Shown here in pieces: positions 1-46,190 of a stretch of 46,190 nt of DNA. The notes under the pieces are model-generated. The model was not told the origin of the DNA, did no database searches, and worked only from the letters and a program-made list of their open reading frames with translations. The stretch lies in contig JAQTNJ010000002.1 of NCBI GenBank assembly GCA_028713955.1, positions 1 to 46,190 on the forward strand. The letters are read 5' to 3'. Every line of letters starts with the position of its first letter. Position 1 is the first letter of the stretch. This DNA is from Syntrophorhabdaceae bacterium (lineage in GTDB: Bacteria; Desulfobacterota; Syntrophorhabdia; Syntrophorhabdales; Syntrophorhabdaceae). A program made the translations under genes and the position numbers.

Positions 1-410
1 GGGGTAACATGTCCTAGGGTATTTCTTAATAATATTCATACACTAAGGGGGGCTTCATGAAAATCTGTTCAGGGAAATCACATAGGAAGATCATTGTTCT
101 TTTTCTCATTGTTGCATTTATGTTTGTCAGCGGCTGCTCATCGGTGAGCAATTACAAATTTAACGGCGTGCAGCTCGGCAAGCAGTACGCCCAGGCTGAA
201 AAAGAGACCACAACAGACGCAACCACAGAAGAAAAAGCTCCTGGTGAAAAAAGCTGGTTTGCACAGCATCCGAAAATGACAATCTTCCTGGGCATCTTGG
301 CAGCAGGCGCGGTGTACTACGGTCTGGCAGCGTCAGGCGTGTTCGGCAGCGGCGCAGCAGGCGCAGGCGGAAGTGGCGGCGGAATTAGCGGTGGCGCAGG
401 CGGCTTCTAA
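1..410 (+). repeat. Direct repeat copy 1 (leader plus lipoprotein gene)
   Basis: This segment matches 25599-26011 at a constant offset of 25598. Across the leader and the first ~45 codons only a few bases differ. The copies then diverge, and copy 2 is 3 bp longer. The window opens exactly inside the G tract that copy 2 shows in full, so the -35 region of copy 1 is not visible. The copies are in direct orientation about 25.6 kb apart, so homologous recombination between them could remove the restriction, Orc1 and nuclease cargo. Confidence 0.9.
57..410 (+). CDS. Gly-rich lipoprotein with membrane segment (copy 1)
   Basis: A 117-residue protein of unknown function. A basic N-terminus and hydrophobic stretch end in a lipobox, V24-S-G-C27, so it should be exported, cleaved and lipidated on Cys27. 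A short charged region (about residues 45-65) leads to a second hydrophobic segment (about 75-95) and a Gly/Ala-rich tail ending in Phe. A strong ribosome site, AAGGGGGG, precedes the ATG. It is a paralogue of the protein at 25655-26011, which ends in Tyr. Lipid anchor, membrane helix and glycine-rich tail suggest an envelope or secretion-apparatus part, but no family is recognised. Confidence 0.85.
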   Translation: MKICSGKSHRKIIVLFLIVAFMFVSGCSSVSNYKFNGVQLGKQYAQAEKETTTDATTEEKAPGEKSWFAQHPKMTIFLGILAAGAVYYGLAASGVFGSGAAGAGGSGGGISGGAGGF

Positions 411-428
411 ACCGCTTTTTGTTTTTTT
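400..428 (+). terminator. Possible intrinsic terminator after the lipoprotein gene
   Basis: A short GCGG/CCGC stem spans the stop codon of the lipoprotein gene and is followed by T5-G-T7. The stem is only four G/C pairs plus two A/T pairs with one mismatch, so it is weak, but the T run and position fit. Confidence 0.45.
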
Positions 429-555
429 ATTTAATCTTTAATATTTCATCTGGTTTTTTCTTAAGAATATTTTTCCAATCTACAGGTTTTTGAGATTTCA
501 GATAATCTCCGACGATATAATAAGCCAGGGTATATCGTTGTATGCCCTCCTTATC
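427..555 (-). pseudogene. Start-less gene fragment
   Basis: On the minus strand 42 codons are open between two stop codons and end in TAA at 427-429. They read as a well-behaved lysine-rich peptide (for example QRYTLAYYIVGDYLKSQKP), but the frame has no ATG, GTG or TTG start. This looks like the C-terminal remnant of a lost gene next to the repeat. The evidence is protein-like composition only and no family is recognised. Confidence 0.3.
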
Positions 556-587
556 TTAAACCAAAAATAGGGTTCGCATAAAGAGCC

Positions 588-1151
588 TTATGATTTCTTT
601 TCGGCCACAAAAAATATGTCGCCCTTCTTCAGAAGATTACCTAAGAATACTTCAAGAATGATCGGCTTAATCCATAATCTATATTCAAATTTAACAAGTT
701 TAAATCCCGTGGAATTGAGCAGGTTTGTTATATTCATTTTTGTGAAATGATGCTGATGGGTATTCCATTCATCGCCATCTTTCCAGATTCTATTAATATC
801 AACAACCGGGACACAGAAATAGAGAATCCCGCCAGGCTTCAGGACCCTGTTGCATTCTTTAAGGACCTTTTCCGGATTATAAACATGTTCAAGGAAATGG
901 CATGAATAGACGACATCATATGTGTCGTTCTTTATCATATCCATATTATCTGCATCGCCAAGTATGTCAGGTTTCATCCTTGGATCTATATCGAAGGTTT
1001 TAATTGAAGGATAATAACTTTTCATTGGATACCGCTGAGGCCCTAATTCAAGTATCTTTTTATGCTGGTAATGCGATAGAAACTTCTTGTTTATTTCTCT
1101 GCTTCTAGGTTTATCGTAGTTCCTGTTTATAAAAATATTTGCCAAAAACAT
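588..1151 (-). CDS. Class I SAM-dependent methyltransferase
   Basis: A 187-residue Methyltransf_11-type protein. Visible motifs are a motif I variant ILELGPQRYP (about residues 33-42), the acidic ribose-binding FDIDP (about 54), VVYSCHFLEHV (about 80-90) and the post-motif VLKPGGILYF (about 104-113). Motif I lacks the usual GxGxG, a variant also seen in methyltransferases associated with glycan or lipid modification. The substrate cannot be told from the sequence. It stands alone on the minus strand with AGG ahead of the ATG. Confidence 0.85.
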   Translation of the reverse strand: MFLANIFINRNYDKPRSREINKKFLSHYQHKKILELGPQRYPMKSYYPSIKTFDIDPRMKPDILGDADNMDMIKNDTYDVVYSCHFLEHVYNPEKVLKECNRVLKPGGILYFCVPVVDINRIWKDGDEWNTHQHHFTKMNITNLLNSTGFKLVKFEYRLWIKPIILEVFLGNLLKKGDIFFVAEKKS

Positions 1152-1267
1152 GATTTTACCTAAATTTTAAAGTTTAAATAATCACATGAAATTATATATT
1201 ACCTCAGCCTGTTTACAGGTTTGAGAAGCTATCGCATGGGGTTATTTTGAACAGGTAATAAAACATT

Positions 1268-1283
1268 AAAAAGCTTATTGTAT
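1268..1283 (+). promoter_or_regulatory. Repeated upstream motif AAAAAGCTTATTGTAT (copy 1)
   Basis: The 16-mer recurs exactly at 1536-1551, and a close relative (AAAAGCCTATTGTAAT) lies at about 15440-15455. Each copy sits 24-60 bp upstream of a start codon (1343, 1580, 15476). It may be a shared promoter or operator element of the island. Function is inferred from position only. Confidence 0.4.
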
Positions 1284-1342
1284 GTAAATATTAAACACTA
1301 GAAGTACATTACAGGATATACGTATCAAAATGGGATTAGAAA

Positions 1343-1525
1343 ATGGAAACAAAACTGAACTTTAAGCCTTATGAAATATTGTTAATAGCAATATTCATAT
1401 TTTTAAGTCCATTATTTCTACTACTAATAATGTATGAGGAATTGATGTCAAAGCGCTCTCAAAGAAAAATAGGTTTCATGGTTAATTATCAGCAACCGAT
1501 ACATTCCGCGACCAGCAGCAGTTAG
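1343..1525 (+). CDS. Small single-pass membrane protein
   Basis: A predicted 60-residue protein with a charged N-terminus, one strongly hydrophobic helix (about residues 11-31) and a basic, Ser-rich C-terminal tail. No family is recognised. It lies downstream of the first copy of the 16-base motif and 54 bp before the zinc-ribbon gene, possibly in the same transcription unit. Short length and lack of a known family keep confidence moderate. Confidence 0.5.
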   Translation: METKLNFKPYEILLIAIFIFLSPLFLLLIMYEELMSKRSQRKIGFMVNYQQPIHSATSSS

Positions 1526-1535
1526 TAAGAAGATG

Positions 1536-1551
1536 AAAAAGCTTATTGTAT
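1536..1551 (+). promoter_or_regulatory. Repeated upstream motif AAAAAGCTTATTGTAT (copy 2)
   Basis: Exact copy of the motif at 1268-1283, 28 bp upstream of the zinc-ribbon gene. No Shine-Dalgarno sequence lies between it and the ATG, so a leaderless or very short leader transcript is possible. Confidence 0.4.
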
Positions 1552-1579
1552 TTAAGCATAAAGCATCAAAAAATAGTTT

Positions 1580-1810
1580 ATGGCTGGAAAAAGCATTGCA
1601 TCAAGGGCGCTCAACAGAAAACAGCGGCAAAAGATGAACATGAGCAGGTACAGCGGCAGCAAGCTTACAATCCGGCCTGAGAATATGGGCGTGGAAGAGG
1701 CCCAGGTTCCGAAATTCAGCATGAGTGAGCATAAATGCCAATTTTGCGGCTTCAAGGCCCGCTACAAGTTTTACAGGTGCCCACAGTGCGACAGCCCGCA
1801 GAAAGCATAA
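1580..1810 (+). CDS. Small zinc-ribbon protein
   Basis: A 76-residue protein with a basic N-terminal half and a C-terminal zinc ribbon made of CQFCG (about residues 53-57) and CPQCD (about 68-72). Such ribbons usually mediate nucleic-acid or protein contacts. The start has no visible Shine-Dalgarno sequence. The gene sits upstream of the promoter of the restriction operon. Function unknown. Confidence 0.6.
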   Translation: MAGKSIASRALNRKQRQKMNMSRYSGSKLTIRPENMGVEEAQVPKFSMSEHKCQFCGFKARYKFYRCPQCDSPQKA

Positions 1811-1839
1811 ACCATCATATACCCTTAATTCTTTTAGTA

Positions 1840-1868
1840 TTGACAAATGCTGGTTTATATTAGAGAAT
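1840..1868 (+). promoter_or_regulatory. Sigma70-like promoter for the restriction operon
   Basis: TTGACA at 1840-1845, a 17-bp spacer and GAGAAT at 1863-1868 (4/6 to consensus). Just downstream, ATTATAT (about 1872) and ATATAAT (about 1902) form an inverted repeat that could be an operator. hsdM starts at 1926. Confidence 0.5.
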
Positions 1869-1925
1869 CGCATTATATAAGGCTTTTTAATCATTCTCCA
1901 TATAATATAGCAAAAGGGACGAAAC

Positions 1926-3467
1926 ATGCCTAAAACTAACAATAACGGGGCGAATCTCGGGTTTGAGCAAAAGCTTTGGCAGACAGCGGATAAATTAAGA
2001 AACAACATGGACGCTGCCGAGTACAAGCATGTTGTGCTCGGTTTGATTTTTTTAAAGTATATCTCTGATGCTTTCCTGGAAATATACAACGAACTGAAAA
2101 ACGACCCGGAAGAGCTGTCTGATCCTGAAGATAGGGACGAATATAAGATGCGTAATGTCTTCTGGGTCCCCAAAGCTGCACGATGGGAATATCTCCAGAA
2201 GAACGCAAAAAAGCCGGAGATCGGAAAGCTCGTCGATGACGCGATGGATGCAATCGAGAAAGACAACCCTTCCCTCAAGGGCGTTCTCACAAAGAATTAT
2301 GCAAGGCCCGCGCTCGACAAGCAAAGGCTCGGAGAGTTGATAGACCTCATAGGCACAATCGGCCTTGGCGATTCCGAAAGCAGAAGCAAGGACATATTGG
2401 GAAGGGTTTATGAGTATTTTCTTGGCCAGTTTGCGGATGCAGAAGGCAAGAAAGGCGGCCAATTCTACACGCCGCGAAGCATAGTCAATCTGTTGGTTGA
2501 AATGCTGGAGCCTTACAAGGGCCGTATCTTTGACCCTTGCTGCGGCTCAGGCGGCATGTTTGTCCAGAGCGAGAAGTTTGTTAAGGCCCACGGCGGAAAG
2601 ATAGGCGACATTGCGATTTACGGCCAGGAATCGAACCAGACCACCTGGCGATTGTGCAAAATGAATCTGGCAATCAGGGGCATTGACTCAGACATACAAT
2701 GGAACAACGAGGGAAGCTTTCTCAACGATGCCCACAAGGATCTCAGAGCAAATTTCATTCTGGCTAATCCGCCTTTCAATGATTCTGACTGGAAAGGCGA
2801 CCTCCTGAGAGGCGATGCACGATGGAGATTCGGGGCTCCGCCTGTGGGCAACGCGAACTTCGCCTGGGTCCAGCACTTTATCTATCACTTAGCGCCAACA
2901 GGGATCGCAGGATTCGTTTTAGCGAACGGCTCCATGTCTTCCAACACATCAGGCGAAGGCGATATCAGAAAGAACATTGTCGAAGCTGACATTGTTGACT
3001 GCATGGTAGCCCTGCCCAGCCAGCTATTTTACAATACGATGATTCCAGCCTGCTTGTGGTTTGTCGCAAGAGATAAGAAAAACAACAAATTCAAAGACAG
3101 AAGAGGAAAAGTGCTTTTCATCGATGCCCGAAAAATGGGCGTCATGGTTGACCGCAGACACCGGGAATTAACAGAAGAAGATATACAAAAAATCGCCTCA
3201 ACCTATCATGCGTGGAGAGGCGAGGGCGGAAAATATCAGGACGTAAAGGGCTTCTGCAAATCAGCCAAGCTCGATGAGATACAAAAGCATGATTACATAT
3301 TAACGCCTGGCCGCTATGTCGGCGCTGAGGATGTTGAAGAAGACGATGAATCCTTTGATGAGAAAATGAAAAAGCTGACAACGGAGCTGGCCGAGCAGAT
3401 GGAAAAGGGCCAAAAGCTGGACAAGGAGATAAGGAAGAATTTGGCAGGGATTGGGTATGAGGTGTGA
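1926..3467 (+). CDS. hsdM: Type I restriction-modification methyltransferase subunit
   Basis: A 513-residue N6-adenine methyltransferase subunit HsdM. The N-terminal helical HsdM_N domain (about 10-150) is followed by the catalytic domain with QFYTP (about 179-183), the SAM motif DPCCGSGG (about 203-210) and the catalytic NPPF (about 281-284). Length is normal. It should pair with HsdS (4258-5544) to methylate the recognition site and with HsdR (9519-12599) to cut unmethylated DNA. First gene of the operon, with AAAAGGGAC before the ATG. All catalytic residues appear intact. Confidence 0.97.
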
Positions 3468-3469
3468 CG

Positions 3470-4255
3470 ATGAGCCAAGCAAAAAACTTCAAAGAGGAAT
3501 TTGCGAAGTTCTGCGAAAGTCCAGATAGGACTAAACTCAGAGAATTATTGAAGCAGAATACAGGGGAGTATGCACACATAGATTTTAAAGAAAGATGGCC
3601 AGAAATACCTGAAACAGCCAAACATGTTTTAGGGTTTGCGAATTCCGGAGCAGGGGTTTTGGTAATTGGCATATCAGAGGAACAAAATGGCTCTCATATC
3701 CCCAAAGGTATTGATGCCTTTGAAGATAAAACGAATATCAAGTCAAAACTGCAAAAATACTTACCAGCAGAATTGGAATACGATATTTACAACTTTGAAT
3801 ATGACAATGAAGCTGAATGGGGACCTATCAAGAACAAGCAATTTCAAGTCTTGTTAGTAGAAGACACGCCCCAATATCTACCCTTTCTCTCGTTGAACTC
3901 GTCTGGCAATACATTACATAGGAATAGAGTTTATTACAGAGGGAAGACTAACACAGAAGAAGCAACGCATGAAGAGCTAAAAAAAATCATCAATAGAAGA
4001 TTGGACACCAACATTAGTACAACTGCGGAGAATCAATTTAAAGAACATTTTGATCAGCTCAAAATTCTCTATCTATTTATTGATAAATACATTGTAAAAG
4101 CACCTTTTTGGATGCAAAATTTACAAACAATTGCTCAAATGGGTTCTAAAAAAGAAAGAAATCCCAGATATCCAACAGTGGACTTTGAGGATTTTGTTCT
4201 TAGAATGATTGAACGGAAAAAAGAGGTCATAGAGAGCATGATTGGGCGAGGATAA
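3470..4255 (+). CDS. AlbA_2 (Schlafen-like) domain protein
   Basis: About 261 residues from the ATG at 3470, preferred over the upstream GTG (3464) because GAGGTG is correctly placed before it. The N-terminal half has the AlbA_2 pattern: an acidic-basic DFKERWP strand, a helix, FANSGAGVLVIGISEE (about 48-63), and a later YRGKTNTEEAT-type strand. AlbA_2/Schlafen-type domains bind nucleic acids or nucleotides and are often found between hsdM and hsdS. The C-terminal ~100 residues are helical and unassigned. It overlaps the end of the hsdM unit and is translationally coupled. Confidence 0.85.
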   Translation: MSQAKNFKEEFAKFCESPDRTKLRELLKQNTGEYAHIDFKERWPEIPETAKHVLGFANSGAGVLVIGISEEQNGSHIPKGIDAFEDKTNIKSKLQKYLPAELEYDIYNFEYDNEAEWGPIKNKQFQVLLVEDTPQYLPFLSLNSSGNTLHRNRVYYRGKTNTEEATHEELKKIINRRLDTNISTTAENQFKEHFDQLKILYLFIDKYIVKAPFWMQNLQTIAQMGSKKERNPRYPTVDFEDFVLRMIERKKEVIESMIGRG

Positions 4256-4257
4256 TT

Positions 4258-5544
4258 ATGATTATGAAGCAAAACCATAAATTCAAAGAAACCGAAATCG
4301 GGATGATTCCTGAGGATTGGGAAGTAAAGCCAGCAGAAGGTTTTTGTGAAAGGGTGACTGACGGAACACATGCAACCCCTGAGAAGCGTGACGAAGGGAA
4401 TTATCTAATTACTTCACGGCACTTAAAAGAAGGTCATCTTGACTTTGACAACGCCTATTTCATTAGTACCTCTGATTTCAATGAAATAAACAAGAGGAGT
4501 AGGGTAGATCAGTGGGATATAATATTCAGCATGATTGGAACAGTAGGCGAAGTGTATTTGGAAAAGTCAAATAAAATAGAGTACGCAATAAAGAACGTTG
4601 GATTATTTAAATCAGGAAATGAACTCTATGGGAAGTGGCTATTTTTCTTTCTGAAGTCAAGACTCGCTAATGAATATATCAGAAAGAATCGATCTGGAAC
4701 CACACAAGAATATATTACCTTGGGTTCTTTGAGAAAGTTTCCGATTGCTTATCCAAGGAACACGACTGAAATGCAAGAAATCGTGTCGCATCTGGATTCC
4801 CTGCAAAATAAAATCGAACTCAACCAGCAGATGAGCGCGACCTTGGAAAAAATAGGCCAGGCAATATTCAAACACTGGTTCATTGACTTTGAGTTTCCGG
4901 ATGAGAAAGGCAGGCCTTACAAGTCCAGCGGCGGCGAGATGGTGGATTCTGAGTTGGGAGAGATTCCGAAGGGGTGGGAAGTAGGATGTCTTAGAGATAT
5001 TTGCGATATCACAATGGGCCAATCTCCTCCTGGACAATATTATAATGAACGAGGTGAAGGATTACCATTTTACCAAGGCGTTGTTGATTTCGGATTTCGA
5101 TTTCCTGCCAGAAGGGTTTATTGTACGCAAGCTAATAGATTCGCCAAAAAGGATGATGTTTTGCTGAGCGTTCGTGCACCTGTTGGACGCCTGAATGTTG
5201 CCGTTGAAAAATGCTCAATTGGGCGTGGAGTAGCCGCATTGCGTTTAAAGGAAGAACATAGCGGCTTACTTTATTATTTGCTTTGTGCTACTCAGTCAGG
5301 ATGGGATAAATTCGAGGCAGAGGGAACAGTTTTTGGTTCCGCAAATAAATCTGACGTAAACCAATTTAAAATAGTAATTCCGCCAGAGCCGTTGCGAGTG
5401 CTCTTTGTATCTTTGATCAATCCAATTGATGAAGCTATAAAGAACAACGATAGGCAATTGCGGGTCTTGTCGCAAACCCGCGATTCATTGCTTCCTCGGC
5501 TCATGTCGGGGAAAATAAGAGTTAATGCGGAGGCTTCGCAATGA
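4258..5544 (+). CDS. hsdS: Type I restriction specificity subunit
   Basis: A 428-residue HsdS that sets the DNA recognition sequence. It has two target-recognition domains, each opened by the typical ETEIGMIPEDWEV (about 10-22) and SELGEIPKGWEV (about 230-241) motifs and separated by conserved helical spacers (about 175-215 and 385-425). The length is normal for a two-TRD subunit, so a bipartite target is expected. It starts 2 bp after the AlbA_2 gene and overlaps the next gene by ATGA. Confidence 0.96.
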   Translation: MIMKQNHKFKETEIGMIPEDWEVKPAEGFCERVTDGTHATPEKRDEGNYLITSRHLKEGHLDFDNAYFISTSDFNEINKRSRVDQWDIIFSMIGTVGEVYLEKSNKIEYAIKNVGLFKSGNELYGKWLFFFLKSRLANEYIRKNRSGTTQEYITLGSLRKFPIAYPRNTTEMQEIVSHLDSLQNKIELNQQMSATLEKIGQAIFKHWFIDFEFPDEKGRPYKSSGGEMVDSELGEIPKGWEVGCLRDICDITMGQSPPGQYYNERGEGLPFYQGVVDFGFRFPARRVYCTQANRFAKKDDVLLSVRAPVGRLNVAVEKCSIGRGVAALRLKEEHSGLLYYLLCATQSGWDKFEAEGTVFGSANKSDVNQFKIVIPPEPLRVLFVSLINPIDEAIKNNDRQLRVLSQTRDSLLPRLMSGKIRVNAEASQ

Positions 5545-6794
5545 GCGAGGACGTGCTTTTCAGCAGATACGATTTACGTGAAACGCTAATTCATCGAGAA
5601 CAAGAATTATCAGGTGAAGTAGAAAACCAGGATAGAAATTATATTTTGAACGTCAATATTGATGATTTCATAAACTATCTTGAAGACAAATATCGTATTC
5701 ACGCAATAACTATTCATAGAGATAAGGCATATATTAAAGAAAGTGGCGACGCAAATGTTGATGTTAGGTATGATTTCAATAGAGCAATCCGTGATAAGTC
5801 AAGACCCTTCTTCATTAGGGGGACCTCGGTTACCTTTGCGGTCCCTTTTGAAGGTGATAGAAGCCTCTTTTTTTGTCAAGGCTCTACTTTTACTATGAAC
5901 CCTCCCTATGCTGAAATAACAGATAATGAGATACTTGTGACTTACAATCAGGTCGATCCAGACCCCACTGAGATTAAGGCTGATTTTGAATCCAGGATGA
6001 ACAACACAGAGAGGCACTTAGGATTTCTTAAGAATGATATTGATATGTTCAATAATGGGCTCGGGAAAACTGCGAAAGAAAGAATCGAGGCCAGGCGAGC
6101 AAAAATAATGAATGACCAGGGCATTGTTGCGGCTTTGGGCTATCCTATTAAAGAAAAATCGGGCATGCCTACTACATATACCGTACCAGACGTTAAAAGA
6201 AAAATAGTAATCCGGAAGCCCGCTGCAACGACAGCACCGTTTACTCCAGAGCCTATCCTCGATATGGCTAACTACGAAGCGATTCTCAAAATTATTGCTG
6301 ACATGGTATTGGTGATGGAGAGAAGCCCCAAAGCCTTTCAGGACATGCACGAGGAAGACTTTAGGCAACATTTTTTAGTCCAATTAAACGGGCATTTTGA
6401 GGGCGCAGCAACAGGCGAGACCTTTAATTATGAAGGCAAGACAGATATTCTTATTCGGGTGAATGGAAAGAATATCTTTATTGCTGAATGCATGTTTTGG
6501 AAAGGCGAGAAATCTTTGCTTGACAAGATTGACCAGCTTCTTGGTTATGCTTCATGGAGGGATACAAAAACAGCAGTTTTGGTATTCAATCGAAACGTCA
6601 ACTTCAGCAAGGTAATTGAGGGCATTCCAGAAACTGTGAAAAAGCACAGCAATTACAAGAAGTCGCTTGAATACAAATCAGAAACCGGTTTTCGGTTTAT
6701 ATTGCACCACAAGGATGACAAAAACAGGGAATTAACACTTACAGTATTAGGCTTTAATGTACCATCAGGGAGAAGTGCAGAGGTTTCAGAATGA
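5541..6794 (+). CDS. PD-(D/E)xK nuclease-like protein in the restriction operon
   Basis: A 417-residue protein. The N-terminal half (about 1-230) is unassigned and predicted to be alpha/beta. The C-terminal part (about 245-400) resembles a restriction-endonuclease fold: YEGKTDILIRV (D302), then NIFIAECMFWKGE with E316, a helix with KIDQLLGY, and the strand TKTAVLVFNRN. The usual ExK lysine is replaced (E-C-M), so activity is uncertain or uses the nearby Lys321. The start overlaps the hsdS stop by ATGA, and the stop overlaps the HNH/ABC-3C gene the same way. It may be a sensor or effector joined to the ABC-3C module. Confidence 0.7.
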   Translation: MSEDVLFSRYDLRETLIHREQELSGEVENQDRNYILNVNIDDFINYLEDKYRIHAITIHRDKAYIKESGDANVDVRYDFNRAIRDKSRPFFIRGTSVTFAVPFEGDRSLFFCQGSTFTMNPPYAEITDNEILVTYNQVDPDPTEIKADFESRMNNTERHLGFLKNDIDMFNNGLGKTAKERIEARRAKIMNDQGIVAALGYPIKEKSGMPTTYTVPDVKRKIVIRKPAATTAPFTPEPILDMANYEAILKIIADMVLVMERSPKAFQDMHEEDFRQHFLVQLNGHFEGAATGETFNYEGKTDILIRVNGKNIFIAECMFWKGEKSLLDKIDQLLGYASWRDTKTAVLVFNRNVNFSKVIEGIPETVKKHSNYKKSLEYKSETGFRFILHHKDDKNRELTLTVLGFNVPSGRSAEVSE

Positions 6795-7540
6795 GCAGCA
6801 GTATTTCATCAAAAGATCAGAAAATTCTTTGGGGCAGAAGTGGAAATAGATGTGCCATGCCCGAGTGCAGGACGCTATTAGTTCTCAATAGAACCGATAA
6901 AGACCGCGAAGCTATCATTGGTGAAATGGCCCACATAAAAGGAGAAAATCCTACTGCTGCGCGTTATGATGCAAGCATGTCAGACAATGAAAGAAATGGT
7001 CACGATAATCTTATTTTGCTCTGCGGAAACCACCACAAGATGATTGATGACCAGCCGAATACTTATACTGCAGAAAAGTTAAAACATATAAAGGCCGAGC
7101 ATGAAGGATGGATTCAAAAGATGACTGAAGAAGAGATTGTTAATGTGACTTTCTCAGAATTGGATGCGATCACAAAATACCTTATTACAGTACAGCCAGA
7201 ACAAGACGATTCTCTTGTTTTGGTGCCACCAAAAGATAAAATTAATAAAAATTCATTATCAGGCAAAACAGAAAAACTGATAACAACGGGATTAATGCAA
7301 GTAAAACAGGTTGCAAATTTCATTGATAAACATCTTGATGTGGAGTTTGGGGAGAGGCTCAAACAGGGATTTGTAACCGAGTACAAGCGTCTGAAGAATG
7401 AGGAGAAACTATCAGGTGATGAGCTTTTTGAAGCACTGTTTGAATTTGCATCAAATGGGCGTAAAGAATTCACGGAAATGGCAGCTGGGCTTGCCGTCCT
7501 GACTTATCTTTTTGAACAATGTGAGGTTTTTGAAAAATGA
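6791..7540 (+). CDS. HNH endonuclease fused to ABC-3C C-terminal domain
   Basis: A 249-residue protein. Residues about 10-105 form an HNH nuclease: a CAMPEC knuckle, EMAHIKGENP, the NLILLCGNHHKMID histidine pair and a trailing helix. Residues about 160-249 match the helical tail seen in ABC-three-component systems (GDELFEALFEFAS and AVLTYLFEQCEVFEK). In those systems this subunit carries the effector, and the adjacent ABC ATPase is thought to control it. The effector here would cut DNA. ATGA overlaps on both sides indicate translational coupling with the middle component and ATPase. Confidence 0.85.
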   Translation: MSSSISSKDQKILWGRSGNRCAMPECRTLLVLNRTDKDREAIIGEMAHIKGENPTAARYDASMSDNERNGHDNLILLCGNHHKMIDDQPNTYTAEKLKHIKAEHEGWIQKMTEEEIVNVTFSELDAITKYLITVQPEQDDSLVLVPPKDKINKNSLSGKTEKLITTGLMQVKQVANFIDKHLDVEFGERLKQGFVTEYKRLKNEEKLSGDELFEALFEFASNGRKEFTEMAAGLAVLTYLFEQCEVFEK

Positions 7541-7764
7541 TACTGCCAACGAAGCACATCAAGCTATCAAACTGCCTTTTAGGTGTTGGAGGCGCACTTT
7601 TAGGATGCCTTAATGAGAAGGAAACGGTAAGCTCTCTTTGGGGCAAGGCTCGCGCGCTTCCTGAAATAAAGACTTTTGAACGCTTCACGCTGGGGCTGGA
7701 TTTCCTATATACCTTAGGTGCAATTGACTTTAAAAACGGACTACTTCGAAAGGTGAAACAATGA
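7537..7764 (+). CDS. ABC-3C system middle component
   Basis: A 75-residue protein of the short middle-component type. It has the characteristic start ILPTKHIKLSNCLLGVGG, a central segment with SLWGKA, and a FTLGLDFLYTLGAI helix ending in a short strand. Middle components are small winged-helix-like proteins linking the ATPase to the effector. Both ends overlap neighbours by ATGA, so the three products are probably made in fixed ratio. Confidence 0.85.
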   Translation: MILPTKHIKLSNCLLGVGGALLGCLNEKETVSSLWGKARALPEIKTFERFTLGLDFLYTLGAIDFKNGLLRKVKQ

Positions 7765-9509
7765 TTTACTCGATCAGTTGCGATAAGCCGAGCTTCAAGC
7801 GGGTTGATTTCAAGCCTGGCCTTAATGTGGCGCTTGCTGAGCGAACAAAGGATTCAACAAAAAAGGATTCCAGAAATGGACTAGGAAAATCAACGCTCAT
7901 AGAGATAATTCATTTCTGCCTTGGTGGTGGTAAGGGAGAGACGCTAAGCAAGCAACAACTCGATGGTTGGTCGTTTACGCTTGATCTGGATATTGGGAAA
8001 AAGAGGTACTCAATTACCAGGAACACTGCCGACCAAAACAAAGTGATCATTGATGGGGACTGTTCTGACTGGCCTTTAAAACCAGAGAATGACGAAAAAA
8101 CAAACGAACAAATAATGTCTTCAAGAGACTGGAATAAGGTTTTAGGACTGTTCATGTTTGGGTTACAACTCTCCTATCCAGATCTTAATTATGCCCCGAC
8201 ATTCAGGAGCATAATTTCATATTTTGTAAGAAGAAATGGAGCAAGAGGAGGTTTTCTAAATCCTTTCCAGCAACACAAAAGTCAACAGGAATGGGATAAA
8301 CAAGTTAACAATGCTTTTCTGCTCGACTTGAACTGGGGATACGCAGCAAAATGGCAAGTAATTAAGGACAGAATAAAGGTCATCAATCAGATAAAACAAG
8401 AAGCAAAAACAGGAATGCTTGCAAATCTCATGGGTACGATAGGTGAGTTGGACGCGCTGAAAATAAGACTGGAGTCACAAGCCAGGAGCGAGGAAAAGCA
8501 ACTAAACAATTTCAATGTCCATCCGCAATATAAAAAAATAGAGGAAGAGACAAATGAGCTAACATTCCATAGCCACGAACTAGTCAACCTTAACATAAAC
8601 GACAGGAGAATTCTTGAGTATTACGAGAGAAGCTTAAAGGAAGAAGCAGAAGCCAAAGCTGAAGACATAACAAGGATGTTTACGGAAGCGGGTGTAATAA
8701 TGCCGGGCTCGGTAACAAAACGGGTTGGAGATGTCCTTTCATTTCATAAACAAGTTGTCGCAAACCGAAAAGAATTTCTCACACAGGAAATGGAGCGCCT
8801 CACAAGGAACATAGCGGAAAGAGAGACAGAGATAAGCAAGCTCTCGGGAGAGCGTGCTAAGCTCATGCAAATACTCAAAAAACATAAGGCACTTGATGAA
8901 ATCCTATTATTGCAAAATAAGCACCAAGAAACAATAGCCCAGATAAAAGACCTCGATATAAAAATAGAAAACCTGAAGAAATTTGAGCAGGGGAAGAATG
9001 CGGTTATAGTAGAACAAGCGCTTTTGCAGCAACAAGCCACGACAGATTTGAACGAAAGAAAAAATCAAAAAGAGCAGGCTATTCTGCTTTTTAACTCAAA
9101 CTCAAATGCTCTTTACGACTCCCCAGGGATATTCTCTATAGATGCCTCCCCGACTGGGTATAAATTTAACGTAAAAATAGAGCGATCAGGAAGTCATGGT
9201 ATTGGAAACATGAAAATATTCTGTTATGACCTCATGCTTGCTCAAATGTGGGCAGAAAAGGCATGTTCGCCAATTTTTCTTATCCACGATAGTATCATTT
9301 TTGCTGATGTCGATGAAAGGCAAAAAGCGCTGGCACTGGAATTGGCGGCAAAGGAATCTAAAGAGCGAGGATTCCAATATATCTGCACCCTAAACTCGGA
9401 TGGTATTCCAGAAAAAGATTTCAGCAAAGATTTCGATTTTAGCTCATACGTGAGAAAAGTTTTTACAGATGCAACTGAGGATGGAGGCATACTGGGTATC
9501 AGGTTTTGA
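7761..9509 (+). CDS. DUF2326 SMC/Rad50-like ATPase of an ABC-3C system
   Basis: A 582-residue ATPase. The N-terminal half-domain carries a Walker A, NGLGKST (about 39-45). A long coiled coil runs from about 200 to 430 with many Lys/Glu/Gln heptads. The C-terminal half holds the DUF2326 strand-helix pattern PIFLIHDSIIFADVDERQ (about 504-521), which supplies the Walker B region. Family members couple DNA or nucleoprotein sensing to effectors. The partners are the HNH protein and middle component immediately upstream. It lies 10 bp before hsdR. Confidence 0.9.
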   Translation: MIYSISCDKPSFKRVDFKPGLNVALAERTKDSTKKDSRNGLGKSTLIEIIHFCLGGGKGETLSKQQLDGWSFTLDLDIGKKRYSITRNTADQNKVIIDGDCSDWPLKPENDEKTNEQIMSSRDWNKVLGLFMFGLQLSYPDLNYAPTFRSIISYFVRRNGARGGFLNPFQQHKSQQEWDKQVNNAFLLDLNWGYAAKWQVIKDRIKVINQIKQEAKTGMLANLMGTIGELDALKIRLESQARSEEKQLNNFNVHPQYKKIEEETNELTFHSHELVNLNINDRRILEYYERSLKEEAEAKAEDITRMFTEAGVIMPGSVTKRVGDVLSFHKQVVANRKEFLTQEMERLTRNIAERETEISKLSGERAKLMQILKKHKALDEILLLQNKHQETIAQIKDLDIKIENLKKFEQGKNAVIVEQALLQQQATTDLNERKNQKEQAILLFNSNSNALYDSPGIFSIDASPTGYKFNVKIERSGSHGIGNMKIFCYDLMLAQMWAEKACSPIFLIHDSIIFADVDERQKALALELAAKESKERGFQYICTLNSDGIPEKDFSKDFDFSSYVRKVFTDATEDGGILGIRF

Positions 9510-9518
9510 GGTCATAAC

Positions 9519-12500
9519 ATGACAAAAATAATAACCGAATCAGAGGTTGAAGACGCGGCATTGGAGATACTGTCGGGGCTGGGGTACAAAACGCTGTATG
9601 GCCCGGACATAGCTCCTGCGCCTGATGGCGTGAAGCCTGAGCGAAGCTCATATTCTGATGTTGTGCTGACAGAAAGGCTGCGCAGCGCGATTGAGAGAAT
9701 AAATCCAAAAATTCCGGAAGAGGCAAGGGAAGAAGCAGTGAAGAAAGTCCTTCGGGTGGAAAGCCCGGAGTTGATTGTCAATAACCAGCACTTTCACCGG
9801 ATGGTTGTCAACGGCGTTGATGTTGAATACCGGAACAAGGAAGGCCGCATTGTCGGGGATAAGGTCTGGCTTTTTGATTTTGATGATGTTGGCAATAATG
9901 AGTTTGTGGCAGTCAACCAGTTCACAGTGATTGAAGAGAACAACAACCGGAGGCCGGATGTGGTCATATTTGTCAATGGCCTGCCGCTCGCGGTCATTGA
10001 GCTAAAGAATCCTGCTGATGAGAATGCAACCGTATGGACAGCCTTTAGCCAGTTTGAAACTTACAAGAAAGAGCTTCCATCCCTGTTTCGCCTGAACAGT
10101 GTTTTGGTAATAAGCGACGGCATGGAAGCGAGAGCCGGGACCATCACCTCCAATAAAGAATGGTTCATGCTCTGGAGGACAATCGACGGGACAGAAATAG
10201 ATTCAGAGACCAGGAGCAAGTCAATGGAAGTGCTCCTGAAAGGCATGTTTGGGAAGAAAACATTTCTTGATTTGCTGAGGCACTTTTTTGTTTTTGAGAA
10301 AGAGCAGAATCAACTTTTGAAGAAAATGGCGGGCTATCACCAGTATTATGCGGTCAACAAGGCCATTGAGGCGACTATCGAGGCATCAAGGCCAAAGGGT
10401 GACAGGCGCTGCGGCGTTGTCTGGCACAGCCAGGGCTCAGGCAAGAGCCTTACCATGGTGTTCTACACGGGAAAGCTTGTTCTTGCGCTTGATAACCCGA
10501 CAATTGTTGTGCTCACTGACAGGAACGATTTAGATGACCAGCTTTTTGATACTTTTGGCAGAAACAACGAACTGCTGAGGCAGAAGCCGGTCCAGGCCGA
10601 GACGCGCGGTGCGCTTAGGGAGTATCTGAAAGTCGCGTCAGGCGGGGTTGTTTTCACCACGATTCAAAAGTTTCTGCCAGAGGTTAAGGGCGACACCTAC
10701 CCTATGCTGTCTGACCGGAGAAATATTGTCGTGATAGCTGACGAGGCCCACAGGAGCCAGTACGACTTCATAGACGGATTTGCAAGGCACATGAGGGATG
10801 CATTGCCCAAGGCCTCTTTCATAGGCTTCACGGGAACGCCTATCGAGAAAGCCGACAGAAGCACCCCGGCGGTATTCGGCGATTACATCCACATATATGA
10901 CATGGAGCAGGCAGTCAATGACGGCGCGACAGTGAGGATCTATTATGAGAGCAGGCTTGCAAAGCTTGAGCTAAAGCCCGAGGAAAAGCCAAAGATAGAC
11001 CCGGAATTCGAGGAAGTCACAGAAGGCGAAGAGGTCCAGAAGAAAGAGAAACTCAAGAGCAAATGGGCGCGGCTCGAAGCAATTGTCGGCAGCGAGAAGC
11101 GCATAAAAAGAATTGCCAAGGACATTGTGAGCCACTTTGAAGAGCGGCTTAACGTCCTTGACGGCAAGGGAATGATTGTCTGCATGAGCAGGAGAATATG
11201 CGTTGACCTGCATAATGAGATTATCAAGCTGCGGCCTCAATGGTATAAGAAGGACGATGATAAGGGATTCCTGAAAGTCATTATGACCGGCTCTGCCAGT
11301 GACCCTACAGATTGGCAGGACCATATAAGAAACAAGAAAAGGCGAAAAGATATTGGCGAAAGGATGAAGAATCCTGGCGACGAACTCAAGCTCGTCATTG
11401 TCAGGGATATGTGGCTGACCGGGTTTGACGTAAAGAATCTCCATACAATGTACATAGACAAGCCAATGCGCAGCCACGGCCTCATGCAGGCAATCGCCCG
11501 GGTAAACAGGGTTTTCAAGGACAAGCCGGGCGGGCTCATTGTCGATTACATCGGAATAGCAGACGACCTGAAGAAGGCGCTTGCAGAATATACAGAAGGG
11601 GACAAAAAGGAAACAGGCGTGCCGCAGGAAGAAATGGTTGCGGTGATGCTTGAAAAGTATGAGATCATCTGTGCGCTCCTCAAGGGTATGGATTATAAAA
11701 AGTTCTTCTCTGCCGGGCCAACGGAAAAAATGTCTGTGATAGCCTCCACAATGGACTTTATATTAAAACAAAAAGACGGGCGCGAAAGGTTCATTAAGTA
11801 CACCGTGGAATTGCTTAAGGCATTTGCCCTGTCTGTTCCGCACGAAGAAGCGCTGAGGATCAGGGATGATGTCGGGTTCTTCCAGGCTCTCAAGGCCCAG
11901 TTTGTGAAGACAACCATAACAGCGGGAAAAAGCAAAGAAGAGCTTGACTCAGCGATAAAGCAGATAATCTCCAAGGCCGTCGTCTCTGACAAGGTAATCG
12001 ACATCTTCGACTCCTTGGGGCTCAAGAAGCCCGATATATCTATTCTCTCTGATGAGTTTCTCGATGAGATCAGGGGCATGCAGCATAAGAATCTGGCCTT
12101 TGAGCTTTTGAAAAAGCTTCTTAATGACGAGATAAAAATAAGGTCGCGTAAGAATCTCGTTCTGTCAAAATCATTCGCAGAAATGCTGGAAAAAGCCATC
12201 AAGAAATACCAGAACAAGAGTATTGAAACCGCGAAGGTCATTGAAGAACTGATAAAATTAGCCAAGGATATGCGGGAGGCGAACAAGCGTGGTGAAAAGC
12301 TGAATCTCACGGAAGCGGAGCTGGCTTTCTACGATGCCCTTGAGGTAAATGACAGCGCCGTAAAGGTGCTCGGCGATGAAATCTTGAGGACCATTGCCCG
12401 CAGCCTGGCTAACACAATCAGAAAAAATGTTACCATTGACTGGACCCTGCGTGAAAGTGCGCAGGCACAGTTAAGGGTGATGGTGAAAAGGGTCTTGAAA

Positions 12501-12599
12501 AAATACGGATACCCGCCAGACAAGCAGAAGAAGGCGACTGAAACCGTCCTCGAACAGGCAACAATGATTGCGAAAGACTGGGCAGAAAAGGCAGCTTAA
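9519..12599 (+). CDS. hsdR: Type I restriction endonuclease motor subunit
   Basis: A 1026-residue HsdR. N-terminal PD-(D/E)xK nuclease: [20 protein letters not shown] (about 146-165). SF2 motor: Walker A HSQGSGKS (about 304-311), DEAH box (about 408-411), GFTGTP (about 434) and later helicase motifs around DMWLTGFD and QAIARVNR. The C-terminal helical region contacts HsdM/HsdS. Length is normal and no lesion is visible. A GAGGTC ribosome site precedes the ATG. Its place downstream of the ABC-3C genes puts both systems on one transcript. Confidence 0.97.
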
Positions 12600-12629
12600 A
12601 AAAATATCCAATTCTGCAAAGGACCAGTG

Positions 12630-13673
12630 ATGGATATCTTTCATGATATGAAAAAATACCGCACGGGGAAAACAGAGGATGGAAAAGACTCATTTAGCAT
12701 ACCCCTTGAAAAAGATCAGGATGGCATGATTGGCCGTGAATGTCCGAACGACGAATGTCAACCAAAGTACTTCAAGATCAGCACGACTATTCCAGATGAA
12801 ATGGCGAGCAAAGCAAGCGAGTTTTCACAAATAGATTTGACCTGTCCTTATTGCGGGACATCTGCAAACATGCAGCAGTTTCATACAGAAAGCCAGATGG
12901 AATGGGTAAAATCAATGATCTTCCGTGATGTATCAAAAACTTTCCAGGACATGATGGGGAAAGCATTCAGGCCAACATCATCGTCACCGAAAGGCATGTT
13001 TTCAATCAGCGTTTCTTTCAAGCCAGGATCTCTTCCTAGCGTGCGGCATTATGTTGAGGAGGAGTTAAAACGAACTGTCATTTGCGATGCTTGCAGTTTT
13101 AACTATGCGGTTTATGGAATATCTTTTCATTGTCCTTTATGCGGAGAAGGCAACCTGCTCCAGCACCTGAATCGGAGCGCCAATATCATCAGGGTGCTAA
13201 TTGAAGAATGCGAAAGAATTGCTAGGGAAAAGGGGGCAGATGTAGGCCGCCAAATGATAGGCAATGCTCTTGAGGATGTAGTTAGCCTTTTTGAGGCTTT
13301 TCTGAAGCAGATTTATCAGTACGAAATCAAGAAAAGGTTCAACAAAGAAGATGCTGAGAGCAGAATCACAAAGATTAAAACTAATTTTCAACGTCTCGAA
13401 GGGGCAGAACTCTTTTTTTCCAGAGATCTTGCCCTGGGCTTGTTTGCTGAATGTAGCCAGGAAAACAAGTTATTTCTTCAAGAGCAGTTTCTAAAGAGAC
13501 ATGTTATTACACATAATTTGGGCCTTATTGATGTGAAATATATTGAAAAAGCCCGGGTTTATGAGAAACAAGGAAATGAACTTGAAATAACACCCGCAGA
13601 TGTATTGAAAGCACTGGAAATTGTAGAGACTCTCATTACTAATGCTAGTTTCCACCTTAGTAAAAAGGAATAG
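12630..13673 (+). CDS. Zinc-ribbon plus HEPN-like protein
   Basis: About 347 residues from the ATG at 12630 (a GTG lies just upstream). The N-terminal half has several CxxC knuckles: CPNDEC, CPYCG, CDAC and CPLCG. The C-terminal half is all helical and ends in KRHVITHN (about 289-296), the R-x4-H signature of HEPN domains, followed by a tail containing ALEIVETLI. HEPN proteins are often RNases or scaffolds in conflict systems. Its position 30 bp after hsdR suggests an accessory or suicide effector of the restriction/ABC-3C operon. RNase activity is inferred. Confidence 0.65.
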   Translation: MDIFHDMKKYRTGKTEDGKDSFSIPLEKDQDGMIGRECPNDECQPKYFKISTTIPDEMASKASEFSQIDLTCPYCGTSANMQQFHTESQMEWVKSMIFRDVSKTFQDMMGKAFRPTSSSPKGMFSISVSFKPGSLPSVRHYVEEELKRTVICDACSFNYAVYGISFHCPLCGEGNLLQHLNRSANIIRVLIEECERIAREKGADVGRQMIGNALEDVVSLFEAFLKQIYQYEIKKRFNKEDAESRITKIKTNFQRLEGAELFFSRDLALGLFAECSQENKLFLQEQFLKRHVITHNLGLIDVKYIEKARVYEKQGNELEITPADVLKALEIVETLITNASFHLSKKE

Positions 13674-13679
13674 GAAGAA

Positions 13680-14132
13680 ATGGCAAGTTCTGAACAGAAA
13701 AAAGAAAAATTTTTGATAAAGGAATATCAGGCAACCCAGGAAATGATACGGCACTACGATGACCTGACTATGCGGTTTGGCACTATGACTCAAACCGGAG
13801 TTCTAATATTTATCGGTTTGGCCTTCGGTCTTTTGAGCAGAGATAGAAGGATATTTTTATACCTGTTTCCTTTTGTCATACTCTTTGTAATAATGTGCAG
13901 TATTCTTGTACATATGTGGTTCAAAAGACACAGGAGTATTTCTCAGACCAAGCTACATCGAATCCTTGAGATAGAAAAGGAGTTGGGCTGGAAACAGTTT
14001 TCAATGGTTGATGACGCAATTAAATCGGGAAAAATTGAATCCAAGCCCGTAAGGACCATGCTTCTTATCTATCATATAAGTCTGCCCGCAATCCTATTAA
14101 TAGCCTATTTTATAATTATCTTTTATGGTTGA
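13680..14132 (+). CDS. Three-helix membrane protein at operon end
   Basis: A 150-residue protein. A cytoplasmic helix with EYQATQEMIRHYDDLTMRFG precedes two adjacent membrane segments (about 40-56 and 58-80), then a basic loop and helix, then a third segment (about 127-148). It starts 6 bp after the HEPN gene. Small helical membrane proteins beside HEPN or nuclease genes are common effector or anchor partners in conflict systems, but no specific family is recognised. Confidence 0.6.
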   Translation: MASSEQKKEKFLIKEYQATQEMIRHYDDLTMRFGTMTQTGVLIFIGLAFGLLSRDRRIFLYLFPFVILFVIMCSILVHMWFKRHRSISQTKLHRILEIEKELGWKQFSMVDDAIKSGKIESKPVRTMLLIYHISLPAILLIAYFIIIFYG

Positions 14133-14167
14133 CCCATGATTAAACATTTCAAGCCTATTCATGGGTC
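14131..14167. terminator. Perfect inverted repeat between convergent genes
   Basis: GACCCATGA at 14131-14139 pairs exactly with TCATGGGTC at 14159-14167 across a 19-nt loop. It sits where the restriction operon (plus) meets the Orc1-side genes (minus) and may act as a bidirectional terminator. Neither strand has a T run after the stem, so this is tentative. Confidence 0.4.
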
Positions 14168-14250
14168 TTCGCCCTCTTAACAGCAGCCTTCTCCAGTATC
14201 CTCGCCCATTTGGGCATTCTGGCTGCAATTTCGTCTTCTTCGTTGCGCAT
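14155..14250 (-). CDS. Small ORF downstream of the Orc1/Cdc6-like gene
   Basis: A predicted 31-residue peptide (start MRNEEDEIAARMPKWARIL, end KTHE). It begins 10 bp after the stop of the Orc1/Cdc6-like gene on the same strand. The composition is amphipathic-helical with a basic end. It may be translated from the same message. No homologue is recognised and the ribosome site is weak. Confidence 0.35.
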   Translation of the reverse strand: MRNEEDEIAARMPKWARILEKAAVKRAKTHE

Positions 14251-14260
14251 AGCTACCAGC

Positions 14261-15337
14261 TCAATAAAAACCGTTGCCATTGCCGTTTCCAGCAGGCCTT
14301 AGTATCCTTACATTGCCCTTTATCGCTGCGCGCTCCCATCGTACAAGCCCTTTTGTCATCAGCTGCTTCAGGTATAATGAAAATGTTCTGGATGCTACCG
14401 GCTGCAGCTTCTTGCGCTTGCACCGCTCAAGATAGAGCTGCCATATGGGCCTGGAAAGGATTCCGCTTTCGGCGTTTTCAGCAACGATCTGGTGAATCAG
14501 CCTGTGGTGTATAGTGAGGGCGCTCAACACAACGCTTTTCTTTATGGTTTTTGCGCTGACCCATGCCTTATCGAGATGCAGCGGCTTTATTTCAAGACAG
14601 TTCTCATTTTGTGCAAAGACTGCTGCGTTCCATAGAGTGCGGATGGCCACCCTGGCATCGCCCCGGGACAGGGCAGAAATCTTTTCAATGACACTATCGT
14701 CCCAGGCCTCCGGGAACAGGGACGCCTCTGCCCTCTGCCGCAGGATATGCCTGAGATCTTCTGTCGTATAGTATGGCACTTCAATCAGCTTTGGGTTGAG
14801 CCGGGAGCGTATCCTGTCATCAAGCGTGAAGAAACAGTTGCGGCTGGATGAGATGCACACCAGGCTCAGCTTGTTCATGTCGCAGAGGTTATAGAGAATC
14901 AGGTTCCTGTCCTTGGGCATCAGCTGGTCGATCTCGTCCAGGACCAGCGTCGCAAAGTTTTTGTCAAGATATCGGGTGAAGCACTCCAGCTTAAACACAG
15001 TGCTGATTTTTTCAGCGCCAAGCATTCTTAAGTCTCTCATGATTTTGTCCATTATTGAATGCAGTGAGCAATGCTCCCAGCAGTTTATATACAAAGTGCT
15101 GACATTATGCCTCTCGCCCATAAAATTCATGGTGTGCCTTGCCATAAGGGTCTTGCCCGATCCTGAAGGCCCTGTAATCCAGATATGCGTCGGCCTTGTC
15201 ATCCTGACAAAGGGGATAAGGGCTGATTTGATTTCCGCCAACTGGTTTTCTCGCCGCATAATCGGGGACGGAACAAATGACTCCTTCAGGAAATCCGGCT
15301 GAGATATAATCGGTTTGTGTTTTCCATCGCCTGTCAT
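14261..15337 (-). CDS. Orc1/Cdc6-like AAA+ ATPase
   Basis: A 358-residue AAA+ protein of the Orc1/Cdc6 type. Walker A GPSGSGKT (about 56-63), Walker B LVLDEIDQL (about 131-139), sensor-1 strand LVCISSSRN, an arginine-finger region DDRIRSRL, then the lid with LSRGDARVAIRTLWNA and a C-terminal winged helix (about 265-345). This order is typical of archaeal replication initiators and of rare bacterial mobile-element relatives. It may initiate replication of the excised element or maintain it. A TniB-like transposition ATPase is a weaker alternative because of the winged helix. It is divergent from the RadC-like gene. Confidence 0.85.
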   Translation of the reverse strand: MTGDGKHKPIISQPDFLKESFVPSPIMRRENQLAEIKSALIPFVRMTRPTHIWITGPSGSGKTLMARHTMNFMGERHNVSTLYINCWEHCSLHSIMDKIMRDLRMLGAEKISTVFKLECFTRYLDKNFATLVLDEIDQLMPKDRNLILYNLCDMNKLSLVCISSSRNCFFTLDDRIRSRLNPKLIEVPYYTTEDLRHILRQRAEASLFPEAWDDSVIEKISALSRGDARVAIRTLWNAAVFAQNENCLEIKPLHLDKAWVSAKTIKKSVVLSALTIHHRLIHQIVAENAESGILSRPIWQLYLERCKRKKLQPVASRTFSLYLKQLMTKGLVRWERAAIKGNVRILRPAGNGNGNGFY

Positions 15338-15405
15338 ATGTAATTGATTCGTGATTGTTTTTTAAAGGGTTTCCCCTCTTTCATGCTGGTTATACCCTTA
15401 ATATC

Positions 15406-15429
15406 AGATGCAAGAGATGCAAGGCATGC
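15406..15429 (+). promoter_or_regulatory. Tandem AGATGCAAG repeats between Orc1-like and RadC-like genes
   Basis: AGATGCAAG occurs twice in tandem (15406-15414 and 15415-15423) and is followed by the palindrome GCATGC (15424-15429). Short iterons beside an initiator gene may be its own binding site or an origin; an operator for the divergent pair is the alternative. Inference from position. Confidence 0.4.
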
Positions 15430-15475
15430 TTGATGATAATAAAAGCCTATTGTAATCATAATTTTTTTGATTTAG

Positions 15476-16027
15476 ATGGAAAAAAAGCATTCATTCTTCG
15501 ACGGCGAGACCTACAGGGGATATAAAATAAGCCTGAAATTAGTACGGGAGGGGATTGACGATTACCAGCCTGCCAGGATTCATTCACCAACGGATGTTTA
15601 CCAGTTTATGAGCGAAATAAAAAACAACGACAGGGAAAGATTCTATTCCGTCCACCTTGATACAAATCATAGCATTGTAAGCTGCGAGGAGGTCTCATCA
15701 GGAACCGTCGAGTGCACAGTCGTCCACCCAAGAGAAGTCTTTAAATCTGCCCTGCTGTGCTCAAGCTGCGGCATCATCCTTGTGCACAACCACCCCAGCG
15801 GAACTACCGAACCATCAGAGCAAGACAAGATTTTAACACAGAGGCTTTATGTGTGCGGCGAACTTATGGGCATCCAAGTTTTTGACAGCGTTATCATTGG
15901 CCTTGATTCCTATTACAGCTTCTTGGAATCCGGCCTTTTCGAAGATTTCAGGAAAGGAAATCAGCTAGGAGACAGGAAGCGCGGCGATGACAGCCGGTTT
16001 TTTAAGAATATTTATTTGGAGATTTAG
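15476..16027 (+). CDS. RadC-like JAB domain protein
   Basis: A 183-residue protein of the RadC (DUF2466) branch of JAB proteins. The core shows a YSVHLDTNHSIVSCEEVSSG strand pair, VVHPREVFKSALL, and the metal motif HNHPSGTTEPSEQD (about residues 103-116: HxHP, then P-S-x-x-D). RadC relatives are common on plasmids and integrative elements, often near replication or anti-restriction genes; their biochemical role is unsettled. The N-terminal helix-hairpin-helix of chromosomal RadC is missing, as is usual for mobile-element forms. No clear Shine-Dalgarno sequence. Confidence 0.88.
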   Translation: MEKKHSFFDGETYRGYKISLKLVREGIDDYQPARIHSPTDVYQFMSEIKNNDRERFYSVHLDTNHSIVSCEEVSSGTVECTVVHPREVFKSALLCSSCGIILVHNHPSGTTEPSEQDKILTQRLYVCGELMGIQVFDSVIIGLDSYYSFLESGLFEDFRKGNQLGDRKRGDDSRFFKNIYLEI

Positions 16028-16122
16028 AAAAAGGGGTCTTCAGGAATTGCTGTTGGCACCTACAACTTCTTACTCTTGAGCGGTTGAATGTATTGCAGAT
16101 TGTTGATGGAAAGTCTTGACTC

Positions 16123-17127
16123 TTAAACTTCAAACAAATGTTCCTGCTTTCCACTGATCGATCTCCTTTCTCCGCGAAGGAGAGCTTCAAATCGCTTCTT
16201 GCTGAACACAGCCAGCATATCCCCCTTCTTTTGATATGACTGTATGTAATATTTGTTGCCATCGACCGGGTCTTTTTGGGCATATTGTATAGACACTAAA
16301 GCGTCCAAGGCTTCCCTAACCCAAGCTTCTTTTGGTATCTTCGGTTGTCGTTCGTCTTGTTGTTCAAACGAAAACTTTTCACACAACATCCTGGTAATCT
16401 CCTTGCACTCAACAGTCAGCGATTTGTCCTTCCTTTCGCCATTTCTTTCCTTGAGCTCGTTGAATACATTCATCCAAAGAATATTCATTGTGTATTCGGT
16501 TGGAGGCGGCGTATCGTAAAATTTGACTGCCGAAATTTGACCTATTAGCTCCTCTAAGGGCACGGGGACAGGCTCGGCCAATTTTTGTTCAACTCTCTCA
16601 TCCGAAAAGGCACCGTAGTATTTCTCTATTTTGCATACTTCCTTGGCGCGTCGTTGAACTGCGCATGCGATTAGAGTAAAGTTCCTCTCGAACGATTTGC
16701 TCCCGAAATAGTTCTTAGCCGCCGTTCTTTCTAAATCATCCACCAAAAGGGCGAGGTCGTGCATTCCTACAGCTTCATCCTCGGTTCTCCATCCTTTCAG
16801 CTCCTGATCATAGTTCTGCATTTGCTCAAAGGCCCTGTCAAAGTCACGCTCGGTGCTGGCAGTTATTTTCACTTCACCAACTATGCCATTATGCTCGGAC
16901 AGCTGAACAACCACATCTGGAGTAACGTTTCCATTGGCACCAACCTTTGACAACCGACGGCAGGGTAGGAAATGAGAACCCACAAAATAGTCCTTTACTG
17001 CAGCGTCCCATCGAACTGCAGAATCAAAGCAAATAATAGTGAGTATAGTTCTTTCATAAGAATCAGCCTTCTCTTTTACTTCCTGTTGATATTTGACAAT
17101 CTTTGCTCTAAGTTCGTCTGTTGCCAC
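16123..17127 (-). CDS. PD-(D/E)xK nuclease-like protein (pair member 2)
   Basis: A 334-residue protein starting at a GTG directly after the TAA of the upstream gene, so translation is probably coupled. A nuclease-like core lies near the N-terminus: TPDVVVQL (D71), then GIVGEVKITAS with E85 and K87, which fits PD-x13-ExK. The C-terminal region (about 200-320) is helical and could be a winged-helix or oligomerisation part. With the 378-residue partner it forms a two-gene unit of unknown function. A defence or DNA-processing role is inferred only from the motif and setting. Confidence 0.7.
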   Translation of the reverse strand: MATDELRAKIVKYQQEVKEKADSYERTILTIICFDSAVRWDAAVKDYFVGSHFLPCRRLSKVGANGNVTPDVVVQLSEHNGIVGEVKITASTERDFDRAFEQMQNYDQELKGWRTEDEAVGMHDLALLVDDLERTAAKNYFGSKSFERNFTLIACAVQRRAKEVCKIEKYYGAFSDERVEQKLAEPVPVPLEELIGQISAVKFYDTPPPTEYTMNILWMNVFNELKERNGERKDKSLTVECKEITRMLCEKFSFEQQDERQPKIPKEAWVREALDALVSIQYAQKDPVDGNKYYIQSYQKKGDMLAVFSKKRFEALLRGERRSISGKQEHLFEV

Positions 17128-18264
17128 TTAGTTTCCCATCTCTCTTGAATCCTTTACCATCCCCTCCTGAAACTCTTTTGAAATATGATCGCAGAAGCGA
17201 TTTAAAGAATGCATGGTGCAGATGGTCTGTGGAACAATGGAGATGCGACTATCAGATAATACCCAAACCTCATAATTTGAATTATCCATATAATCTATAA
17301 CGCTCACATGAAGATAGGGGTTGTCATGAATCACCGATCTCGCTGAATTCGATAAATGCTTTATCACTTCAATGAGCCTCCGGTTTTGCTCCTTGTCATG
17401 GAATACGGGTTCATCAAACTCGATGAAAAGAGGTTTCGGTTTAAACTGTGTGTCCTTTGTGCGGGCTCGGTTACTTAACTGCTCGGTTCGCCGCGAGAAG
17501 ATCTCGATCGCTTGGTCAAGCACTGTGTCATATAATAACCTGAATCCCGACTCGACTTTAAAAACTCCATCCCTCGATACTAAGCCGCTCATTGTTTTTG
17601 ACCCGAACTTAGATACTCCAGGCCTCGCCTCAGTCATTAAATCAAAATACACCTTCTCTATCCAGGTATCAGTCTGCTTAACCTGTCTGAACACATCCCG
17701 GTAAAAGAGATCAGTCCAAGTTAACTCAGTTTCTTTCTCTTTTCTGGATTCCCCAGCAATCAACCTCGACTTCTTAGATATCTTGGTCAGCATTATTCGA
17801 CTTTCTGGTCGTGTTTTTGCCAGCCGATTGAGCATCATTTCAATTTCCCATGAGTAGAAGAACGGAAGCGTCAGGCGTGGATACCGCGACCTAACATATT
17901 TGAGAATTCCTTCTTCGAAAAACGTCGTGCCCTCATCGGTAAGCAAGAAATAGACGTTGTACTTGTCGTGTCTGAATAAAACGAAATCACCGCTAATTGA
18001 ATGCCGCTGCTTTCTGCCGTATTGTCGATGCAGGTCGCCTATGAACACATTAACTGCAGAATATTTGGTAACAATCTTGTATTCGGAGGAACTAACATCG
18101 CAGAAGAACCTACTGGGGTCAACGCTCGAAGTAAAAAGAGCAAGTCTAATCGGGAGACCTGAGAGCTTTGTGTAGTTATCAATCTGCCCGATCATTGCTT
18201 CATACTCAGTATGGCGGGCATATAGAGTGCTCTGTCTTAGCAGATACAACTCGTCCTCTTTCAT
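17128..18264 (-). CDS. Unknown protein paired with PD-(D/E)xK protein
   Basis: A predicted 378-residue soluble protein with mixed alpha/beta composition and no recognised motif. It lies upstream of the nuclease-like gene with zero intergenic bases, so the two products probably act together. No membrane segment, zinc site or nucleotide-binding loop is visible. It could be the recognition half of a two-component system. Confidence 0.7.
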   Translation of the reverse strand: MKEDELYLLRQSTLYARHTEYEAMIGQIDNYTKLSGLPIRLALFTSSVDPSRFFCDVSSSEYKIVTKYSAVNVFIGDLHRQYGRKQRHSISGDFVLFRHDKYNVYFLLTDEGTTFFEEGILKYVRSRYPRLTLPFFYSWEIEMMLNRLAKTRPESRIMLTKISKKSRLIAGESRKEKETELTWTDLFYRDVFRQVKQTDTWIEKVYFDLMTEARPGVSKFGSKTMSGLVSRDGVFKVESGFRLLYDTVLDQAIEIFSRRTEQLSNRARTKDTQFKPKPLFIEFDEPVFHDKEQNRRLIEVIKHLSNSARSVIHDNPYLHVSVIDYMDNSNYEVWVLSDSRISIVPQTICTMHSLNRFCDHISKEFQEGMVKDSREMGN

Positions 18265-18608
18265 CGACTACCTAAGCCTGCCGTATACAACATGTTCTTC
18301 ATTAACCAAAGGCAGCAAAACCATAGGCATTCTTTATCCATTTTCTCGTTACTAACGGCAATCCGCTCCACAACCACTGGATATACTTTTCCCGCGCCAT
18401 TGTCAACCTATTTTTCCTTTCATGCAATAATTAATACTTTGATATTAGACCTTGTGGTTTGCGCCGGAGGAATACCGTCCTTGGTCAAACGCGTCGTTTG
18501 GAGCCGACGATTGCCGCCTGAAAGGTGGTACGCCAAACAGCGACGAGAAAATCAATAGTTCAAAAAAGCCCTTGGCCATAAAAATTCATAAAGAACCGAA
18601 AATTCTTA
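18265..18608. other. Non-coding stretch without assignable gene
   Basis: About 340 bp without a convincing gene. Two short plus-strand ORFs (88 and 60 codons) overlap in different frames and look random. A GC-rich patch at about 18455-18545 differs from its AT-rich surroundings and can form small hairpins (for example CCGCCT/AGGTGG). It may be a remnant of a former gene or a structured element. No function assigned. Confidence 0.4.
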
Positions 18609-18637
18609 TTGCCTGTTTGGTTGTGTTTTGGTAGTAT
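18609..18637 (+). promoter_or_regulatory. Candidate promoter of small RNA
   Basis: TTGCCT at 18609-18614, a 17-bp spacer and TAGTAT at 18632-18637, each 4/6 to the sigma70 consensus. The predicted start near 18644 leads straight into the structured region that ends in an intrinsic terminator. Confidence 0.4.
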
Positions 18638-18643
18638 AGCGTT

Positions 18644-18751
18644 ATTGGGGATGTTTCAATCTCGTTAATTTGGCAAACTTTACAGGCAAGCACCCACGGT
18701 ATAGCTCTCTCAGCATCCCCCCAAAACGGGCTATACCTGCTTGCCTTTTTT
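18644..18751 (+). ncRNA. Candidate structured small RNA or attenuator
   Basis: A stretch of about 108 nt bounded by a promoter-like sequence and a strong terminator, without a coding frame. The 5' end has GGGGATG (18647-18653), exactly complementary to CATCCCC (18714-18720) in the loop of the terminator hairpin. TTTGG (18669-18673) is complementary to CCAAA (18721-18725) beside it. The RNA could therefore form a pseudoknot or an alternative antiterminator fold. It may be an independent small RNA or a leader that switches transcription toward the nuclease operon. No known riboswitch consensus is recognised. Confidence 0.45.
18684..18751 (+). terminator. Strong intrinsic terminator
   Basis: AGGCAAGCA (18684-18692) pairs with TGCTTGCCT (18738-18746), and GGTATAGC (18698-18705) with GCTATACC (18730-18737), giving 17 base pairs with a 5-nt bulge on one side. 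A run of six Ts (18746-18751) follows on the plus strand. The minus strand has no T run, so it acts on rightward transcription. Confidence 0.8.
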
Positions 18752-18752
18752 C

Positions 18753-18780
18753 TTGACTTCTTACCGTGGCTTTATATAAT
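18753..18780 (+). promoter_or_regulatory. Strong sigma70 promoter for the nuclease operon
   Basis: TTGACT at 18753-18758, a 16-bp spacer and a perfect TATAAT at 18775-18780. It begins immediately after the terminator T run, so the operon starting at 18867 has its own start insulated from upstream transcription. Confidence 0.7.
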
Positions 18781-18866
18781 CACTTATAGAGGGGGAAGCT
18801 TCTGTTATTTCTGCAATTACAAGAAGATAGCTGCGCTTAGTGCGCATAAACATATAAGGAGGACAT

Positions 18867-19637
18867 ATGTTCAGTAAAGCCAAATATATTCCGCTAATAT
18901 TCGTTTTACTTGTTTTCAGTGCGGCGTTCGTCTTCGCCGGGCCGCTTGAAGACTGCAAAGAGTATGCAAAGCTCGGCGTGCCGGGCTATGATGGCAAATT
19001 CCTTTGCAGGACTGGGCACCTGTTATCTCATAGCCCAGAATACAAGACACCATTTTGGGTTATAGAACATCTCACTGCCGAGAAAGCAAGCGCTAAGGAA
19101 TTTGAAAGAGATAAGTTTAGGCCAGATCCTGATCTGCAAAAAGGAGAGCGGGCAGAGCTTGCAGACTATAAAGGCAGTGGCTATGACAGGGGACATATGG
19201 CTCCGGCGGCTGATATGAAGTGGGACCAGCAGGCAATGATAGAGTGCTTCTACCTCTCAAACATGGTTCCCCAGAATCCTCCCATGAACCAGATTATCTG
19301 GAGAATCCTCGAAGAAAACGTTCGTAATTGGGCGATTGACAGGGGCGAACTCTACATCTTCACCGGCCCCATTTATGAAGGCAGAACAAAAAAGACAATC
19401 GGAAAAAACAAGGTGGCAGTGCCAACCCATCTTTACAAGATCATCTATGACCCGAAGAAAAATGAGGCAATCGCCTTCATCATGCCCAACGTAAAGCTGA
19501 ACACCGAAGATATGCCAACATACATAGTGACCATCAGGGAGATTGAGGAAAAGACAGGGCTTGATTTTCTCTCAGAGCTTGAAAAAGGTCTCCAGGATAC
19601 CATAGAAACCGCTAAGGCAAAGGATCTTTGGCAATAA
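18867..19637 (+). CDS. Secreted DNA/RNA non-specific endonuclease
   Basis: A 256-residue beta-beta-alpha-metal nuclease of the NucA/EndoG type. A signal peptide (about 1-24, cleavage after VFA) directs export. The catalytic motif is DRGHMAPAAD (D107-R-G-H110). SNMVPQNPPMNQ with the metal-binding Asn141 and WRILEE follow, so all key residues are present. It should degrade DNA and RNA outside the cytoplasm. The ribosome site AAGGAGG is strong. First gene of a four-gene operon with a membrane protein, a phospholipase-C-like protein and a lipoprotein. No cytosolic inhibitor is evident. Confidence 0.93.
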   Translation: MFSKAKYIPLIFVLLVFSAAFVFAGPLEDCKEYAKLGVPGYDGKFLCRTGHLLSHSPEYKTPFWVIEHLTAEKASAKEFERDKFRPDPDLQKGERAELADYKGSGYDRGHMAPAADMKWDQQAMIECFYLSNMVPQNPPMNQIIWRILEENVRNWAIDRGELYIFTGPIYEGRTKKTIGKNKVAVPTHLYKIIYDPKKNEAIAFIMPNVKLNTEDMPTYIVTIREIEEKTGLDFLSELEKGLQDTIETAKAKDLWQ

Positions 19638-19658
19638 ATATTAGTAAAGGAGGGTCTT

Positions 19659-20042
19659 ATGGGAACAATAGATATCGCAAGCATAGTTGCGTTGCTTGGC
19701 GCTATGAGTTTATCAGTCGAAAGGGTTGTCGAAATTGTCAAAAGTATGGTTCCTTTTCTCGCACAAGCACAGCAAGATGCCGGTAAGGAAAGATGGCGGA
19801 GATTTTCCTTGTACCTGCTTTCAACCATAGTGGGAACTTTAATCGCATTTATCGCACAAGAGCAAATTCAGCCATTGCTAGCGGCCATGTTTAAAACCCC
19901 AGGAGTAATAGGCTTGCCAAGCTGCTTTATCCTTGGATTATTATCAAGCGGTGGGTCTGGGTTTTGGAACCAGAGCCTCAGTATTGTAGAAGAAATAAGG
20001 AAGGCTAAGAAATTGGAAGTAAAAAAGTTGCAGACTTCCTAA
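19659..20042 (+). CDS. Small membrane protein in nuclease operon
   Basis: A 127-residue protein with an N-terminal hydrophobic helix (about 6-36, interrupted), a basic cytoplasmic stretch with KERWRRF, a second helix (about 50-68), a third (about 80-100) and a charged coiled C-terminus. It begins 21 bp after the nuclease stop with AAAGGAGGG. Its holin-like size and topology could serve export or release of its neighbours, but this is a guess. Confidence 0.6.
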   Translation: MGTIDIASIVALLGAMSLSVERVVEIVKSMVPFLAQAQQDAGKERWRRFSLYLLSTIVGTLIAFIAQEQIQPLLAAMFKTPGVIGLPSCFILGLLSSGGSGFWNQSLSIVEEIRKAKKLEVKKLQTS

Positions 20043-20082
20043 AAGGGTCTTTGGCAATAATATATAAACAAAGGAGGATGCC

Positions 20083-21018
20083 ATGGCAGGGACGTTTACA
20101 CATTGGATGGTTGTGGAAGAGGCTTTAGACATATATAATCGTCTTCCACAAAAACATCCGTATTTTTTTAAGATCCTTAAACAGAACCATTTTATTTGCC
20201 TTGGTGCTGTTGGCCCTGACTACCCGTATCTCTCAGAGCTTTTGGGTGGATTCTTGAGGGTCCATAGCTGGGCGGACAGGATGCATTACGAGAACACTAG
20301 TGAGTTTATTGGCCATGGCATAAAAAGCCTGCTCGGCTTGAACGGTGATGCCTTTGATATATGTCTTGCCTGGCTCTGCGGCTTTACTACACACATTGTC
20401 GCTGATTCAGTAATTCACCCGGTAGTGCAGGCTATAGTTGGACCTTACATCTTCAATTCTGGTGAACATCGGCACTGCGAGATGATCCAGGACAGCTATA
20501 TCTTCAACGAAATCAAGAAAGTTGAACTCGGATATGCTGAGTATGTCGGGCTTTTTAAAATGTGCTCAGACCCGGATGATAAAGATAAGATTAACCCTAA
20601 CCTCAAGGCGTTGTGGACGGAAACACTTAAGGCCAGCCACCCTACCGCTGTTGAAAGGTTTGACAAAATTGATCCTGATAACTGGCATGAAAACTTTTTG
20701 TCCCGCATAGACTCTGCCGCTGACCCGTTGGCTGTTTTTCGGCACTTTGGAGAAGAGAAAAATCTCGTTTATAAAAAAACTGCGGATATAGACCCCGAAG
20801 AAAGACGGCAGTTTATTGAACAGGTCATGCTGCCAGGAAACAAAACTGGCACGTTTAGGAAAGATGCCTTTGACAAAGCAGTTAATGTTGTTATTGATAC
20901 ATGGGATCGTCTCTTTGTAGATGTCGAAAAGAAAAATCCAGATGGAATCAACATATACCTTAAAAATTGGAACCTTGATACAGGGGTCGATGAAGACAGG
21001 GCGTATTTCTGGCCTTAA
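20083..21018 (+). CDS. Zinc-dependent phospholipase C-like protein
   Basis: A 311-residue protein of the zinc-dependent phospholipase C family. Candidate metal ligands are in the expected order: GTFTHWMVVEEAL (His near the N-terminus), LGAVGPDYPYL (Asp), VHSWADRMHYE (His) and GFTTHIVADSVIHPVV (H-x3-D and a further His). It has no clear signal peptide, unlike secreted clostridial toxins, so it may act on cytosolic or membrane lipids, or be a family member of other function. The ribosome site AAAGGAGGAT is strong and the gene is third in the operon. Confidence 0.82.
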   Translation: MAGTFTHWMVVEEALDIYNRLPQKHPYFFKILKQNHFICLGAVGPDYPYLSELLGGFLRVHSWADRMHYENTSEFIGHGIKSLLGLNGDAFDICLAWLCGFTTHIVADSVIHPVVQAIVGPYIFNSGEHRHCEMIQDSYIFNEIKKVELGYAEYVGLFKMCSDPDDKDKINPNLKALWTETLKASHPTAVERFDKIDPDNWHENFLSRIDSAADPLAVFRHFGEEKNLVYKKTADIDPEERRQFIEQVMLPGNKTGTFRKDAFDKAVNVVIDTWDRLFVDVEKKNPDGINIYLKNWNLDTGVDEDRAYFWP

Positions 21019-21036
21019 AAAGGGGAGGATATTCAT

Positions 21037-21480
21037 ATGAAACGATTGGCCATCTTTTTAGTTGTTATTGTTCTTCTTGGTTGTGCGAATACCGGCCTAG
21101 TGTCGAGGCATAGCGAAGGGCAAATAAAAGAATACTCCGCCACATCTATCACGCTTTCCGATTTTTCAAAGAAAATTATAGGGCATTATCAATTGCAAAA
21201 CATGCCTGTGCCAAATAATTTTGATGCCAACCAATTCTTTTCCCTATTAGAAAAAATATACCCTGATCAGCCTCGGGTACAATCTGTCAAAAACAACTAC
21301 AAGGTATCGGCGCGCCCACTCAATGGCGGCTATTCAGTGATGCTTTGCGATCCAAAGACAGACGCGAAAATCATGGAGGATTTAAGCTGTCACCTGACAC
21401 ATGTTGAGATCAGGTCATGGGAAAACAACACAGATATCCAATGTGCTTTTGAGAATAATTGGAAACCCCTGTGTAAATGA
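21037..21480 (+). CDS. Putative lipoprotein
   Basis: A 147-residue protein. A short signal peptide ends in the lipobox VLLGC (Cys at about 16), so it is expected to be lipidated and envelope-anchored. The mature part is mixed alpha/beta with four further cysteines, two near the C-terminus (QCAFENNWKPLC). It follows the phospholipase-like gene by 18 bp and closes the operon. It might be an immunity or chaperone partner of the exported enzymes; this is inferred from order only. Confidence 0.65.
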   Translation: MKRLAIFLVVIVLLGCANTGLVSRHSEGQIKEYSATSITLSDFSKKIIGHYQLQNMPVPNNFDANQFFSLLEKIYPDQPRVQSVKNNYKVSARPLNGGYSVMLCDPKTDAKIMEDLSCHLTHVEIRSWENNTDIQCAFENNWKPLCK

Positions 21481-21518
21481 AATCGATTATATGATTATCT
21501 TACTTAAAAGAGGGCGAT

Positions 21519-22409
21519 ATGGAAAAGGAAGTTTGGAATCTCAGCGCAACAATTGCAGGAAATTTTTTCCTTGTTAAAAATGAAGATTTGTTTCCTAAAT
21601 CTCCACCTCACTCATCGTTAAAAAATCTTAAGCTGATACCTCAGTTTGATAAACAGGGAAAACAAAATGGAATATTCGAATTAGAAATGCAATTTGAAGT
21701 TAATTCCGTTGAAAATCATGTTGATTCAAAACTTCCGGCAGATTTAGGAAGGAAATTATTTTATCATTTTATAGATATACTTACTTTTTTATCTGGTTAT
21801 CCTATAACTATTCTAAAAGGCCCCTCGTTAGTTTTTCACTTCTCCGATGTAAAGAAACATCGTACAATAGCATTTAGTGATGAATATCGCTCTTTTGGAC
21901 CTATGGTTCCAATTATAAATACCAGCCTACTTTCTTCTTTAGAAATAGATTCCGTCCAGAAAAGAATTATGTCCTGGTTCAGAAAAGGGTTACAAGAACC
22001 AGATATCGTAAATGCAGTAATTTCATTTTGTGTATCTTTAGAAATAATGGCAGACCAATTCCCCTGCAATGAAGGCGTAAATAGAAAATGCCAACACTGT
22101 GGATATGTATCTATCATTGATCCAGGAATGAGGCAAAAAATTGAAACCTTTATGGTAAATCAGATAGGTTTCACTAAAGCTGACTTTCGCAAGGTGTGGG
22201 AGGTTCGAAATAGCCTCTTTCACGGAGGCTATGATTCGTATGTCCCTAACGCAACAGAACTTCACAGCACAAGAAGGATTTTGACTGTTTCGATAGTTAA
22301 AGGACTCAAGAAATTGCTAAAACTCATGCCCGATGAGCCTCCGTCAGAAGATCCAGCTATGTTTCCATTTTATGACCCATTTTTAGATGTTGTTTACAGG
22401 GACCCATGA
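21519..22409 (+). CDS. HEPN-domain protein with zinc knuckle
   Basis: A 296-residue protein. The N-terminal half is beta-rich and unassigned. The C-terminal helical domain has a CQHCG knuckle (about 191-195) and the HEPN signature WEVRNSLFHGG (R-x4-H, about 227-237), as in Apea-like HEPN proteins. These are often RNases or RNA-binding scaffolds in conflict systems. It starts 38 bp after the lipoprotein gene behind AGAGGGCG and is the second of three HEPN-like genes in the island. Confidence 0.7.
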   Translation: MEKEVWNLSATIAGNFFLVKNEDLFPKSPPHSSLKNLKLIPQFDKQGKQNGIFELEMQFEVNSVENHVDSKLPADLGRKLFYHFIDILTFLSGYPITILKGPSLVFHFSDVKKHRTIAFSDEYRSFGPMVPIINTSLLSSLEIDSVQKRIMSWFRKGLQEPDIVNAVISFCVSLEIMADQFPCNEGVNRKCQHCGYVSIIDPGMRQKIETFMVNQIGFTKADFRKVWEVRNSLFHGGYDSYVPNATELHSTRRILTVSIVKGLKKLLKLMPDEPPSEDPAMFPFYDPFLDVVYRDP

Positions 22410-22425
22410 TAACTTGTATTTAACC

Positions 22426-22443
22426 AAAGACCTCACTGTCTTT
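22426..22443. terminator. Short hairpin between convergent genes
   Basis: AAAGAC (22426-22431) and GTCTTT (22438-22443) form a 6-bp stem that overlaps the stop codon of the minus-strand HerA gene. It could be a weak bidirectional terminator. Confidence 0.3.
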
Positions 22444-24460
22444 AAATATAATCCGAAATCCCTTCCCTCATAAAACTCCGAATATCCAGGATAACGACAT
22501 TGCCGTTTTTGCCGGTGTTAGTTTTGTTCCAGGCTGCTTGAATACTTTTTGAGATGGCTTTGTTTAGGCCAAGCGAGAAGACCTTATCGTAGCCTGCCTC
22601 AAGGTTCTTGTTGATATTTTCAACCGCGTCTGATTTGCCGGTCTCGATTTCAATGGCAATTAAGCTACCTTCATGAGTAGCGTCTATATCAACAGCCTGG
22701 CCCTGGCCAAGCGGCTTCTCGATTTCAACTTGATAGCCCATTTGCTTGCAGTGCTCGGCTATCCGGTATTTCCAGTATTCATGCGCAGGCCCTCCTTCCC
22801 GCTGGTCAGGGATCTCTATTCCGCTTTTTCGAAGAACATTTTTGCCTTCTTTGCTTAGCTGAAGATATCTGACCTTTCCTTCAGGCGTAGTGATTATTGA
22901 AGAAGATAGAAGGCCTGACGCAACAACATCCTTTATGATTTTGTTCCCATGCCGCACGCTTAGACCAAGTCTTTCATATCTCTCTGCTATTCCCGATATA
23001 GGATAATGAATAACGTCTTCGAGTAGTCGTCTCTCATCCTCTCTGATTTCACTATTCTTATAATATTGTTTTTCAATATTACCTTGAGGCGGAATAAGTG
23101 GAATCTCTTCGCATATTACTGGAAGGAGTGGAATCTCTTCGTTCAGGGCGGAATCACCTAGAATTTGCCTTTTTATCTGTTCATCGCTGACCAATCCTTT
23201 CTTGAGTTTTAAGGAGGGGAACCTGACAAGAAAAGGCTTTGGCCATCGGCCTTGCAGCTTTACAATGGCCTCTCCTACTTCGAGTTTTCCAAGATACGCC
23301 CTCTCGCTTATCTCAAGAAGCATAGCCTCGGCTATTGTGTTGACATCTCGCGCGTGCTTGAGGTTCATGGCAATGGTGCAATAAGTGTTTCCAAGGCTTG
23401 GGATGGAAATGAGTGATGGGTGCTGGTCGATCAGCGTTATGGACTCGCCCAATTCCCGGATCTCCCTTAAGATAATATCCATTATTGTCTCTTTAGAACC
23501 CTTGCCTTTGAGAAGGATATGGTGGGCCTCCTCGATGATGATGGCGTGCTTGAAGATTTCCCTCTCTGGCTCTTGCAGCCGAAAATGATGTATCCAGAGC
23601 AGGAGAGATTCTATGAGGAACGTTTTGTCATTGTTGGACAGGGCGTCAAGCTCAAGAATGACGTTCTGCTTGAGAAGCTCTTCAATCGGCATTGGATTGG
23701 CTGAATTGATGATATTCCCGGTCTCGCCATAGCATAATGTGCCAACTGCCCTGAGCGTTGAATCCATCCATTGTGCCTCGCGTCCTTTTGCCTTGTACTT
23801 TTCCAGCCATGTTTTGACATCAAGCATGGTCGGCATGGTAGATGTGTTTTCATATACGCTGTCCATTGCCCTTTGGAGCAGATAGGCCACACCCTCTCCT
23901 AGCCAATAAACATGGCACATGATCTCTATCAATTTTTTGAGCCAGGTGTTGGGGCTTGTCCCTTTTGGCGGAATAAGCGGATTGAAGAAAAAGGGCGATA
24001 TATTTCTTCCAGGTGTAAAGACAAGTAAATTATTTGTTCCAGGCAGGCTGAGCAGGTCCCGGTAGTTTCTTTTCCAGTCAAATATCAGGAACGGCTTTTG
24101 CTTCTCGAAAAGCTGGTTAACAATCAGGAACCCGACATTGGTTTTGCCGCTGCCGGTCCTACCGAATATGCCGATGTGCTGTATCCATTCATCTTCCCTC
24201 AGCCCGAACTGGTGAAGGAGTTTTTGGTTGTAGGAAACAATAGCCAGCGGATAGTCGCCGGCAGACAGCTCCTCAAGGGGCGGAACAAGCAGTATCTCCT
24301 TTCTCTCAAGGTCGTCCCGAAGATATTTTGCGGCAAGGCCATAAACTATGCCCTCTATCTCCTTGCGGTTTTCAGGATTGATCTGGTATTCCAGCCAGAG
24401 CAGGTCTATTTTGGAGCCGAGGATCGGCCTGAGCTTCCTCAGAATATTTTCTATATCCAT
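22442..24460 (-). CDS. HerA-like ATPase with winged helix and nuclease-like tail
   Basis: A 672-residue protein. The HerA/DUF87 motor has Walker A GRTGSGKT (about 101-108), LIFDWKRNY, Walker B HAIIIEEAHH (about 303-312) and the sensor-like region SITLIDQHPS. A winged-helix segment (about 470-560) is followed by a restriction-endonuclease-like domain with QAVDIDATHEGS and IAIEIETGKS (about 585-606). HerA motors are hexameric DNA translocases. Same architecture and clear similarity to the protein at 39632-41722. It may pump or process DNA of the element, or act in defence. No NurA partner is present. Confidence 0.88.
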   Translation of the reverse strand: MDIENILRKLRPILGSKIDLLWLEYQINPENRKEIEGIVYGLAAKYLRDDLERKEILLVPPLEELSAGDYPLAIVSYNQKLLHQFGLREDEWIQHIGIFGRTGSGKTNVGFLIVNQLFEKQKPFLIFDWKRNYRDLLSLPGTNNLLVFTPGRNISPFFFNPLIPPKGTSPNTWLKKLIEIMCHVYWLGEGVAYLLQRAMDSVYENTSTMPTMLDVKTWLEKYKAKGREAQWMDSTLRAVGTLCYGETGNIINSANPMPIEELLKQNVILELDALSNNDKTFLIESLLLWIHHFRLQEPEREIFKHAIIIEEAHHILLKGKGSKETIMDIILREIRELGESITLIDQHPSLISIPSLGNTYCTIAMNLKHARDVNTIAEAMLLEISERAYLGKLEVGEAIVKLQGRWPKPFLVRFPSLKLKKGLVSDEQIKRQILGDSALNEEIPLLPVICEEIPLIPPQGNIEKQYYKNSEIREDERRLLEDVIHYPISGIAERYERLGLSVRHGNKIIKDVVASGLLSSSIITTPEGKVRYLQLSKEGKNVLRKSGIEIPDQREGGPAHEYWKYRIAEHCKQMGYQVEIEKPLGQGQAVDIDATHEGSLIAIEIETGKSDAVENINKNLEAGYDKVFSLGLNKAISKSIQAAWNKTNTGKNGNVVILDIRSFMREGISDYI

Positions 24461-24534
24461 GAAAAATCTGTGGGCTAAAGACTAAAGAGTGCTGCATGTG
24501 GGCTTTGCGTTTCTTGCGGGTGAAAAGATTTATA

Positions 24535-25050
24535 TTATTTCTGCTTATTCTTGTTTTTTGTAAGTTTATAATTTTCATATAGAAATTCTGATATTTTATT
24601 CATGTCCTCATCTAATTGTATTTTGAACTCTGGTTCGTGTACGATATCGTTTTCATCTTTAAATGGTATCTTTATAAATTGCTTAGAAATAAAGCTTTCA
24701 AAAATACCAAATGTAAGTGACCATTCAAAACCTTTTGTGGATTGTGATTTAATATCGTTAATGATTAGTTTTGACAACGGTATATCGAATTTTGTATTTT
24801 TGCCTTCAAATATCAACTTATTTGTTCTTCCAATTAAAAAACCTTCTTCTTTGTTAAAATATTTCTTATGACCACTAAGATATTCAACACGTATCCGGAA
24901 TTTTTCTGCTAAGAATTCATCCGCATCATTTTGATTTTTAAATTTCTTTAGTATATTGTCACAATATATACACTTACCACTCATGTTATACTGCACTTCT
25001 GGATTTTTCTTTTTACAAAATCCACAAATAATAAGTTCTTTTTCTGTCAT
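24535..25050 (-). CDS. Zinc-ribbon protein with PH-like domain
   Basis: A 171-residue protein. An N-terminal zinc ribbon is formed by CGFCKKKN and CIYCDN (about residues 9-33). The rest is a beta-rich segment with a terminal helix (about 55-160, for example YFNKEEGFLIGRTNKLIFEG), resembling a bacterial PH-like fold. No signal peptide or membrane helix. Function unknown. It lies upstream of the HerA gene on the same strand, 74 bp away, and lacks a clear Shine-Dalgarno sequence. Confidence 0.55.
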   Translation of the reverse strand: MTEKELIICGFCKKKNPEVQYNMSGKCIYCDNILKKFKNQNDADEFLAEKFRIRVEYLSGHKKYFNKEEGFLIGRTNKLIFEGKNTKFDIPLSKLIINDIKSQSTKGFEWSLTFGIFESFISKQFIKIPFKDENDIVHEPEFKIQLDEDMNKISEFLYENYKLTKNKNKQK

Positions 25051-25123
25051 TACATCACAAATTCAGTACCCGGAAACAAGCATAACAGATGCCAGAGCAA
25101 AGCATAATATCAATGATGATGTT

Positions 25124-25480
25124 TTAATCTTCATGTTTTATTTCGCCTCTATTTATTCGCCTAGCGGTGTTGTAAGCATCGTATATGCCGTAAAGCCATA
25201 GAATTAACCAAAGGAATATTCCGATTATGACAATAGTAAGCACGATACATACTATCAATGCGACAATCATCAGCAGGCCTTTCCCGATTTGACCATTGTA
25301 TATTTGACCAAGCCCGGGAATGAAGAACGACAGTATGGCGGCGAGACCGGAATTCTTAACTTCTTTGTGTGATCTTTCTCGCCTTCCAGAGACCCTTACC
25401 CCGCATTTAGGGCATATCTCAGCCTTTGTGTCTATTTTCTTTCCACAGTTGGAACAAAAACGGGTTTTCCGATCTGCCAT
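25124..25480 (-). CDS. TM2-domain protein with zinc ribbon
   Basis: A 118-residue protein. The N-terminal zinc ribbon FCSNCGKK...CPKCG is followed by a basic linker and a TM2 domain: SFFIPGLGQIYNGQIGKGL, then two membrane helices ending in WLYGIYDAYNTA. TM2 proteins are small inner-membrane proteins of unclear function. The start lacks a Shine-Dalgarno sequence, and TTTTTAAAG lies about 30 bp upstream. Confidence 0.85.
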   Translation of the reverse strand: MADRKTRFCSNCGKKIDTKAEICPKCGVRVSGRRERSHKEVKNSGLAAILSFFIPGLGQIYNGQIGKGLLMIVALIVCIVLTIVIIGIFLWLILWLYGIYDAYNTARRINRGEIKHED

Positions 25481-25580
25481 GCTAAATATTAACTGCTAAT
25501 CTTTAAAAATGCTGCGAGGCGATGGTCCTTAGATGTAAGGAGGTCTTTTGCGGGTGATGTTGAAAGCCACAAAAAACCAC

Positions 25581-25608
25581 TTGACATCAATCGGGGGGGG
25601 GGTAACAT
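25581..25608 (+). promoter_or_regulatory. Promoter with G10 tract in its spacer (possible phase switch)
   Basis: A perfect -35 TTGACA (25581-25586) and a -10-like TAACAT (25603-25608) are separated by 16 bp, of which 25593-25602 are ten consecutive Gs. Gain or loss of Gs would change spacing around the optimal 17 bp and so set expression of the lipoprotein gene at 25655. This is the known design of phase-variable promoters such as Neisseria porA. Confidence 0.55.
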
Positions 25609-26011
25609 GTCCTAGGGTATTTCCTAATAATATTCATACACTAAGGGGGGCTTCATGAAAATCTGTTCAGGAAAATCACATAGGAAGATCATTGTTCTTT
25701 TTCTCATTGTTGCATTTATGTTCGTCAGCGGCTGCTCATCGGTGAGCAATTATAAATTCAACGGCGTGCAGCTCGGCAAGCAGTACGCGCAGGCAGAACA
25801 GAAGACGGCAACAGACGCAACCACAGAAGAAAAAGCTCCTGGTGAAAAAAGCTGGTTTGCGCAGCATCCAGTGGCGACAATCTTCCTGGGCATACTCGCA
25901 GCAGGTGCGGTCTATTACGGCCTCGCGGCAGCTGGCGTGTTCGGCAGCGGCGCAGCAGGCAGTGTTGGCGCTGGCGGAAGCGGCGGCAGTGCTGGTGTTG
26001 GCGGTTATTAG
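25599..26011 (+). repeat. Direct repeat copy 2 (leader plus lipoprotein gene)
   Basis: Second copy of the segment at 1-410. The leader and first ~45 codons are nearly identical; the rest differs by scattered substitutions and a rearranged glycine-rich tail. See copy 1 for offset and implications. Confidence 0.9.
25655..26011 (+). CDS. Gly-rich lipoprotein with membrane segment (copy 2)
   Basis: A 118-residue paralogue of the protein at 57-410 with the same signal peptide and lipobox (V-S-G-C27) and the same hydrophobic segment. Differences cluster in the charged linker and the glycine-rich tail, which ends in Tyr rather than Phe. The tail pattern suggests relaxed or diversifying selection on a surface part. 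Expression may be switched by the G tract in its promoter. Function unknown; envelope location is well supported. Confidence 0.85.
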   Translation: MKICSGKSHRKIIVLFLIVAFMFVSGCSSVSNYKFNGVQLGKQYAQAEQKTATDATTEEKAPGEKSWFAQHPVATIFLGILAAGAVYYGLAAAGVFGSGAAGSVGAGGSGGSAGVGGY

Positions 26012-26107
26012 TAAATAAATCATTTTTGTTTTAATTTTCTATTCAACATCTCGAAATCTTAAATGAAAATGTTACAGATATAGGATTATAGTTTTCTTTT
26101 TAAAATA

Positions 26108-26941
26108 TCAGCAATTTAGCGTAAATGTTATTGGTTGCGTGAAGCTGTTACCATTATCATCAGTTATGTAATATGTTTCTGTTAAAACACGTGGATAACA
26201 ATATGAATATATGGCACCCGGAATAACAACATTTCCTCCTGCTGGGATAGTTTTCACTGGGCTATATGAAATACAATAAGGCGATGCTGGTCCTGCTATA
26301 TATGAACCACAAGCGGCATAATCTCTGCATTTTTGTGTTACTCTTGCGCCAACGCCGTTTGTTTCTGATATTTTTATTGAATAGTAAAATGCTGTCGCTC
26401 CGCTCGGCGGTGTGAATGCCGCGCCGCCACAAATTGCCGAGCAATAAGGTCCACATTCTTTAGTAATTGTCAGCTGCGCAACCTTGTTCACACAAACTCC
26501 GTTCGTGCACTGCTGATATGTGCCGCAGCTTGTCACAGAACTCCATTCAAGGCATGAGTCAGCATCATAATTTCCGCAGGTCTGGTAGCCGTTGCCTGAG
26601 CACTGCTTTGCCCCTGATGTCGAGCATTCATTGGTGCAGCAGGTTCCCGAGACTTCGCAGCCGTTGCTCATGTCATTATCACAATTGCTGTAGCCGCTTG
26701 CGCAGGTGCATGGATACGTGCCCGCGAGATGCTTGCTGGCGTCGCACACGCAGCCGGTTGATGTGCAGGCCTCGCCCTCATGGATCGGGCATGTGCTGTC
26801 GGAGCAGCCGCTCTGGGTGCAGGTCTGGGTCCCATAATGGCATGTGTAGCCGCTTGATGTTCCAGGAGCAGGGCAATAAACGCTAATTGATGATGAGCAG
26901 CCGCAGCTGTCCGAGCAGCTCTGCGTTGTTGCGGGGGGGGG
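26108..26941 (-). pseudogene. Cysteine-rich repeat protein, 5'-truncated at a C9 tract
   Basis: The frame runs from about 26974 down to the stop at 26108 and encodes tandem cysteine-rich modules (for example CSGNGYQTCGNYDADSC and CTNGVC), then a C-terminal beta-rich domain of about 120 residues. No ATG exists in the upstream part; the first usable start is an internal GTG at 26749. The normal start and signal peptide are missing, and the break coincides with nine Cs on the coding strand (26933-26941). Such modules belong to exported surface proteins. The truncation could be real recombination or an assembly join. Confidence 0.6.
26933..26941. repeat. G9/C9 homopolymer at gene junction
   Basis: Nine Gs on the plus strand, three bases below the stop codon of the ADP-ribosyltransferase-like gene and inside the start-less cysteine-rich frame. 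It is the second long G tract within 1.4 kb. Confidence 0.85.
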
Positions 26942-26943
26942 TG

Positions 26944-27393
26944 CTATGGCTTTCTTTTGCCAGATGAATCTACTTCATATTTTTCTATAACAATTTTAAA
27001 TGACAAATTACCGTTATCCAAAGAACGGAGAGTTACTTCTTTTTCAATTGGGTATTGGGGGTCAGTATCTTCTTTCGCGACAATGTCATTTTGTTTAAGA
27101 AGCGATTCGTCAATAACATAAACCCAGCCTTCTTCCGTAAGCCCGGTTGTTGCAAAACATATTGCCTTTTTTTTATTTTTCGTAGTTGAAACATAGCATG
27201 TATTATATAAACCTGATTCAATGTGATGTGCCCTTACAGCGTTATTCTCAGATACACCATATGTGAATCTCCCATTATATCGAATTTTACCGTCATGACG
27301 GGCTGCGACCTCATGCTGATTTCCTTTTGGACGAAGTTCACCATTATTTTCTAAATCTAATTTTTTTGAAACACCCCTATACAAATAGCCCAT
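26944..27393 (-). CDS. ADP-ribosyltransferase-like protein
   Basis: A 149-residue protein with an R-S-E-type ART pattern: LYRG with Arg6, then CYVSTTKNKKKAICFAT (S69-T-T followed by a helix), then QYPIEKEVTL with candidate catalytic Glu117 or Glu119. Such enzymes transfer ADP-ribose from NAD+ to proteins or nucleic acids and often serve as toxins. The ATG lies one base past the stop of the HEPN gene, so the two are co-translated. It may be the effector of that pair. The family call rests on motifs and is not certain. Confidence 0.6.
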   Translation of the reverse strand: MGYLYRGVSKKLDLENNGELRPKGNQHEVAARHDGKIRYNGRFTYGVSENNAVRAHHIESGLYNTCYVSTTKNKKKAICFATTGLTEEGWVYVIDESLLKQNDIVAKEDTDPQYPIEKEVTLRSLDNGNLSFKIVIEKYEVDSSGKRKP

Positions 27394-27394
27394 T

Positions 27395-28489
27395 TTATGC
27401 TTTCTTTCGCATTTTAAGCAACGTTTTGACAGCCTTTTCCGTTGCCGCTCTCAAGAGACCATTATCATATACTAATCTGCCAGATTCACACTTAATAGAA
27501 TCATAGAAGAGTTTCTTTTGAATTGACTGATTAATTATTTGCTTTACTGAAACCAAGAAAAACCAAAGGCCAAGCTGGAAATGCGGTTGCCCATGGAAGA
27601 AATATCTCTTATCAGCAATGTTCTCTCCGTGTATGATGTGATTTCGTAGCGTGTAGAAGCGATCCGCCCACATGACTTGTCGGCTTCCTGTCTCCGATAC
27701 TTTTTTCCCACCCGGTCTTTCGGACGAATATCTTCTCTTCTTTTCTCCTTTTGGTTCACAGTATTTTTCTATTAACTCCTTAAACATTTTTCTTTGATCT
27801 CTTTCAGGTAAATCAAACAAGATTTCAAATGCCCTGGATAGCTCTAATATACGCGAATCGTGGCTTACATCTTCTGAGTTGGCATATGCATTCATCACAG
27901 CATCAGTGGCTCGAAGAATAAGGCGGTATGTTTTTCTTTTTTTATTTCTAAGTTGCTCTAATACGTTCAAGAATTTTTTCTCATATGAGAAAGTGTTTTT
28001 TACAACATAGGGTGGCTTTTCATATGTTATTTCCGAAATTTTGTAGCCAGAATCTGAAACTCTTACAATCTTTCCGGAAGTGTAACCTGTATAAGGGCTT
28101 TCCAGGATAAAGTTTTGAAATACTATTCTAAAATTTTCACTCGTTAACATATAGAGTCCGGCGTTTACCCCATCATCTATGTTGCATTCTGCCGTTCCAG
28201 CGAGAAAGAGGGCACAGCGAAGTTCTCTTATCTTTTTTTCTTCAGCTGGTTTTAGAGGGCTGAAACTATCACGACCTCGTATCTCAATGATGCCATTATT
28301 CTTAATTGGCTTTCCGAGGATTCTGTTTTGATTCATAAGAGCTTGAACGCTTTTTTTTAGGTTACTGTCTTGTAGCCTTGCAAGCGCGTCTTCAACGTTC
28401 CGCACTGTTAAGTCCGAGAACGTGACTGAGCGGATTCGGTCAAGAAAAAGGTACGGGCAGTAAACAATTTGGAGTTTGGTTTGCTGCAT
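27395..28489 (-). CDS. HEPN-domain (Apea-like) protein
   Basis: A 364-residue protein. The N-terminal two thirds are unassigned. The C-terminal domain shows LSRAFEILFDLPERDQR, then DRFYTLRNHIIHGEN (R-x4-H, about 278-290), the HEPN signature, and a final long helix. HEPN proteins with this motif are typically RNases or their scaffolds. It is followed at once by the ADP-ribosyltransferase-like gene and preceded by an alkyltransferase-like gene 23 bp upstream, so three or four genes may form one unit with the HerA gene. Confidence 0.72.
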   Translation of the reverse strand: MQQTKLQIVYCPYLFLDRIRSVTFSDLTVRNVEDALARLQDSNLKKSVQALMNQNRILGKPIKNNGIIEIRGRDSFSPLKPAEEKKIRELRCALFLAGTAECNIDDGVNAGLYMLTSENFRIVFQNFILESPYTGYTSGKIVRVSDSGYKISEITYEKPPYVVKNTFSYEKKFLNVLEQLRNKKRKTYRLILRATDAVMNAYANSEDVSHDSRILELSRAFEILFDLPERDQRKMFKELIEKYCEPKGEKKRRYSSERPGGKKVSETGSRQVMWADRFYTLRNHIIHGENIADKRYFFHGQPHFQLGLWFFLVSVKQIINQSIQKKLFYDSIKCESGRLVYDNGLLRAATEKAVKTLLKMRKKA

Positions 28490-28512
28490 TTTATTTAATT
28501 CACCGTTCTTTC

Positions 28513-28881
28513 TTATCCCTCACCTTCCACATATGCTTCTCTCAATGCATCAGGCGTTGGAGGCACCAAAGAGTACCAGTCATATCGGAATACTGACTCT
28601 CTATCAGCATCTAATCTAGTGCCGGTTAATCCTTTTCCAGGAAGGCCCGTGTCTTGATTAACAACCAAAATAGTTAAAGGAGGCAAATTGTTTTGTTGAC
28701 AATACCACATGATATGTCCCAAGGGCTGGGCTAATATTTCAGCGCCTTTCAGCCCAAGCATCTTGGCCAGCATGCCGTATGTTAGAATCTGCCGATTGTG
28801 CGCTTTACCAATTAATATTTGCCATATTTGTAACGCCCGCAATGGATTACTAATGGGTTTATCCCTGAATCGCCTTATCAT
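28513..28881 (-). CDS. Alkyltransferase-like (MGMT/ATL fold) protein
   Basis: A 122-residue protein. ALQIWQILIGKAHNRQILTYG, then MLAKMLGLKGAEILAQPLG, then LPPLTILVVNQDTGLPGKGL follows the order of the DNA-binding domain of O6-alkylguanine methyltransferases and ATL proteins (YGxxA, the recognition helix, and LP-x-x-x-V-x-N/H). The catalytic PCHR is replaced by VVNQ, so it should bind DNA but not transfer alkyl groups. Similarity is remote. Possibly the DNA-binding or sensor part of the adjacent HEPN/ART unit. Confidence 0.5.
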   Translation of the reverse strand: MIRRFRDKPISNPLRALQIWQILIGKAHNRQILTYGMLAKMLGLKGAEILAQPLGHIMWYCQQNNLPPLTILVVNQDTGLPGKGLTGTRLDADRESVFRYDWYSLVPPTPDALREAYVEGEG

Positions 28882-28934
28882 TTTACACCCCCTATGCTAA
28901 ACTTTATTAAAATCATTTTATAGTAAATTATATC

Positions 28935-31127
28935 TTACTCTTTCTTCTCATCTTTACTGGCCATACTCAAGGCATCGCTTGCAGCTTTTTTTGCGTCAAT
29001 ATAATCAAGCTTTATCAAGATAGGTCGTTCACTTCTAATCGCTTTGCCATAAGCAATAGCCTCCAAGAAACGAAGATTGGGAATGCTCTGGACATGCACT
29101 GAGCTATAAACATTTGCCAAGTAGTCCAAGCTGGTTTTGTCAACTAAGGAAAATGTTATATATGTATTGCATTGAGACAGGATTGATTTACTCACAAGGG
29201 CAGTACGTTGTGAAACCATAAGAAGTCCAACACCGTATTTGCGGCCTTGTAGCGCTATTTGCGATATGCGGCCAACGATCCACTGTGTATCATAGTCGAA
29301 ACCCGATCCTACAGTCTCAGGTATTATTGTATGCGCCTCTTCTAAAACAATTAAAACTCTGCGGGCACGACGGTTATTGCGTGCCCATTCCATAATACTT
29401 GACAGGTAGAGTTCTGTCGCTCTAAGAGTAGCTTTGGTATTTGTAATTTCGGGAAGTTCGAAGATGCCCAAGGAGCTTCCCTCTGAAGATAAAAAAGTTT
29501 CAACATTCTTTTTAACTGGCCCCTTGATACTATCAACGAATTCTTTGAGATTCTTTTTCTCCTGTGGCGCTCCATATGTTCCAGTTTCCACGGCAAAAAA
29601 TTTCTGGTCCAATTCTTCTGCATGCTTCTGATCAAGTCCCAAAAGTTGGGGGTTGCTATCTGCCAATCTAGCCTTATACTCGTTAGTAAAATCTACGCAA
29701 AATACTTTGGTATCCAGCGACAATGCTTGTCGAATAATATCAAAAGCCAGTTCGGTCTTTCCTGTACCTGTTACCCCTAGAATAGCGGTGTGATATTCCA
29801 GTATCTCAAAGAAGCTAGCCCTAACTGCTATCTGAGATCCTGGAACTTTACCAATAATAAACTCCTCATCTCTTGGTGATGTAATATCAAATGTAAAGGG
29901 TTCTTTGGGTATAAACACTGGTGAATTCATTGCGGGCAGCCATCCATACTTCACGAATCCCTTTGCGGAATCGAGGTAGCCTAGCTGAACTGCCGATACG
30001 ATATGTTTGCCACGAGGGTTTCTTCCAAAGCTTTCCTCGGCAGTTTTTGCATCCAGTATTTGATAGAATACTATTTGTCTATCTTGCCGACAGAAAATGA
30101 GTATACCTTCTTCTATCTGAATATTCGAGGAAACCTCGAACTTGATCATCGAAATAGTAGAGTCCTCCACGACAAAACCGACTAGGCTTGCTCCTCCATC
30201 AAATCCGCAAAGATCGTTGATAATTCTTGTAGCGTCCAGATTTTCAACTTGTCGGTATACTTTACCTGGCATAAAACCTTCGATGGGGGACTTTGTAGTA
30301 TCGTGACACAAGCCCGTGCCCACTAGTTGTGATTCTTCAATATGACTGAATAAACAAAGAACATTTACTTGGTTGCCATTTGGCAGACATGCCACGGCTA
30401 CAGTATTCGGTTGCCATTTTTCTGAAGAGGTCAAGGCAACGCGGATAATGTTGGGATTGTCCACGCGCGTTATATCCCCGAGGACTTCAGAACCATGAGA
30501 GGTCCTAGCGACTCCTTTGAGTTCTTCTATCAAACGAAGGGTAAGTTCCACGGGCTTTATTGTGACCACAAATACCCACCCAAAAAACAGCCACAATTGT
30601 TGTACCGGGGCTTGCTGATAGTATCCAAGTATGCTTATCAAGGCCGGGGGAGTGAATATTAGTTCACCCTTTCCGAAAATGTCACTGATTCTATAACCTA
30701 GGATGGCTGCTTGTTTTTTATGGGGATGCTCAGTGCCGTCCACATCAATAAAAACTATTGCAAGAATTGCACAGATGCCGGTAGCTACTGCTACTCCGAC
30801 CATACTCCACCGAAAGATATCTAGTGGAATTTTAAGCATCTGTATTCCAGCAAAGTCCACTGTGCTTAAGAGAAGCGCCGAGGTAACAGCGTTAACCAAT
30901 GCATTACGCGGTGGACGAAACCAAGGAGCGGACAATAAAGTAAGAAAGGCAAATCCAAGGCCACTCAAAAGCCATAAACGCTTACCTGAATCGGAAGGAA
31001 AAGCCTCACCAGTTACGAATACGCTTAACGCTATAAATATACAGATATTTAAGGCGAGGGCTGCTAAACGTTGCTTTTGTGTAAGGTATTTTAGTCCTTT
31101 GAATTCCTCATCTGACATACGAATCAC
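28935..31127 (-). CDS. Membrane-anchored HerA-like ATPase
   Basis: A 730-residue protein. The N-terminal ~130 residues contain about four membrane helices, unusual for HerA. A beta-rich HAS-barrel-like region follows, then the DUF87 motor with Walker A GVTGTGKTE (about 450-458), VFCVDFTNEY, Walker B RVLIVLEEAH (about 589-598) and the LLMVSQRTALV sensor. No nuclease tail is seen. It may be a membrane-docked DNA translocase working with the HEPN/ART genes downstream on the same strand (54 bp from the ATL-like gene), or a conjugation-type pump. The first interpretation is inference. Confidence 0.85.
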   Translation of the reverse strand: MIRMSDEEFKGLKYLTQKQRLAALALNICIFIALSVFVTGEAFPSDSGKRLWLLSGLGFAFLTLLSAPWFRPPRNALVNAVTSALLLSTVDFAGIQMLKIPLDIFRWSMVGVAVATGICAILAIVFIDVDGTEHPHKKQAAILGYRISDIFGKGELIFTPPALISILGYYQQAPVQQLWLFFGWVFVVTIKPVELTLRLIEELKGVARTSHGSEVLGDITRVDNPNIIRVALTSSEKWQPNTVAVACLPNGNQVNVLCLFSHIEESQLVGTGLCHDTTKSPIEGFMPGKVYRQVENLDATRIINDLCGFDGGASLVGFVVEDSTISMIKFEVSSNIQIEEGILIFCRQDRQIVFYQILDAKTAEESFGRNPRGKHIVSAVQLGYLDSAKGFVKYGWLPAMNSPVFIPKEPFTFDITSPRDEEFIIGKVPGSQIAVRASFFEILEYHTAILGVTGTGKTELAFDIIRQALSLDTKVFCVDFTNEYKARLADSNPQLLGLDQKHAEELDQKFFAVETGTYGAPQEKKNLKEFVDSIKGPVKKNVETFLSSEGSSLGIFELPEITNTKATLRATELYLSSIMEWARNNRRARRVLIVLEEAHTIIPETVGSGFDYDTQWIVGRISQIALQGRKYGVGLLMVSQRTALVSKSILSQCNTYITFSLVDKTSLDYLANVYSSVHVQSIPNLRFLEAIAYGKAIRSERPILIKLDYIDAKKAASDALSMASKDEKKE

Positions 31128-31302
31128 TCATTCAAGTGTTAACGTATCGATCGAGTTGTATAGTGCCTAATAGTTTTTAGAACAAAGTTCCCCTTCATCT
31201 ATTGATTACCACTCGTGCTTCTACATTGCAAGTAAAAAACTTGATTTAAAAATGTAATATCGATCCTCTTAGTAAGACCTTATGTTCATAGAAATCGTAT
31301 CT

Positions 31303-31809
31303 TCACTCAACAATCCTATACCGCCTGATCGCGTCTTTGTACTCTTCAAGCGTCCTTCGCAGCTCCTTTCTGATATTCACAATGTCTGCCCATGCCTTTA
31401 GCTCAACGGCCCTTCTATCCCTGCGAAGGGACGATAGTTGACGTTGCAATGCCAAGCGGAGCTGGTCAATTCCTTTATTATAACCTACACTATGCCAGTG
31501 AAATTGAGAAAGCGAGAAGGCGGATTCTCTAATCTGGTAATCAATTTCTTGCAGAAATTTTTTCTTAAATTGGAAGCGTGCGTCAATCTCCTGGTTCAGG
31601 TTGCTGATTCTTTCCTTCAGGCTGTCGATCTTGCCCGTGAAATACTCGGCAATAGGCTCAGGCGGTTTTTCAGGCTCCAATCCGATTATTAGCTCAGGCT
31701 TGGCCAAAAGCTCTTCGAGGAGGTCCTTTTCCTTCTTCTGGCTCAGGACCTTTTCTATCTCAAGCCGCATCAGGTACTCTTCCCCGAAGTCCTCATCATA
31801 GAAGTTCAT
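31303..31809 (-). CDS. Coiled-coil protein of unknown function
   Basis: A predicted 168-residue, highly charged helical protein. Long heptad-like stretches run at about 60-95 and 115-165 (for example KIDSLKERISNLNQEIDARF). No cysteines, membrane segment or known motif. It stands alone between the HerA gene (175 bp away) and the metalloprotease promoter. Possibly a scaffold; no family recognised. Confidence 0.6.
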   Translation of the reverse strand: MNFYDEDFGEEYLMRLEIEKVLSQKKEKDLLEELLAKPELIIGLEPEKPPEPIAEYFTGKIDSLKERISNLNQEIDARFQFKKKFLQEIDYQIRESAFSLSQFHWHSVGYNKGIDQLRLALQRQLSSLRRDRRAVELKAWADIVNIRKELRRTLEEYKDAIRRYRIVE

Positions 31810-31917
31810 AGAGTCATGGGGCGCTTGGAAGGATTAAATGGTGACATAAAGGGAATGCGGGGTTTGCTGTTTCAAAACCATAAAAGACCTCCTATATAGA
31901 CAATTTCAAAGAAAGGG

Positions 31918-31946
31918 TTGACAGAATTATGGTTATTGTCAATAAT
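31918..31946 (+). promoter_or_regulatory. Strong promoter overlapping a TTGACA/TGTCAA palindrome
   Basis: TTGACA (31918-31923), 17-bp spacer, AATAAT (31941-31946, 5/6). The -35 hexamer also forms an inverted repeat with TGTCAA (31937-31942), spaced 13 bp, which reaches into the -10. A dimeric regulator bound there would block the promoter. The winged-helix protein at 33912-34820 is a candidate. It reads toward the metalloprotease gene, about 100 bp away. Confidence 0.6.
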
Positions 31947-32045
31947 AAGAATAACTTATAGAACATAGTGTCATGCATTAAGTATATGGTTCTACTATAA
32001 AAGAATCTTAGTTTAAAAACCAATTTTTGCGAGAGCATGTAAAGA

Positions 32046-33896
32046 ATGGCTATCTACCTCGTTCGTGGTTCTGAGCAAAAAATTAAAGATATTATTTTGT
32101 CTTTTATAAAGCAAGAAGGCCTTGAATTAGATGATTCTAGATTCCTTAGCAGCCAAGATCAAGGTAACGATAATATACCTCTTTTCTCCGCATCAACACC
32201 TTTTGTTTCAGAAAAAAAATCTCGCTATTATTTTGAATGGCATTCTTCTCCTATTGAATTTTACTCAAAAGTCGAAATGAAAGTTAAGCTTGGCAAGAAA
32301 GGAAAAGCGGCAATATCTTGGAGCCTTATACTTGGTATGTTTTTTCTGGTTCTCTTATTTCTATTTGCTTTCAAAGGACCCGGATCAGTCACTGGAAGAT
32401 CAGAAAAAATATTATTGTCGTTCATCGTGTTGTTCACGGGTTTATTTTCCTTAGCTTTTCTATTGAATTTCATATATGGACTCTACTGGCATGGGCATAA
32501 AATTAGTGATTTTGAAAATAATTTCTTAACAATTCTTAATAATGAATTATTAACTGAAAAGATTTCATATGGGAATGTCCTCTCCAAAACTCATCATACA
32601 ATAATGGCTTTAATGGTAGCGGCCATTTTTTATATTTTATTGCACATATTCGGGTTTAAATTATTGGCATTTCTTGTCACCGTTTTTTTGATGAAATTTA
32701 TCGTTTCTTGGTTCATCAGATTATTTGCTAGAGAAGATTTTAATTCAAAATGGAAGCATGCTATGGTGACGCTGGACGACATGTGGTCTTGTTGGCAATG
32801 TGGAATTTTATTTCTAATTGTCATTTTAATATCTTGTAAACCTATTCTTCATTTACACGTTCAGTTAATCCAAAATCTTGCATTTATTTTAATTTTGGGT
32901 ATATTAGGTGCATTCAATGTTTTGCCTTTCGTGCTTATCAATTTTGTTACAAAATGGCATCAGCTTTTAGGAAAAAATCAGGAGGTATTTCCTAGACCGC
33001 CATCTATAACGTCAATAACAACAAGAGAAGATTTGATCGGTAAGCTGTTGGTTTTAGCACAAATCCCGTTTTCGCTTGTGCTCCATTGGTTTGCAATGCT
33101 GGTGTCTATAGATGCTTTTTATTACCTAAAAGAAAACGACATAATTTTTTTCAACTTTTCTGAACAAGCCTTTAATCTAGTCCTATATGTATCTTTTAAT
33201 TCAAAGGTCATTGCTGGCATCATATTATTTGTTCTGGCATTGCCCTCAATAATTGTTTTATTGAGCATGTTTACATACATGATAGTGTCAATGAAGGAGT
33301 GTGTAAGATTAATAACTATTCCTGAGTATTCATCAATTCCTAATCAGGTGAAGAATTTTATAAAAGAAACAGCAGACTTTTTAAAAGTAAGCGTTCCTCG
33401 CGTTCTTGTCGATGAGAAAACAGAGATTCCGATAAAAAGCTCTCTCATATTTCCTTTTTCCAGCCGCCCAGCAATTATAATCAACGCTAGAATTCTCAAA
33501 GAGCTTTCCAATGAGGAATTACAAACTGTGATTGCCCACGAATTTTATCACATAAAATACAATCTCTATCCGCTTTTCATTGCCAATTTGGCTTCATGGC
33601 TTTGCTTGTTCCCTAACAACTACTTTACTTTGTACTTTGACTTTGTCAAAATGGAATTTGAGGCTGACAGGTTTGCAATGGATATAACAAAAAACAGAAC
33701 ATATCTTATTTCGGCGCTGATCAAAAACAATGAGGCTGGCTTTATAAATGATAGTGTGAAACAATTGAGTTCTATAAACAAACTAAAAATATTTATGCAG
33801 TTTTATTTTGGGAATGCGCTTCTTGGATATGTTTATCCTCGGCCCATTGAAAGGCTTAATGAAATTAACAGGTATGCATTCAACCAATCGGATTGA
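32046..33896 (+). CDS. Membrane M48-type metalloprotease
   Basis: A 616-residue polytopic membrane protein. A soluble N-terminal ~80 residues are followed by about eight hydrophobic helices (about 90-420), then a C-terminal M48-like protease domain with ELQTVIAHEFYHIKYNL (HEFYH, about 497-501) and EFEADRFAMD, whose Glu supplies the third zinc ligand (about 536). The long membrane region before the protease resembles BlaR1/MecR1-type sensors more than HtpX. It ends 15 bp before a winged-helix regulator, so a proteolytic signal-transduction pair is plausible. No ligand domain is recognised. Confidence 0.82.
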   Translation: MAIYLVRGSEQKIKDIILSFIKQEGLELDDSRFLSSQDQGNDNIPLFSASTPFVSEKKSRYYFEWHSSPIEFYSKVEMKVKLGKKGKAAISWSLILGMFFLVLLFLFAFKGPGSVTGRSEKILLSFIVLFTGLFSLAFLLNFIYGLYWHGHKISDFENNFLTILNNELLTEKISYGNVLSKTHHTIMALMVAAIFYILLHIFGFKLLAFLVTVFLMKFIVSWFIRLFAREDFNSKWKHAMVTLDDMWSCWQCGILFLIVILISCKPILHLHVQLIQNLAFILILGILGAFNVLPFVLINFVTKWHQLLGKNQEVFPRPPSITSITTREDLIGKLLVLAQIPFSLVLHWFAMLVSIDAFYYLKENDIIFFNFSEQAFNLVLYVSFNSKVIAGIILFVLALPSIIVLLSMFTYMIVSMKECVRLITIPEYSSIPNQVKNFIKETADFLKVSVPRVLVDEKTEIPIKSSLIFPFSSRPAIIINARILKELSNEELQTVIAHEFYHIKYNLYPLFIANLASWLCLFPNNYFTLYFDFVKMEFEADRFAMDITKNRTYLISALIKNNEAGFINDSVKQLSSINKLKIFMQFYFGNALLGYVYPRPIERLNEINRYAFNQSD

Positions 33897-33911
33897 ACGG
33901 ACCTACTGCTC

Positions 33912-34820
33912 ATGACATTGAAGAATTTAAATAATATCGACTTAAAAGCAATAACGAAATCAATCGCAAAAACAATCATTGAAAGAGAATTTCCAGAAGA
34001 ACTGCCATTCTTCGACGTGATCTGGGAGATTCTCGAAAAACGTCATGCGGATAACGAGGGACAAAAAGGATTGAATATTCAAGAAGGGCCTATCCCTGAT
34101 TTGGGGTTTGCGTCTCCAGCAGGAAAATTACTCATTTCCAATGGAATGAAGATAGTCCTTGATGAAGTGTTGCCCAATATTATATTTCGTGAGTACCAGT
34201 CTAAGAAAGAGTGGGTAGAGGGCATAAAGGATCTCACACTTAAAGTTGCCAATGAGTATAACATTCACCCAGCTGTGCCGATTGCATTGGCAGAACATTT
34301 GCCTCATTTGCTGATTGATGCATACCTAGGAATACAAAATAATGAAATCTTCGAGATTCTGATCGGCATTGGTTCAAAATTCAAAAAACTCTCTGGTGAT
34401 AAAACTCTGGTTAAAAAACTGCGCAAGAGAAAGGAACATTATAGCATATGGATAGATAAGGATAAGGACGAGGCCAAGATATTTGGGGAAAACCCAGAGG
34501 ATGGCATTTCAGATGCCCCTTTCAAATTGTTAGTCCTGCTATTGACTAATATGGGCAGAGTCTGTACTTATGAACTTATCCTGAGAGATGTCTGGAAGGA
34601 GCCCATTAGCATCAAAGAGGGAATGGATAAACCAAATTCAGATGACCCAGATTGGATTAAGCAGCGTGACAGGATCATGAAAGCAATCGGAGCAATAGAA
34701 CAGTCATCAGAAACTGTAAAAGAGAGTATCGAAAGAATTAAGGGTCGCGGAATCAAGCTACATTACCGGAAATGGAAATATTGCATCATCGACTTCAAAG
34801 GTTTTCTGCCTTATCAGTGA
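33912..34820 (+). CDS. OmpR-type winged-helix regulator candidate
   Basis: A 302-residue protein. The N-terminal ~180 residues are helical and unassigned. The C-terminal ~110 residues look like an OmpR-type DNA-binding domain: DAPFKLLVLLLTNMGRVCTYE, then LILRDVWKE, a recognition-helix region with RDRIMKAIGAIEQ, and the terminal hairpin GRGIKLHY-RKWKYCII. No receiver domain is present. It is cotranscribed with the metalloprotease and could be its substrate or output regulator. Its 3' end overlaps the convergent gene by 26 bp. Confidence 0.6.
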   Translation: MTLKNLNNIDLKAITKSIAKTIIEREFPEELPFFDVIWEILEKRHADNEGQKGLNIQEGPIPDLGFASPAGKLLISNGMKIVLDEVLPNIIFREYQSKKEWVEGIKDLTLKVANEYNIHPAVPIALAEHLPHLLIDAYLGIQNNEIFEILIGIGSKFKKLSGDKTLVKKLRKRKEHYSIWIDKDKDEAKIFGENPEDGISDAPFKLLVLLLTNMGRVCTYELILRDVWKEPISIKEGMDKPNSDDPDWIKQRDRIMKAIGAIEQSSETVKESIERIKGRGIKLHYRKWKYCIIDFKGFLPYQ

Positions 34821-35550
34821 AGTTTTGTGGCAATTGACGATAGCCGACAAGGTCAAAAGCAAGGCATGACAAAAGTTTTTGCATGTGCTTTTCACGGTGT
34901 TCAGCCGGAAGGACCTCATAAATATAGTGAATTCCCTTTGGCAAGATAGTGCCCAATTTATCTCTCGAATCATAAAAATCAGCATATAGTGCCTTTTGTT
35001 TTTTAAATCTTTGATAGCGAATGATCGGTAAATTGAATCGTTTAAACCCTAATGCGTTCTTCAGTTTACGTGTATAATCATATCCGTCCCGTTCACCATC
35101 ATGAGCTACAATCACAAGCCTCAAAGACTCGGCGTCTGTGCCAATAAGCTTTGAATCACGAGGCGGTTGGCAATATTGTTCATAATAGCCCGATGTCCAC
35201 GGGTGCAGTAATAATAATGGTTCTGAATCTAATTTTGCCAAGTAAAGATCCAAACACCCTCCTGTTGGCTTCTTTTTCTTATGCAGTCTGTAACACTCTA
35301 GATAGCCGAGGGTTAGGAATAATTCGTCATGTGTATTTACCTCATGTTCTCCAATCATGTTCTTCCAGGTTTTTTGTATTCGATACTTCCTCGCCTTTTC
35401 ATTAAGTTCTTCATAGGTAGGAATATCCCCGCCGCCAATATAGCCCACCATCCACACTGTGTGCAGCTGCTTGCATGCCTTTGTTTGATATTTGGATTTC
35501 TCACGCTCGGCAAGTACAAGATCAGCTATTAAGTGAACACTAGTTTCCAT
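34795..35550 (-). CDS. Protein of unknown function
   Basis: A predicted 251-residue soluble protein. It has a conserved-looking centre with LRLVIVAHDGERDGYDYTRKL and LGFKRFNLPIIRYQRFKKQ, mixed alpha/beta, but no recognised family. There is no signal peptide or membrane segment. It is convergent with the winged-helix gene, overlapping it by 26 bp. A phosphoesterase- or sulfotransferase-like fold could be imagined from the HDGERDG patch, but that is too weak to call. Confidence 0.6.
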   Translation of the reverse strand: METSVHLIADLVLAEREKSKYQTKACKQLHTVWMVGYIGGGDIPTYEELNEKARKYRIQKTWKNMIGEHEVNTHDELFLTLGYLECYRLHKKKKPTGGCLDLYLAKLDSEPLLLLHPWTSGYYEQYCQPPRDSKLIGTDAESLRLVIVAHDGERDGYDYTRKLKNALGFKRFNLPIIRYQRFKKQKALYADFYDSRDKLGTILPKGIHYIYEVLPAEHREKHMQKLLSCLAFDLVGYRQLPQNFTDKAENL

Positions 35551-35657
35551 ATTAATTACCTACAAACAATAACACCATAATATTTAAGAACTTTATCATA
35601 CTGGAAATTAACAGGATTTCAGGGTGCATATTTCTTGTTCTGTTCCCGTGTAAGATC

Positions 35658-35692
35658 GCATTTGTTGTGGTACTGACAGAATAGCATTTGTT
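35658..35692 (+). promoter_or_regulatory. Direct repeats upstream of the ubiquitin-like operon
   Basis: GCATTTGTT occurs at 35658-35666 and again at 35684-35692, 26 bp apart (about 2.5 helical turns), 36 bp before the first start of the operon. CTGACA lies between them. This is a likely regulator-binding region or promoter area. No good -10 is clear. Confidence 0.35.
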
Positions 35693-35727
35693 CAAACTTT
35701 TGGAATTATGAGAAAAGGAGGTCCCCC

Positions 35728-35856
35728 ATGAACGCGACGAAGAGCAAAGGCAAGAAGATGGCAAAGGCAGGATTAAAGAAAACATCCAGCAGGAAGCATA
35801 GCGGGCGCTTAGGCATCTCTCCAATCCCGGCGATGTTCTGCCGGATCGGCTGCTAG
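35728..35856 (+). CDS. Small basic peptide, first gene of Ub-like operon
   Basis: A 42-residue peptide, very rich in Lys, Ser and Arg in the first 30 residues and ending in MFCRIGC. The ribosome site AAAAGGAGGT is close to perfect, which argues for real translation. It might be a lysine-rich target, a DNA-binding peptide or a leader controlling the operon. No homologue recognised. It ends 19 bp before the next small gene. Confidence 0.5.
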   Translation: MNATKSKGKKMAKAGLKKTSSRKHSGRLGISPIPAMFCRIGC

Positions 35857-35875
35857 CCAGAAAGGAGGACAAGTC

Positions 35876-36034
35876 ATGAAAAAACGTTATAGAAGCACAG
35901 GCTCTGGAAGAATTTACAGAGAGCTAAAGGAGATAAAAAAAGAAATTTATCTAATCAGGGTATTACAAAGGGGCCCTCAGGCAGCTCCTGGCAGACCTTT
36001 CACGCCAAAATCCAGGTACAAGAAAAAGTTTTAA
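35876..36034 (+). CDS. Small basic peptide, second gene of Ub-like operon
   Basis: A 52-residue peptide with a helical, highly charged N-terminal half (ELKEIKKEIYLIRVLQ) and a Pro/Arg/Lys-rich end (RPFTPKSRYKKKF). It is preceded by GAAAGGAGGAC, a strong ribosome site, and followed after 11 bp by the Ubl-E2 gene. Like its neighbour it is unknown; the lysine content would suit a conjugation target, which is speculation. Confidence 0.5.
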   Translation: MKKRYRSTGSGRIYRELKEIKKEIYLIRVLQRGPQAAPGRPFTPKSRYKKKF

Positions 36035-36045
36035 AGGAGGAGGTC

Positions 36046-36687
36046 ATGAAAAAACAGGAAATTGTTGAAATGACCAGGATAGGAAGCCGCTGGCTACCAG
36101 AGGTTCCTGAGACAGGTAAACTTCCAAAAATAATAACAGGAGGTAATGCCATGACAACAGTAGTGAAGTTCATTAATGTGCGTGTTCCAGGGACAGACAG
36201 AGACATTGCCAGCCACGACCTGGCTGTCCGGCCCGGCACCCGCGCCTGCGATGTACTCCGGGAAATCGGCCTGCAGGGGTACCAGCTCAGCAGAGGAGGC
36301 GAAAAGGCATTCAGGCCAGAAACCGAGCTTTTCGGGGTTGTTGCGGATGGAGAAATCCTCTTTGCCTCACCTGCGGATATGAGCGCCGGGAAAATTTATC
36401 GAGAAGTGCCAAGGGGCATCGCGCCCCTTATGGAATCCCGGGGCTGGAGGAAAACAAGCGACGGCTGGGAAGGGTTTTTTCAAACAAAGCAGAGAAGCTA
36501 TCCTGGATATATTCGGGTTGGGGCAGATGGTTCAAGGCAGTATTTTGTGATGAACCCTCCGGACAACATCCCGCATTATGCCTGCCTGCATCCTTGCGGC
36601 AATAACTGGTTTATCATTCATTGGAATCGCGCGCCACAGGATCTAAACAGCTTTATCTTGTTCATTGAAGACTGGCTCTCTGCATGA
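36046..36687 (+). CDS. Ubiquitin-like domain fused to E2-like domain
   Basis: 213 residues from ATG 36046, or 178 from the in-frame ATG 36151; both have excellent ribosome sites (AAAGGAGGAGGT and ACAGGAGGT). In 178 numbering, residues 3-74 look like a beta-grasp Ubl: strand VVKFINVRV, turn, strand, helix TRACDVLREIG, then ELFGVVADGEILFAS. Residues 83-178 resemble an E2/RWD-type domain: RGWRKTSDGWEGFF, YPGYIRVGADG, NIPHYACLHPCGNNWFIIHW with candidate catalytic Cys145 (or Cys149), and the last helix DLNSFILFIEDWL. The fusion lacks a free Gly-Gly end. The JAB and E1 genes follow directly. Confidence 0.72.
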   Translation: MKKQEIVEMTRIGSRWLPEVPETGKLPKIITGGNAMTTVVKFINVRVPGTDRDIASHDLAVRPGTRACDVLREIGLQGYQLSRGGEKAFRPETELFGVVADGEILFASPADMSAGKIYREVPRGIAPLMESRGWRKTSDGWEGFFQTKQRSYPGYIRVGADGSRQYFVMNPPDNIPHYACLHPCGNNWFIIHWNRAPQDLNSFILFIEDWLSA

Positions 36688-36700
36688 GGAGGGATGACCA

Positions 36701-37357
36701 ATGGATACAAACTTGATAAATGTTGCGATACAACGAGCTTTTCTGGAGAAGCAGCTCCGGACCGATACAGAAGGCATTCTAGAGCACATGCTCGGTCACG
36801 ACATGCAGTCAGCAAGGCTCCGCTACGAGAAGGCATGCTTGCTTTCTAGTGTTCACCAGGATCTCTGCCACATTTTGGGTGATCCTGCTCCAGAGTATAT
36901 TGTGAGTTCTCTATTTCTTGTCCAATCTCACAGGGTCCTGGCCAGCTGTCCTGATGAGAACATGCTCATAGCCACTGGTAAGGATTTTGGCCCGGTGAAA
37001 ATCATCGACACCCAGGTTAGTGTTGAGGTCTCAGAGCAGTCAAAGGTCTTTGTGAGGGCAGATTCTGACTCTCTTGGTAAAGCTCTCTGCTCGTTGGATG
37101 ACTATGGCCATAAGCTGCTCGCATGGTTCCATAGCCACCCTGGTACCGGCCCTGCCTCTGTTAATCCATCAGCTACAGACCTTGATACCCAGAACAGGCT
37201 GGAGCGAGGCGGATATCCTGTTGTCGGCGGAATTTTTTCCCGTGATGGCTATGTCAGGTTTTTCTCAATCAAAAACCGGTTTTCCTCTATCCGGATTTAC
37301 GGGAAACTTGTGGAGAAAAAAGATGAGACCACCTTTCATATCAAGAAAGCCTATTAG
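36701..37357 (+). CDS. JAB/JAMM metalloprotease (deubiquitinase-like)
   Basis: A 218-residue protein. The C-terminal JAB domain carries the complete JAMM zinc motif: H144-S-H146-P, then PASVNPSATD with S157 and D160. The N-terminal ~65 residues are helical. JAMM peptidases cleave isopeptide bonds or process ubiquitin-like precursors; here it could release the Ubl or reverse conjugation. GGAGGG precedes the ATG, 13 bp after the Ubl-E2 stop. The last 35 bp overlap the E1 start. Confidence 0.9.
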   Translation: MDTNLINVAIQRAFLEKQLRTDTEGILEHMLGHDMQSARLRYEKACLLSSVHQDLCHILGDPAPEYIVSSLFLVQSHRVLASCPDENMLIATGKDFGPVKIIDTQVSVEVSEQSKVFVRADSDSLGKALCSLDDYGHKLLAWFHSHPGTGPASVNPSATDLDTQNRLERGGYPVVGGIFSRDGYVRFFSIKNRFSSIRIYGKLVEKKDETTFHIKKAY

Positions 37358-38108
37358 GATTGAGACCCCTGGAGTAGCGCCTGCCCATGGCATAAGCGCC
37401 ACTTGCAGGCAGGAAATGGTCCCTGGCATAACCCAAGGCCTGCTCGCAGGTGCCAGTGTTGTGATGGTCGGAGCAGGTGCCCTCGGTGGGGAGATAAGCG
37501 AAGCCCTCATTAGGATGGGCATCGGCAGGCTCACCATACTGGACGGAGATGTCGTGCACATCAGCAACCTCGCGCGCCAGAAATTCTTTGTGAGAGACCT
37601 GGAAAAAAACAAGGCAATCAGGATATGCAAAAATCTTGCAGGCCAGGCAACAGCTATGTCTGTTCTGGTCGGAATTCCCATGAGCTTTGAGGAAGCTGTT
37701 GCTAGCGGCCAGGAACTTGGCTGCAGCGTTTCCGTGGTCGCTGTTGACAACGACGCAGCCCGGGCCTATGCCTCAAAATTCTTCAGGGAACGCAATACTC
37801 CTCTGGTTATAACAGGTGTAAGCAAAGACGCAGATAGAGGCTATGTCTTTATCCAGGATGCCACTGGGAGCCCGTGCATTGCCTGCCTTATGCCCGAAGT
37901 GGTGACAAACAAAGAAATCAATGCCTGCGTGCCTGGCGTCATCGATATCTCGAAGATCATTTCTGGCTATGCCTGCTTTGGCGTTGTAAGCCTCATCACA
38001 GGGCGAAGGGCGCACTGGAACTACCGGCAGCTCTCAATATCTGGGGCTATCCCGGAAGTCATCACGATGATTGCAAAAGACCCTAATTGTGAACTCTGCG
38101 GAGGATAA
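37323..38108 (+). CDS. E1-like ThiF/MoeB-family adenylyltransferase
   Basis: 261 residues from ATG 37323, chosen because GGAG lies 7 bases upstream and longer forms would overlap the JAB domain. The Rossmann loop VGAGALGG (about 49-56), LDGDVVHISNLARQ (D74, D76, Arg85), and the Zn pairs C185-x2-C188 and C256-x2-C259 are intact. Cys202 in NACVPGV is a candidate catalytic cysteine. It should adenylate the Ubl C-terminus with ATP and pass it to the E2-like Cys. The protein ends right after the second CxxC, with no extra ubiquitin-fold domain. Confidence 0.92.
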   Translation: MRPPFISRKPIRIETPGVAPAHGISATCRQEMVPGITQGLLAGASVVMVGAGALGGEISEALIRMGIGRLTILDGDVVHISNLARQKFFVRDLEKNKAIRICKNLAGQATAMSVLVGIPMSFEEAVASGQELGCSVSVVAVDNDAARAYASKFFRERNTPLVITGVSKDADRGYVFIQDATGSPCIACLMPEVVTNKEINACVPGVIDISKIISGYACFGVVSLITGRRAHWNYRQLSISGAIPEVITMIAKDPNCELCGG

Positions 38109-38109
38109 A

Positions 38110-38499
38110 ATGTACACAAATACCGAAAACCAGAAATACCCTCCACCGCCGCCTGGAGGCGGAGGTGCAAGCAGCAATGCAGCAAGGCTGCAGCCGCCCA
38201 TATCGGATGCTGCCCCTATTTCGCCCAATCAGTCCTGGGCAGAGAAAAAGTGTTGGCTAACAATAGCAAGAGGCCTGTGGGTGCTCGGCATCGCCGTTGT
38301 CTATTTGCTTCGTGGTCTCGGTTGTGCCGCATTGGGTGCTGTTTGCGGCGGCATGGCCGGGCTTATTATCGCGGCCCCGATAGCCTTGTTCTCGTTCTTG
38401 AGTGGAAGCGGCACAGCAGATGCAGAGCTTGCGTTCAAGGCCTGCTCAACGATAGGAGCAGGAATCGGGTTTCTCTGTGGCTTGATCCCTTGGGATTGA
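38110..38499 (+). CDS. Membrane protein with YPPPPPGGGG N-terminus
   Basis: 129 residues from ATG 38110 (GGAGG before it). A cytoplasmic Pro/Gly-rich N-terminus (KYPPPPPGGGG) precedes two to three hydrophobic helices (about 55-90 and 105-126) rich in Gly and Ala. Paralogous to the next gene in motif and helix pattern (LRGLG...GGMAG). It starts one base after the E1 stop. The proline-rich tail could be a docking site for a partner; that is inference. Confidence 0.75.
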   Translation: MYTNTENQKYPPPPPGGGGASSNAARLQPPISDAAPISPNQSWAEKKCWLTIARGLWVLGIAVVYLLRGLGCAALGAVCGGMAGLIIAAPIALFSFLSGSGTADAELAFKACSTIGAGIGFLCGLIPWD

Positions 38500-38538
38500 G
38501 CAGGTCAGAGAAACCAACTAAATTTTATGGAGGTTAAG

Positions 38539-38979
38539 ATGCGCCAATATGTGGGAGATTCTCAATATCCGCCACCTCCTTCAGGAAGGACGGAGCGACC
38601 CCAAAATATTCCAGGTGCCACTGCCGGACGCCAGCATCATTCTCGTCAGGAAATTATGAGGGGATGGAATCCCATGCAGAAAATCCTGTTCGACATCTGC
38701 CGAATCCTTGTCCTTTTATTTGCAGGCTTCATATATGCAATCAGGGGTGTCATTTACGGCGGCATGGCCGGAATTCTCATCAGCCTGCATTATCTAATCT
38801 ACGTGTGGCTCGCAGGCGGCGACCCGTGGGCAACAGCTCAAGTCTTTAAGGCATCTCTCATCATCTCAGCCATCAGCGGCTATCTTTACCCTTTTGTCGT
38901 GTATTGGAAATTGGACTTTCCCGGCTCACTTTTGTCCAGCATCACAATAAAAATGCTGAGGGCAAAAATATTCTCGTGA
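38539..38979 (+). CDS. Membrane protein with YPPPPSG N-terminus (paralogue)
   Basis: 146 residues from ATG 38539, which has GGAGGT 5 bases upstream; an in-frame ATG at 38527 is less well placed. N-terminal QYPPPPSGRTERP, a basic linker, then two helical hairpins (about 50-85 and 100-125) containing IRGVIYGGMAG, which matches the same segment of the previous protein. Tandem duplication within the operon is likely. Function unknown. Confidence 0.75.
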   Translation: MRQYVGDSQYPPPPSGRTERPQNIPGATAGRQHHSRQEIMRGWNPMQKILFDICRILVLLFAGFIYAIRGVIYGGMAGILISLHYLIYVWLAGGDPWATAQVFKASLIISAISGYLYPFVVYWKLDFPGSLLSSITIKMLRAKIFS

Positions 38980-39027
38980 TGACGCGAATGAATGCGTTTT
39001 GAGTAGGCTCAAGCATAGGAGGGGAAA

Positions 39028-39222
39028 ATGAATGCTAATAAGGGCATAAGCGAGTTCTTGGATTCGGTAAGCCGTGTGACTATGCGTCTCTCTGTGATCA
39101 CGGCGAACCTCATTAAGATCGCGGCCACAATAGTTGCTTTTTATCTGATCCTGCGGCTGGCCGCGGGAATTTTCGATTTCGGGGCCGCCTTGTTCAAAAC
39201 ACTCCCGCAATGGCCTCGTTAG
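39028..39222 (+). CDS. Small single-pass membrane protein
   Basis: A predicted 64-residue protein with an amphipathic start, one long hydrophobic region (about 22-50) and a short tail ending in LPQWPR. AGGAGGGG precedes the ATG. It lies between the paralogous membrane proteins and the zinc protein, in the same operon. It might anchor the zinc protein or the ATPase; no family recognised. Confidence 0.6.
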   Translation: MNANKGISEFLDSVSRVTMRLSVITANLIKIAATIVAFYLILRLAAGIFDFGAALFKTLPQWPR

Positions 39223-39231
39223 GAGGGCGTT

Positions 39232-39621
39232 ATGCCAGACAGACTTAAAGGAATGGTTGCTGAGGCGTTGCGGAGAATCAGGGTCACGACACGAATCGAA
39301 AGCCAGACCCTTGGCGGCTCTGCTGAAGAAAATGGTCGCATCACCCTTCATGGCACCCAGACCACTATAGACGACCAGGGCATACTCACCGTCGTAGAGA
39401 CCCGCGACTACGTGCTTGGTTGCGGCCATCTCGCAAAGGGTCGCGAGAATGTGGCCGGGATGTGCGGCTGCGGCAGGCTTTGCTGCAACGCCTGCCTCTC
39501 CTTCTGTGCAGAAGACGGCGCGCCCTTGTGCCCGAAGCACACCTATCGGCACAACGGGAGAACGCTCTGCGAAGACCACTACCTCTTGGAGAAAGCAAAA
39601 GAAGAATTTCCTTGGTTCTAA
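39232..39621 (+). CDS. Treble-clef/RING-like zinc protein
   Basis: A 129-residue protein. The N-terminal ~60 residues are helix plus beta strands. The second half is a compact cysteine/histidine array: C64-x-H66, C78-x-C80, C84/C85-x2-C88, C92, C100-x2-H103, then C113-x2-H116. This spacing fits two zinc sites of a RING, B-box or binuclear treble-clef type. In an operon with Ubl, E2, E1 and JAB genes it is the obvious candidate for an E3-like specificity factor. A plain zinc-binding adaptor of the ATPase is the alternative. AGGAGGG precedes the ATG. Confidence 0.7.
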   Translation: MPDRLKGMVAEALRRIRVTTRIESQTLGGSAEENGRITLHGTQTTIDDQGILTVVETRDYVLGCGHLAKGRENVAGMCGCGRLCCNACLSFCAEDGAPLCPKHTYRHNGRTLCEDHYLLEKAKEEFPWF

Positions 39622-39631
39622 AGGAGATGCA

Positions 39632-41722
39632 ATGAATATAGACGATCTTGTCAGGCTGGTTCAGGCAGGCAACAGCACAGAAGATCCCGGCGTCCTCGGC
39701 GCTCTGTTGGGTCTTATTCTTGAAAATCGCTCCTGTTCCAAAGAGGACAAGCTTCAACAGATACAGGTTGCGGATTTCCAGCAAATGATGCTCCTGGAGG
39801 GCATAGAGAATATTCTTGCGCCAGATCCATTTGTCCGTCTGACAGCGGACATTCCCGGAGATGTCATTCTCGGGCGGGCAATCCAGACAGGCCACTTCGT
39901 AGCCATCTATGAGCATGAAGCAGTCCAGCACATTTTGATCCTCGCCCGAAGCGGAGGCGGAAAAACAACCCTGATTCTCGCTATTACAATTCCCTTAATG
40001 GAAAGGGGAAAGAAGGTTCTCTATTTCGACCAGAAGCGCGACTTCATCCACCTGGCCCGGAGGGGAGTGTGGGTATTCAGGGTCGGCAAGGGCGACCTCA
40101 AATGGAATCCGCTTGAGCCGCCCGAGCGTCTGTCACCGAGGACCTGGGCGGGTATCATCTCCTACGTCTTCTCTCAAAGCTACGGATTTATCGGCGGCAT
40201 GGCGACCGAGAACTATCTTCTCATCTCATTAATAAATCTTTACGAAATGTTCGAGGCGCAAGGTGCATACCCCTGTCCCCTCGATCTGGCAGAATATCTC
40301 CGGGCAAGGCCGGTTCCCCGCATGTCACCCATCTATCAGTCCTATGAGAGGCTGATGAATCGGTTGGCCGCGATTAACGAAGCCATCGGCGACACAGTGA
40401 ACTGCTCAAGCGGGTTCAAGCTGTCCCAGCTGCTGGGCAATAATGTTGTTCTCGACCTTGCGGGCATGAAGCCTGACATGCAGGCGTTTCTGACCGAAGC
40501 CCTGCTAACCGCCATGCTCATGCAGAGAATCGCCTCTGGCGAGCGGCATGGCCTGGAGAACATTCTGGTGTTCGACGAAGCGAAAAGGCTACTTCCCCGC
40601 TACAGGGAAACCTACCAGCAGGGGATATCGAACATGTCCATCCTGATTAGCCAGGTCCGTGAATTCGGGGCGGGAATTATTGCTGCAGAGATGGAGCCGG
40701 AGCTGCTCGCAAACTCGTTGTCATCAAATACCTACACCAGAGTCTGCATGTCGTTAAGCAATGGCAAAGATATACAGGACGCTTCATTGTCCCTGGGGCT
40801 CTCCAGAGAGCAGCAGCAGGTCATCTATCAGCTCAATCCAGGCGAGGCCATTGTCCGGCTTGCTGGCCGCTGTCCTGACCCGCTACTTATCAGGGTTGAC
40901 CCATACGAAGAGGATAAGTCAATCAGCGACAACGAGATCGAGCGAAGAATGGCTCCGGTGCTCAGGAGCCTCGAATGGACCCCGAGGGCGCACATCGGTG
41001 CTGGCAGAGTTGCTCGCGGTGCTGCTGGCGACCGCAAGAGCAACGGAGAAGATGCAGGAGAAAGAGCAGAGGCCGAAGAAAGGCCGAAGAAAGAAAAGAA
41101 CGGTTCAGTGTGGCAGGGCATCTCAAAGGATGGGATTGACCTGCTAATAGATATTGCCAACGACCCATTCATTGGGGTGGCCCAGAGAAGTTCAAAGCTG
41201 GGGCTGTCAGCTTCAAAAGCGGATTCGCTGCACCATCAGCTTATTAGTGCGGGCCTGGCCGAAAAGGTCGTGATTAACACGCATCGTCGGGGTGGTTTGG
41301 TCACGTTGCTCCGTGTGACTGACGATGGATATTCGTTACTGGAAAGCCTGAAAGTGAAAGTCAATAAGCCCCCGGGAAAGGGTAATTTCACTCACGCTTA
41401 CTTTCAGGACGTAATATTCCGTTGGGCCGTTGCTCAAGGCTACAAAGCAGAAATCGAGGCATTTCTGGACGGGAAGGCCGTGGATGTGGCTGTTGAGATG
41501 AACGGCAGGCGCTGCGCGTTCGAGGTCGTCAATCAGAAGTGGGAAAAAGAAATTATTAATTTTTCCAAAGATGTTTTTGTCGGCTACGATGAAGTGATTT
41601 TTTGCTGTGCGGATCGCGAAATAATAAAAAAGCTCAGTGAGAAAATTACAGCGCTGTTTGGCGAAGAATCAAAGGGCAAGGTCAGCTTTCGCTTGCTTGC
41701 GTCGTTTGCGGAGGGACTGTAA
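39632..41722 (+). CDS. HerA-like ATPase with winged helix and nuclease-like tail
   Basis: 696 residues from ATG 39632 (AAAGGAGA before it; an upstream extension would overlap the zinc gene in another frame). The HerA/VirB4-like motor has Walker A RSGGGKTT (about 106-113), LYFDQKRDF, Walker B ILVFDEAKRLL (about 311-321) and NMSILISQVRE. A low-complexity charged linker (about 455-490), a winged helix (about 495-575) and a nuclease-like domain with GKAVDVAVEM and CAFEVVNQKW (about 608-636) follow. The last motif lacks a clear ExK lysine. It is a homologue of the protein at 22442-24460. Confidence 0.88.
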   Translation: MNIDDLVRLVQAGNSTEDPGVLGALLGLILENRSCSKEDKLQQIQVADFQQMMLLEGIENILAPDPFVRLTADIPGDVILGRAIQTGHFVAIYEHEAVQHILILARSGGGKTTLILAITIPLMERGKKVLYFDQKRDFIHLARRGVWVFRVGKGDLKWNPLEPPERLSPRTWAGIISYVFSQSYGFIGGMATENYLLISLINLYEMFEAQGAYPCPLDLAEYLRARPVPRMSPIYQSYERLMNRLAAINEAIGDTVNCSSGFKLSQLLGNNVVLDLAGMKPDMQAFLTEALLTAMLMQRIASGERHGLENILVFDEAKRLLPRYRETYQQGISNMSILISQVREFGAGIIAAEMEPELLANSLSSNTYTRVCMSLSNGKDIQDASLSLGLSREQQQVIYQLNPGEAIVRLAGRCPDPLLIRVDPYEEDKSISDNEIERRMAPVLRSLEWTPRAHIGAGRVARGAAGDRKSNGEDAGERAEAEERPKKEKNGSVWQGISKDGIDLLIDIANDPFIGVAQRSSKLGLSASKADSLHHQLISAGLAEKVVINTHRRGGLVTLLRVTDDGYSLLESLKVKVNKPPGKGNFTHAYFQDVIFRWAVAQGYKAEIEAFLDGKAVDVAVEMNGRRCAFEVVNQKWEKEIINFSKDVFVGYDEVIFCCADREIIKKLSEKITALFGEESKGKVSFRLLASFAEGL

Positions 41723-42302
41723 GAATGGCTGATGATGGGCTGCGCTTTGATGGCTGGTGTTGGAATGGGCGCGTGGAGAATGGCTGGTGCGGAAATGCGC
41801 TGTGCGGGAATTGGCTGGCAGGAAGTGGGCGGCGCGATGATGGGCGACGACCTATTGGCGGCGCTAATTTAGGCATGTGTGGTTGTTGTGTGCACGTTTG
41901 CGGTCTTCGAATGGACTATACGTCGCAGGCTTTGGTATGTCCTATTCTACAGTCCTCGACTGCTATTATGCCCTCACCTTCGGTTCGGGCTGGTTGGCAA
42001 TGTCTTGGTGTATTGATGAAGTGCTTATGGCTGGTCTTGGTGAAAGCAAGGCTTTTGTGTCTTGGTATGTTGTTGAGGGATTTATGTTTATGTCTTGGTG
42101 AGGCTAGTGCCTCGCCCCTTCGGGGCTCGGCTCACGGTTGTTTGTGAGTGGATAAGAAATGTGCGGAAGAGAGAAAGAGATAGAAAGAAAAGGAAATAAG
42201 GTGAGAATCAGAAACAAAAGATTTGTCACAGGCAAAACACGCAAGGCGGGTTGGCAAGCAATTTAAAAAGCTGAGCCAAGTGCCTTAACAAGGAAGCAGG
42301 AA
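41723..42302. other. Low-complexity intergenic region after the Ub-like operon
   Basis: About 580 bp. At 41725-41865 a degenerate repeat (units like ATGGCTGGTG) gives Trp/Cys/Gly/Asn-rich or Pro/His/Phe-rich nonsense in either strand. At 41877-42101 a 74-codon ORF is hydrophobic but has no ribosome site and unusual composition. At about 42108-42130 GCCCC-TTCG-GGGC forms a stable tetraloop hairpin, followed by CTCAC/GTGAG. I see no safe gene here apart from the small ORF at 42159. Confidence 0.45.
42159..42266 (+). CDS. Possible small basic peptide upstream of xis-like gene
   Basis: A possible 35-residue peptide, rich in Arg and Lys and ending in KTRKAGWQAI. It lies 36 bp before the excisionase-like gene. 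A shorter start (GTG near 42201) has GGAAATAAG ahead of it. Its composition would suit a DNA-binding peptide, but nothing else supports it. Confidence 0.3.
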   Translation: MCGREKEIERKGNKVRIRNKRFVTGKTRKAGWQAI

Positions 42303-42596
42303 ATGGCGGCTAACAGACAAGATGATGATGGTTTAACACACCCGGAAGATGAACCGCCGCCGTCTGTCAATTCCATAGAAAAAAGAAAAGCGCAGAACAA
42401 AAATCCCAGAGGTCCTCACAAGAGACTCTATACGATACCGGAAGCAGCGCATTATTTGGGCAGGACCGTAAATGCTCTGCGTGAAATGATTTGGGCTGGG
42501 AAACTACCAATTGTGCGTGATGGCAAAAGAATATTGCTCGACCAAAGCGATATGGACTCCTACATAGAAAGACACAAGACTGTATATGACTTTTGA
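42303..42596 (+). CDS. Excisionase-like HTH protein
   Basis: A 97-residue protein. The C-terminal half is a MerR-type helix-turn-helix of the Xis/HTH_17 kind: [20 protein letters not shown], then [24 protein letters not shown]. Such proteins bend DNA at attachment sites and direct the integrase to excision. The N-terminal 40 residues are a charged, disordered extension. It stops 10 bp before the integrase ATG, and integrase frame codons overlap its end, indicating coupled expression. Confidence 0.85.
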
Positions 42597-42606
42597 GGTT
42601 TATTCC

Positions 42607-43692
42607 ATGGGAAGCATTTACAAACGAGGCGACACATATTGGATTAAATTTTATAGAGACGGCAAAAATTATAGAGAAAGTACTCGCTCCAGTAAGGAAT
42701 CAAAAGCGAAACGGCTCCTGAAGCTTCGAGAGGGGCAGATTGAAGAAGGGCAATTCCCGGGCTTGAAGTTAGAAAAAACCACCTTCGATGAGCTTGCAAA
42801 AGATTATCTCACGGATTATCAAATAAACGGACGAAAATCACTGTTTCGGGCAGACATTTGTGTCAATCACTTAAAAGAGTACTTTGAAGGATATAGAGCT
42901 AATAACGTCACAACGCAGTCGGTTAAAGAGTATATCTCGATGAGGCAAAAACAAGGTGCCAAGAACGGCACTATCAACAGAGAGCTTACAGCGTTGAAAA
43001 GAATGTTTCGGTTGGGAGAACAAAACACACCACAAAAGGTAATCCACGTCCCGTACATACCAAAACTGAAAGAGACAAACATTAGAACGGGCTATTTCGA
43101 ATATGAAGACTACGTGAGGCTACGAGACAATTTGCCGGATTATCTCAAGCCTGTTTTCACGATGGCCTATTTTACAGGGATGAGGAAATCAGAGATTATC
43201 AACTTGACTTGGGATAACGTCAACATCTTTGAGAAAAAAATTACTCTTGAAGCCGGGACCACCAAGAACGAGGAGGCGCGGGTGATTTATCTCGTCGGTG
43301 ATTTGTATGAGTCTATCCTAGATCAAAAACGAAATAATGAGACCAGCTATCCTGACTGCCCCTATGTATTTTCAAGGGATGGTGAAAAAATCAAAGATTT
43401 CCGTAAATCCTGGGATAAAGCCTGTGAAAAAACAGGATTGCAAGGAAAGCTGTTTCATGATTGCCGCAGGACAGCGGTCAGGAATATGGTCCGCGCAGGC
43501 ATACCTGAAAAAGTAGCGATGAAGATATCGGGACACAAAACCCGCTCTGTTTTTGACAGATACAACATCATCAACGAGGAGGACCTCAGGAAGGCGTGCG
43601 AGCTTGTCTCTCAGTTGTATCAAGAAAATGTTGAAATTCACTCACGGGCACAAAATGGGCACAATTTGGGCACAATCGTCAAATTGAAGTAA
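42607..43692 (+). CDS. Tyrosine recombinase (integrase)
   Basis: 361 residues from ATG 42607; [16 protein letters not shown] is a typical phage-integrase start, so the ATG at 42586 is less likely. An N-terminal arm-binding domain is followed by a SAM-like core-binding domain (about 58-150) and the catalytic domain with R193 (GMRKSE), K220, H284-x2-R287 (HDCRR), H310 (SGHKT) and nucleophile Y319 (DRYN). All catalytic residues are intact. Its end lies 55 bp from the 3' end of the selC tRNA gene, which must be its attachment site. Confidence 0.95.
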
Positions 43693-43746
43693 TTTGTCTG
43701 TACTTATTTCTGTACACTGTGAGCTGTAAGTTATTGATATTATTAA

Positions 43747-43776
43747 TGGCGGAAGTGCATGGGAATCGAACCCACC
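43747..43776. other. Likely attachment site (3' end of selC)
   Basis: The 3' end of the tRNA gene (CCA end, acceptor strand and T arm) on the integrase-proximal side. Tyrosine integrases recombine at such ends and leave a direct repeat at the far end of the element. I did not find a second copy of GGAAGTGCATGGG in the window, so the far end should lie to the left. Exact limits of the core are not known. Confidence 0.6.
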
Positions 43777-43842
43777 TACCAGCTCGTCACCGGTACACTG
43801 GTTTTGAAGACCAGGAGACCCACCAGGCGCCTCGGCACTTCC
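43747..43842 (-). tRNA. selC: tRNA-Sec (anticodon TCA)
   Basis: 96 nt with encoded CCA (43747-43749). The 8-bp acceptor GGAAGTGC/GCACTTCC, a 5-bp T stem around GGTTCGATTCC, a long extra arm and the anticodon stem CTGGT/ACCAG with loop CTTCAAA give anticodon TCA (plus-strand TGA at 43805-43807). The 8+5 geometry is bacterial. It inserts selenocysteine at UGA with SelA/SelB. selC is a classic integration target for islands, as here. Confidence 0.97.
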
Positions 43843-43876
43843 GTAAGAATAAATGTATTAATTACTGGGGATATTG

Positions 43877-45142
43877 TCAATGCGAATGTGAGGAAAGCTG
43901 CGCGATCTCGCGGCAGTAGTCCCGGAAGTTGTTGACGCCGATAAAAAACTCTCTCATCATGATGACCCAGTAGTACTGACCTTTTTTCGTAAGGGAAAGT
44001 ATGTGCTCGCGCTGTTGCAGTCCGCCCACAGCCTTAAAAAAGGCGATCTCCCACTTCAGGTATTCGTCAACGTCTTCACCGTATTTCCTGCCGAGCCCAT
44101 CAAGGTCAAGGTGGAGCCCGAAAAGCTTCATGAGAAAATCATAGAGCAGGCGCTCTTTTATGGAGCATTCCCGTTTCGCCACAACGGGGAACTCTCCTTT
44201 TTCGACGCGCTGGATATAATCGACGATGTCAAAGGTGTTGGCATAGACGTTCCCGCCGATGTAGCCGATAGAACCGCTTCCGATACCGGCATATTCCTCG
44301 TAATTTATCACGTACTCGTCGATCATCCCGTCCGTCCTTGAGAAGCACCATGCCGTTGTCGGCTCATAGGCCGAGGCAAGCCTGTCCGTGATCCTTGCGT
44401 AGAATTCCCTGCCCCGCCCATACTTCACGGCGCCCACCTTTTCGCTCATCACGCCCTTTGTATAATCTGAGACCATAAGGGGATAATACGTGATCTGGTC
44501 AACCTTCAGGTTCATGAGCCGCGAAAGGTCCTCTTCAAGGATAGCAATGGTTTGGGTCGGAAAATTGAAGATCATGTCTGCGTTGAGCGTACTGAACTTT
44601 CCCTGTGTGAATCGAAGCCGTTCAGCTATCTCATCGCCGCTCCCGTATTTATGGTAACGCCCGATGGTTTTAAGGAGCCCGTCGTCAAAGGTCTGCACTC
44701 CCACCGATAGCCTGTTCACGCCTATCTCTTTCAGGATATTTATGTTTGCATCTGTCAGGTGGTTTGGGTTCGTCTCAACGGATATCTCCATGATCTGATA
44801 TGTCTTCTTTATCAGTTCAACGGCGCCGGCAAGCTCGTCGATGAGAATGGTAGGGGTGCCGCCGCCGACATAAAGGGCGCCGAAATCATAGCCCAGCTCC
44901 TTGTACATGACGATCTCTTTTCGCAGCGCCTCAAAGTAACGTCTCGCCAGCGTCTCCTCGAACACGACCCTGTTAAAGGAACAGTAAGGGCAAAGCTCCT
45001 CGCAGAAAGGGACGTGGACGTAGAGCAAAAGAGGCGTGTCGCTGCGCTTGCGCGGTATCGTATGTGATACGCGTGGTGAGAACTGGAGATAGTTGGCGTT
45101 CTTCTTTCGTGCGATATGTGCGATAATCTTTTCGATCAGCAT
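43877..45142 (-). CDS. Radical SAM HemW-like (coproporphyrinogen oxidase-like) protein
   Basis: 421 residues from the ATG at 45142; the longer frame begins with TTG. The radical-SAM cluster motif is C-x3-C-x2-C in PFCEELCPYCSF, followed by LYVGGGTPT (SAM binding), ETNPNHL and VGVQTFDD, all typical of the HemN/HemW family. A C-terminal HemN-type domain is present. Known relatives are the oxygen-independent coproporphyrinogen oxidase and the heme chaperone HemW; the sequence is closer to generic HemW-like paralogues, so the exact role is open. It lies outside the mobile element. Confidence 0.85.
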   Translation of the reverse strand: MLIEKIIAHIARKKNANYLQFSPRVSHTIPRKRSDTPLLLYVHVPFCEELCPYCSFNRVVFEETLARRYFEALRKEIVMYKELGYDFGALYVGGGTPTILIDELAGAVELIKKTYQIMEISVETNPNHLTDANINILKEIGVNRLSVGVQTFDDGLLKTIGRYHKYGSGDEIAERLRFTQGKFSTLNADMIFNFPTQTIAILEEDLSRLMNLKVDQITYYPLMVSDYTKGVMSEKVGAVKYGRGREFYARITDRLASAYEPTTAWCFSRTDGMIDEYVINYEEYAGIGSGSIGYIGGNVYANTFDIVDYIQRVEKGEFPVVAKRECSIKERLLYDFLMKLFGLHLDLDGLGRKYGEDVDEYLKWEIAFFKAVGGLQQREHILSLTKKGQYYWVIMMREFFIGVNNFRDYCREIAQLSSHSH

Positions 45143-45277
45143 AATGTACCAGGAATATATAACAACAAACAAAGAATGTTACGGCCTGGAGCCAAAAAAA
45201 TCAAGTATATAATCGCGGTCAAATCATGAAAGTCTTGACTTGCCGGAGAGACATAGATAAAACATCACATTACTATT

Positions 45278-46012
45278 ATGAGAACAATCCCGGTCATAGC
45301 TCTTTTGGGCATGGTAAGCATAATGGCTGCTTCACTCATCATGGCGCAGGAAAAGTCCGCAATGCCTCAGCAGGGATTTAAGGTTGTATCAGATGCAGAG
45401 GGCAAATCTTCCATTACCCCGAAAGAACGCTATCTGATCCGGGTGAAAACCCGCTCAGCCGTTGATGTCACCGGCTCAGTTGTACACATTGACAGGACCG
45501 CCAGAAACATCACCCTGAAGGGTAAGGGGAAGACCATAACGTTCGATATGATTAACCCCTCACTCATCGGGTATACAAGCCTTGATGAGGTTAAGACGGG
45601 GGATACGGTGACCGTCTCCTATACAAGGGATGGCTTACAGATACGAAAAGGTGTCCCTCCGGCGGCAACCCGGACAAAAACCGCTCATGCCAGGCCCGCG
45701 AAGGAACAGCCACCGGAACAAAAGAAAGCTGTACCAGCAGCCCCCGCACAGCCAAAGAAGCTGTCTATAAAAAAAGAGGCGAAAAAACCGCAGAAAACTG
45801 CCGCTATCCGGACAACACCTGTCAGGCTGAGGGATAGGCCGAGGTCTTCGGAGTTCGGGGATGTAGACAACAATAAGGACGGGAAGATTTCCGCAGTAGA
45901 ATTGACCGTTATATTCCCTGACCTCATATTACAACAATTCAGGGAATATGATAAGAATGGGGACGGATTCCTCAATGAGCAAGAGTTCCGGGCCGCGAAA
46001 AAATACAGATAG
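45278..46012 (+). CDS. Exported EF-hand protein
   Basis: A 244-residue protein. A signal peptide (cleavage about after Ala23, LIMA) is followed by a beta-rich domain (about 60-130) resembling small OB-like exported domains, then a Lys/Pro/Ala-rich linker (about 130-190) and two EF-hand loops: D195-V-D-N-N-K-D-G-K and E223-Y-D-K-N-G-D-G-F. The second loop begins one residue before the consensus Asp225. It should bind calcium in the envelope. Not part of the element. Confidence 0.85.
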   Translation: MRTIPVIALLGMVSIMAASLIMAQEKSAMPQQGFKVVSDAEGKSSITPKERYLIRVKTRSAVDVTGSVVHIDRTARNITLKGKGKTITFDMINPSLIGYTSLDEVKTGDTVTVSYTRDGLQIRKGVPPAATRTKTAHARPAKEQPPEQKKAVPAAPAQPKKLSIKKEAKKPQKTAAIRTTPVRLRDRPRSSEFGDVDNNKDGKISAVELTVIFPDLILQQFREYDKNGDGFLNEQEFRAAKKYR

Positions 46013-46022
46013 ACCCTGTGTT

Positions 46023-46190
46023 TTATTCTTTGTCCCCGATGAGAGGCAGTACCTTCTCGATCTTGAAATAGACGAGAAACCGTTTCTCATTCTTCTGGTC
46101 TTCGGGCACGGTATAGCTTTTTCTCCACCTGATCGCGTTGATCTTCTCGGGGTCTGACTCTTCCTTGATCCTCGTGAGGTAGAGCCGCTT
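46023..46190 (-). CDS. C-terminal part of an unknown gene (cut by window end)
   Basis: 55 codons open to the window edge on the minus strand, stop TAA at 46023-46025. The protein ends in a beta-rich, charged tail (for example EKRFLVYFKIEKVLPLIGDKE). It converges on the EF-hand gene with 10 bp between the stops. Too short to assign; coding-like composition supports it. Confidence 0.5.
   Translation of the reverse strand, partial: KRLYLTRIKEESDPEKINAIRWRKSYTVPEDQKNEKRFLVYFKIEKVLPLIGDKE

Follow-up and report, generated by a model that had tools for sequence, protein, structure and literature searches.

A ubiquitin-like conjugation gene set found beside HerA- and VirD4-type DNA translocases in integrative islands

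The window, i.e. the whole stretch of 46,190 nucleotides that was analysed (Syntrophorhabdaceae bacterium, contig JAQTNJ010000002.1), contains an operon on the + strand at 36046-41722. Its first gene fuses a ubiquitin-like protein (Ubl) to a putative E2; then come genes for a JAMM peptidase and an E1, for three small membrane proteins, for a probable treble-clef zinc protein and, last, for a ring-forming ATPase of the HerA class. Two small ORFs lie upstream, and an integrase gene and an attachment site lie downstream:

35728-35856, +, small basic ORF of 42 aa, possible operon leader; strong ribosome site, next ORF 19 bp on
35876-36034, +, small basic ORF of 52 aa; strong ribosome site
36046-36687, +, Ubl-E2 fusion; Ubl at residues about 36-115, E2-like region at about 127-213; likely true start 36151
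36701-37357, +, JAMM/JAB metallopeptidase; PF14464, invariant active-site residues, RPN11/BRCC36/CSN5 profile matches
37323-38108, +, E1-like single adenylation domain of ThiF/MoeB size, 261 aa; PF00899, UBA1/UBA6 profile matches
38110-38499, +, small membrane protein a with Pro-rich N terminus; two hydrophobic segments, paralogue of b
38539-38979, +, small membrane protein b with Pro-rich N terminus; hydrophobic segment 49-67, paralogue of a
39028-39222, +, small membrane protein c; one hydrophobic segment
39232-39621, +, probable binuclear treble-clef zinc protein (RING/B-box/FYVE-like), candidate E3 or adaptor, from profile and model
39632-41722, +, HerA-class ATPase with wHTH-like region and nuclease-like tail (about 41363-41719); matches PADLOC mad8 and HerA structures
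42303-42596, +, excisionase-like HTH_17 protein; PF12728, E 7e-12
42586-43692, +, tyrosine integrase; PF00589, E 1e-19
43746-43809, no strand, attachment site, a 64-bp perfect direct repeat in the 3' part of tRNA-SeC (tRNA at 43747-43842, - strand)

All named genes of the operon are on the + strand and free of internal stops. The preliminary description, made from the letters of the sequence, had reported nearly continuous genes that each have a strong ribosome site. The gaps across 35728-41722, which range from -35 to +48 bp, agree with this, and an AGGAG-type site precedes nearly every gene. The exception is the E1 gene, which overlaps the JAB gene and has a weak GGAG. The boundaries of the E1 and HerA genes were corrected to those listed. 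The 52-aa ORF matched nothing in Pfam or NCBIfam. The operon is real, and its gene set is not a product of chance because it recurs in order in other genomes (see below).

In the AlphaFold model the fusion contains a single Ubl domain, which has the ubiquitin fold (pLDDT above 90 over most of the domain) and which matched Ub/NEDD8 structures in a fold search with Z 8.7-9.6. Gly115 at the Ubl tail was kept in 11 of 11 relatives and is followed by either variable residues or the E2 domain. This fits a precursor that is cut by a peptidase. The true start of the fusion is probably not 36046 but the ATG at 36151, which follows an AGGAGG, since the relatives begin at strand 1 of the Ubl and residues 1-35 were modelled with low confidence. 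H177 and C180 of the E2-like domain, which form an HxxC motif, are invariant (13/13 E2 rows). Comparison of this domain by hhalign with four eukaryotic E2s and one bacterial E2 (6A-MBL-type) gave no signal, and the fold searches with the Ubl-E2 model, in which ubiquitin-like rows filled the list, were uninformative on E2 rows. Both the E2 fold and the E2 activity of region 127-213 are predictions from sequence. The fusion belongs to no Pfam family; the Ubl and E2 families are missing from Pfam and are reported here as new.

The JAB protein scored 25.1 bits against Prok-JAB PF14464 (cut-off 25), and its profile matched BRCC36 and RPN11 (2e-5 and 6e-5) and also CSN5. Its JAMM residues E86, H144, H146, S157 and D160 are invariant. 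The E1 scored 87.7 bits against ThiF PF00899 and its profile matched UBA1/UBA6 (best 3e-24). C202 is invariant and is the candidate catalytic cysteine, and the CxxC pairs 185/188 and 256/259 are nearly invariant. Full active sites are present in the E1 adenylation domain and in the JAMM peptidase. Within the E1-E2 models, the ThiF part was the only one to match the E1.

Membrane proteins a and b are paralogous to each other at a phmmer E of 4e-6. The zinc protein, which has homologues in five other loci, is likely to be a binuclear treble clef: its profile matched the TRIM28 B-box best (5e-4), then FYVE and RING chains weakly, and its model is FYVE-like (Z 6.4 over 52 residues). It may have E3 activity. 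The match of the ATPase to HerA/DUF87 in Pfam was weak; the best curated match was mad8 of PADLOC (E=4e-21), and its profile matched HerA structures (5e-25 and 1e-24). With this HerA core, a variant Walker A (ARSGGGKT) and a Walker B (ILVFDE), the protein is a HerA-class DNA translocase. Its tail, with a D and an E that are invariant and another E conserved further upstream, has no consistent K and no PDB profile match, and is homologous to stand-alone tail genes in three other loci (L010, L017 and L018). It is a putative nuclease. The genes that the preliminary description had named were all recovered, with support for the Ubl fold, the JAMM peptidase, the E1, the zinc protein and the HerA ATPase with nuclease-like tail.

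The island is an integrative element that sits in a tRNA gene (selC), as follows from the integrase and from the att repeat at the 3' part of the tRNA. An exact copy of the 64-bp repeat lies at G000:C135:2847-2910; ARAGORN detects no tRNA at that place. No relaxase, T4SS or origin of transfer was identified near the HerA gene of the window. As a relaxase and a T4SS were not seen nearby, the view that the window is a strict conjugative transfer locus is rejected for the present.

The preliminary description had staked its proposal on co-conservation of the genes elsewhere, and this was found. The order E2-JAB-E1 was the same in 14 loci, which come from at least six phylum-level groups, and in 11 of them the Ubl lies just upstream. 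The relatives are mostly metagenome assemblies. A DNA translocase was a neighbour in 12 of the 14 loci, seven times HerA and five times a VirD4/TraG-type coupling ATPase. Among the latter, Replic_Relax was present in L012 and L013, with a clear orthologue in L016, and L015 combines the VirD4-type ATPase with a relaxase and NikA. L015 and the HerA-containing L019 form a sister pair with 100% support. This implies that the pump was exchanged at least once while the Ubl core was kept. When the tail and wHTH of HerA were compared with Replic_Relax by hhalign, nothing significant emerged; the HerA and VirD4 versions are thus at best analogous, and common descent is not claimed.

A tyrosine or serine recombinase (Pfam-confirmed) lies downstream on the same strand in eight loci, directly or nearly adjacent in seven, and in five of the eight a tRNA follows right behind it. 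An xis-like gene abuts or overlaps the E1 gene in L017 and L019, and the ATPase of L020 carries a fused HTH_17. Searches of the phylum with Prok-E2_A returned one 6A-MBL-type locus and with Prok-E2_B nothing. At the limits used, the plasmid collections yielded no match to the Ubl-E2 or the E1, and the phage collections none to the E1; nor did any plasmid DNA closely match the operon. Viral contigs contained one real locus (L021) and one distant E1-only match (L027). The recombinase-end position of the coupling had not been noticed in the preliminary description.

The enzyme set itself (Ubl-E2, E1, JAB and a RING-like protein) is known from the FtsH-ternary conflict systems. These include a tri-ligase Ubl system with a Ubl-E2 fusion, JAB, E1 and a prokaryotic RING, in which the JAB was proposed to free the Ubl from the fusion (PMC7159879). 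The operon resembles it in the fusion of Ubl to a putative E2, the separate JAB and E1 and a candidate RING-type zinc protein. However, FtsH-ternary systems have EAD1 on the Ubl, vWA-MoxR, FtsH and a caspase-like effector (PMC7159879), whereas the operon is accompanied by a HerA/VirD4 DNA translocase, membrane proteins and a recombinase. As vWA, MoxR, FtsH and EAD1 were absent from the operon proteins and the scanned neighbours, it does not belong to these systems. BilABCD is similar as a stand-alone set of Ubl, E2, JAB and E1 in which a DUB cleaves the Ubl tail. In contrast to BilA with two Ubl domains and BilD with an inactive and an active adenylation domain and a Cys domain (PMC11354881), the operon has one Ubl, a single-domain E1 and a translocase, and is not a Bil system. 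The logic of E1/E2 and JAB is shared with type II CBASS (Cap2/Cap3), which uses conjugation against phage. In that system the E1 and E2 domains are both part of Cap2, which conjugates none other than the cyclase (PMC10097602), whereas the operon has a dedicated Ubl and a separate E1; it contains neither a CD-NTase (cyclase) nor a two-domain Cap2 and is not type II CBASS. A small Ubl, an E2-like protein, JAB and E1 are also found in operon types 6d and 6e of Iyer 2006 and in PRTRC cassettes, and carriage by mobile elements was noted for types related to these. Unlike the operon, type 6d has an alpha-helical protein and JAB-N, and type 6e a polyUbl with an inactive E2 (PMC1779556). PRTRC_ThiF TIGR03736 gave 31.7 bits against a cut-off of 144.75 and no other PRTRC NCBIfam model matched, which argues against a PRTRC cassette. 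Finally, HerA-nuclease defence (DUF4297-HerA, HerA-Sir2, mad8 of MADS) likewise pairs a HerA-class ATPase with a nuclease or effector, but here the nuclease-like domain forms the C terminus of the ATPase or is encoded by the gene next to it, and a Ubl cascade belongs to the operon.

The preliminary description had known of no system with this combination. This was too broad for the enzyme set, as shown by the FtsH-ternary precedent, but it held for the coupling: no earlier description of Ubl with HerA or a relaxase was found in the literature searched, and Burroughs et al. 2011 (Mol BioSyst), which lay outside the search, may describe related operons. What is new here is that, at the end of islands where the integrase lies, the Ubl kit is coupled to DNA translocases of the HerA/VirD4 class.

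Since the kit recurs in unrelated bacteria next to DNA pumps and integrases, tagging is likely to control either the movement of DNA or defence in such islands. Its place at the recombinase end of islands and the replacement of HerA by conjugation-type ATPases point to a machine that most likely moves the DNA of the element. We give a probability of about 0.5 to the reading that the operon is a mobile cassette for Ubl conjugation that is physically linked to a DNA translocase, and that the task of this machine is most likely the movement of the element's DNA, be it in transfer, in mobilisation or in keeping out DNA that competes with it. JAMM would cut after the conserved Gly and so release the Ubl from what follows it at the C terminus (in this operon the E2). 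The E1 would then adenylate this Gly and hand the Ubl to C180 of the E2, with the treble-clef protein as E3 or adaptor. JAMM might also take the tag off, which would make tagging reversible. The most likely target would be a membrane-tied complex of HerA, with its wHTH and nuclease-like tail, and the small membrane proteins, and the tag might switch this DNA-translocating complex on or off. More tentative is the wider proposal that across phyla the cascade is a dedicated switch of the mobilisation or exclusion apparatus of integrative elements, with HerA and VirD4 pumps as interchangeable, tagged partners. Such a switch would be a mode of control undescribed for mobile elements in the literature searched. 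If the coupling to DNA movement is true, bacterial Ubl signalling would reach beyond abortive-infection operons and include machinery that moves DNA at or across the membrane. Because the likely target, HerA or the VirD4-type ATPase, is encoded next door, the effect of a bacterial Ubl tag could be tested directly, and the compact, genetically separable E1-E2-Ubl-JAMM sets should be useful for tracing the origins of ubiquitin systems. The lack of a relaxase, T4SS or origin near the HerA of the window and of a sequence link of the E2 to the E2s compared counts against this model.

Possible as well, if somewhat doubtful, is a role in anti-phage or anti-plasmid defence, in which infection or foreign DNA would trigger Ubl conjugation and thereby assemble or release the HerA-nuclease, so that DNA is degraded or the cell killed; the operon would then be defence-island cargo. 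That mad8, the best curated HerA match, comes from a defence system counts against transfer, and PADLOC HerA models matched too. DUF4297-HerA is a proven abortive-infection system that cleaves dsDNA (PMC11291478), and Ubl conjugation is proven in CBASS (PMC10097602). The island also carries a type I R-M system, two more HerA genes and the PADLOC candidate PDC-M68B, which fit defence as well as transfer, and the distribution is patchy, with the cassette in 3 of 395 genomes of the phylum and in neither of the two congeners searched. However, the constant same-strand place before recombinases and the xis-like overlap are unusual for free cargo, five loci have a conjugation-type coupling ATPase (one with relaxase and NikA), and no defence protein common to the neighbourhoods was seen among the loci.

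It is improbable that the genes for HerA, the zinc protein and the membrane proteins are no more than neighbours of a separate Ubl cassette on a densely packed island, with no functional link to it. HerA genes with the same tail do stand without a Ubl cassette, at 22466-24352 of the window and in L017, and the cassette and translocase halves occur in either order. Yet the membrane-zinc-HerA block is contiguous with the cassette in L010, L017, L018 and L019, zinc-HerA follows E1 in L014 and membrane-HerA in L009, and the translocase partnership spans at least six phylum-level groups. Very improbable is a Ubl that acts as a sulfur carrier of the ThiS/MoaD type, so that the cassette makes a sulfur compound and not protein conjugates: this would suit the ThiF/MoeB size of the single-domain E1 and the weak match of the Ubl profile to SAMP2 (E 0.1), but not the E2-like protein with its invariant Cys, the JAMM peptidase, the extended Ubl tail that needs cleavage, the absence of rhodanese, cysteine synthase and cofactor genes from the operon and the recurrent neighbours seen, or the fact that the E1 matched ubiquitin E1s best.

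The operon in the window is compact and confined to one strand, with intergenic spacings of -35 to +48 bp and strong ribosome sites for nearly every gene. Its features are:

35728-35856, + strand, tiny basic ORF ahead of the Ubl-E2 fusion
35876-36034, + strand, tiny basic ORF ahead of the Ubl-E2 fusion
36046-36687, + strand, Ubl-E2 fusion
36701-37357, + strand, JAMM peptidase
37323-38108, + strand, E1
38110-38499, 38539-38979 and 39028-39222, + strand, three small membrane proteins
39232-39621, + strand, Cys-rich protein (zinc protein)
39632-41722, + strand, HerA ATPase

The true start of the fusion is probably 36151, since the ATG there is preceded by AGGAGG, relatives start at this position and the AlphaFold confidence is low upstream of it.

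With Pfam, Prok-JAB was detected at the cut-off and ThiF strongly; for the Ubl and E2 domains, none of 19 proteins scanned gave a convincing family. For the E1, JAB, HerA and zinc protein, profiles built from relatives were used. The E1 profile matched the ubiquitin E1s UBA1/UBA6 (best 3e-24), the JAB profile BRCC36 (2e-5) and RPN11 (6e-5), and the HerA profile HerA structures (5e-25 and 1e-24). The AlphaFold model of the Ubl-E2 fusion (mean pLDDT 82) contains a ubiquitin fold at residues 37-112, which aligned with ubiquitin, NEDD8 and Caldiarchaeum ubiquitin at Z 8.7-9.6, mostly at about 2 Å. Every Ubl aligned has a Gly at the end of its tail followed by a variable residue, the stand-alone proteins terminating in ...VGK, ...VGKK or ...VGW; this is what a conjugable Ubl matured by a peptidase looks like. 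For the second domain of the fusion (residues 127-213) the model shows, with good confidence, strands and then a helix, and its H177 and C180 are invariant. Profile comparison with one bacterial E2 and four eukaryotic E2s gave no match, and the domain is called E2-like here after its position, its invariant HxxC and its company.

The profile of the zinc protein matched the TRIM28 B-box at 5e-4 and, weakly, FYVE and RING chains. Its model resembles FYVE (Z 6.4 across 52 residues; mean pLDDT 66, higher in the zinc part), and a binuclear treble clef is the most likely identity of the protein. In the C-terminal tail of HerA an upstream E is conserved and a D and an E are invariant, which is reminiscent of PD-(D/E)xK nucleases; the K is not consistent among relatives and a structure search with the tail was without match.

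With the JAB alignment as query, a genome-wide scan yielded 12 further loci and IMG/VR one more (L numbers below); their records name Acidobacteria, Acetothermia, Omnitrophota, Verrucomicrobia, Victivallaceae, Brocadia and Deltaproteobacteria. By six-frame profile search, the order E2, JAB, E1 is kept in 14/14 loci including the window, with Ubl immediately upstream in 11 of these. Ubl and E2 are fused in the window, L010, L014, L018 and L019, and separate in the six other loci in which both were detected. In L013 two DNA methyltransferase-like genes (6926-9336) lie between JAB and E1, and in L020 a second E2-like paralogue (3371-3733) lies 3' of E1. The L021 cassette (4864-7036) belongs to a contig of 70 kb that IMG/VR classes as viral; neither HerA nor VirD4 was found in the flank read around it.

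A HerA of the window's family adjoins the cassette in seven loci (window, L009, L010, L014, L017, L018 and L019), and a recognisable zinc protein is present in six, namely all of these except L009. In L010, L017 and L018 a block of small membrane protein, zinc protein, HerA and nuclease-like tail precedes Ubl-E2-JAB-E1. The same block precedes it in L019, where the tail was not found and the HerA frame is broken (6579-8257; pseudogene or assembly error), the Ubl cassette being intact. The zinc protein and HerA follow E1 in L014 and, past the membrane genes, in the window; in L009 a membrane protein and HerA do so. In five other loci a VirD4/TraG-type coupling ATPase takes the place of HerA. 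It is accompanied by Replic_Relax in L012 and L013, by an orthologue of Replic_Relax in L016, and by a relaxase and NikA in L015; in L020 (4458-7640) the VirD4-like ATPase is fused both to an HTH_17 of excisionase type and to the same nuclease-like tail as HerA. L019 (HerA) and L015 (VirD4) form a sister pair (support 100%) in a tree of concatenated E2, JAB and E1, of which the deeper nodes are poorly resolved. This indicates at least one exchange of the translocase on a retained Ubl core.

Downstream of the window operon come an excisionase-like gene of HTH_17 type, a tyrosine integrase and, on the opposite strand, tRNA-SeC. A 64-bp segment of the 3' part of this tRNA gene, the att repeat of the island, recurs exactly on contig C135 of the same assembly (2847-2910), where no whole tRNA was found at the copy and where another probable tyrosine integrase, identified by reading (1689-2825), ends 21 bp before it. 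The island thus occupies selC, where a second element probably lies in tandem with it. Within the phylum, the cassette occurs in 3 genomes out of 395 and is absent from both congeners searched. A Pfam-confirmed tyrosine or serine recombinase lies downstream on the same strand in the window, L009, L010, L012, L013, L017, L018 and L020, directly followed by a tRNA in the window, L010, L012, L017 and L020. An excisionase-like gene starts a few bases past E1 in L017 and overlaps E1 by 4 bp in L019. Because the recombinase families differ, as do the tRNAs (SeC, Asn, Glu, Thr), the cassette recurs at the recombinase end of different elements.

The analysis establishes the gene set and its order, the ubiquitin fold, conserved active sites, the pairing with a translocase and its swap, and the att site. 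In the mechanism that we propose, the JAMM peptidase would trim Ubl behind its Gly, E1 (candidate C202) and E2 (C180) would carry it, and the treble-clef protein may assist its targeting, presumably to the adjoining translocase complex at the membrane. That cassette and translocase serve the movement of the element's DNA is given a probability of about 0.5, and is favoured because the pumps resemble coupling proteins and the genes are linked to those for excisionase and integrase. A defence system made up of cassette and HerA is possible but somewhat doubtful; the homology of HerA to mad8, the type I restriction-modification, PDC-M68B and further HerA genes of the island, and the precedent of the DUF4297-HerA and CBASS systems point to it.

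Ubl-E2-JAB-E1 operon types, some carried by mobile elements, were defined previously (Iyer 2006). The enzyme set of the window, with the treble-clef protein as a candidate counterpart of the RING, is that described for FtsH-ternary systems, which comprise a Ubl-E2 fusion, JAB, E1 and a prokaryotic RING (eLife 2020). Bil and CBASS differ from the window set in E1 architecture and Ubl. A Ubl set with HerA or VirD4 pumps was not described in the literature searched, which did not extend to Burroughs 2011.

Elsewhere in the window, a type I restriction-modification operon (1926-12599, +; HsdM, HsdS and HsdR) includes a DUF2326 protein that matches the PADLOC candidate PDC-M68B (E 3e-194). A second HerA ATPase (22442-24460, -), with a nuclease-like tail as in the operon HerA and without Ubl cassette, stands beside two zinc-ribbon-like genes (24535-25050 and 25124-25480). 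A third HerA-like ATPase (28935-31127, -; PADLOC HerA 3e-27) has a long N-terminal half. At 32046-33896 an M48-type zinc peptidase domain forms part of a multi-pass membrane protein, and a wHTH regulator-like gene (33912-34820) adjoins it.
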